Positions 1 to 33,427 of a DNA stretch of 33,427 nucleotides are shown piece by piece. The notes beneath the pieces are model-generated. The model did no database searches. It saw only the letters and a list, made by a program, of their open reading frames with translations, and was not told where the DNA came from. The translations under genes were made by a program, and so were the position numbers. The first letter of the stretch is position 1. Each line of letters opens with the position of its first letter. The stretch is taken from NCBI GenBank assembly GCA_002084875.1, contig NBMH01000068.1, positions 1 to 33,427 on the forward strand, written 5' to 3'. The stretch comes from Anaerolineaceae bacterium 4572_78. GTDB taxonomy: Bacteria > Chloroflexota > Anaerolineae > 4572-78.

Positions 1-1
1 C

Positions 2-577
2 TCATATTATCCTCTTATGTTTGCTTTTCACCAAAAAGTTCAAAGTTCGTACAGGGCTAGGCAAGGAAAAATTCTTGAGAAAATTATAATGGAAATATTG
101 AAACATTATGTAAAATGCGATATAGTACCTCAAAAAGCCTCTAAAATGCGTGATGAACTGAAAGATATATTTCATGCCAAAATTCCAAATTTAGATGTAG
201 ATGCTATGGGAATAATGACTTCTGATGAAAAAGCAATTGTTATTCAATTGCGTTCAAGAGATGATACAGGTGGTACCACAGCAAAAGCTTCATTGGTTGA
301 TTTATTGAAAGAACTTTTAAGAATAAATAAAACACCTGATTACGAAATATTGTATTTGGTGTGTGTTTGGGATAAACGCCAATCCACACAAAAACATTCT
401 ACGATAAAGAAAATGTATTCTTCCCTACAGGATGTTGTTAAATTAGATAAAAGACAATTTTTTGACGAATTATCTTACGGGATTGATCTAAAACAAAATA
501 TAAGATTGAAAATGGCTTATGGAACAGATGAAATTATGAAATCATTTTTTCAGTGGTCAGGAATATCGAATTATTAA
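2..577 (+). CDS. Type II restriction endonuclease, BsaWI-like (partial, frame broken at 3' end)
   Basis: This is probably the DNA-cleaving half of a type II restriction-modification system, because a DNA methyltransferase follows on the same strand. The frame is open to the window edge. The first ATG is at 17 and has no Shine-Dalgarno sequence, so the true start may lie outside. Counting from that ATG, acidic D60/D62 are followed by a strand and a QLRSRDDTGG motif at 77-86. This fits a PD-(D/E)XK fold and resembles the R-S-R-D region of CCGG-cutting enzymes (BsaWI/AgeI group); that family link comes from memory. The frame stops at 575-577 after a T6 run at 545-550. Protein-like sequence continues in another frame to 691-693 and overlaps the methyltransferase start, so the annotated C-terminus is probably wrong. 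I am fairly sure it is a restriction enzyme; the subfamily and specificity are inference. Confidence 0.7.
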   Translation, partial: SYYPLMFAFHQKVQSSYRARQGKILEKIIMEILKHYVKCDIVPQKASKMRDELKDIFHAKIPNLDVDAMGIMTSDEKAIVIQLRSRDDTGGTTAKASLVDLLKELLRINKTPDYEILYLVCVWDKRQSTQKHSTIKKMYSSLQDVVKLDKRQFFDELSYGIDLKQNIRLKMAYGTDEIMKSFFQWSGISNY

Positions 578-693
578 ATAGTAAATGCCGCAAACTAAAC
601 ACAACATTTGATTATAGTTCGTATCCTGCATTGGTCAATTCTATTGATTACATTCGAGATTTATTATACTTGAAGGCATGTTATGAAAAGTAA
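532..693 (+). other. Out-of-frame C-terminal continuation of the restriction endonuclease
   Basis: The frame one base back from the endonuclease frame is open from 532 to a TAA at 691-693. Its distal part reads FDYSSYPALVNSIDYIRDLL and then YLKACYEK, which looks like real protein rather than spacer. Its stop lies inside the first codons of the methyltransferase (ATG at 683), giving the 11-nt overlap usual for a translationally coupled restriction-modification pair. The switch must occur between 532 and 577, and the T6 run at 545-550 is the obvious site. It could be a natural frameshift mutation, a phase-variable tract, programmed slippage or a sequencing error. Confidence 0.6.
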
Positions 694-1960
694 TCAGCTA
701 TCATTGTTTGGTAGCTCACTTAAACAAAATCAAACCGATGATGCTATCGTTACGGTTTCATTTCGTAACTTGGTACCACATATTACAGAAACAACATATT
801 TAACTCACCCAATATACTATTATCCCGCTAAATTTATTCCCCATGTAGTTCGATATTGTATTGATACGTACACCAAAGAAAACGATGTGCTGGCTGATCC
901 GTTTGCAGGTTCAGGAACGGTTGGACTTGAAGCCTATCTCAATCGGCGAAATGCTTTTCTGCTTGACCTTAATCCGCTTCTTAACCACATCATTCCTATC
1001 AAAATTTATCAAGGGAAAGATAGTTTAGAGGCAACAATTTTAGACGAAATGTTGCATGCTGTGGTTAATAGCCATACCTCATTTATTCCTGCCTGGTCGA
1101 ATTATCAATATTGGTATCCTGAATCAATGTTGGAAACCATAAGCCGATATTGGGGCGGACAAAAACTTCTGGATAAAAATATCTATACTCAAATCATTGA
1201 AGCATCTTTGGTGAAAATTAGTAAACATTTCTCTTATGCTGAACATAAAGCCCCTAAACTGTTTCGGTCTAAATGGAAACAAAAATATATCAATCAATTA
1301 TTGCAAATTAATTGGCAGGATGAACTTAATATAAAACTTCGTGAATTGTCATTTGATTATCTTAAACGAATTAATCAGTTTATCGCTTATACAGAAGACC
1401 ATCAAAATACAATCGCATTTTTTGGAGGAATTGATTCATCATACTATCAATTTAATAACCAAACTCAATTTGATATTATCATTACTTCTCCACCTTATAT
1501 TCAAGCTCAAGAGTATATCCGTACTTCTAAAATGGATCTTTATTGGTTAGGATATACCGATAAAGAAGTAAAGAGATTGACAAAATTAGAAATACCTTAC
1601 CGAAAAGCAGACAGAATTATTGATACCGAAACCTTACAGCAGTTTAAATTAAAGCTAAACAGGGACGACTTGACCCGAATTGTAAATGCCTATTTTTGCC
1701 ATACAATCAATGCCATAGAAAATATGATGTGCCAATTGAAAAGCGGAGGGCATGCTTGTATATTTATTGGTAATCCAAAAGTTGATGGGATTGAAGTTGA
1801 AATATGGCGAATTTTGAAAGAATATTTCATTGAAAAAGGATATGTTTTTCAACATGTCTTTGAAGATGTAATTAAACGGAGGCAATTATTCAAATACCGA
1901 AAAAACAAAAACCCATCTGGAATGAAATCTGAGTTTTTGTTGGTACTTAGAAAAAGATAA
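683..1960 (+). CDS. Site-specific DNA amino-methyltransferase (type II RM, probably N4-cytosine)
   Basis: This enzyme transfers a methyl group from SAM to an exocyclic amino group in DNA and should protect sites cut by the neighbouring endonuclease. The SAM-binding motif ADPFAGSGTVG is at residues 71-81, followed by LLDLNP at 93-98. The catalytic motif TSPPY is at 268-272. A YYPAKFIPHVV segment (about 47-56) just before motif I is the usual motif X region. TSPPY is more common in N4-cytosine than N6-adenine enzymes, so the base is an inference. Motif I precedes motif IV with a long central region between, the alpha-like order rather than the common beta order; that region (about 100-260) would carry target recognition. 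Start 683 is supported by GAAGG about 8 nt upstream. The length of 425 aa is normal for the group. Confidence 0.88.
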   Translation: MKSNQLSLFGSSLKQNQTDDAIVTVSFRNLVPHITETTYLTHPIYYYPAKFIPHVVRYCIDTYTKENDVLADPFAGSGTVGLEAYLNRRNAFLLDLNPLLNHIIPIKIYQGKDSLEATILDEMLHAVVNSHTSFIPAWSNYQYWYPESMLETISRYWGGQKLLDKNIYTQIIEASLVKISKHFSYAEHKAPKLFRSKWKQKYINQLLQINWQDELNIKLRELSFDYLKRINQFIAYTEDHQNTIAFFGGIDSSYYQFNNQTQFDIIITSPPYIQAQEYIRTSKMDLYWLGYTDKEVKRLTKLEIPYRKADRIIDTETLQQFKLKLNRDDLTRIVNAYFCHTINAIENMMCQLKSGGHACIFIGNPKVDGIEVEIWRILKEYFIEKGYVFQHVFEDVIKRRQLFKYRKNKNPSGMKSEFLLVLRKR

Positions 1961-1978
1961 TGTAGGAGAAGTCTAGCG

Positions 1979-2581
1979 ATGAATATTTTTGATGTTCTCA
2001 TTATACTGGCGTTTATTTTTGGGGTGGGATTTTGCATGTATGTCGGCATGTTCAGGCAATCGCTGAGTTTGCTGAATATCTGGCTGTCTTTGCTATTTAG
2101 TTTGTGGTTAGCCCGCCCGATTGGTATGACGCTCATTAAAGCATTTTTGTACATGGAGGAAGAGTACACCTTAGAAACTTATGGTTTTGTCTTATCTTTG
2201 GCGACCCTTATAACAATTGGTGAAATTATAATTGCTCTCTTGATGGCACCAGAAGGACAACGGCTAGGTGAATCGGCAGGCATGGATATTCATGAAGTAA
2301 TTGATAACATTGAGGCGGAAGATAACAAAGAATTGTGGGATTTGCCCAGTTTTGTGATGGGAATTTTTACCACATTGATTTGGCTGGGGGTCGGTTTGAG
2401 TACATTTAAGTATTTGCTTCTTGCTTTGCCAGAGTATTCTGCCCTTTCGTCATTACAATATTACTTTCCACGAGCGGGATTGATGCCGATGTTAAGTTTT
2501 ATTTTTAAGGGGGTTTTATTCACAGTCAAATTTTTAGTTCCATCAAGATTGCCTGGCTTGTTAGGATACATCTTTAGTTAA
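1979..2581 (+). CDS. CvpA-like integral membrane protein
   Basis: This small membrane protein (200 aa) starts with MNIFDVLIILAFIFGVGFCM and has four to five hydrophobic segments at roughly 4-26, 27-45, 65-88, 122-148 and 160-190. The N-terminal layout (short Asn-rich start, Gly-rich first helix, Gly near residue 23) fits the CvpA/colicin V production family. CvpA proteins are inner-membrane proteins of poorly defined role linked to envelope stress. A strong TAGGAGA ribosome site lies about 10 nt upstream. The gene begins 18 nt after the methyltransferase stop and could be cotranscribed with it, but functional linkage is doubtful. Its last 21 bases overlap the end of the convergent pntAB gene. 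The family call is moderate, since this is fold-level resemblance only. Confidence 0.55.
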   Translation: MNIFDVLIILAFIFGVGFCMYVGMFRQSLSLLNIWLSLLFSLWLARPIGMTLIKAFLYMEEEYTLETYGFVLSLATLITIGEIIIALLMAPEGQRLGESAGMDIHEVIDNIEAEDNKELWDLPSFVMGIFTTLIWLGVGLSTFKYLLLALPEYSALSSLQYYFPRAGLMPMLSFIFKGVLFTVKFLVPSRLPGLLGYIFS

Positions 2582-2842
2582 TAGCTTCGTAGCCGCAATG
2601 AGGGACCCGACCAATGTAATACCTGAAATAGCATTTGACCCCGACATCAAGGGGGTGTGCAATGTAGCAGGCACTTTAGCAATAAGCTCAAACCCCAAAA
2701 AAATTGATAACGCCAAAATGAACGCTAGAAAAATTGGGGTCATGTTTACTTCGGAGGTACTTCCTCCATCATCTGCAAAAACCACTATGGTTGAACCGAA
2801 GGTGAGTATTGCAGTCGTAAAAAGTAAATAGAAGAAACGCAT
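2561..2842 (-). CDS. pntAB: NAD(P) transhydrogenase alpha subunit part 2 (PntAB)
   Basis: This is the membrane part of the split alpha subunit of the proton-translocating NAD(P) transhydrogenase. It forms helices of the proton channel that couples hydride transfer from NADH to NADP+. The protein (93 aa from this start) has a signal-like first hydrophobic stretch, then the family signature FELIAKVPATLHTPLMSGSN followed by AISGITLVGSL. I chose the ATG at 2840-2842 because AAAGGAG lies about 8 nt upstream; a start 30 nt further up overlaps the pntAA stop and has no such site. It begins 16 nt after pntAA and is cotranscribed with it. The pntB gene that normally follows is absent: the next 21 bases already overlap the convergent CvpA-like gene. 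Confidence 0.9.
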   Translation of the reverse strand: MRFFYLLFTTAILTFGSTIVVFADDGGSTSEVNMTPIFLAFILALSIFLGFELIAKVPATLHTPLMSGSNAISGITLVGSLIAATKLLTKDVS

Positions 2843-2858
2843 TGTATCACTCCTTTTT

Positions 2859-3998
2859 CTAATTTTTAGCATAATGCTCTTTTAACATTTCGCTACGAAT
2901 TTCATTTTTATGGGTAATCAAGCACCCGTCTATGATTTCGTCATCAAGGTCTAATGTTAGAGCATTATTTTCTTTATCCCAAAAATGCTCAATTAAATTA
3001 CGCAAATTGCTGGCATACATCTGACTGGCATGGTAGGGAATACGTCCCTCTAAATTAGTCAGACCGATGATGTTTACACCATTAACATCAACTTCTTTAT
3101 CAACAGCAGAACCTTCTACATTTCCACCTGTTTCAGTTGCCATGTCAATGATAACACTACCAGGCTTCATCCCTGCTACCATGTCTTTGGTAATAATAAT
3201 GGGAGCTTTTCGTCCAAACAATTTTGCGGTGGTGATGACGACATCAGATATAGCACAATGTTTTGCCATGCCTTGACGTTGTAATTCTATTTGTTCTTTT
3301 GTCAATTGCTTGGCATAACCTTGTTCAGTTTGTCCTGTCTCACCTAAATCAATCTTAACAAATTTTGCCCCAAGCGATTGCACTTGCTCGGCAACCACTG
3401 GACGGGTATCAAAGGCTTCAACCCTTGCCCCCAACCGTTTAGCAGTAGCAATTGCTTGCAACCCTGCAACACCTGCTCCAATGATAAACACTCGTGAAGG
3501 GGCTAATGTCCCAGCTGGTGTCATCATCATAGGAAAGGCTTTACTAATTCTATCTGCCGCTAAAATCACAGCGACATATCCCGCTAAACTCGCTTGTGAA
3601 CTCAATGAGTCCATCTTTTGAGCAAGAGTAGTACGAGGTATCATCTCCATACAAATTGTGCTAACACCACGTTTTGCCATGTGCTCAACCAATTCTTTTT
3701 CATTGAATGGGTCAAGATGACTAATATGGATTGCACCCTTTTTTAGAATGTCTATCTCTTCTTTGGGAGGTTTGTTTAAACGTAGCACAATGTCAGCACC
3801 CTTCAGTAATTTCTGACGGTTTTTGACCACTGTGGCTCCTACTTTTTTGTATTCATCATCAGTTATTTTTAATATCTGACCAATACCTGCTTCAACCTCA
3901 ACCTGCATTTCCTTTTGAGTCATTTTCTTTAACTCAGCTGGAATCATTGCTACACGTGTTTCACCTGGATGAATTTCTTTTAGAATAGCTATTTTCAT
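2859..3998 (-). CDS. pntAA: NAD(P) transhydrogenase alpha subunit part 1 (PntAA)
   Basis: This soluble NAD(H)-binding subunit of the proton-translocating transhydrogenase has 379 aa, the normal length for split PntAA. It shows the N-terminal alanine-dehydrogenase-like domain (MKIAILKEIHPGETRVAMIP), the RTTLAQKMDSLSSQA loop, the Rossmann motif GAGVAGLQAIATAKRLGARV followed by EAFDTRP, and the substrate-side GQTEQGYAKQL loop. The start at 3996-3998 is supported by AAGGAGTAAGGTGG just upstream, and homology begins there. An in-frame ATG at 4049 lies almost on the promoter and is not used. A near-consensus sigma-70 promoter lies 54 nt upstream. The partner PntAB follows after 16 nt. Without PntB (the NADP-binding subunit) in the neighbourhood, the complex needs a partner encoded elsewhere. 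Confidence 0.95.
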   Translation of the reverse strand: MKIAILKEIHPGETRVAMIPAELKKMTQKEMQVEVEAGIGQILKITDDEYKKVGATVVKNRQKLLKGADIVLRLNKPPKEEIDILKKGAIHISHLDPFNEKELVEHMAKRGVSTICMEMIPRTTLAQKMDSLSSQASLAGYVAVILAADRISKAFPMMMTPAGTLAPSRVFIIGAGVAGLQAIATAKRLGARVEAFDTRPVVAEQVQSLGAKFVKIDLGETGQTEQGYAKQLTKEQIELQRQGMAKHCAISDVVITTAKLFGRKAPIIITKDMVAGMKPGSVIIDMATETGGNVEGSAVDKEVDVNGVNIIGLTNLEGRIPYHASQMYASNLRNLIEHFWDKENNALTLDLDDEIIDGCLITHKNEIRSEMLKEHYAKN

Positions 3999-4051
3999 AA
4001 ATAATAACCACCTTACTCCTTTGTAAATTAAATTTCTACAAATGTCCACTG

Positions 4052-4081
4052 ATTATATCACTAAACCAAAAATCTTGTCAA
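4052..4081 (-). promoter_or_regulatory. Sigma-70 type promoter of pntAA-pntAB
   Basis: Read on the minus strand, TTGACA (4081-4076) and TATAAT (4057-4052) are both perfect consensus and are separated by 18 nt. The -10 box ends 54 nt before the pntAA start codon, leaving a short leader with the ribosome site. This implies strong constitutive expression by a housekeeping sigma factor. Confidence 0.8.
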
Positions 4082-4161
4082 CTTTCGCTTATTAATTTTA
4101 GTAATTGATTTGGTTCTTTGGGAATCCTAGTAGATAAAAACGTAATCATCTTGATTTGAAC

Positions 4162-4190
4162 TTGACATTTATGTGGCAAGTTGTTATGAT
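4162..4190 (+). promoter_or_regulatory. Sigma-70 type promoter of the methyltransferase gene
   Basis: TTGACA at 4162-4167, a 17-nt spacer and TATGAT at 4185-4190 form a near-consensus promoter. It lies inside the longest open frame (TTG at 4156), which shows that the true start codon is downstream at 4243. It is divergent from the pnt promoter, about 80 bp away. Confidence 0.75.
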
Positions 4191-4242
4191 TTGGGCAATT
4201 AAATACGGACTAGAAGTCCACTACATTAAAATGGAGATTTTT

Positions 4243-5013
4243 ATGACAACAATACCTATACCTGACCACATTCCTGAAGATGACCATTGGTGGTTTGCCA
4301 GTCGCACTCGGCTGATAACTGTCTTTATGCAACAGGTTTTACCTCAAACCCATGATTTGGATATTTTAGATATTGGCTGTGGAGCAGGGAACATGATTCA
4401 TCACCTTAGCAAATATGGGCAGGTGCGAGGTCTTGAAATTGACCCTCGTCCTGTGAAACAAGCTTTATTGCGTGATTATGATATTTACCAACAGGATGCT
4501 ACACAAGGAATAGCATTTACAGATAACATGTATGATGTAGTAACTGCCTTTGATGTTATTGAACATGTGGATGATGACATGGCTATTTTACAAGAATCAT
4601 ATCGTATATTGAAACCACATGGTCATATTGTGGTAACGGTGCCAGCTTTCATGTGGCTTTGGTCGCATAATGATGATATTAATGACCATAAACGGCGTTA
4701 TACAGCTGATGAACTAAAGGATAAATTAAAACTTAGTGGTTTTCAATTGAACCGAATCAGTTATAACAATTTTTTTATCTTTCCTCTAGCCGCCCCATTG
4801 GTCATGTTGCGGCGTGGAAACGAACCAGAATTAGCTTCTCATCATCTTGATGAGGATGAATATCAAGTAGAAATGGAACCTACTTCGCCTATTGTAAATA
4901 GTATTTTAACTGTTGTTGGAAAGATTGAGTCTCAACTAGCTCGATTAGTTAGTTTACCTTTTGGAACATCGCTTATTGCTATTGCTCAAAAAACTGAGGA
5001 TATTACCACATAG
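4243..5013 (+). CDS. Class I SAM-dependent methyltransferase
   Basis: This is a soluble methyltransferase of the Methyltransf_11/23 type (256 aa). The SAM-binding motif ILDIGCGAGN is at 41-50, with an acidic GLEIDP strand end at 63-68 that would hold the ribose hydroxyls. FDVIEHV, about 40 residues later, and the YRILKPHGHIVVTVPA strand are typical of the fold. An N-terminal EDDHWWFASRTRLI segment is common in methyltransferases found beside glycosyltransferases in cell-surface pathways, but no such neighbour is present here. The C-terminal part (about 170-256) holds a hydrophobic patch and a region I do not recognise. The start is set by GGAG at 4234-4237 and by the promoter position. The substrate is unknown. 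Confidence 0.8.
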   Translation: MTTIPIPDHIPEDDHWWFASRTRLITVFMQQVLPQTHDLDILDIGCGAGNMIHHLSKYGQVRGLEIDPRPVKQALLRDYDIYQQDATQGIAFTDNMYDVVTAFDVIEHVDDDMAILQESYRILKPHGHIVVTVPAFMWLWSHNDDINDHKRRYTADELKDKLKLSGFQLNRISYNNFFIFPLAAPLVMLRRGNEPELASHHLDEDEYQVEMEPTSPIVNSILTVVGKIESQLARLVSLPFGTSLIAIAQKTEDITT

Positions 5014-5194
5014 GTAATGTTATATAGTGGGAATGACCAATTCACCCTACGTATAACTCATATCTAACATAGAACTAATGCAAATTTAATATTATTAATG
5101 TAGGATGCAATCATTAAACGATGTTACGCAGTACAGACTAGAGATATGTACTACTGACAGGCATCTTGCCTATCATATATGAAAGGAGATACAA

Positions 5195-7753
5195 ATGAAT
5201 TTTGATAAATATACAGAAAAATCACAACAAGCAATAATGAATTCCCAACATTTGGCACAAGATTATAATCATAGTGAAATTACTCCCGAACACTTATTGC
5301 TGTCTTTGTTACGGCAGGATGAGGGGGTTGTGCCACAGGTTGTGCAACGATTGAACGTGAATTTGCCAAATTGGATATCACGTTTGGAGCAGGAGTTAAA
5401 TCGCCGTTCCAAAATGTTTGGTGGGGGGCAACAACCAACCTTTAGCCGAGCCACTTCTGATATTTTGCGGCATGCTGAACGTGAAGCAGATAAGATGAAG
5501 GATGATTATGTCAGTACCGAACATATTTTCCTTGCCTTTGCTGATAAAACGCATGACTTTCCGTTTAATCGTGATGCCATTTTACAAGTACTAACTCAAG
5601 TGCGTGGACATCAACGCGTGACCAGTCAATCCCCCGAAGATACTTACGATGCCTTAACCAAGTACGGTCAAGATTTAACCGATTTGGCTCGGCGAGGGAA
5701 GATTGACCCAGTGATTGGGCGTGACAAGGAAACTCGACGAATAACGCAAGTTCTTAGTCGACGTACCAAAAATAATCCAGTCTTAATCGGCGAGTCTGGT
5801 GTGGGAAAAACTGCTGTTGTTGAAGGATTAGCTCAACGGATTGTGAATGGTGATGTACCAGAAACATTGAAAAATAGAACTCTGTTTGCTCTTGACATGG
5901 GTTCCTTGATTGCTGGAGCAAAATTTCGCGGTGAATTTGAGGAAAGACTCAAAGCAGTTTTGCATGAAATAGTCAGTAGCGATGGGCAAATAATCCTTTT
6001 CATTGACGAACTGCATACCGTTGTCGGAGCGGGTGCAGCCAAAGGAGCAATGGATGCTAGCAACATGCTCAAACCGATGTTGGCACGTGGCGAATTGAAA
6101 ACCATAGGTGCAACTACCCTCGATGAATATCGCCAACATGTCGAAAAGGATGCCGCCCTAGAACGCCGATTCCAGCCCGTTTTGATTGATGAGCCAAGCG
6201 TGGAAGATACAATTAGCATTTTGCGTGGCTTGAAAGAACGGTACGAAGTCCATCATGGAGTGCGTATCCAAGATAGTGCTGTCATTGCCGCGGCTATGCT
6301 TAGCGAGCGTTATATCAGCGACCGATTCCTGCCCGATAAAGCAATTGATTTGATTGATGAGGCGGCTAGTCGGCTTCGGACAGAAATTGACAGCAAACCG
6401 ACCGAACTCGACCAAATTGACCGTGCTATCATACAACTTGAAATTGAACGGCAAGCTCTCAAAAAAGAAAAGGATAAAGCAAGTCGAGAACGTTTGGCAA
6501 AATTGGAAGAAGAACTAGCTGACTTAAAAGAAAAGTCAAATGGGCTGGTGGCTCGCTGGCAAAATGAGAAAAATATAATTAATTCTCTACAACAAACTAA
6601 AGAACAAATTGAGCATGTTCGAGTACAAATGGAGCAAGCCCAACGACAAACAGATTATGAACTAGCATCTCGTCTTGAATATGAGAGCTTACCTAACTTG
6701 GAAAATCAATTAACTGAACAAGAGAAACGATTGAAGGAAATCCAAGCGAAGGGTCCGCTTTTAAAAGAAGAAGTTGATGACGAGGAAATCGCTCAAATCG
6801 TGGCTCGTTGGACAGCTATCCCTATGGCGACACTTCTCGAAGGGGAAGTACAAAAATTGGTCAACATGGAAAGCAATCTCCAAAAACGAGTCGTGGGACA
6901 AAATGAAGCAATCGAGGCTATATCGAATGCGGTGCGACGTAGTCGAGCTGGTCTAAATGACCCTAATCGCCCCATCGGTTCATTCATCTTTTTGGGTCCA
7001 ACAGGAGTCGGTAAGACCGAACTTGCTCGAGCCTTAGCCGAATTTCTGTTCGACGATGAACATGCAATTGTCCGCATTGACATGAGTGAATATCAAGAAC
7101 GACATACTGTCAGTCGCTTAATCGGGGCTCCACCAGGTTACATCGGCTATGACGAAGGTGGACAATTGACCGAAGCTGTCCGCCGTAAACCGTACAGCGT
7201 AGTCTTGTTTGATGAAATTGAAAAAGGGCATACCGAAGTATTCAATTTGCTTTTGCAGATGTTGGATGACGGACATTTAACTGATAGTCATGGGAGAACG
7301 GTTAGCTTTAAAAATGTAGTGGTGATTATGACCAGCAATATCGGCGGGCATATCATTCGAGAATTGGGCATGACAGAGGCAAAACCAAAAGTGATGAATG
7401 CTCTTCGAACCCATTTCCGCCCTGAATTTCTAAATCGGGTTGATGAAGTGATTATGTTCCACAACTTAAGCAAGGAACATCTGTTATTAATTGTGGAAAT
7501 CCAATTGAAACGGTTACACCACCTGCTTGCCAATCGTAAACTTAATATCGAATTGACCGACAAGGCGACTCATCTTTTGGTTGACATCGGCTACGACCCA
7601 CAATATGGAGCTCGTCCCTTGAAGCGTGCTATTCAACGCTATTTGCAAAACCCGTTGGCATTAGCATTGCTTGAAGGAAATTTTGTCGAAGGGGATACGA
7701 TTTTGGTTGATTTGCATGATGAGGAGTTTGTTTTTACCAAGAAAGTAAAATAG
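5195..7753 (+). CDS. clpB: ATP-dependent chaperone/disaggregase ClpB
   Basis: This hexameric AAA+ disaggregase works with DnaK to pull proteins out of aggregates in the cytoplasm. It has 852 aa, the usual ClpB length. The Clp N-domain is at about 1-145. AAA-1 has Walker A GESGVGKT (199-206), pore loop AKFRG (242-246) and Walker B IILFIDE (266-272). A long coiled-coil middle domain spans about 405-525. AAA-2 has Walker A GPTGVGKT (601-608), pore loop GYIGYDEGG (648-656) and Walker B VVLFDE (669-674). The segment after MTSNIGG is short and lacks a ClpP-binding loop, which separates it from ClpC/ClpA. AAAGGAG sits about 8 nt before the ATG. The upstream 181 bases show no CIRCE-type operator; a short AGGCA-TCT-TGCCT inverted repeat (5159-5171) lies in the leader. 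Confidence 0.95.
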
Positions 7754-7770
7754 CTATAGCCAAAATTACT

Positions 7771-7818
7771 GGAGCGACAAAACATGCTTTTTCATGTCAA
7801 AGCAAGTTTTGAACATCC
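7771..7818 (+). repeat. 48-nt palindromic repeat, copy A
   Basis: The sequence begins GGAGCGACAAAACATGCTTT, has a TTCATGTC loop, and returns as AAAGCAAGTTTTGAAC. The two arms form a stem of about 13 bp with one mismatch. It lies between the convergent ends of clpB and the Thr/Pro-linker protein and might serve as a terminator. It belongs to the family described for 8911-9011, 10183-10230 and 16694-16741. Confidence 0.8.
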
Positions 7819-7828
7819 CTGATAGTAA

Positions 7829-7848
7829 GGGCGTATAGCCATACGCCC
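7829..7848. repeat. Hairpin of the GGGCGTAT/ATACGCCC type
   Basis: GGGCGTAT, AGCC and ATACGCCC give a perfect 8-bp stem with a 4-nt loop, followed by CCTACAA. A variant (GGGTTTAT-GCC-ATAAACCC, then CCTACA) lies at 26213-26231, so this is a dispersed repeat. It sits between two convergent gene ends and could act as a bidirectional terminator. Confidence 0.65.
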
Positions 7849-7878
7849 CTACAACTAGCATTGAACAGCCCTAACATG

Positions 7879-8898
7879 CTAAGGGGTTGCTCCTCGTTGA
7901 AAAACCACTTGCCATGATGGCAATATATCTTGTGCTAAATCAGGACATTCATTTCCTGATAGTTTGTTTACATTCTTAGCAATGGCATTAGGCATGCCTA
8001 GTATTTCTATTTGGTAGATTTGACCTGGTTCCATTTGAAAATCGGCATAACCTGGTTCAAGGGGTGACTTTAATCCTGTAAATACACGATTTTGCCCACC
8101 CGTCCAACTTACCATAATACTTATCCCCGACTCACCTTCGCCATTAATCCCATTGACATAAATCTTGAGTAAGCCATCGCTTTTATCATCACAGAGAACC
8201 TCAAAATATGCCAATCCAAAAGGCGAATTTGGACTAAGTGTAGGTGTAACGGTGGGAAATGGTGTACTTGTCGGCGTAAATGTTGAGGTTGATGTTGACG
8301 TATAAGTCGGCAAAGGTGTTGCTGTGTGAGTTGGAATCGGTGTTGCTGTATTTGTATCGTTAGCAGTTGGCATGGGGGTTGCTGTATTAGTTGGGGTGGG
8401 AGTTACCGTTTGCGTATCTGTTGGCATGGGAGTATTTGTCGGTGTAGGTGTGAGTGTAGGGCTTGGCGTGTTTGAAGGAGTAGGTGTTATAGTTGGGGTA
8501 TGAGTTGGTTTAGGGGTTGGAGTAATAAAGTATGCTTTGAGAATCGGCGGCGTTTCGCCTAAAGCTACAGCAAGATTTACTAGAGAACGAATGTCCTTGA
8601 GGTCTGATTCGGTATAGATATGTTTTTCAGCTAAATTGACAATTGTAGTATGGATATTTTTATCCCGCAACCGAGCCAGACGATTTTGTGCTTTCAGCAA
8701 GTCGTTATCATAACGATAAGTAGCACCAATAAGCACGGTGTATAATTCTTTATCTGTTGGATTTAATTGGTCGGGGCGAGTGTATGGATTAAATGGATTG
8801 ACGGGATGAATATACCAGGTATAGATTAGGGATGCCATCAACCCAATCACACATGATATAAAAAAACCACCAAGCCACCAATCTTCTTCATGCTTCAT
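7879..8898 (-). CDS. Membrane-anchored protein: helical domain, Thr/Pro linker, beta-rich C-terminus (paralog 1)
   Basis: Function is unknown. The 339-aa protein has one transmembrane helix near the N-terminus (about 11-30). A helical domain follows at about 45-115 with [31 protein letters not shown] and [10 protein letters not shown] linker of [11 protein letters not shown] repeats spans about 125-222. The C-terminal domain (about 225-339) is beta-rich ([20 protein letters not shown]) and resembles an Ig-like fold only in general character. The linker would hold the C-terminal domain away from the membrane, as in many Chloroflexota surface proteins. The next gene upstream (9035-10153) has the same architecture and a similar helical domain, so the two are tandem paralogs. 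A palindromic repeat lies directly upstream of the start. Confidence 0.75.
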
Positions 8899-8910
8899 AA
8901 ATATTTTGTT

Positions 8911-9011
8911 GGAGCCGCAAAACTTTGGAGTGAAAAAGCTTGCTTTTTCATGTCAAAGCAAGCTTTGACCCTCCATAAGATAGACTCCATAAGAATAAAC
9001 TTTGATGCTCC
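8911..9011 (+). repeat. 48-nt palindromic repeat, copy B, nested inside another copy
   Basis: An inner, full 48-nt copy runs 8927-8974 (GGAG to CTCC, TTCATGTC loop, arms with AAAGCTTGCTTT and AAAGCAAGCTTT). It is flanked by GGAGCCGCAAAACTTT at 8911-8926 and AAACTTTGATGCTCC at 8997-9011. These flanks are the two ends of a second element of the same type, so one copy seems to have landed inside another. The cluster lies between the two paralogous linker-protein genes and covers the upstream region of the first. Confidence 0.75.
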
Positions 9012-9034
9012 GAGTTGTAGTTGGAAATCGCCGT

Positions 9035-10153
9035 TTAAAACGGATGAGTTGCTTGAAATACAACAAAATATGAATAATGTCCCCAGCAAAGAGCATTGGC
9101 TCCTTGACCTGCTACGCCACTGTTCCACTTTGCTCTGCACTCGCCCTCGCTACCACAATAGCCAGCTTGAATCAGCCAAGGGATGGGGATTTCCCAATCA
9201 TTGGTACTTAATTTTTGTGTCTGTTCGCTACTGACAGGGTTACCCAATGGATATTCTATCACCTGAATTGCAGCACCATTTTTAACCAATTCTATTTCGG
9301 CAAGTTTTCTGCCGTAATGAAGAAATGGCTCATCTTTATCACCAGAGGTAACATTGAATTGATTAAATGGTGGGTCGCTTATTTTAGCACCTTTTAATTG
9401 ATTGCCGTTTACATCTTGTACATCAATAAAAATATGATGATTGCCCAGGCAACCGCCATTTTCTTGCTTGGTCAACATCTGTATTTGTGCTATCTTAAAA
9501 TCAACCGCAGGCGGTGGTGGCGGCGGCGTATTTGTTAGTGGCATAGGTGTAAATGTCATGGTTGGTGGCGGCGGCGGTGGTGTATTTGTTGGCGGCACGA
9601 CAGCTGCCTTTACAGGTGGAATAGGTGTATCTGTTGATGGGACTGGTGTATCCGTTGGCGGAACAGGTGTATCCATTGCTGGAACGGGTGTATCTGTTGG
9701 CAACGGGGTATGTGTGTTAGTTGGTGGAATAGGAGTATTCGTTGGCAATGGGGTATGTGTCGAAATATACGACAACATATTTTCTGTACCTGTTCCCATT
9801 GATTCTGCTAAACGGATGACATTTTTCAAATCAGTATCATTTTTATCTCGCCCTTCTTGAATGTAACGGTCTGCTAAAAAAGAAACGTATTGGGCAGGAT
9901 TAGGTATATCTAACTCTTGCAATCGTTTTTTTGATTTTTCCATGTCATTATCAACCGCATACTCAGCCGCAACAAGTTTAACAAATTCTTCTGTTTCATC
10001 GGGAGCCATGTCACCAATCTGACCAGTTGGGCTTTGTGCTGGGAGTAGCACCCAACCAACTACCAACCCTGCAACGATAGCTAAGAAGCAACCAATAGGT
10101 ACAATTGAAATAATAATTGCCAAGCGTCGGTCTATTTGTCTTAATCTTTTCAT
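9035..10153 (-). CDS. Membrane-anchored protein: helical domain, Thr/Pro linker, beta-rich C-terminus (paralog 2)
   Basis: Function is unknown. The 372-aa protein has a basic N-terminus, a transmembrane helix at about 12-35, a helical domain at about 50-125 (AEYAVDNDMEKSKKRLQEL, LADRYIQEG, DLKNVIRLAESMG), a Pro/Thr linker at about 133-218 ending in two PPPPPP runs, and a C-terminal domain at 218-372 with four cysteines. The helical domain matches that of the next gene (shared pattern YxxDNDxxKxxxRLxxL ... DLKxxxxLAxxxG), but the C-terminal domains differ. This suggests a common anchor module with different outward-facing domains. It precedes paralog 1 on the same strand with the nested palindromes between, and follows the broken PfkB gene. 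Confidence 0.75.
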   Translation of the reverse strand: MKRLRQIDRRLAIIISIVPIGCFLAIVAGLVVGWVLLPAQSPTGQIGDMAPDETEEFVKLVAAEYAVDNDMEKSKKRLQELDIPNPAQYVSFLADRYIQEGRDKNDTDLKNVIRLAESMGTGTENMLSYISTHTPLPTNTPIPPTNTHTPLPTDTPVPAMDTPVPPTDTPVPSTDTPIPPVKAAVVPPTNTPPPPPPTMTFTPMPLTNTPPPPPPAVDFKIAQIQMLTKQENGGCLGNHHIFIDVQDVNGNQLKGAKISDPPFNQFNVTSGDKDEPFLHYGRKLAEIELVKNGAAIQVIEYPLGNPVSSEQTQKLSTNDWEIPIPWLIQAGYCGSEGECRAKWNSGVAGQGANALCWGHYSYFVVFQATHPF

Positions 10154-10182
10154 GTAATTACCTCATGAGTAAAATGTATATT

Positions 10183-10230
10183 GGAGCGAAAAAGTTTGCT
10201 TTTTCATGTCAAGGCTAGCTTTAACGCTCC
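10183..10230 (+). repeat. 48-nt palindromic repeat, copy C
   Basis: It runs from GGAGCGAAAAAGTTTGCTTT through the TTCATGTC loop to ...TTAACGCTCC, exactly 48 nt as in copies A, the inner B and D. The right arm carries substitutions (AAGGCTAGCTTT). It occupies the gap between the PfkB pseudogene and linker-protein paralog 2. Confidence 0.8.
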
Positions 10231-10251
10231 ATGGTTTGACCATCACATGCT

Positions 10252-11161
10252 CTAAACTTCAAAGAATGTTTCGAGCCTCGGTGTCCGTTCAAAATGTTGA
10301 AAATATCGTTGGGCAAATTCAGCCTTAGTGCAATTATGTTTTTGAGTGCCAACCTGTTCTAAAACATAAGCAGCAGCAATCGAGCCAACTTGCCCTGCTT
10401 CCTGCCAGCCTAATCCTTGCCCGTGTCCCGCCAATAATCCTGCTCGGTAGGCATCACCTACACCCGTTGGGTCAGCAATGCGTTCTACAGGAACAATCGG
10501 TACATGGAAGCGTTCTCCTTCGGTATAAATGGTTGAGCCTTCTTTTCCTCTAGTTACAATCAACACTTTAACCATGCCTTTTAAGGTATCTAAACTTAGA
10601 CGTGTTTTATCTTTTATTAATTCAAGTTCATAATCATTGGCAATCAGCATGTATGCTCCATCAATCCCATGCCGTAATGTATTACATGTCGAACGTGGTA
10701 TTTGTTGACTTGGGTCATATACATAAGGTATATTAAATTCTTGACATTCATCAACATACATGTCCATGGCATCAGGAGCATTGGGTGAAATAATTGCTAA
10801 CTTAACTTGCTGGTAATCTTGCTCATGGAAATGGATTTCACTTGCCCGCCCCATCGCCCCAATGAAAAAACTGGCAATTTGGCGGTTTTGTTGGTCAGTT
10901 GAGACAAAGAACGAAGAAGTAAATTCGTCTTCAAAAAATTTAATGCCTGACACGTCTACCCCTACGTTTTGCAATTGATTGATATACGTTTCAGCATCAT
11001 TTCCTACAGAAGCCATGAGAAGACATGGATGCCCGAGTAAAGCCATTGTGTAAGCAATATTTCCAGCCACACCACCATTCAGGCAGAAGATGTTCAGTGA
11101 AACTGCCTGGAAAAGACATAATATAATCAAAAGCCACTGAGCCTGTAATAGCTATGGTCAT
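10252..11161 (-). pseudogene. PfkB-family kinase (adenosine/ribokinase type), broken by an internal deletion
   Basis: Intact members phosphorylate a sugar or nucleoside with ATP. The main frame (below 11076) contains GGVAGNIAYTMALLGHPCLL, the VGNDAETYI strand and the C-terminal anion-hole motif DPTGVGDAYRAGLLAG with its catalytic Asp. The normal N-terminus lies upstream in another frame: ATG at 11159-11161 encodes MTIAITGSVAFDYIMSFPGS then FTEHLLPE, ending at 11078. The two frames meet with a single base between them. About 20 residues normally present between the HLLPE and GGVAGN segments are missing, so a deletion not divisible by three has joined them. The missing stretch belongs to the substrate-binding lid, so an internal restart protein would probably be inactive. 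An assembly error is the other explanation. Confidence 0.8.
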
Positions 11162-11198
11162 AGAAATTAGCCGTTGGAAGCCCCCGACTTCTAATCGG
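11162..11198 (-). promoter_or_regulatory. Conserved leader element before the PfkB start codon
   Basis: Read on the minus strand it contains CCGATTAGAAGTCGGGGG, then CTTCCAACGG, then CTAATTTCT and the ATG. Nearly the same series (TAGA-GTCGGGG, TTTCCAACGG, TTTCT, ATG) sits directly before the start codon at 33113. CCGA/TCGG and ATTAG/CTAAT could pair. It may be an RNA leader with a regulatory role or a repeat that carries its own ATG. Confidence 0.45.
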
Positions 11199-11312
11199 AG
11201 GAGGAAAACAGCTTGCCTCCTTATAAATATGGATAAATATTTCGCAGAATCGATTCTGCAAGCCCCGACATAGAGAGGTAAGATCCACCATCTCCATAGG
11301 GAGAGAGGGGAC

Positions 11313-11457
11313 GAATAATTACGTAATTATTCACTCCCATTTTTGTTAGTAGACCCCAACCCCCAGCCCCTTCCCCTACGAAGAAAAGTGGAGTAAGATT
11401 CCCCCCTCTCCCTGTGGGGGAGGGGTTAGGAGTGGGGGTGAACGGTTATATAATTAC
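11313..11457 (+). repeat. GC-rich dispersed repeat, copy I
   Basis: It opens with the palindrome GAATAATTACGTAATTATTC and CACTCCC, then TTGTTAGTAGACCCCAACCC, CAGCCCCTTCCCCTACGA, GGAGTAAGATT, CCCTCTCCCTGTGGGGGAGG, GGTTAGGAGTGGGGGTGAAC and GGTTA. Copies with the same blocks lie at 26383-26514 and, diverged, at 20528-20655. The internal CCCTCTCCCTGTGGGGGAGGG can fold into a hairpin. It is non-coding. Confidence 0.75.
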
Positions 11458-11506
11458 ACAAGGATGGTAGCACACTGAAAAGTTTTTGTCAAACAATACG
11501 GTTACT

Positions 11507-13678
11507 CTAAACTAATGCACTCTCATGCCCTGAATCCCTAACAAAAATGCATGACGATTTCACTAATTCGGGTGCTTTACGAATAAACTTAATCGGTACA
11601 GTGTCAGGTGATAAACCTAAAATGTTTATGTCGGCATGCGGGGCAGTTTTTAATGTTTCTTCGAATGGACCCGGTAGGACATAAAGTTCGGTCATGGATG
11701 GCAAGCGAGCTTCGCTACTGATATGTTCAAGAAAAGCATAAAGACGTTGATATTCTTTATCTGAGTCATCTCCTGCAACAGTAATAAGATTGATTTTGCC
11801 TTCCCAATTTAGTCGAATGTGTAAGGCGATTAAGATGGCTAAATGCTTATTGGGGCTTTTATCACGCAACCACAAATTTATGTTTTGTTGCATGCCAAAT
11901 GCCATGCGGATATGTTGATGAAGGATGATTACGCCCATAGAACATTTTGAGGCGATGTTAGTCAAATTTTTTATTACAGAGTCATTTTCCTCTTCATAAC
12001 CCATTGTTAGAAATAATGTATTTGGTCGAAATGCTCCCCCTCGCAAAGTTTGGATGACTACTTTTGAACCAATGAGAAAATCTTCTTCTTCAATGACCAC
12101 CGAATTTACCAAGATATGGGATTGAAGAGGTGCAAGTAATTCATCCATTGCTAGTTGCTTTTCCTCAACAAGTTCCTCTGCGGTGATAGTGAAAGCAAAT
12201 ATACTTCCCGATGGATAGGTCATGCTACGGATAAACATTAACGGTCCCGCCCAAATGCTCGGTTTTTCAACGGGAATCAATAAATCTGGTTTCCAAGAAA
12301 TTTGATGTTTAGGGAACCTTTCTGCTAAACGTGAGGCTCGTTCGGCTAAAACTAAGAACATGCCGCCTCGAATGTCGCCCCATTCTGCATCCAATTCTCG
12401 GCGGGCAAACCAGACATACAAAAGTATGATGATGACTATTCCCACTCCACTAAATATTGGGTCAATCAATAACATCATGAACAAACAGCCTAATGCTCCA
12501 AAAAGAGATACAAAACGTGGTATCTCAAATGTAGGGCGAAAACTGATGATATGCATGCTTTGTTGGATGAATACCACCAAATTTAATACGCCGTAGGTGA
12601 TTAAGAAGAACATGGTTATTAATGAAGCAAGTTTGTTCAAATCAGCTACTAAAATAGAAATGATAATGATTACCCCTGTAAAAATAGTCGCGTTTCGAGG
12701 TTCATTTGTTTTGGTCTTTGCCGCTAATATTTTATAGAAGGGAATAGTTTTGTGTTCAGCTAGTGCTTGTAATAAACGTGGGGCACCTAGCATGCTGCCT
12801 AATGCTGATGAAAATGTTGCTCCCAATATACCAGCTATAATGATTGGACCCCACAAAGCACTGTCCACCATGAACATCTGATTTGCACGCAATTCATCAG
12901 GCGTGCCTATTAGAGCGGCAACGTAAGCCATCGCTATGTAAATTATCATAGTGATAAAAATCGAACTCATTGTTCCGACTGGAATTGCTCGGCGTGGATT
13001 TTTTAAATCGCCTGACATGTTTGCTCCAGCCATTATACCTGTTACGGCAGGGAAATATATAGCGAATACTTCCCAAAAAGTGGCATCCTCAAAATTGCCG
13101 ATATATACTATTTCGGCGTTTGGTGGACGCGGGGAAAATAAAAATGATAATATTGAAAGTGCCATTATGCCCATGACGATGTACTGAATACGGATGGCAA
13201 AAGCGGTGCTGATATATGAGATGGTGAGCAACGCTAATGAAGCTACCATCGCCACTAGAATAAAGTCATGCGAGGGAAATGCCTTTATCCATCCTTCGGT
13301 AAAACCTATTACGTATAATGCTGCTGAAAGGGTTTGGGCGATATAAAGTGGAACTCCAATACTGCCACCTGCCTCTAAGCCTAGCGATTGTGAGATTATC
13401 GAATATGCTCCCCCAGCTCCGATTTTAATATTTGTGGTGATGGATGAAATTGATAAGCCCGTACAGATGGTAATTGCCTTTGCAAACAAGATAATTACAA
13501 CTGTCCCGACAAATCCTGCATTTCCCACGACCCAGCCAAGCCGAAGATACATGATTACTCCTAAAATTGTTAGCACATCAGGCGTGAACACTCCACCAAA
13601 TGTGCCGAATTTATGAATTTTAGGTTTCTCATCGCTAGTTGTGAATTGAGTAAAAATATCTTTTACTCTTGCTATCAT
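11507..13678 (-). CDS. Cation-chloride cotransporter-like permease (APC superfamily, SLC12 type)
   Basis: This integral membrane transporter of 723 aa opens with FGTFGGVFTPDVLTILGVIM and YLRLGWVVGNAG, the signature of the first transmembrane helix in Na-K-Cl cotransporter relatives. About twelve hydrophobic helices span residues 25-430, including GAGGAYSIISQSLGLEAGGS and GANMSGDLKNPRRAIPVGT. A soluble C-terminal region (about 440-723) follows, as in eukaryotic and bacterial SLC12 proteins. The likely role is salt-coupled ion or solute transport and volume or osmotic balance; the transported ions cannot be told from sequence. GGGAG lies about 11 nt before the ATG. The gene stands alone, with repeats downstream and a 102-nt gap upstream. 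Confidence 0.85.
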   Translation of the reverse strand: MIARVKDIFTQFTTSDEKPKIHKFGTFGGVFTPDVLTILGVIMYLRLGWVVGNAGFVGTVVIILFAKAITICTGLSISSITTNIKIGAGGAYSIISQSLGLEAGGSIGVPLYIAQTLSAALYVIGFTEGWIKAFPSHDFILVAMVASLALLTISYISTAFAIRIQYIVMGIMALSILSFLFSPRPPNAEIVYIGNFEDATFWEVFAIYFPAVTGIMAGANMSGDLKNPRRAIPVGTMSSIFITMIIYIAMAYVAALIGTPDELRANQMFMVDSALWGPIIIAGILGATFSSALGSMLGAPRLLQALAEHKTIPFYKILAAKTKTNEPRNATIFTGVIIIISILVADLNKLASLITMFFLITYGVLNLVVFIQQSMHIISFRPTFEIPRFVSLFGALGCLFMMLLIDPIFSGVGIVIIILLYVWFARRELDAEWGDIRGGMFLVLAERASRLAERFPKHQISWKPDLLIPVEKPSIWAGPLMFIRSMTYPSGSIFAFTITAEELVEEKQLAMDELLAPLQSHILVNSVVIEEEDFLIGSKVVIQTLRGGAFRPNTLFLTMGYEEENDSVIKNLTNIASKCSMGVIILHQHIRMAFGMQQNINLWLRDKSPNKHLAILIALHIRLNWEGKINLITVAGDDSDKEYQRLYAFLEHISSEARLPSMTELYVLPGPFEETLKTAPHADINILGLSPDTVPIKFIRKAPELVKSSCIFVRDSGHESALV

Positions 13679-13780
13679 GCTTAATTGTCTCCCTTATTTC
13701 ATTCAACTGTTTTAACCAAGTTTACCACAATTTTTCTCTATTACAAACTTTTCTGGCGATTTACAATTCAGGCAATTTAA

Positions 13781-16075
13781 TTATTTTACAACTCTAAATC
13801 CAAAATGGTCATTTCCTCGAGTTACATCTGTATTGATACAGTCACTAATCTTGCACATTATATCAGGTCTAGGCCATGCTCCGTCAATTCTAACCATTGA
13901 GTCCACACTTTCATCTTCAGACGTGTTCGGATTTAGCCGACAACCGAAATGACCTGTATCTACTGTTCTTGACCATTCAGCAACATTCCCTGACAAATCG
14001 TAGACACCATAAGGATTTGGTGCAAATGTGGCAACAGGTTGAGGATGTCCTTTGTGTTTTCCATCACTGCGATCATTGCCCCCGTTATAAACTACATTAC
14101 CGCTATTTATAGTACCGTCATTTGTTGCATACACCCAATCTTCATTTCCACCTTTTCCTGTCCATTGCAATTCTTGTAAACTCGGCAATTCATATCCATA
14201 AAAATCAACAAATGCTTTTGCCCCGTAGTATTGAACATGATTAACGGGCCAGCGTTGTACTTCTTCGAATGAAGGCAATTCACAATCCAAATCCAGATGC
14301 CCTGCAAAAGTTATATTATCCTTAACGCTTCCATCAGCATTATAAATATCTTTGCTAAAAGTAATAATCTCCTTTCCATCAAGTTCTACTCCAGCAGGCC
14401 AAAACTCATGAAATTCACACCAATCGGTTATCTTATCAACAACATTCGGATAAACCGCTTTATCAAAATAAATTTCCCAATTGACATCACTGGGGTTTAC
14501 GACACTGAACATTTTCTGCTCACTATCATATTCAATCATGCACCTGTTTAACGGGTTTTCCATTTCCCATAGTTTAAAAACGCCATCTCTATCATGATCT
14601 TTTATCACTCGATAACCTAATATATTCATCATTTGATTACCGTTTTTATCATAAATTAACAGGTTAGTGGCTCCTGTTGCAGGACCAACAGTAATCATAT
14701 TTTCACATAATGCCGCATTTAAAAAATCCACATACTGCTGATTGGTTATCTCTGTTTTTGCCAGTGTAAAAGGCTCAACATTTTTCCCGTCTCCCGGCAC
14801 ATCAACAAATTCAATCGCTGAGACATCTGATGTTTGATTATCCACATCATTGGTTTCAACATTAGTAGCATCAGTAGTTTGCCCATCATCTGCATCTGCA
14901 TCAGTCACTGAATACCTTGCTATTCTAAAACCATGATGGTCATTACCGCGATTATCAAATGTATAATCACGTGCAGCTGTCCCGAGTGGTGTCTGGTGAT
15001 AGTTCCATGCACCTCCTCTCTTGCATCTTTCATCAGAGCCATCCAATATGATAGGATTTGTTGCAGGTGTCATGTCGAACGGCTCATAATTGTCTTCTAC
15101 CCATTCCCACACATTACCACCGAGATTATATAAACCATAAGGATTAGGGATACCTTCTTTTACATTATGACGATGATGTGTTGCAGGTTTTGCTTGTTCT
15201 TCATTCCAGTTTGCATTTGATACATCAATGCCATCATGTACTGCATAAAAAAAGTTTTGCCCTCCTTTTGCAGCATATTCCCATTGAGCTTCTGTTGGTA
15301 GTTTTATATCATAATAGAGTGTAAAAGCTTTTGCTCCCCACCAACGGATATATGCTACAGGATAGTTGGAAACATCTTCCAGTGTCGGCAAGTTCTGAAG
15401 TTCAGACCAGTTAGAATAGTCATTTTTTAATTCTGATGTATCCAACTGTTTTGGAGTTGATGTGTAGTCATAGTAGTTACATACCTCATGCCAGTCAAAA
15501 TCAGTATGGGGATCCTTTACATAAAAAGGATTTTCTCTGGATTCATCAAAACCTATAAAAGCAATATTCAAAGGATTTTCAGGCTCAACAGTGCCAGTAA
15601 AAGCACCATCTCCGTCACCCATGCCCTGAGCATCACCATCAGCATTATCGTGATCTTTCATAACTCTGGTACCACTAAGCTCATATAAACCTTTTCCAGC
15701 ATACTCAGATGAACTGCTCCCAACAACCTCTATGGTTTTTCTTGTTTCATTAATTTCTATCAAGCCATCTTTGTAGGCATTACTCAAAAATTCAGCAAAC
15801 TGTGCAGTTGTAACTTCAGTTTCACTCATTTCAAAATTGCTTAAAGTTACTTCATGCTCTGTCGCTGTAATATTTTTTCGGGCAGAATTGATACTATTAT
15901 CCCCCATTGTAAATGTGCCACCAGGAATTGATTTAAATACTATTGAGGAAGGGAGTAATGGTGTTGTTGATGTTTCACTATTATCACTGTTTTCATTTGG
16001 TTGTTGACAACTCACAATTAACATACTGATAATGCTCAAAATCAAAAATAAAACTTTTATTTTCTTCTTATTCAT
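13781..16075 (-). CDS. Lipoprotein with two FGE-sulfatase (SUMF1-type) domains
   Basis: This is a secreted, lipid-anchored protein. MNKKKIKVLFLILSIISMLI then VSCQQ forms a signal peptide with a lipobox Cys. Domain 1 (about 45-400) has IPGGTFTMGDNS, SETEVTTAQFAEFL, LPTEAQWEYAAKGG, YNLGGNVWEWVEDN and GNDHHGFRIAR. Domain 2 (about 430-764) has AKTEITNQQYVDFL, LPSLQELQWTGKGG, YDLSGNVAEWS and GNDHFGFRVVK. Both domains carry an insertion with Asp-rich loops; DHDRDGVFKLWE in domain 2 fits an EF-hand/dockerin calcium loop. Domain 1 lacks the cysteine pair of true formylglycine-generating enzymes, so it is unlikely to act as a sulfatase activator. An acidic Thr-rich linker joins the domains. The start (16075) follows a GGAGG site; a frame extension to 16192 looks non-coding. 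Ligand unknown. Confidence 0.82.
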   Translation of the reverse strand: MNKKKIKVLFLILSIISMLIVSCQQPNENSDNSETSTTPLLPSSIVFKSIPGGTFTMGDNSINSARKNITATEHEVTLSNFEMSETEVTTAQFAEFLSNAYKDGLIEINETRKTIEVVGSSSSEYAGKGLYELSGTRVMKDHDNADGDAQGMGDGDGAFTGTVEPENPLNIAFIGFDESRENPFYVKDPHTDFDWHEVCNYYDYTSTPKQLDTSELKNDYSNWSELQNLPTLEDVSNYPVAYIRWWGAKAFTLYYDIKLPTEAQWEYAAKGGQNFFYAVHDGIDVSNANWNEEQAKPATHHRHNVKEGIPNPYGLYNLGGNVWEWVEDNYEPFDMTPATNPIILDGSDERCKRGGAWNYHQTPLGTAARDYTFDNRGNDHHGFRIARYSVTDADADDGQTTDATNVETNDVDNQTSDVSAIEFVDVPGDGKNVEPFTLAKTEITNQQYVDFLNAALCENMITVGPATGATNLLIYDKNGNQMMNILGYRVIKDHDRDGVFKLWEMENPLNRCMIEYDSEQKMFSVVNPSDVNWEIYFDKAVYPNVVDKITDWCEFHEFWPAGVELDGKEIITFSKDIYNADGSVKDNITFAGHLDLDCELPSFEEVQRWPVNHVQYYGAKAFVDFYGYELPSLQELQWTGKGGNEDWVYATNDGTINSGNVVYNGGNDRSDGKHKGHPQPVATFAPNPYGVYDLSGNVAEWSRTVDTGHFGCRLNPNTSEDESVDSMVRIDGAWPRPDIMCKISDCINTDVTRGNDHFGFRVVK

Positions 16076-16218
16076 AGTTATAATAGCCTCCATAAAGAAG
16101 TATCCTTTTTCAGCAAAATCCGATTCAGTTAGTCCTGAAAGTGGGACATCAAACTCTCGTAATGATTTAGGTGGCATGTTTTGCACCTTCAAGGAACAAA
16201 GCAGGGAGTATTGTTATG

Positions 16219-16320
16219 CTAAATTTTTTGTGGCAAAAGAGGCTCTAGCTTTTGAAATAGGTCAGGAATATTTTCCGTGGTAAACTGCCAAACCAATTCA
16301 ATATCAAGTTGTTGCCTCAT
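16219..16320 (-). pseudogene. HepT (HEPN toxin) remnant
   Basis: A 33-codon frame reads MRQQLDIELVWQFTTENIPD, then LFQKLEPLLPQKI and TAG. It matches the C-terminal end of HepT proteins (the DLEIVW...DIPxLxxxLExLLP segment). HepT is normally about 110 aa and carries the RNase motif RX4-6H upstream of this segment. Here only the start codon region and the tail remain, so about 80 residues have been deleted and the toxin must be inactive. The start overlaps the MntA stop as ATGA, as in intact mntA-hepT pairs. Confidence 0.7.
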
Positions 16321-16640
16321 CGTCCCAATTCATAAATCACCTTTGCTGTCCTTAAAACTTCACGTCGTCGTATTCAATTATGACAGTCCTGAACTGATTT
16401 TTTTGTAAATACATCAACATTTCTGTTAAGTAATTGTTGTAATTCATCTTGAACATGCATAAGGTCAAACAAGTTTTTCTTTGATTTGGGGGCAAATGTG
16501 ATTATAATATCAACATCACTTTCAGGCTTAAAGTCATCACGCAAAACTGAACCAAAAAGAGCAAATTCAATAATTTGCCATTTTTGACAAAATGCGTTAA
16601 GTTGTTCATTCTTAAGTGTGAAATTTTTTAACATTTCCAT
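16317..16640 (-). pseudogene. MntA-type nucleotidyltransferase antitoxin, interrupted by TGA
   Basis: Intact MntA is a minimal nucleotidyltransferase that adenylylates and silences HepT. The catalytic motif GSVLRDDFKPESDVDIIITF (GSx10DxD) is present, as is the C-terminal NRNVDVFTKKSVQ segment. An in-frame TGA at 16374-16376 interrupts the usual end: after QDCHN the frame continues IRRREVLRTAKVIYELGR to TGA at 16317-16319. A Trp codon (TGG) is plausible at that position. I place the start at 16640 (MEMLKNF), because the longer frame upstream is translated palindromic repeat. The restored protein would be 107 aa, normal for the family. With HepT gutted, loss of the antitoxin would cost nothing. 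Confidence 0.75.
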
Positions 16641-16647
16641 GTAAATG

Positions 16648-16676
16648 TTTGTAGCATAAATGCATGTTAATGTCAA
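16648..16676 (-). promoter_or_regulatory. Probable promoter of the mntA remnant
   Basis: Read on the minus strand, TTGACA (16676-16671), a 17-nt spacer and TACAAA (16653-16648) make a good sigma-70 promoter. Transcription would begin at about the mntA start codon at 16640, so the message may be nearly leaderless. Confidence 0.5.
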
Positions 16677-16693
16677 GTTCGGTTGAGAAGTAG

Positions 16694-16741
16694 GGCTGTT
16701 CAAAACTTGCTTTGACATAAAAAAACAAGCTTTTTCTCTCC
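16694..16741 (-). repeat. 48-nt palindromic repeat, copy D
   Basis: In reverse orientation it begins GGAGAGAAAAAGCTTG and ends AAAGCAAGTTTTGAACAGCC, with loop TTTATGTC. Its length is the same 48 nt as the other full copies. It lies between the mntA remnant and the divergent DUF2344 gene, and translated readthrough of it produces a spurious N-terminal extension of mntA. Confidence 0.78.
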
Positions 16742-16785
16742 ATTGTGCAACCACATGATTGAAAATCATGAGGAGTCTATAAAAA

Positions 16786-17466
16786 ATGAAAGCAAAAACA
16801 AAATATCGTTATCGTTTAACATTTCGTAAAGGAAATAAAGTAAAATATGTTGGGCATCTTAGTGTAATTACCGTTTGGACACGAGCATTTCGGCGAGCAG
16901 GTGTACCCTTAGCTTACTCACAAGGATTTAATCCCCAAGCCCGTCTCCAATTTGCGGCAAGTTTACCACTTGGTTATATCGGTTCGGCAGAGTTGATAGA
17001 TGTTTTTCTAAAAGAGGCGGTAGATGAAGCCGACATGTTACATCATGTCAATGATACTTTGCCAACAGGATTTAAACTTCATGCAATAGAAATGATTGCC
17101 CCAAATAGTCCTTCAACTCAAAATGAATTACGACAAGCTAATTATAATGTTACAGTTGAAACAGCTACCTCTTCTGCCCAAATAGAAGATAAAATTAAAG
17201 ACATATTGTTAGCTGATAAGATTATGCAAATACGTACCAGACGTAAAAAAGAGGAAACATATAATTTGCGTCCTTTATTACATGATTTGTCATTGGTACA
17301 TGCAAAAGACCAAGCAAAAGCTAAACCTTTTGCACCCCAAGATGTAACTCTACACATGCAGTTGTCTGTAGGGCAGCATGGCAATTTGCGTCCTGAATCG
17401 GTCTTGAAGGCACTTGATTTGGATATGAATTGGTATGAGATTGAACGCATGAAGCTGATTTTTTAG
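16786..17466 (+). CDS. TIGR03936/DUF2344 radical-SAM-linked protein
   Basis: This protein has 226 aa. The N-terminal half reads RYRLTFRKGNKVKYVGHLSV, then AFRRAGVPLAYSQGFNPQAR and ASLPLGYIGSAE, the conserved core of the family that is usually fused to, or encoded next to, a B12-binding radical SAM protein. Its molecular role is not settled; in many genomes it lies beside ribonuclease G or ribosomal protein L21/L27 genes. Here no radical SAM gene is adjacent, so it is a stand-alone copy. AGGAG at 16771-16775 precedes the start by about 11 nt, directly after a CATGATT-GAA-AATCATG hairpin (16754-16770). The residue count and ends look complete. Confidence 0.85.
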   Translation: MKAKTKYRYRLTFRKGNKVKYVGHLSVITVWTRAFRRAGVPLAYSQGFNPQARLQFAASLPLGYIGSAELIDVFLKEAVDEADMLHHVNDTLPTGFKLHAIEMIAPNSPSTQNELRQANYNVTVETATSSAQIEDKIKDILLADKIMQIRTRRKKEETYNLRPLLHDLSLVHAKDQAKAKPFAPQDVTLHMQLSVGQHGNLRPESVLKALDLDMNWYEIERMKLIF

Positions 17467-17484
17467 AGCATAACGAACGCCTAA

Positions 17485-17512
17485 AAGTTCAACTTTTCAA
17501 CGAGTTGAACTT
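17485..17512. terminator. Bidirectional terminator candidate
   Basis: AAGTTCAAC (17485-17493), a 10-nt loop and GTTGAACTT (17504-17512) form a perfect 9-bp stem. It is squeezed between the stops of the DUF2344 gene (17466) and the convergent TPR-CHAT gene (17513). No long T tract follows. Confidence 0.55.
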
Positions 17513-20353
17513 CTAAAATGATGTTAGATAATTTTCAACATGTGGCACCCATTCAGCAATTAATGTCCTAGCTCGTTTTTTATCAATGATTTTCCGTACA
17601 TGCTTTCGCTCAATTTGCGGTGAGTCTGGTTCAAATAGTGTCTCGTTAAAATGAGGTATTTCCCTGATAACATTATGCAGTTCAATAGCAAATCTGATGA
17701 AATTCGCTGGGGTAATGACGTTTTTTAATTTAGTTAATAATACCTCAATTTTCTCTTGAAGTTGTGATTGTTCACTAGGATTCAAATTTGATTGCTCATG
17801 AAGCACACCTTCCAAGAGAATTTCGTTACTTCGTTTTAATTGTGCTAAAGTTATTATTGGTGGTTGAGAAAAAAATTGATTCGAATCATTCCCCGTTGAA
17901 GGTGCGGAGTTGTGGTAGGGTAACACCGAATCAACATCGGCAAGAGTATTTTTGTCCAAGCCAGTCAATATTTCATGATGGGCAAAACCAGTTACATTAT
18001 AACTTGCCCAATAATATGGATGTGGATTAATATCATGCACATGACGCATTGCTGTTTTCATGGCAATAGCAGGAGATTTGCCTGAAATAATTTCTTTGTA
18101 AAAGGTGAATAACAAACGACGATTTAATAGTTCATCTCCATTCCACAAACCCGTTACCATCACCCTAGCCCCTACAGCCATCATCGCTAAATGTAAACCG
18201 ATATATTCCTCACTTGTCAAATAAGCTATCTGTTCTCTACGACAAGTAGATAATGTAACCAAGTAAGTACGTTCTAACCACAATTCTTCAATAATTTTCT
18301 GAATGGTCAATATTCCACCCGCTAAATATAATCCCGATGTATTTGGTTCTAGTGCTTGAAAATCACCATGATGACCAAAATGAATTATGCGGCGATTGCG
18401 AGCTTCATTGAGTACTTTTTTAGATGTAGCTGCATTCCCTTTCAGAACTTTTGTCTTTGAGCCAATGTACTTAGCCAGCATATCAGCTTCGGGTAAGACA
18501 TGAGGGAAATAATTTTCCGAATTTCTATCGCCAGGTGAAGCCACCACTAAAAATGGTTGAGTTGTAGCTAAAGGGTGGTCAGCATGTTGTGAAGCAATGC
18601 TGTTATATTCTTGTTTCCACAAAGCATAAAGCATGCCGATATTTGGCGTAACTGTGATGGTATATTCATCCATAGCATACTTGTGTGTATCGGGATTGCA
18701 AGCAACGGCAAATGGTAAAAGATGCAATTTGCCAAAAGGAGCAATAACAAGGCGTTCGTCTTCTTCATCAATATATTCGTTTAGGGGGTCAATGACTGCC
18801 AAATACCAATCATATAAAATTGTTTGGCGTTTATAGCGATTTGGACTGCGACCTACTCCTGTTGGTATTTCAATGTCATATACCCAAGTTGTCATGTCAT
18901 CAATTAGGCTATCATTTAATTCTGGCAAATGCACATATTGAACCCCATCGTGTTGCACCAAGAAAGCACACCAACATCCCTTACCGAAACGATAATAATT
19001 AACAATTGTCGCTCGCAATGCTGATGCTAATTCGCAAGCATCGTCCAGAGAAATTGTCATGGTATTTTGAGAAGCAGTCAAGGCAGGATAATCACGGTGT
19101 AGACTATTCCAACGCAATATCTCATCACTCTGCAATTCCTGAACTTTCTCCTTATTTTTTTGGAGTTTTTCTTGATGAAACACATCGCGTACCGAATAGT
19201 CAGCTAGGTTAAGGTCGAGTTGAATACGTGCGGCTTTATCTTGTACATCACTGATTTGCTCTAACTCATTGCCAAACTCCTTATAATTTTTGTTCGGTTT
19301 GATTTGTCCCGCCAAACGAATAACGAAATCTCGCCCTTGAGCGAACGTAGCATGTTCAAAAGCGGTAGCTACATCCCCAACCAACAAGGAAGCATGCACT
19401 AAGTTGGTATAGATGGTGGCATTTTTCGAGATGGTTTTGGAGTTATTAATCAGCGATACAGATTTTCCTCGCATGTATTTTATCGACTCATGAAAGGTGG
19501 TATATTTTGCTTGGGCTTCGGAAAAATCCCGCATGTGATAGTAAAAAATATTCCCCAAAGCAATAGCTACTAGACGGCAAAGTTCAGGATGGGTTTTTGT
19601 AGAAAAGGTTTCAAGTGCCTGTTGGTAATGATAAATAGCTTTTTGAAGATTATCAGGCTCATCGCTTGATATGTGAGCATGGTATATTTGACCGATAAAA
19701 TAATTTGTCCATGCCCATTGAAATGGAAATGTGTTTTGGTTTCTAAATTCAAACGCCAAGTTAAAATATTCAATTGATTTTTGGAGATATGGTGGTTGGT
19801 CAATGCTAAGGGTAGCATAATATACCGCCAAATCATTTTGTATTGTTGCCCATTCATTCGGGAACTGCTGACGGGTAAAAATCTTTAGAGCTTCGTCGTA
19901 GTATTGCATTGCCTCTTCAATATTTTTGCTATGGTTTCCACTCCGACTGATAAGAAGCATGCTACCAATTACTTGATAAATTTCAGCTTTTTGGGGTGAG
20001 GAAGGTAACGTATTTAGCTGTCGTTTGGCTGATTGAATAGAGGTATCCATAATGCTTGAATATTGTTTAGTCAGCCAATTTCGCATTAGTTCTGACTGAA
20101 TATCAGGCGTAATGTACGTTTTTTTATCTATACATGCCGCCAACTTGGCGATGGGCAGGGCATCATCAGCATCTCCGACGGATCTTTGCAACCAGTAATA
20201 TCCGCCGAGCATGATAGCTACGATAGATAGAAATATACCGATTGCCCAAGCGATACCCCAATAAGCCCAGATGGCAGGAGCAACAGCCAGGGTGAGAATG
20301 ATAATTACGAAAACAATAGTGTTAGATTGTTGGTCATCATCAATTTGTGTCAT
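17513..20353 (-). CDS. Membrane-anchored TPR-CHAT putative cysteine peptidase
   Basis: CHAT domains are caspase-like peptidases or regulators. This 946-aa protein begins with two transmembrane helices (about 11-30 and 33-53), placing the rest in the cytoplasm. TPR-like helices span about 75-330 (AMQYYDEALKIFTRQQFP, AIYHYQQALETF), followed by a helical linker. The CHAT domain lies at about 530-810. The catalytic His is in RIIHFGHHGDFQ (about 659) and the Cys in LVTLSTCRREQ (about 703), so both dyad residues are present. ALRATIVNYYRFG and HPYYWASYNVTGF are typical family strands. A roughly 130-aa helical C-terminal extension (about 815-946) is not one I recognise and could be an adaptor domain. 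It lies downstream of the Asp-box gene on the same strand with a repeat-filled gap. The substrate is unknown. Confidence 0.82.
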   Translation of the reverse strand: MTQIDDDQQSNTIVFVIIILTLAVAPAIWAYWGIAWAIGIFLSIVAIMLGGYYWLQRSVGDADDALPIAKLAACIDKKTYITPDIQSELMRNWLTKQYSSIMDTSIQSAKRQLNTLPSSPQKAEIYQVIGSMLLISRSGNHSKNIEEAMQYYDEALKIFTRQQFPNEWATIQNDLAVYYATLSIDQPPYLQKSIEYFNLAFEFRNQNTFPFQWAWTNYFIGQIYHAHISSDEPDNLQKAIYHYQQALETFSTKTHPELCRLVAIALGNIFYYHMRDFSEAQAKYTTFHESIKYMRGKSVSLINNSKTISKNATIYTNLVHASLLVGDVATAFEHATFAQGRDFVIRLAGQIKPNKNYKEFGNELEQISDVQDKAARIQLDLNLADYSVRDVFHQEKLQKNKEKVQELQSDEILRWNSLHRDYPALTASQNTMTISLDDACELASALRATIVNYYRFGKGCWCAFLVQHDGVQYVHLPELNDSLIDDMTTWVYDIEIPTGVGRSPNRYKRQTILYDWYLAVIDPLNEYIDEEDERLVIAPFGKLHLLPFAVACNPDTHKYAMDEYTITVTPNIGMLYALWKQEYNSIASQHADHPLATTQPFLVVASPGDRNSENYFPHVLPEADMLAKYIGSKTKVLKGNAATSKKVLNEARNRRIIHFGHHGDFQALEPNTSGLYLAGGILTIQKIIEELWLERTYLVTLSTCRREQIAYLTSEEYIGLHLAMMAVGARVMVTGLWNGDELLNRRLLFTFYKEIISGKSPAIAMKTAMRHVHDINPHPYYWASYNVTGFAHHEILTGLDKNTLADVDSVLPYHNSAPSTGNDSNQFFSQPPIITLAQLKRSNEILLEGVLHEQSNLNPSEQSQLQEKIEVLLTKLKNVITPANFIRFAIELHNVIREIPHFNETLFEPDSPQIERKHVRKIIDKKRARTLIAEWVPHVENYLTSF

Positions 20354-20527
20354 ATTTATTTTTGTCTTTCCTCAATAATTGGGGAGAATAGAAAAATCCT
20401 CTAAAATTCTTAATACTATTTAAATTAGAATCATAAATATTCAGTTTTCAAATTCGGAATAATTCTAACATGCAAAAGGCAATTTAGCGAATTTTGTTGT
20501 AGTATACTGAACAAGGGCATAAATATA

Positions 20528-20655
20528 GCGTAATTATTCACTACCACTCATTAATAAACCCCACCCCCGACCCTGTCCCATATTCCTACATGTTTTACCT
20601 GAAAAATAGCATTGAACAGCCCTGGGCTAGGGGTGGGGGAGTACAATCCCTAAGC
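20528..20655 (+). repeat. GC-rich dispersed repeat, copy III (diverged)
   Basis: It contains GCGTAATTATTCACTACCA, CTCATTAATAAACCCCACCC, CCGACCCTGTCCC, then AGCATTGAACAGCCCTGGGC and AGGGGTGGGGGAGTACAATC. The blocks follow the order of the copies at 11313 and 26383, with an extra segment in the middle. AGCATTGAACAGCCCT also occurs at 7858-7873. The repeat forms the last codons of the Asp-box gene ending at 20627, so it appears to have replaced the natural end of that gene. Confidence 0.6.
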
Positions 20656-21781
20656 TGGGGGTGGTCGTTGAGGATGAAGATGAAAGTTCTGTTTCCAATT
20701 GAAGACAATGTCCGACAGGAAAAAGGGATAAATCAGCAGGTGAAAAAGTATAAGTTGTCCAATCTGTCCAATCTGTCTTATCTGGCTGACATAAATTGTT
20801 TGTATTTTCATTGATAGAAGTGCGTACCCGTATGGTAACAGTAGTACTTGCTGGTTGCATTGATTCCCATGTGAGACTTTGCCAAGCGACTCTATGGTTG
20901 GTGTTATAGGGCATGGTATACGTCCCATTGGTGTAAAAATGAGGATTGCCACCTTGAACATCGGGCCAATGTGCCATGTAAATATCGCTTTCGCCATTTC
21001 GATAGTCTTCCCAAACGGCATGCACCATGCCACTGTTATCCACCACTAAATGAGGGTTGCTCTGTTTTGCTTGACCTTCATCATCATTGACCATCAAATT
21101 TGTTCCCCATGTTGAACCGCCATCGTTTGAAATAGCGAAATAAATATCCGCATTGCCATGCCGATAATCCTGCCATATTACATATACATTACCTTGATTA
21201 TCAATCGCCAAACTCGGATTATCACGTACAGTGCTGTCGGGGTCAGTCTGAACGGGACGAGCATTTAATTTAACCGATTCACTCCAGCCATCGCCGCCAT
21301 CTGCATGAGCAAAATAAATCTCAAATTGACTGTCGGCATAACTTCGCCATGCCAAGTAAATCTTACCTGTGTTGTCAGTAGCAAGTTTTGGGCTGTCCTC
21401 AAAACTAATTTGACCATCATCGTCATCGTTAATAATTATATTGGGTGTCCATGTTTGTCCCATGTCTTCTGATTGTGAAAAATAAATATTGGCATCCCCA
21501 CTACGATTATCTTGCCAAGCTACGTAGATTAATCCATTTGAACCGACTGTTACGCTGGCTGAATCTTGAAAGGCATCGCTCTCATCATCGTTAATTTTTA
21601 TGGCAGGATACCAACTTTTTCCTTTATTATCAGAATAGGAAAAGTAAATATCTGCGTCGCCGTTACGAAAATCTTGCCAGGCAGTGTACAGATTTCCTTG
21701 AGTATCAGCTACAATTCCACAATGACATTGATTTGATGATTGAGTATCGGTTGTTAGTGGCATGTTAGTTGTCCATGTTTT
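20627..21781 (-). CDS. Asp-box beta-propeller protein, C-terminal part (broken gene)
   Basis: This is the distal part of a secreted protein made of sialidase-type repeats of about 55 residues. Each repeat has a core such as GLIYVAWQDNRSGDANIYFS and an Asp box S-x-D-x-G-x-T-W (SEDMGQTW, SNDGGSTW, and SDNKGKSW). At least five repeats are present, followed by a different C-terminal domain (WQSLTWESMQPASTTVTIRV, a membrane-fold-like beta segment). The frame is one base off from the N-terminal part at 21765-22301. Deleting one A from the AAAA run (21778-21781) joins the two as ...INDETWTTNMPL. The natural C-terminus is cut: the last residues LGIVLPHP come from the GC-rich repeat. The domain type is secure; enzyme activity is unlikely, and a surface-binding role is inferred. 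Confidence 0.7.
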   Translation of the reverse strand, partial: KTWTTNMPLTTDTQSSNQCHCGIVADTQGNLYTAWQDFRNGDADIYFSYSDNKGKSWYPAIKINDDESDAFQDSASVTVGSNGLIYVAWQDNRSGDANIYFSQSEDMGQTWTPNIIINDDDDGQISFEDSPKLATDNTGKIYLAWRSYADSQFEIYFAHADGGDGWSESVKLNARPVQTDPDSTVRDNPSLAIDNQGNVYVIWQDYRHGNADIYFAISNDGGSTWGTNLMVNDDEGQAKQSNPHLVVDNSGMVHAVWEDYRNGESDIYMAHWPDVQGGNPHFYTNGTYTMPYNTNHRVAWQSLTWESMQPASTTVTIRVRTSINENTNNLCQPDKTDWTDWTTYTFSPADLSLFPVGHCLQLETELSSSSSTTTPSLGIVLPHP

Positions 21782-22301
21782 CATCGTTAATTTTGGTATG
21801 CGACAGCCATGTTTCCCCATCATCTATCGAATAGGAAAAATAAATATCGGCAGTTCCATCTCGTTCATCTTGCCAAATAAGATATAAATCACCGTTTTCA
21901 TTAGCGACAATATAAGGATAATACTGCTCGATTCCAGCAAGCTCAGATGTAATATTTTTATTGGATGTCCAGCGTCGAGAAAGTGTCACTTGGCTTGAAC
22001 CTTGAACAACCTCCGTCAAATCAAATGTGCCGTCCAAGAAATCGGTGACAGTACCGCTACCATGCGTTGTACGATTTACAGTGGTCCAAAAATCATACTT
22101 TTGAGGAATCCAAAAACTTAAGCTTTTGGATTCCTTGCGAGATAGTCCATTACAATCTCGACCGACAGGAACTGCTAATGAATTTGTGGAATCAATCTTT
22201 TGTTGATATAATTCCGACATAAAACTTTCTGTCATGGTTAAATTCGACAGATATAAAACTATAATAGCGAATACCGATAAGCGAATGGTAAAAGCTTTCA
22301 T
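21765..22301 (-). CDS. Asp-box beta-propeller protein, N-terminal part (broken gene)
   Basis: This is the start of the secreted propeller protein that continues at 20627-21781. A signal peptide MKAFTIRLSVFAIIVLYLSN is preceded by an excellent AGGAGGT site 6 nt upstream. The mature part has one full repeat (GDLYLIWQDERDGTADIYFS with Asp box SIDDGETW) before the frame stops at TAA (21765-21767), a few codons after the frameshift. Residues ESKSLSFWIP (about 56-65) are encoded by an exact 30-nt palindrome (22105-22134) that looks inserted. The gene lies 72 nt downstream of the larger TPR-CHAT gene on the same strand, so a shared operon is possible. Confidence 0.72.
   Translation of the reverse strand: MKAFTIRLSVFAIIVLYLSNLTMTESFMSELYQQKIDSTNSLAVPVGRDCNGLSRKESKSLSFWIPQKYDFWTTVNRTTHGSGTVTDFLDGTFDLTEVVQGSSQVTLSRRWTSNKNITSELAGIEQYYPYIVANENGDLYLIWQDERDGTADIYFSYSIDDGETWLSHTKINDENMDN
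22105..22134. repeat. 30-nt palindrome inside the Asp-box coding region
   Basis: GGAATCCAAAA, an 8-nt loop (ACTTAAGC) and TTTTGGATTCC form a perfect 11-bp stem. At 30 nt it adds exactly ten codons (ESKSLSFWIP) without shifting the frame. Another 30-nt palindrome of similar build (GGAGTGCAAAAG...CTTTTGTACTCC) lies in the intergenic gap at 22328-22357. Confidence 0.7.
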
Positions 22302-22327
22302 TTTAAACCTCCTGCTATACTCTGAAA

Positions 22328-22357
22328 GGAGTGCAAAAGATTTATCTTTTGTACTCC
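22328..22357. repeat. 30-nt palindrome between TPR-CHAT and Asp-box genes
   Basis: GGAGTGCAAAAGAT, a short centre and ATCTTTTGTACTCC pair almost perfectly (one mismatch near the outer end). It follows the stop of the TPR-CHAT gene by 16 nt and may act as a terminator or mRNA stabiliser. Its GGAG/CTCC ends match those of the 48-nt repeat family. Confidence 0.65.
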
Positions 22358-22373
22358 ATAACGAGGAAAAATA

Positions 22374-25300
22374 CTATCCCTGCACAAAAATAAATCCCGC
22401 CCAATAAAAAGGATGGTATCCTTGCTGTAAAGCGGTTTGTTGAGCATGTTGCAAAGCGGCCGCAACATTTAGGCTTTGTTCCGATGGCATTACACATTGA
22501 TAAAAGTCTGTCATCAACTGAGCAGAGGCTTGGTCAGCCACAGGCCACAAACTGACAATTAATCCCGAAGCTCCCGCTGCTAAAAAGCCACGTCCCATGC
22601 CTAACAATCCGCCGCCGCGTGGCTGTCCACGTCCTGTTTGGCATGCACTTAGAATAACAAAGGGACGTTTGGGAAGTGTAATTTCCCGTAAATCTGCTAC
22701 CGTCAAGCGTGAATCTGCCAACGACATCCATGAAAAGAAAGGGTTATCAGGTCGAAAAATGGCATGCGTTGCCAGGTGAAGTAAATGGCTGGTTTGACAT
22801 GCCTCTCGAAACCGCTTGTGGGTAGCGGCTTGTTCCAACAAAAGATGTGTTTGCCAATTAGATTGCAAGGTAGCTTCAACTGCTTGCCCTTCTATTGTCG
22901 TATGAGGTAATCGTCCCTCATCAGAATAACCGATGATTAATGCATGTGGTTTATCATGTACGACAGGCATCTTTTGAGATGTGAGCAATACTTCGGTCGC
23001 AGAAAGATAAGTTAAACTGAAACGCTCTATTAAATATCGTTGCCCATCAAAAAAACCTGCAAATGGCAAATTATGTTCATTAGGCGGCACAATAAGAAAC
23101 ATAAAATCATAATCAGTTAAATAATCTTCAAGAGGTGCAATCAACGCTTGATAAAAACGGTTGAGATACGTTTGTGCCATGCCAAGACTTTTTTGTGATA
23201 ATAGTTTGCTATGCCCATGCTCTATAAAAAATTGCCATGACTTTAACAAACGTTGGACAGCCTTTACAGAAATTAAATCAGGCACAAAATGAGTATGGTC
23301 GGAGGTGACTAAGATTGCTTGGAAATGTCCATCAACCACAAAATAATGCAGTAGGACATGTGATTTAGTAGGGGTTTCCCTACCGCACTCAAACAATCTT
23401 TTTTGTATTCGCCGCTCAAAATTTTGAGCGGTTTGAGATGTGAAACGAAACGACGATATCGGCACTTCGTCAGTAGTGGTTACATTCGTCATCCGCACCT
23501 GCCAGCGATGAGTCAATTCGGCGATTTGGGTTTCAATTTGCTGTACATGTCGGCGTAATTCTGTGACATCGATTTCAGGAAATTTTGGTAGTTCATCACT
23601 ACGAGGATCAATCGGGTTATCTAATTTGCTTTGATGCCAATGCCATGCTTGTCGTAATGTCTCCAAATCATTGCGTAATTGTCGGTCAGTATCCGAAAGT
23701 GTAAAAGGTAGTGTTTCAAATAAATCAGGACGAGGTAAGGGAGCGGTATGTGCCATGTTGAGAATATAAAACAGTTCAGTGATTGCTCCCATTTTGTGAC
23801 TGAGATGAATACTATCTTGATAAATCTGCATCTTATTATCTAAAAATCCTATCTGAAATTCGTCGAGAGGGAGTCTCATTCGTAACTGTTCAATCGTTTC
23901 AAGGGCAGTTTGATAATGATAACGTGCTTCGTACAGGTTACCCATTTTCTCTAATATTTTTCCTAACAGGTGATACGTGGCAATAGCAATTTCAGTGAGA
24001 CTGTAGCCATCGGCGAGTGCCAATGCTTTTTTGGCACGATGATGAGCTATTGTCAAAGCAAGCTTTGACCCTCCAGGTTTCTCTACCTGACTGTCATGAG
24101 CGGCTAATCTACATGAAGCAAAAAGGATGTGAAGTCTAGCCGTTAAAGTCGGTAGTAGTGCCTTGTCTAAATTCTGTTCAATATTGGTAGCTAAACTTTG
24201 AGCCTTGTCATAGTTTCCTTGTTCTAGAGCTAAAAATGCTCGTTCCAAATCGAGCATGAACACTCGCTTATGAGCGGCACTTTGTTGGAAAATATTGCGT
24301 GCTTTACACAAACATGCTTCCGCTTTTTGATACGCCTGTAGTCGTTGATACCCCACACCTTGAATCATCAAAGCAAGTGCCTCATGCCAAAGTGTTACAT
24401 CTTCTCGGAATGTTATTTCTGCGGCGGCGGCTAAGCTGATTGTTTCTTGCAACAAGTTCAAATCTTGGTAGACTAATGCTCGATATACGTTGACTACAGC
24501 AACTTCGTTTGGATTGGGAATCGCCACAAAAGTATTATGGGCATTTTCTAAATGATGTAAAGCAGTTTGATACTGTCCTCGCCGATAGGCTAATACTCCC
24601 AAATTAAGGTCAACTCGTCCCACTTCTTGGTCATAACCTGTTTGAGTCAGGGCAGTTTGAGCCGATATCAACAACTGTTCGGCAATATCAAATCTGTCAA
24701 TTTCTTCCAACACATTTGCTCGATTGATGTCAACCCGTGCTGCTTGGATGGTATCTCCCAAATCAATAAATAAAACATGTGCTTGTTCATAAGATATAAG
24801 TGCCTGACTCATTTGCCCCAAACGGCGATAAAGGACTCCGATATTCATATCTAGTAAAGCTAAATACCGTCGAGCATGTTCGCCGATTGTTTGGCATGTT
24901 CGTCGAGCATGTTGAGCCAAATCGAGGGCAGTCTGATACTCACCTATTTCTTGAAGGGCGGCTAATTGATTGATTTGCAAACGGAGCGATTTCAAATCAT
25001 GCCCCAAGTTATGACAAATTTTCTCGGCATGTTGAAAATATTCTAAGGCTTCTTGGTATTGATTTAAGAAAAAAAGGGCATTACCTTTTGCCCACAAAGA
25101 TAAACTTTCTGCTTCAGGCAAAGCCAGCACATCCGCAACCGCACAGCAAATCTCAGCAATATCAAAGGCATGCTGGGCATTCCGAAGCATCTCATCATCC
25201 ACTTTCTCCTTCAAGTGTTTAACTACGTCTAAGGAGAGATGAGAGTGTAATGATTCTAATTTGACAGACATTTCGTCTGTCCCATATTGAGCAGTACCAT

Positions 25301-25382
25301 GCCAAGTGATTAATTCATTTACTACATCTTGTGGGCTTAGGAAATATTCAGTTCGTTGATAGCTATACAAGTCATTTGCCAT
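22374..25382 (-). CDS. Large TPR-CHAT putative cysteine peptidase
   Basis: A cytoplasmic protein of 1002 aa. TPR units fill about 75-530 (ALFFLNQYQEALEYFQHAEK, GVLYRRLGQMSQALISYEQA, GVLAYRRGQYQTALHHLENA). A helical connector follows, then the CHAT domain at about 690-1002. Catalytic His in HLLHLATHAIFRP (about 869) and Cys in VILSACQTGRG (about 911) form an intact caspase-like dyad, with GGGLLGMGRGFLAAGASGLI and HPFYWAGFIFVQG completing the fold. Residues about 437-444, GGSKLALT, are encoded by an inserted half-repeat (24051-24074). Its start lies 46 nt inside the upstream zinc-finger gene, which implies coupled translation. TPR-CHAT proteins elsewhere act in protease-triggered immunity or stress signalling; here the partner and substrate are unknown. 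Confidence 0.85.
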   Translation of the reverse strand: MANDLYSYQRTEYFLSPQDVVNELITWHGTAQYGTDEMSVKLESLHSHLSLDVVKHLKEKVDDEMLRNAQHAFDIAEICCAVADVLALPEAESLSLWAKGNALFFLNQYQEALEYFQHAEKICHNLGHDLKSLRLQINQLAALQEIGEYQTALDLAQHARRTCQTIGEHARRYLALLDMNIGVLYRRLGQMSQALISYEQAHVLFIDLGDTIQAARVDINRANVLEEIDRFDIAEQLLISAQTALTQTGYDQEVGRVDLNLGVLAYRRGQYQTALHHLENAHNTFVAIPNPNEVAVVNVYRALVYQDLNLLQETISLAAAAEITFREDVTLWHEALALMIQGVGYQRLQAYQKAEACLCKARNIFQQSAAHKRVFMLDLERAFLALEQGNYDKAQSLATNIEQNLDKALLPTLTARLHILFASCRLAAHDSQVEKPGGSKLALTIAHHRAKKALALADGYSLTEIAIATYHLLGKILEKMGNLYEARYHYQTALETIEQLRMRLPLDEFQIGFLDNKMQIYQDSIHLSHKMGAITELFYILNMAHTAPLPRPDLFETLPFTLSDTDRQLRNDLETLRQAWHWHQSKLDNPIDPRSDELPKFPEIDVTELRRHVQQIETQIAELTHRWQVRMTNVTTTDEVPISSFRFTSQTAQNFERRIQKRLFECGRETPTKSHVLLHYFVVDGHFQAILVTSDHTHFVPDLISVKAVQRLLKSWQFFIEHGHSKLLSQKSLGMAQTYLNRFYQALIAPLEDYLTDYDFMFLIVPPNEHNLPFAGFFDGQRYLIERFSLTYLSATEVLLTSQKMPVVHDKPHALIIGYSDEGRLPHTTIEGQAVEATLQSNWQTHLLLEQAATHKRFREACQTSHLLHLATHAIFRPDNPFFSWMSLADSRLTVADLREITLPKRPFVILSACQTGRGQPRGGGLLGMGRGFLAAGASGLIVSLWPVADQASAQLMTDFYQCVMPSEQSLNVAAALQHAQQTALQQGYHPFYWAGFIFVQG
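24051..24074 (-). repeat. 24-nt half-copy of the palindromic repeat inside TPR-CHAT
   Basis: On the coding strand GGAGGGTCAAAGCTTGCTTT then GACA equals exactly one half of the 48-nt element, from the GGAG end to the loop. It is in frame and encodes GGSKLALT between two TPR helices (after VEKP, before IAHHRAKKALALA). The same half in the same frame occurs in the hybrid sensor kinase at 29612-29635. Confidence 0.8.
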
Positions 25383-26032
25383 TTTAATTGTAATGAGTAC
25401 TGACCTGCCTCGATATTTTCGAGGGAAAAATAACCAAAATCGTCGATAACATCGTGAGAAACGATATTGCCGTTATTAACAAGATTAATCATGCCTTCTT
25501 CTGATAAAGAAATGGTATCTCCTGAAGGTAAAACTTGTCCTTCCAATTGCCACATATTTTCTTCAGCCATCGGTGGCTCAAGGGTTAAAACTATTTGATG
25601 TTCTTCGGTTTGATACATGGATTCTTGTTTCTCATCACCACGCAAAGCAAAAGCGGGTTTTGGTGTAGAAACGAATATCGCCTGTAAAACACGCTTGAAC
25701 GGTTGAGTCATTTGTTCTAAAATTGATGGCTGTGGCATGATGGCAATCCCGTTAGCAATTTGAGTCAATTCTTGCCGACAGTGAAGGCATGTCTTGAGAT
25801 GAACCTGAACAGATTTTCTCTCGGATTGGGCAAGTAAGCCCGATTGGTAAAGTAGCAAATCGTTTGGGGTTGAGCAACCACCTCGATAGAGTAGACCACT
25901 TAATAGGGCATCTAATTTTTTTAAGGCAGTTTTCTCATCAATATCATTCGTATGCTTAACGAACTGTCGAACGATATGCGAAGACTGTTTGTCGTTTTTT
26001 TGTAGTTGACCTGAGTTGGTATGTTTGTCCAT
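25337..26032 (-). CDS. Zinc-finger (zf-HC2-like) protein coupled to TPR-CHAT
   Basis: This 231-aa protein shows C53 ... H78-x3-C82-x2-C85 (GGCSTPNDLL ... VHLKTCLHCRQE), the Cys-His-Cys-Cys pattern of anti-sigma-type zf-HC2 domains. The middle is hydrophilic. The C-terminal 80 residues form a beta-rich segment (EGQVLPSGDTISL, GYFSLENIEAGQYSLQLKW) similar to carboxypeptidase-regulatory-like folds. No transmembrane helix follows the finger and no sigma factor gene is next to it, unlike classic anti-sigma factors. The start at 26030-26032 has AGGGA about 9 nt upstream; the longer frame to 26182 runs through Cys-rich, improbable sequence. It overlaps the TPR-CHAT gene by 46 nt, so the two proteins are probably made together and may interact. 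Confidence 0.72.
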   Translation of the reverse strand: MDKHTNSGQLQKNDKQSSHIVRQFVKHTNDIDEKTALKKLDALLSGLLYRGGCSTPNDLLLYQSGLLAQSERKSVQVHLKTCLHCRQELTQIANGIAIMPQPSILEQMTQPFKRVLQAIFVSTPKPAFALRGDEKQESMYQTEEHQIVLTLEPPMAEENMWQLEGQVLPSGDTISLSEEGMINLVNNGNIVSHDVIDDFGYFSLENIEAGQYSLQLKWQMTCIAINELNIS

Positions 26033-26212
26033 GACGCTTTCCCTAATTGTAAAATTTGTTTGTCTGTAGCACGAACATATTGTCTGTGAAAGCATACAGG
26101 TAAAAATAGTTGTGCTACACGAACAGGCAAGATGCCCATCCCATAAACATAAGGTTAAAATCTTATGTAATGTTAACACCAAAAAAGGATTAGTTTTGTG
26201 AATACCATAAGC

Positions 26213-26231
26213 GGGTTTATGCCATAAACCC
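26213..26231. repeat. Hairpin of the GGGTTTAT/ATAAACCC type
   Basis: GGGTTTAT, GCC and ATAAACCC form an 8-bp stem with a 3-nt loop followed by CCTACA, the same layout as the GGGCGTAT hairpin at 7829-7848. Confidence 0.6.
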
Positions 26232-26319
26232 CTACATTAACACCGTTCACAAATGTAGGGGGTTGTGGCACAAACCACATGGTTTAAAATTACAATTCTT
26301 ACCCTTAGCAAGTATAAAG

Positions 26320-26383
26320 TAATATTTTCATGAAGATTTTGCTAGATAGCGTCAAAGGTTGTTTGATTAGACCTGACAGGTTG
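26320..26383 (+). repeat. GACCTG-type dispersed repeat, copy 1
   Basis: The blocks TAATATTTTCATGAAGATTT, TGCTAGA, CAAAGGTTGTTTGATTAG and ACCTGACAGGTT occur in the same order and spacing, on the opposite strand, at 32751-32812. About three quarters of the positions agree. This copy is interrupted on its right by the GC-rich repeat. Confidence 0.7.
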
Positions 26384-26514
26384 TAACCGTTTACCCCAAC
26401 CCCAGCCCCTTCCCCTACGAGGAGAAGGGGAGTAAGATTTTCCCCTCTCACTGTGGGGGATGGGTTAGGAGTGGAGGTCTACTAACAAGAAGGGGAGTGA
26501 ATAATTACGACGGT
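26383..26514 (-). repeat. GC-rich dispersed repeat, copy II
   Basis: It shares AGCCCCTTCCCCTACGA, GGAGTAAGATT, CCCTCTCACTGTGGGGGA, GGTTAGGAGTGG and the end GGGAGTGAATAATTACG with copy I (11313-11457). The TTGTTAGTAGAC and GTAATTATTCACTCCC blocks lie at the opposite end compared with copy I, so the ends are interchangeable inverted repeats. Confidence 0.72.
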
Positions 26515-26561
26515 TTCTAAAAACCTGTTAGGTCTGGACCCAAAATGCTACTCCCTATTTT

Positions 26562-26936
26562 TTACAAAAGTTCGTTTTTCAGTTGAGTAAGTATTTTTTC
26601 CTCAACATCCTGTCCAACATTGTCTGACTTTGACAATGAAACTGCCATTTCATAAACTTGTTGACGGAGTTCAGGATTTAATATTTCCTTCGTGGCTGAA
26701 ACAATAGTTGACACTTCTTCAGGTGTAAATGGGGTGTTCATATCATTTTTGTTGAACATATTAAGCACCTTATCTTGAAGTTCAGTAAAGTTATGTCCTT
26801 CAAAAACAGAATAATCCTTAACAATATTCACCCAGATTTGGTGTCCTTCAGCCATTGAATACTCTTTATCAGATGTAACAATCATTACTGCTACGGCTGC
26901 ATAAGACTCAGCCGCTGATTCAAATTTTATCGCCAT
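26562..26936 (-). CDS. TerB-like small helical protein
   Basis: An all-helical 124-aa protein, FESAAESYAAVAVMIVTSDK-EYSMAEGHQIW at its start and a C-terminal EILNPELRQQVYEMAVSLSK helix pair. The pattern of an Ala-rich helix, an acidic turn, EGHQIW and a second copy-like half fits the tellurite-resistance TerB fold, though the metal-binding acidic residues are not clear. The start at 26934-26936 has AAGGAG 7 nt upstream; a 13-residue extension upstream (MPNEIWHSTRRNS) is translated from a palindrome. It follows methionine aminopeptidase on the same strand with a palindrome between. The role is unknown; the family assignment is moderate. Confidence 0.5.
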   Translation of the reverse strand: MAIKFESAAESYAAVAVMIVTSDKEYSMAEGHQIWVNIVKDYSVFEGHNFTELQDKVLNMFNKNDMNTPFTPEEVSTIVSATKEILNPELRQQVYEMAVSLSKSDNVGQDVEEKILTQLKNELL

Positions 26937-26951
26937 TGAATTTCTCCTTGT

Positions 26952-26998
26952 GGAGTGCCAGATTTCATTTGGCATGCAGAATAAAATTCTGCGACTCC
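26952..26998. repeat. Two-hairpin palindromic element with GGAGT/ACTCC ends
   Basis: It begins GGAGTGCCAGATTTCATTTG and ends GCAGAAT-AAA-ATTCTGC then GACTCC. The right half is a perfect 7-bp hairpin; the left half is a weaker TGCCA/TGGCA hairpin. The GGAGT/ACTCC ends pair with each other. It sits between the methionine aminopeptidase stop and the TerB-like start, so it could end or attenuate transcription. Confidence 0.6.
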
Positions 26999-27029
26999 AT
27001 TATAAAAATAAAAAGATATTGGGCGTAGA

Positions 27030-27893
27030 TTATTTGGTCAGAATCTCTACCCCTGTTTCTGTTACACGAACGGTGTGTTCCCATTGAGCCGACAATTTAC
27101 TATCTTTAGTAACGATAGTCCATTCATCAGACAATGTTTCCATTTCTCGTGAACCCTGATTAATCATTGGCTCAATAGTAAAAACCATGTTGGGGCGTAA
27201 AACAAGTCCTTGTTTTCGCTTGCCATAATGGGGAATATTTGGCGGTTCATGAAATTGCACACCTGTCCCATGCCCAACCAATTCACGCACTACCGAGAAG
27301 CCATGCCGTTGAGCATATCGTTGAATAATAAAACCAATATTACCAATATGTGCATTTGGTTTTACCTGTTCAATTCCTAAATAAAGACATTCTTTGGTAA
27401 TACGAACTAATTTTTCAGCAAGAGGGGTCGTTTGCCCAATGATATACATCCGACTCGCATCGCCAAAGTAACCATTTAAAATCGTAGTAACATCAACATT
27501 GATAATATCCCCTTCCATCAAAATGGTCTGGTCAGGGATGCCATGACATATAACATTATTAATTGATGTACATGTACTTTTGGGAAATCCTTTATAATTT
27601 AGAGTGGCGGGCCAACCATCACATTCAACCGTGTATTCGTATATCCACTGGTCAATCTCATTTGTGGTAATCCCTTCTTGGATACGTTCCCCTACCATAT
27701 CTAAAATTTTACTGGTTAATTGACTACTTTTACGAATGCCCTCTATTTGGGCTTCCGTTTTCATGACAATTTCTTTAGAGTCAAAATCTTCTTTTCGCCA
27801 AAATGACCGAGTTTTTCTCTTTTTACGCTCAGATTGCTCTGCTCGTTTTTTACCTTTACCCGACCAAGGAAGTGGTTTACGTATTTTCCTCAT
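27030..27893 (-). CDS. map: Methionine aminopeptidase, type I
   Basis: This enzyme removes the initiator methionine from new proteins in the cytoplasm. The five metal ligands are present: Asp in INVDVTTILNGYFGD (both Asps), His in VRELVGHGTGVQFHEPP, Glu in MVFTIEPMIN and Glu in QWEHTVRVTE. CTSINNVICHGIPD holds the substrate-pocket His. The catalytic domain starts at MKTEAQIEGIRKSSQ (27764). I give the ATG at 27893, which adds a 43-aa very basic N-terminus (RKIRKPLPWSGKGKKRAEQS, ERKKRKTRS). Such extensions on some bacterial enzymes aid ribosome association. No clear Shine-Dalgarno sequence supports either start, so the end is uncertain. The TerB-like gene follows. Confidence 0.9.
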   Translation of the reverse strand: MRKIRKPLPWSGKGKKRAEQSERKKRKTRSFWRKEDFDSKEIVMKTEAQIEGIRKSSQLTSKILDMVGERIQEGITTNEIDQWIYEYTVECDGWPATLNYKGFPKSTCTSINNVICHGIPDQTILMEGDIINVDVTTILNGYFGDASRMYIIGQTTPLAEKLVRITKECLYLGIEQVKPNAHIGNIGFIIQRYAQRHGFSVVRELVGHGTGVQFHEPPNIPHYGKRKQGLVLRPNMVFTIEPMINQGSREMETLSDEWTIVTKDSKLSAQWEHTVRVTETGVEILTK

Positions 27894-28006
27894 TATTCTA
27901 ATTATCAGTTTTAACTTAACAAAATAAATGTATATTTCTAAATAGTAGCACAAATTTTTAAAGTAGCAAAATTGGCGAGTTATGTTTTAACTTATAGCAA
28001 TTTCCA

Positions 28007-31000
28007 TTACTTGTGTGTCAATGCTGCTACCCATTCCCAATTTGTTGGCACACCATATTTTGCAAAACTGTCTATCCGTTGCAGATATACTTCAGCCGCC
28101 TTGTCATCAGGATTAACGGTAATCACCTTTTCAAATTCAGCTCGTGCCAGCTCAAATTCCTGACGACGATAATGAAATATCCCTTGTTCGAAATTGGTTT
28201 GGGTTAGGAGTTTTGCTTGTCGGATAGCTTTTGGAGTGGCATCCATGACTTCAAAAATAGAAATCGGTTCGGTCTTGCCTTTGACCTGCACCATGTCTAA
28301 AAACCGAAACTGATATTTTTTGGGGTCTTTTAAACTGCTAATGGTTTCATCGCTGATAATCATTGAGGCACCATACATTTTAGTCAGACCTTCCAAACGT
28401 GCCGTTAAATTCACATTGTCCGAAAAAGCATCGCCCTGCATGCGATTTATTTCGCCGACCATGCCCACCATCATGTGACCGACATGAATACCAATCCCAA
28501 TCTGAATAGGCATATAACCACTTTTTTTGCGGTCGATGTTATAATGAGACACCTTTTTTAATTTTTCGATGCCAGATTTGATGGCATCATCCGCTCCATT
28601 GGGGAAAACTGCCATGACCCCGTCGCCAAGATATTTTACGATGAATCCACCATATTCTCGGATGACAGGGCTAACTCGCTTTAAGTAAGCATTGACAAAA
28701 TTAAAGTTTTCTTGAGGAGTCATGTCTTCCGATAGAGTGGTAAAAGAGCGAATATCAGAAAACATCACTGCCATTTCTTTGCTGACATGGTCGCCTAAAT
28801 TAACATCAATAATACTATCCTTTTGCAGAAAATCGAGAAATTCATGTGGTACAAAGCGACTGTAAGCATGGTTCATTTTTGCCAATTGAAGATGTACTTT
28901 AACCCGTGTCAATAACTCCTCTTTGGAAAAAGGTTTGGTTAAATAATCGTTGGCACCAGCTTGAAAACCTAGTATTAAATCTGCTAATTGATTTTTAGCC
29001 GTCAGCATGAATATCGGCAATTCATGGGCGGGATAAGTTTTGCGTATCTTGCGACACACATCATAGCCCGACATGTGCGGCATCATCACATCTAAAAGCA
29101 CTAAATCAAAATGGTAATCTGATTCAAAAAGGGCAAGAGCTTCGGGACCATAAGCCGCTTGTGTGACATGATAATTTTGTAAAGTGAGATGATTAGTAAT
29201 AACTTGCAAATTCATCGGTTCATCATCAACCACTAACACATGATATTTCTGATTATTATTTGTCGCATTATCTTCTGTTTCAATAGGAACGACAATTGAC
29301 TTGTCGGATTTATCGTCATGTTGTATGATAGATGAAATCAGAGGTGTAGGTGGAGATAGTTTTATATTATTATTTGCTAGAGGCAAAGTAAATGTAAAAC
29401 GCGAACCGTGTCCTACTTTGGATTTCACCGAAATTTCCCCGCCATGCAATTCAACCAATTGTTTGGTGATGGCTAGACCAAGCCCTGTACCACCATATTG
29501 TCGAACCGTCGAGCCATCCGCTTGTTCAAATGATTGGAAGATGCGTTCGTATGAGTTTTTGTCAATGCCGATGCCTGTATCGGTGATGCTGATAGCTATA
29601 AACTCGTTGCCTGTTAAAGCAAGTTTTGACGCTCCTGAGGATATATGTTTATGGGTGCCATTATTTTCGGCATGAACACGACTAGCTGATACCACCACTT
29701 GCCCCGAATTGGTAAACTTGATGGCATTGCCAACTAAATTGTACATGATTTGCTGTAGACGATTTTCATCAGCCATGACAGGTGGCAAATTGGAACGAAT
29801 CTTGTTGACCAGTTTAATCGGTTTTGTGCCTAGCAATGGCTGGGACAATGATAAAACAACATCGGCTAAACTCGACACACTGACAGGTTTCGTTTGCAAC
29901 TCAAGTTGTTCATTCTTCATCCTAGAAAAATCCAGAATATCGTTCACCAAATGAGCCAATCGCTTGCCTCCTGAAACAATCATTTGTAAATTTGTAATGG
30001 TTGTTTGGGGCAATGCTCCAGTTGCACCATCAACAAGCGATTCTGCTAAGCCGATAATGCCATTTAATGGCGTTCGTAATTCATGGGAAGTGTTTGCCAA
30101 GAATTCATCTTTAAGATGGTCAACCCGTTGTAAGCGTTTGTTCAGTAATTCTGCCTGCTCCAAACGATGTGCCTGATATCGAATATAACCGCCCACAATC
30201 GAGATGATTACGAGGGTGTAAATTGTGTATGCCCACCATGTTTTCCACGGGGGTGGGAAAACCGTTACGACAATTGAGGTGTCTTGTTCATTCCATACCC
30301 CATCATTATTTGTACCTTTTACATGGAAAATATAGTCGCCAGATGGCAAATTGGTATAGGTCGCAAAACGGCGTGTTCCGACATAATTCCATGTTTTGTC
30401 GAATTTTTGAGGATAAAATAAATTAACACCATTAATCCCACCAAAGAACATTTCACCCGTCATGCTTTGGTGATATGCTCCAGAGGTAAATTCGTTACTT
30501 TGCAAACCATCTTTGGGGTCATAGTTCCGAAAAGTATCCGTTTTAGGATTAAATTTCGATAAACCTCGATTTGTGCTAAGCCACAAATTTCCTGATTCGT
30601 CGGGCAGTATGCCATGAATAACGCCGTTTGGTAGCCCATCTTTTGTAGTGTAGTAGTTAAATGTTTTGCTTTTTGGATTAAAGCGATTTAATCCGCCACC
30701 ATCAGTCCCAAGCCACAAAATACCTGTTTGGTCTTCATAAATTGAAAGAACAGAATTGTTGCTAATACTATTTGGCATGTCAGGATTAACCTGATATCGA
30801 GTAAATTTTTCCGTATCTCGATGGAATTGATTAAGTCCCCCACCATCTGTACCAATCCACAAAGTGCCTTTATAGTCTTCATGAATAGACAAAACATGAT
30901 TACTTCCCAAACTAGCATCATTATAAATATTATATTGATAATAGGTAAAAATCCCTGTTTCTCTATCAAATAAATTAAGTCCCCCATTATAAGTTCCCAA

Positions 31001-32431
31001 CCACAAATGTCTTGTACTATCTTCATAAATAACAGTAACAAAATTATCACTAATGCTATTTAGGTCATCAGGATTATAGCGATAATGCTTAAATGTATTG
31101 CTCTTTGGGTCAAAATAATCTAAGCCGCTACCATCTGTACCAAGCCAAATTATGCCCGCTTGGTCCTGATAAACAGATAAAACACGATTATTGCTTAAAC
31201 TGTTGGGATTGTTGGAGTCATGAACATAGTGAGTGAAGGTGTGAGTGGCACGGTCAAGATAATCCAAGCCATGTAGCGTCCCAAGCCAAAGCACATTTTC
31301 GGCGAAATTATCCGCATAAATTGCCTGAACCTGATTATTGATTAAACTGTTTGTTTGATTGGGATGATGCTGAAAATGAGTAAATTTTTGTTTGCTACGG
31401 TCGCTACGATTGATGCCGCCGCCATGAGTGCCAATCCAAATAATGCCAGTGCGGTCTTCGTAAATCATGGAAATACTATTATTGCTAAGGCTTGTTGAAT
31501 TGGGGCGGTGCATAATTCGAGTAAAACGAGCATTGCTCTTGTCCAATTGATTGAGTCCTTTGCCTGATGTACCAATCCACAACACTCCTGCCGTATCTTC
31601 GTAAATATCAGAAATGGCATTATCGCTCAAACTGTAATCATCATGGGGGTTATGCTGATAATGGATAAAACGGTCATGCTCACGATTGAGTTGATTAAGT
31701 CCTCCTTGCGAAGTGCCAATCCATAACAACCCCGCATGGTCTTCATAAATCGTTGTAATTGCTCCTAAGCTAATGCTGTCAGGATTAGCGGGGTTATGTT
31801 GATAATAAGAAAATGTCATAGTTTTGCGATTAAATTGGTTAAGCCCATCTTCTGTACCAATCCACAAAATACCTGTTCGGTCTTCATAAATTTCGTAGAT
31901 TGGACTAGGATTAGCTCGATAGCGGATAAATTGATTTGTTTTTTGATTAAACTGATGGAGCCAGCCTGCTTGAGTACCAATCCACATGAGCCCTAATTTA
32001 TCCTCATAAATGGCTGTAATAACATCATCTGCTAAAGCATGTTTATTTTCAATATCACTGTGGTAGCGAGTGAAACGTTCGTACTCACGGTCGAACTTAT
32101 TTAAGCCATCATGCGTACCAATCCAAAGTTGTTCGTTGTTGTCTTCATAGATGACAGATATGCGATTGTGGCTAATGCTGTCGGAGGATTCGGGGTCATG
32201 CCGATAAATGGTAAATTCATAACCATTATACTTGTTCAATCCATCTTCTGTACCAAACCACATGAACCCATTTCTATCTTGGAGGATGTATGTCACCGAG
32301 TTTTGCGACAATCCTTCATCAATAGAAAGAATTTCATAGGTCATCGATTCAGGGAGTTGGGCATGCGAAGATGTTGCCATCAAAATAACAATTGATACGA
32401 CGAGTAAAAATGTTCTGCTGATAACGCTCAT
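28007..32431 (-). CDS. Hybrid sensor kinase: propeller sensor, HisKA/HATPase, receiver, class III nucleotide cyclase, TPR
   Basis: A 1474-aa membrane signalling protein. A signal peptide (1-25) leads to about 14 Reg_prop blades (about 40-670; LWIGTEDGLNQFN-type), two seven-bladed periplasmic propellers. A Y_Y_Y domain follows but lacks its first ~70 residues: FYPQK runs straight into FDKTWNYVGTRRFATYTNLP. One transmembrane helix lies at about 728-750. HisKA His is in ANTSHELRTPLNG (about 782). The HATPase has NLVGNAIKFTN, DTGIGID and GGTGLGLAI. The receiver Asp is in LLDVMMP, Lys in TKPF. The cyclase (about 1215-1400) keeps both metal Asps (FSDIRSF, LGDGVMAVF) and NLTARLE. Two TPRs end the protein. 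Residues about 933-940 (GASKLALT) come from an inserted half-repeat. GGAGG lies 7 nt before the ATG. Confidence 0.92.
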   Translation of the reverse strand: MSVISRTFLLVVSIVILMATSSHAQLPESMTYEILSIDEGLSQNSVTYILQDRNGFMWFGTEDGLNKYNGYEFTIYRHDPESSDSISHNRISVIYEDNNEQLWIGTHDGLNKFDREYERFTRYHSDIENKHALADDVITAIYEDKLGLMWIGTQAGWLHQFNQKTNQFIRYRANPSPIYEIYEDRTGILWIGTEDGLNQFNRKTMTFSYYQHNPANPDSISLGAITTIYEDHAGLLWIGTSQGGLNQLNREHDRFIHYQHNPHDDYSLSDNAISDIYEDTAGVLWIGTSGKGLNQLDKSNARFTRIMHRPNSTSLSNNSISMIYEDRTGIIWIGTHGGGINRSDRSKQKFTHFQHHPNQTNSLINNQVQAIYADNFAENVLWLGTLHGLDYLDRATHTFTHYVHDSNNPNSLSNNRVLSVYQDQAGIIWLGTDGSGLDYFDPKSNTFKHYRYNPDDLNSISDNFVTVIYEDSTRHLWLGTYNGGLNLFDRETGIFTYYQYNIYNDASLGSNHVLSIHEDYKGTLWIGTDGGGLNQFHRDTEKFTRYQVNPDMPNSISNNSVLSIYEDQTGILWLGTDGGGLNRFNPKSKTFNYYTTKDGLPNGVIHGILPDESGNLWLSTNRGLSKFNPKTDTFRNYDPKDGLQSNEFTSGAYHQSMTGEMFFGGINGVNLFYPQKFDKTWNYVGTRRFATYTNLPSGDYIFHVKGTNNDGVWNEQDTSIVVTVFPPPWKTWWAYTIYTLVIISIVGGYIRYQAHRLEQAELLNKRLQRVDHLKDEFLANTSHELRTPLNGIIGLAESLVDGATGALPQTTITNLQMIVSGGKRLAHLVNDILDFSRMKNEQLELQTKPVSVSSLADVVLSLSQPLLGTKPIKLVNKIRSNLPPVMADENRLQQIMYNLVGNAIKFTNSGQVVVSASRVHAENNGTHKHISSGASKLALTGNEFIAISITDTGIGIDKNSYERIFQSFEQADGSTVRQYGGTGLGLAITKQLVELHGGEISVKSKVGHGSRFTFTLPLANNNIKLSPPTPLISSIIQHDDKSDKSIVVPIETEDNATNNNQKYHVLVVDDEPMNLQVITNHLTLQNYHVTQAAYGPEALALFESDYHFDLVLLDVMMPHMSGYDVCRKIRKTYPAHELPIFMLTAKNQLADLILGFQAGANDYLTKPFSKEELLTRVKVHLQLAKMNHAYSRFVPHEFLDFLQKDSIIDVNLGDHVSKEMAVMFSDIRSFTTLSEDMTPQENFNFVNAYLKRVSPVIREYGGFIVKYLGDGVMAVFPNGADDAIKSGIEKLKKVSHYNIDRKKSGYMPIQIGIGIHVGHMMVGMVGEINRMQGDAFSDNVNLTARLEGLTKMYGASMIISDETISSLKDPKKYQFRFLDMVQVKGKTEPISIFEVMDATPKAIRQAKLLTQTNFEQGIFHYRRQEFELARAEFEKVITVNPDDKAAEVYLQRIDSFAKYGVPTNWEWVAALTHK
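29612..29635 (-). repeat. 24-nt half-copy of the palindromic repeat inside the sensor kinase
   Basis: On the coding strand GGAGCGTCAAAACTTGCTTT then AACA equals one half of the 48-nt element. It adds eight codons, GASKLALT, in the loop of the HATPase domain just before EFIAISITDTGIGI. Frame and orientation are identical to the insertion in TPR-CHAT at 24051-24074. Confidence 0.8.
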
Positions 32432-32538
32432 CAGGTTCCTCCATTTGTGAATTTAAGTTTTGTTCAAGAGTCATTGTTCTTTCCTTTTTTAGTAATATGA
32501 TAGCGACAAAGCCTGGAGGGTCAAGGCAAATTGAAAAT

Positions 32539-32567
32539 ATTATAGTGTTAGTATAACACCTTAAGAA
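32539..32567 (-). promoter_or_regulatory. Promoter of the hybrid sensor kinase with an operator-like palindrome
   Basis: On the minus strand a perfect -10 box TATAAT (32544-32539) is paired with a weak -35 (TTCTTA, 32567-32562) at 17 nt. The spacer holds a perfect inverted repeat GTGTTA-TAC-TAACAC (32559-32545) touching the -10 box. A perfect palindrome in the spacer with a weak -35 suggests control by a dimeric regulator. Confidence 0.5.
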
Positions 32568-32595
32568 AATTAATGAAATAGTAAATTAGTACAAC

Positions 32596-32735
32596 ATCAG
32601 CGGTAGTCAACTACCCACCTGAGCTACTAACGGCATCGGGAGGGCTATTGCGAAAGCAGGTCAAGGTTGATTAGCTTCAGCCACCAATCTACGGGGATTG
32701 ACGGGGGCTACGTTATACTTGTGAAGGTCATAAAG
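32596..32735 (-). mobile_element. Possible right-end remnant of an IS200/IS605-family (tnpB) element
   Basis: On the minus strand a short frame LHKYNVAPVNPRRLVAEANQP ends at TGA (32663-32661). It is followed by CCCTCCCGATGCCGTTAG and TAGCTCAGGTGGGTAGTTGA. A PVNPRR...AEANQP tail then a GC-rich structured stretch ending near GGTGGGTAGTTGAC resembles the end of a TnpB gene and its right end as I remember them. GGTAGT-CA-ACTACC (32602-32615) forms a hairpin. No transposase body is present. This is a weak call from resemblance only. Confidence 0.3.
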
Positions 32736-32750
32736 TAACATTTTGTACCA

Positions 32751-32812
32751 AGACCTGACAGGTCTAACCAAAGAACCTTGGATGCTCTAGCAATATCTTC
32801 ATGAAAATGTTA
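32751..32812 (-). repeat. GACCTG-type dispersed repeat, copy 2
   Basis: Reverse-complement counterpart of 26320-26383: TAACATTTTCATGAAGATAT, TGCTAGA, CAAGGTTCTTTGGTTAG and ACCTGTCAGGTCT, in the same order and spacing. This copy is not interrupted. Confidence 0.7.
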
Positions 32813-32874
32813 AGTAATCAACAAAAGAACTTATGAAAGCTCTGTGTCAGACAAGGTTTTACGGGATTATGGTT

Positions 32875-32908
32875 AGACAAGAAAGGTTTTCAAAAACCTT
32901 TCTTGTCT
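32875..32908. repeat. Perfect 16-bp hairpin
   Basis: AGACAAGAAAGGTTTT, CA and AAAACCTTTCTTGTCT form a 16-bp stem with a 2-nt loop, 34 nt in all. It lies in a gap between divergent genes and directly beside the half-repeat at 32913-32936, so it is more likely a mobile repeat than a terminator. Confidence 0.7.
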
Positions 32909-32912
32909 TGAC

Positions 32913-32936
32913 TGTCAAAGCAAGCTTTGACGCTCC
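32913..32936 (-). repeat. 24-nt half-copy of the palindromic repeat (intergenic)
   Basis: On the minus strand GGAGCGTCAAAGCTTGCTTT then GACA equals the half-unit found inside the two genes at 24051 and 29612, with the same 24-nt length, but here outside any gene. Confidence 0.75.
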
Positions 32937-33014
32937 ATGTACGTTGAATTTCTGTTCCTCTCTCCCGTGTTGGTGGAGGTGAACGGTTACGGGATTCCCA
33001 AAAGAAAATCAAAA

Positions 33015-33043
33015 TTGCCAAAAAAAGAAATGTATGCTAAAAT
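33015..33043 (+). promoter_or_regulatory. Sigma-70 type promoter of the beta-helix gene
   Basis: TTGCCA (33015-33020), a 17-nt spacer and TAAAAT (33038-33043) each match five of six consensus bases. Transcription would start near 33050, giving a leader of about 60 nt that contains the conserved element at 33079-33112. Confidence 0.65.
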
Positions 33044-33078
33044 GGGGATGATTTATTTTTGTATTTGTTAATAACCTT

Positions 33079-33112
33079 CGGCTAGAGTCGGGGTTTCCAA
33101 CGGTTGGTTTCT
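33079..33112 (+). promoter_or_regulatory. Conserved leader element before the beta-helix start codon
   Basis: CGGCTAGAGTCGGGG, TTTCCAACGG, TTGGTTTCT and then ATG. It shares the TAGA-GTCGGGG, TTCCAACGG and TTTCT-ATG blocks, in order, with the leader at 11198-11162. No ordinary Shine-Dalgarno sequence is present within it. Confidence 0.45.
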
Positions 33113-33427
33113 ATGAAATATAATTGGTTTATCATTTTGTTATTTTTAGTAGTAGCCATGATGATATTGAATAGTCTGGCATTTCCTGCATATGTACTGG
33201 GCAATAGTTACTTTGTGGCATCAGATGGAGATGACAATAACCTCGGCACAGAATCGGAACCTTGGGCAACCATTCAGCATGCCGCCGATACTCTTTTTCC
33301 TAGTGATACTGTTTATGTACGGGAAGGTACCTATAACGAAACGGTCAGTATCAACGTTTCAGGTTCTGCCAACGGCGGTTACATCACGTTCCAAAACGCC
33401 CCCGATGAAACACCAATCCTGGATGGT
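33113..33427 (+). CDS. Secreted right-handed beta-helix protein (DUF1565-like), N-terminal part
   Basis: Only the first 105 codons lie in the window; the frame is open to the edge. MKYNWFIILLFLVVAMMILN and following residues form a signal peptide. The mature start NSYFVASDGDDNNLGTESEP, then WATIQHAADTLFPSDTVYVR and EGTYNETVSI, matches the conserved beginning of DUF1565/parallel beta-helix proteins (YFV...DGxDxNxGTxxxPWxTIQxAAD...GDTVYVxxGxY). Such proteins are exported and often bind or cleave polysaccharides. Activity cannot be judged without the remainder. It has its own promoter and an unusual conserved leader, and is divergent from the sensor kinase. Confidence 0.85.
   Translation, partial: MKYNWFIILLFLVVAMMILNSLAFPAYVLGNSYFVASDGDDNNLGTESEPWATIQHAADTLFPSDTVYVREGTYNETVSINVSGSANGGYITFQNAPDETPILDG

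What the first reader, a model, noticed from the sequence alone, without database searches (positions are those of the whole stretch)
532..693. Restriction endonuclease frame broken at a T6 tract; the true tail overlaps the methyltransferase start
The annotated frame stops at 577, yet a protein-like reading frame one base away continues to 693 and overlaps the methyltransferase ATG. A single T change at 545-550 would restore a longer enzyme. Homopolymer tracts are classic phase-variation switches in restriction systems.
Basis: partly seen in the sequence, partly recalled or inferred. Interest (0 to 1): 0.55.

Follow-up and report, generated by a model that had tools for sequence, protein, structure and literature searches.

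The report
Decayed restriction enzyme beside intact methyltransferase
The bacterial DNA-cutting enzyme gene here is broken by two small deletions, not by a reversible T-run switch, while its partner that protects the DNA looks intact: an ordinary case of a restriction system losing its cutting half (or an assembly fault that looks like one).

Summary
In detail: frame 2 stops at 577, and frame 1 continues to 693, overlapping the methyltransferase (MTase) ATG at 683. The tail is the genuine C-terminus of the restriction enzyme (REase): its profile score is 28.4 bits, against at most 6.5 for 2,000 shuffles, and each of the 24 intact homologues aligned has it.

The T6 switch is not supported. Frame 2 still matches the family after T6 (FFQW, to base 556), and 0 of 24 homologues carry a T6 there. 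The break lies at 557-562, where the window lacks 130 nt present in all four homologues aligned as DNA. A second, in-frame gap of 75 nt lies at 648/649. The first gap removes the DD(L/F)W segment found in 32 of 32 related loci, so a T change would join the frames but not give a family-like enzyme.

Of 42 invariant REase columns in the window's span, 39 are kept and 3 fall in the gap. The MTase keeps 72 of 73 invariant columns. Best reading: a recently decayed REase (R-minus, M-plus). A misassembly near the contig end is not excluded. BsaWI kinship is not supported. Ordinary; low interest.

The parts
2..577 (+). REase, in-frame part (5' end off the contig): catalytic core, homologous to the family up to W at 554-556, then a few residues and TAA
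   Evidence: 35-56% identity to 24 homologues
545..550 (+). T6 tract (lies inside intact homology; not the break)
557..562 (+). Frame break: 130 nt present in 4 of 4 DNA-aligned homologues missing between 561 and 562; removes the DD(L/F)W segment
562..693 (+). Displaced REase C-terminal tail, frame 1 (NIELLNSKC...ACYEK), TAA at 691-693
648..649 (+). Second gap: 75 nt (25 codons, in frame) missing compared with 4 of 4 DNA-aligned homologues
   Evidence: residue counts for 24 homologues
672..676 (+). GAAGG, a likely ribosome-binding site of the MTase, inside the REase tail
   Evidence: read by eye; inference
683..1960 (+). Intact DNA methyltransferase, 425 aa (PF01555; DPFAGSG and TSPPY motifs), likely N4-cytosine type
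   Evidence: the N4 assignment from SPPY is recalled knowledge

Best explanation
This is a Type II restriction-modification pair whose endonuclease gene has recently decayed while its methyltransferase stayed intact. Shown: compared with its relatives the REase lacks 130 nt (between 561 and 562, shifting the frame so that translation ends at 577) and 75 nt (between 648 and 649, in frame); the true C-terminal tail is still there, out of frame, and overlaps the MTase start. Inferred: the REase is inactive because conserved helices of its C-terminal part are gone; the MTase is still made from its own start, with a ribosome-binding site inside the old REase tail, and goes on methylating DNA as a solitary enzyme. 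Losing the cutter and keeping the protector is the harmless order of loss (established knowledge of Type II systems, recalled).
For: Tail homology far above shuffles, in the right order in the profile (positions 303-336 and 358-375). DD(L/F)W segment in 32 of 32 related loci and absent from all frames of the window's first 2,100 bases; the loci were found with window sequence that lacks the segment (patterns from the core, confirmation by tblastn with the window row), so they were not chosen for it. Gaps of exactly 130 and 75 nt against 4 of 4 homologues in an unguided DNA alignment. By protein, 41-55 and 23-25 residues occupy these places in 24 homologues. Of 42 invariant REase columns in the window's span, 39 kept, 3 (D, D, W) lost in the gap, 0 substituted, which speaks for a recent break. 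MTase: no gaps at commonly filled columns, 72 of 73 invariant columns kept against 24 homologues. No second copy in the genome held. Broken REases recur: L013 (one in-frame stop), L020 and L032 (several breaks) and L029 = L003 (gene cut by foreign sequence at a contig end), 4 of 32 loci.
Against: No reads are available, so the gaps could be assembly faults; the site lies about 560 bases from the contig end. A second likely frame break in the same contig, in a BNR-repeat gene near 21,770, shows that this assembly may hold indel errors. The first gap can be parsed in two ways (see the third rival); parsimony alone favours the single 130-nt loss. No assay of either enzyme.
Confidence: 0.75

Rival explanations
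1. Assembly or consensus artefact: the organism has an intact REase, and both gaps arose in assembling a metagenome near a contig end.
For: Incomplete genome in 252 contigs; the contig begins inside this gene. All point-conserved sites are intact. A second frame break elsewhere in the contig.
Against: Two separate losses of 130 and 75 nt are not the usual single-base error; TRF finds no tandem repeat at the site. The contig is 91% covered by ORFs of 90 aa or more. Broken copies of this gene occur in other genomes.
Confidence: 0.18
2. Phase-variable restriction enzyme: slippage in T6 (545-550) toggles between short and long forms.
For: A T6 tract lies before the break, and a one-base change would join frames 2 and 1 arithmetically. 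Phase-variable restriction-modification enzymes are known (PMC4889913, abstract read).
Against: Frame 2 homology continues through FFQW beyond T6. 0 of 24 homologues have a run of 6 T there. T-runs of 6 or more are common in this contig: 33. The joined product would lack the DD(L/F)W segment kept in 32 of 32 loci and 25 further residues.
Confidence: 0.03
3. The protein was first shortened in frame (perhaps still a functional short form) and then lost its frame in a separate small event: frame 2 after W reads S-GISN, which resembles the family's GxSN, and frame 1 reads NIELLN from overlapping bases.
For: GISN in frame 2 aligns with the G-x-S-N of the homologue P0001 (the motif is common in A2), and the 75-nt gap is in frame.
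Against: Needs one event more than the single 130-nt loss; ISN in frame 2 follows almost automatically from the bases that encode NIE in frame 1 (read by eye); no homologue lacks the segment (32 of 32 have it).
Confidence: 0.04

Closest known systems
REase-MTase pairs and fusions found here (e.g. L008, L011, L009; fused L018, L029, L025, L027)
   Same: REase 35-56% identical over the in-frame part, tail 25-64%; MTase 40-59%; overlapping or fused arrangement
   Different: The homologues carry the DD(L/F)W segment and the 25-residue segment in one frame; the window lacks both
EcoO109I (PDB 1wte/1wtd), Type II restriction endonuclease
   Same: Nearest solved fold of the intact homologue L009: Z 9.3, 229 residues, rmsd 5.4
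   Different: 9% identity; Foldseek E 0.062; the match ends at model residue 304, so the last helices are not covered
BsaWI / CCGG family
   Same: Both are restriction endonucleases; both probably of the PD-(D/E)XK kind
   Different: No profile hit in the PDB; R-(D/E)R motif absent in 23 of 24 homologues
Phase-variable Type IIG enzyme Cj0031 of Campylobacter jejuni (PMC4889913, abstract read)
   Same: A restriction-modification gene whose expression is altered by sequence change within it
   Different: There a reversible switch; here two losses that a one-base change cannot make good, and a separate intact MTase

Membership tests
REase family defined here by alignment A2 (24 homologues) | Invariant core residues (e.g. 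RSRDDTGGTTAK) | tested here: met
   39 of 42 invariant columns in the window's span kept, 0 substituted
REase family defined here by alignment A2 (24 homologues) | DD(L/F)W helix segment and a single frame through YIRDLL to the C-terminus | tested here: not met
   Segment in 32 of 32 loci, absent in the window; frame broken at 557-562. Hence a broken member, not a working one
BsaWI / CCGG family | R-(D/E)R recognition motif (PMC6344858 and PMC4652773, passages read) | tested here: not met
   Absent in 23 of 24 homologues; the single RAER lies at residue 64, far from the catalytic part
BsaWI / CCGG family | Permuted active site PD-x(21-53)-K-x(12-13)-E/D | tested here: inconclusive
   A loose pattern matched 10 of 24 members; positions were not compared. 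The order D141/D143...K171 in A2 would allow a permuted lysine
BsaWI / CCGG family | Fold | tested here: inconclusive
   Relatives Ecl18kI and PspGI appear at Z 5.8-6.4; BsaWI is not in the listed rows, which excludes nothing
EcoO109I-like endonucleases | Fold of the whole chain | tested here: inconclusive
   Z 9.3 over 229 residues but rmsd 5.4 and 9% identity
Phase-variable restriction systems (homopolymer type) | Frame break located in the homopolymer | tested here: not met
   Homology in frame 2 runs past T6 to 556
Phase-variable restriction systems (homopolymer type) | Length mixture of the tract in reads | not testable with these tools
   No reads held
Solitary (orphan) methyltransferase after REase loss | Intact MTase with a disabled cognate REase | tested here: met
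   MTase 72 of 73 invariant columns, no gaps; REase broken. By sequence only; activity not tested
PF01555 DNA methylases (N6/N4) | Profile score above the curated cut-off | tested here: met
   47.7 bits against a cut-off of 26.7

The most novel reading that the evidence does not exclude
The shortened REase is still made and active, either as two pieces (the core ending at 577 plus the 46-residue tail from its own GTG at 553) or through -1 ribosomal frameshifting on the A-TTT-TTT at 544-550, giving a minimal enzyme without the DD(L/F)W helix. No homologue shows this, and nothing here tests it directly.
Probability: 0.03. Interest if true: 0.45.

Novelty: new member of a known kind. Interest (0 to 1): 0.15.

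Why it matters
It replaces an attractive but wrong reading (a reversible switch) by an ordinary one (REase decay with MTase kept). As a by-product it delimits a restriction-enzyme family, fused to its methyltransferase in some hosts and overlapping it in others, that none of the libraries searched here (Pfam, NCBIfam, PADLOC, PDB sequences) names. If the decay is real, the organism's DNA should carry a methylation mark without a matching cutter.

Tried and rejected
T6 phase variation: rejected as above. BsaWI kinship: profile against the PDB gave nothing at E up to 1, motif absent in 23 of 24; BsaWI not among the listed structural rows, which by itself excludes nothing. Curated names for the REase family: none significant in Pfam, NCBIfam or PADLOC for 24 members (scattered weak hits in 1-2 members only, including EcoRII-C at 0.053 and HpyAIV at 0.015). 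Homologues in plasmids and phages: none for the window's part; none in plasmids for P0001. Homologues in viral contigs: none. A first genome-contig scan with the single protein found nothing; the scan with the two-row alignment A1 found 32 loci. Other genomes: tallies 3 of 200 genomes with the REase part at E up to 0.01 (the own genome, G062, and G131 weakly at 0.0024); tallies 1 of 400 for P0001 (the own genome only; the draw did not report G062). MTase: tallies 4 of 200 at E up to 1e-20 (own genome, G001 weakly, G062, G173). A short direct repeat as cause of the losses could not be tested for want of a near relative; TRF found no tandem repeat at the site.

Rows left out before counts: A2 holds 24 of the 32 loci (L013, L020, L029, L032, L034, L036, L037 and L038 left out: broken, truncated or divergent). 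The MTase comparison holds 24 homologues: 23 of the 32 loci (those whose frame matched a motif pattern) plus L043; an earlier version of that script had a faulty pattern and returned no MTases, so the MTase lines are void. The DNA alignment used 4 of 32 loci. In A2 some fused members were cut a few residues short at the C-terminus (L027, L031).

Papers: PMC6344858 and PMC4652773, passages only; PMC4889913 and PMC3488263, abstract and outline only; all others seen only in search listings. No claim of absence from print is made.

Full report
What is there. The window is the whole of contig C179 of a genome that is 81.6% complete in 252 contigs. Its first 577 bases are the C-terminal part of a restriction endonuclease in frame 2, without its N-terminus. 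From 532 to 693 frame 1 is open, and the MTase ATG lies at 683, so that the two overlap by eleven bases.

The tail is genuine. A two-row alignment of the window's REase with a homologue from the same class found 32 related loci in named genomes of Poribacteria, Bacteroidota, Chloroflexota, Chlorobiota, Cyanobacteriota, archaea and others. Of these, 24 REases with an unbroken frame were aligned (A2). All continue beyond the place where the window's short frame stops, and all share the Y(I/V/L)RD of the window's tail. The 44 tail residues score 28.4 bits against the profile; the best of 2,000 shuffles scores 6.5. A search of the window's own genome with the profile puts the frame-2 part at profile positions 77-304 and the frame-1 parts at 303-336 and 358-375, and finds no other copy.

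The T6 tract is not the break. In frame 2 the codons after T6 read Q-W. The W is nearly invariant in the family, and the residues before it fit the family's S-L-F-E pattern, so the frame is right through T6. None of 24 homologues has a run of six T there. Runs of six or more T occur 33 times and of A 20 times in the contig.

What broke it. In an unguided DNA alignment with four homologues, the window lacks 130 nt between 561 and 562 and 75 nt between 648 and 649; all four homologues have exactly these lengths. The first loss is not a multiple of three and moves the frame; the second is 25 codons. By protein, 24 homologues hold 41-55 (median 44) and 23-25 (median 25) residues in these places. 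The first missing piece holds the DD(L/F)W motif, found in 32 of 32 related loci and nowhere in window 1-2100. In the predicted structure of the intact homologue L009 (mean pLDDT 90.8) the missing pieces correspond to helices 267-281 and 285-303 and to the end of helix 327-344 with the loop after it. A join of the two frames by a T change would therefore still lack these parts.

How old. Within the window's span 42 columns are invariant in the homologues: 39 are kept, the three others (D, D, W) fall into the first gap, and none is substituted. This fits a recent break, or an assembly fault. The MTase is intact: no gaps at commonly filled columns and 72 of 73 invariant columns kept against 24 homologues. 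It matches PF01555 at 47.7 bits, and its best PDB matches are N4-cytosine methyltransferases (E 0.0012). Its nearest relative in a quick tree is L008 (support 94, not starred). A GAAGG lies six bases before its ATG, inside the REase tail (read by eye), so that the MTase may be made although REase translation now ends 105 nt upstream; this is inference.

The family decays elsewhere too. L013 has one in-frame stop; L020 and L032 have several breaks; in L029, the same contig as L003, the gene starts at a contig end in foreign sequence and its N-terminal part lies at the end of another contig (L005) next to what looks by eye like a transposase. That is 4 of 32 loci.

What it is related to. No curated Pfam, NCBIfam or PADLOC family names the REase, and the profile finds no PDB chain at E up to 1. 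The nearest solved fold is EcoO109I (Z 9.3, 229 residues, rmsd 5.4, 9% identity; Foldseek E 0.062). BsaWI kinship is not supported: the CCGG-family motif R-(D/E)R (passages of PMC6344858 and PMC4652773) is absent in 23 of 24 homologues. The invariant residues at the end of the second core strand of the model (153-160) read Q-L-R rather than E-x-K, with an invariant K at residue 171 of L009, so the catalytic lysine may sit elsewhere than in the canonical motif; this is inference.

Against this reading. No reads are held. The site is near a contig end. A second likely frame break exists in this contig: a BNR-repeat gene read in two frames that meet near 21,770, where relatives have mostly longer single frames. 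An assembly fault is therefore kept at 0.18.

Verdict. Confirmed observation, genuine tail, wrong mechanism. The best explanation is a decayed REase beside an intact MTase; ordinary, of low interest.

Noticed in passing
window 20627-22301 (-): A BNR-repeat (sialidase-type propeller) gene is read in two frames that meet near 21,770; the repeats continue across the break, and relatives have mostly longer single frames. Likely a second frame break or an assembly indel in this contig.
   Followed up: partly
L013, L018, L025, L027, L029, L031, L036, L038: In 8 of 32 loci REase and MTase form one reading frame (L013 with a stop inside the REase part); in most others they are separate and overlap by a few to some tens of bases. 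On the MTase tree the fused/split label needs 4 changes, 3 forced by starred branches.
   Followed up: partly
L043 (G173), about 1489-3903 (-): An MTase 57-58% identical to the window's stands next to a different 334-aa ORF, not matched by the REase search: perhaps a swapped partner.
   Followed up: no
L003/L029 and L005 (G062): The REase gene of this relative is split between two contig ends beside what looks like a transposase, probably an insertion.
   Followed up: partly
L032 and L019: In these two Chlorobiota loci an MTase of this kind lies upstream of the REase, unlike in the other loci read.
   Followed up: no
window 17516-20353 (-) and 22377-25382 (-): Two large CHAT-domain (caspase-like) proteins with TPR repeats; an FGE-sulfatase-domain protein lies nearby at 13784-16192 (-).
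   Followed up: no
window 28010-32431 (-): A 1474-aa hybrid regulator: propeller repeats, histidine kinase, response regulator and an adenylate/guanylate cyclase domain in one chain.
   Followed up: no
window 1-1960: The R-M region has 32% G+C against 39% for the contig, which fits acquisition from elsewhere.
   Followed up: no

Follow-up and report, generated by a model that had tools for sequence, protein, structure and literature searches.

Two unrelated proteins encoded in the window, by which we mean the whole analysed stretch of 33,427 nucleotides, contain an in-frame octapeptide of the form GxSKLALT. Very likely, these octapeptides result from translation of a short REP-like hairpin that moves, or once moved, and was inserted at tolerant sites. 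This hairpin, to which we refer as the GGAG unit, is an abundant repeat.

Copies of the repeat in the window

The first in-gene copy is a single unit at positions 24051-24074 (GGAGGGTCAAAGCTTGCTTTGACA), which encodes GGSKLALT (residues 437-444) in a TPR-CHAT protein of 1,002 amino acids (22374-25382, minus strand; Pfam CHAT, E = 2.5e-52, and TPR_12, E = 3.7e-23). The second, also single, lies at 29612-29635 (GGAGCGTCAAAACTTGCTTTAACA) and encodes GASKLALT (residues 933-940) in a hybrid sensor kinase of 1,474 amino acids (28007-32431, minus strand), in which Pfam identifies Reg_prop, Y_Y_Y, HisKA, HATPase, receiver, and guanylate cyclase domains. Both copies are present on the minus, coding strand in the orientation and frame given in the initial annotation. 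The same annotation described each of them as exactly half of an intergenic palindrome. This is true of the TPR-CHAT site, which matches one half of the palindrome at 8926-8975 without a difference across 25 nt, but not of the kinase site, which has three mismatches to that half, including the free base that follows the tag.

The palindrome at 8926-8975 is an intergenic head-to-head doublet of a GAA-arm and a GTC-arm hairpin. A second intergenic doublet, slightly diverged, lies at 10182-10231; a diverged head-to-head doublet at 7770-7820 adjoins a GTAG-tagged REP of a second family (7825-7852, minus strand; pattern match at 7829); and a degenerate one occupies 16692-16743, near the predicted start of the open reading frame at 16374-16769. 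At 32887-32938 a minus-strand single unit forms a composite with a second hairpin of the AGTCAAGACAAGAAAGG type. No Rfam families were found in the window. It also contains other repeats: a longer, MITE-like intergenic repeat at 11322-11439 and 26394-26509, the two copies of which are 88% identical across 85 nt and have inverted ends of 55 nt that contain AGTAGACC / GGTCTACT; two inverted hairpin arms at 26214-26276 (GTTTATGCCATAAACCCCTACATT / AATGTAGGGGGTTGTGGCACAAAC) that look like a GTAG REP pair; and short repeats of tandem-like arrangement within two adjacent predicted coding regions (8246-8516 and 9531-9771), the former encoding a threonine/proline-rich stretch.

Structure and abundance of the GGAG unit

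Good units, defined as those with at most one mismatch, consist of TGGAG, one variable base, an 8-bp stem with a 2-nt loop (usually TT) and, usually, a final CA. The unit occurs singly, as a head-to-head doublet of 48-50 nt, or within composites; the 48-50-nt palindrome is two tagged hairpins placed head to head, the layout of a REP doublet (BIME/REPIN). Stem arms GTC/GAC, GAA/TTC, and GAC/GTC are all found in the family, and doublets mostly pair one GAA arm with one GTC arm. In a scan without a pairing filter, the free stem columns were paired in 87% of cells, as opposed to 57% with shuffled partners and 38-40% with partners slid by one column. Thus, the DNA hairpin itself is conserved.

An 18-nt core pattern has 492 matches in the 4.1-Mb assembly, compared with 3 for the reversed control pattern, and 7 matches in the window, where 0.06 would be expected. 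A GGAG-containing pattern with up to one mismatch allowed has 300 matches genome-wide. Further analysis used a sample of 1.14 Mb, taken as stretches of the assembly, the first of which were picked on contigs known to hold copies. With up to three mismatches allowed, the sample yielded 290 units versus 5 in the reversed control. Close unit pairs in the first sample were almost always arranged head to head with the tags outside (51 of 53). The sample contains 66 good doublets, the flanks of which are often part of a larger repeated context, and 19 good singles are joined to another hairpin, as in the composite at 32887-32938. Taken in the broad sense, these are the properties of a REP-like repeat: a short, high-copy hairpin with a conserved unpaired tag on one side and a covarying 8-bp stem, mostly extragenic and often found as inverted doublets. 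A search of IMG/VR viral contigs produced no copies.

In-gene copies and their reading frames

Genes in the sample were called with our own simple dicodon model, not from curated annotation, which gave 919 genes and a coding fraction of 0.86. Among the 167 good elements, 29 fall within genes over their whole length, 116 between genes, and 22 at a gene edge, in DNA that is 86% coding. In-gene copies are strongly depleted, yet they are common. By two patterns, 173 of 492 and 109 of 287 genome-wide copies (35-38%) fall within the sample, and therefore about 80 in-gene copies are expected in the assembly. The absence of further copies would have spoken against the original reading; instead, they are numerous both in the genome and inside genes.

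The host proteins include sensor kinases, TPR proteins, glycosyltransferases, membrane mannosyltransferase-like proteins, an HdrA-like subunit, and polyketide-synthase modules. They are unrelated, and where the insertion site could be examined it was variable or low-confidence. Several hosts (L068:2966, L078:7890-7936, L110, and L117) contain at least two units each, some of them in tandem (e.g., GAS-KP-GASKLALT, QAKQALTLQAKQALTLQ), which suggests local duplication. In the HdrA-like protein (L059:14824-16371), about 50 residues that are present in homologs L313 and L314 are missing and a unit (LTKQALSLH) is found at the junction, possibly as a result of a deletion between two repeat copies.

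In the consensus GTC-arm unit, four frames are free of stops: GASKLALT and WSVKACFD in the sense orientation and VKASFDAP and SKQALTL in the antisense orientation. Good in-gene singles (n = 24) use them 7, 1, 9, and 5 times, respectively; each of the remaining two frames was found in one single, with its stop mutated. In other words, the two TGA-containing frames are avoided and the frame containing tryptophan and cysteine is rare, the unevenness of frame use being weak (P = 0.095). The initial annotation proposed selection for the one frame that yields GxSKLALT, a proposal that finds no support here because each of the four open frames occurs among the in-gene copies, which lie in either orientation. 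By simple arithmetic, two copies would share a frame, as they do in the window, about one time in three at these frequencies.

Homologs and structural context of the insertion sites

The inserted residues have no counterpart in the homologs examined. More than 20 homologs of the kinase, from relatives and from distant phyla, lack GASKLALT, and their loop ahead of ITDTGIGI is short or unrelated. Six homologs of the TPR-CHAT protein, at 20-25% identity, lack a stretch that contains part of the insert, although this gap comprises 12 residues rather than 8. A TPR protein that carries a whole doublet is 15 residues longer than two homologs. Accordingly, in-frame insertion is observed in several unrelated proteins, and for three of these hosts the homologs have nothing corresponding. 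No homolog with the same residues, which would have counted against the original reading, was seen among those examined. Close empty sites for GGAG insertions were not found, the closest homologs at these sites being about 50-60% identical or less. Two other candidate hosts were set aside: in the aconitase-family host L091 the units fall after the end of the PDB-matched domain and are uninformative on insertion within a fold, and in the flavodoxin/SCP2 host L053 the linker length varies among relatives, which precludes a clean insertion length.

In the AlphaFold models, the kinase insert is placed in a loop between two HATPase strands, mostly with pLDDT below 50, and the TPR-CHAT insert runs from the last part of an inter-helix loop into the beginning of the following helix, at the junction of two TPR helices. 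As modeled, the kinase insert is clearly a loop, whereas the TPR-CHAT insert is a helix junction. Together with the homologs, the models bear out the suggestion that members of a repeat family were inserted in frame at tolerant sites.

One HATPase loop is occupied in three kinases. Two paralogs from the same genome, L094 and L264, have doublet-like inserts in the same loop as the window kinase: GASKLALT-DKASRLVPP in L094 (GASKLALTDKASRLVPP) and GASNIGLT-GKASFVPP in L264 (GASNIGLTGKASFVPP), compared with GASKLALT only in the window kinase. This shared position reflects either an old insert copied with the gene or a repeated landing place; in a paralog tree computed after deletion of the loop, one common origin of the inserts in all three kinases is neither supported nor rejected (p-AU 0.12). 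The residues that follow the unit in the window kinase, GNEF, match GNKF of the insert-free paralog L265. Derivation of the window-kinase half from a doublet by an 18-nt deletion (GGCAA..GAGTTT is shared with L264) was considered, and it is weakened by this match.

A RAYT associated with a second REP family

A search of the genome with PF01797 returned no Y1 transposase. The initial impression that the genome lacks one was overturned by a search with NF047646, which identified a RAYT of 214 amino acids at L344:1426-2070 on contig C97. Its score of 62.7 bits (E = 3.3e-17) falls short of the curated cut-off, 80 bits; an HVH motif and, further on, a tyrosine region were recognised by eye. PF01797 also gives this protein a score under its own cut-off, and the probable reason is that the domain is interrupted by two REPs in frame. 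These are GTAG-type REPs, and they lie between the HUH and Tyr regions and are translated as NVGVYGLKPLRDG and TVGACGLTPLPG. Here, a REP transposase has taken up repeats of its own type. It is flanked only by GTAGGGG-type hairpins. A similar arrangement, resembling a classical RAYT-REP cluster, is seen in genome G013, where GTAG hairpins (GTAGGACAAACTTAAGTTTGTCCTAC) are found on both sides of a RAYT (L302:1452-2168) and GGAG hairpins are located elsewhere. No GGAG copies were found beside either of these two RAYTs. Copies that flank a RAYT gene mark the GTAG super-family, and the GGAG family does not show this in the present assembly, which is 82% complete, so its cognate transposase may be missing.

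Origin of the in-gene copies

The explanation that we favor has several steps. The GGAG family would have been amplified in this lineage and inserted widely, presumably spreading as a single-stranded hairpin by the action of a transposase of the RAYT type (Y1 HUH) or of a relative since lost. Inside genes, a copy would survive only if the unit were stop-free, the frame kept, and the site a tolerant loop or linker. Units of 24 or 48 nt, equal to 8 or 16 codons, would keep the frame, and purifying selection would leave a bias toward short in-frame inserts in loops. What is conserved is the DNA hairpin, and the peptide is most likely a by-product. Evidence on the other side consists of the GTAG-type flanks of the RAYT, the tag GGAG in place of GTAG, and the 12-residue gap in the TPR-CHAT homologs.

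Single units and doublets are distributed differently. Among good elements of the sample, 19 singles without any trace of a second arm are in genes and 21 are intergenic, whereas doublets, whole or degenerate, number 10 in genes and 77 in intergenic regions; singles are therefore enriched in genes (19/40 versus 10/87, odds ratio 7, P = 2e-5). This excess would result from insertion of single units, from doublets being trimmed, or from longer inserts being selected against. Rather than insertions of half-units, the in-gene singles could be what is left of doublets after in-frame deletion of one arm, a scenario compatible with the rest of our explanation and one that we place a little short of even chances. 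On the one hand, a singlet has been read as the remnant of a defunct doublet in the REPs of Pseudomonas fluorescens SBW25 (PMC3116915), the L094 and L264 paralogs have doublet-like inserts in the very loop of the window kinase, and five in-gene copies score as retaining a degenerate second arm. On the other hand, the 19 traceless singles speak against it, as does the GNEF/GNKF match, a hint that one unit was inserted cleanly; the kinase tree favors neither side. Conversely, it seems rather unlikely that the single 24-nt hairpin is the mobile form, with insertion or retention biased to coding loops. The initial annotation considered a mechanism that mobilises half-units. No special mobiliser of this kind is needed; the half is one hairpin of a REP-like doublet, and singles could equally be trimmed or decayed doublets.

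Two other explanations were considered. The units might be co-opted peptide modules, with GxSKLALT selected in its hosts as, for example, an extended loop or a helix cap. The identical frame and orientation of both window copies and the unit-derived residues in the same loop of three kinase paralogs would fit this idea; we nevertheless regard it as quite improbable, since the GASKLALT frame accounts for only 7 of the 24 good in-gene singles, VKASFDAP and SKQALTL are as common, and the hosts are unrelated, with variable or low-confidence sites. With just two in-gene copies in the window, one could also think of chance resemblance, or of a protein motif encoded alike in unrelated genes. The excess of core matches over expectation, in the window as well as genome-wide, and the homologs without the inserted residues make this exceedingly improbable.

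Relation to known repeats and significance

Of 298 genomes in the class, 3 were found to contain the GGAG unit: its own, G013 (10 exact copies), and G021 (1 copy). The hairpins of the latter two share the layout of TGGAG, one base, an 8-bp stem, and a 2-nt loop, often in head-to-head pairs, but their arms are GAC/GTC and each pair takes up about 58 nt, compared with 48 here. Close relatives of the kinase occur in named records such as Candidatus Halobeggiatoa and Thioploca, and by this sequence relationship the order to which the genome belongs probably includes Beggiatoa-like bacteria.

The GTAG/CGTC REPs are palindromes of 20-40 bp with an unpaired tag at one end, found singly or as head-to-head dimers; most are intergenic, and a minority, single or dimeric, are read in frame as part of real proteins (Di Nocera et al. 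2013, PMC3733652). The GGAG family has the same layout and a similar in-frame minority. However, its tag, GGAG preceded by T, is absent from the tag variants given for those REPs: it is neither GTAG nor GYAG/GYRG/GTRG/GTMG/GTGG of the GTAG super-family, and the unit consensus lacks the tag of the CGTC super-family, which includes RPE-4 and RPE-6. Furthermore, singles prevail in genes in the GGAG family, whereas more than half of the intragenic GTAG/CGTC REPs are dimers or groups (PMC3733652). In the REPIN/BIME systems with RAYTs (PMC3116915, PMC2817692), two inverted tagged hairpins are the common unit, as they are here; this genome also has a RAYT, and GTAG REPs are found beside some GGAG copies. 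The difference is that its RAYT goes with the GTAG family and no GGAG copy adjoins it.

Rickettsia palindromic elements are inserted in frame in numerous unrelated proteins, where they occupy solvent-exposed positions (PMC3767692, PMC2229807), and the proposed likeness of the window copies to these elements, as a different family, holds up: both are in-frame palindromes in many unrelated proteins, here at tolerant sites and without a counterpart in homologs. This is a likeness by description, not by sequence alignment, and the Rickettsia elements (RPE-1 to -3; RPE-4, -6, and -7) are about 100-150 bp long, compared with 24 or 48 nt here. The host of the GGAG family, which we place among the gammaproteobacteria, is also different from Rickettsia.

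Because in-frame REPs and the Rickettsia elements have been published, insertion of such repeats into genes is already known as such. The present family stands out by its GGAG tag, its unusually short, codon-sized unit, and its bias to singles in genes, a new observation for which either route, insertion or trimming, must account. The GGAG tag adds a class to the REP-like repeats, and the genome, gammaproteobacterial by our placement, is one in which in-frame invasion of proteins is common, with roughly 80 in-gene copies expected in the assembly. The RAYT with its two in-frame REPs shows how far such insertions can be tolerated. A unit length that is a multiple of three, combined with the excess of singles in genes, makes the filtering of inserts by selection countable. 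If singles do turn out to be mobile, the repeat would be a genome-wide source of ready-made 8-residue loop extensions, of which the HATPase loop in three kinases would be an example.
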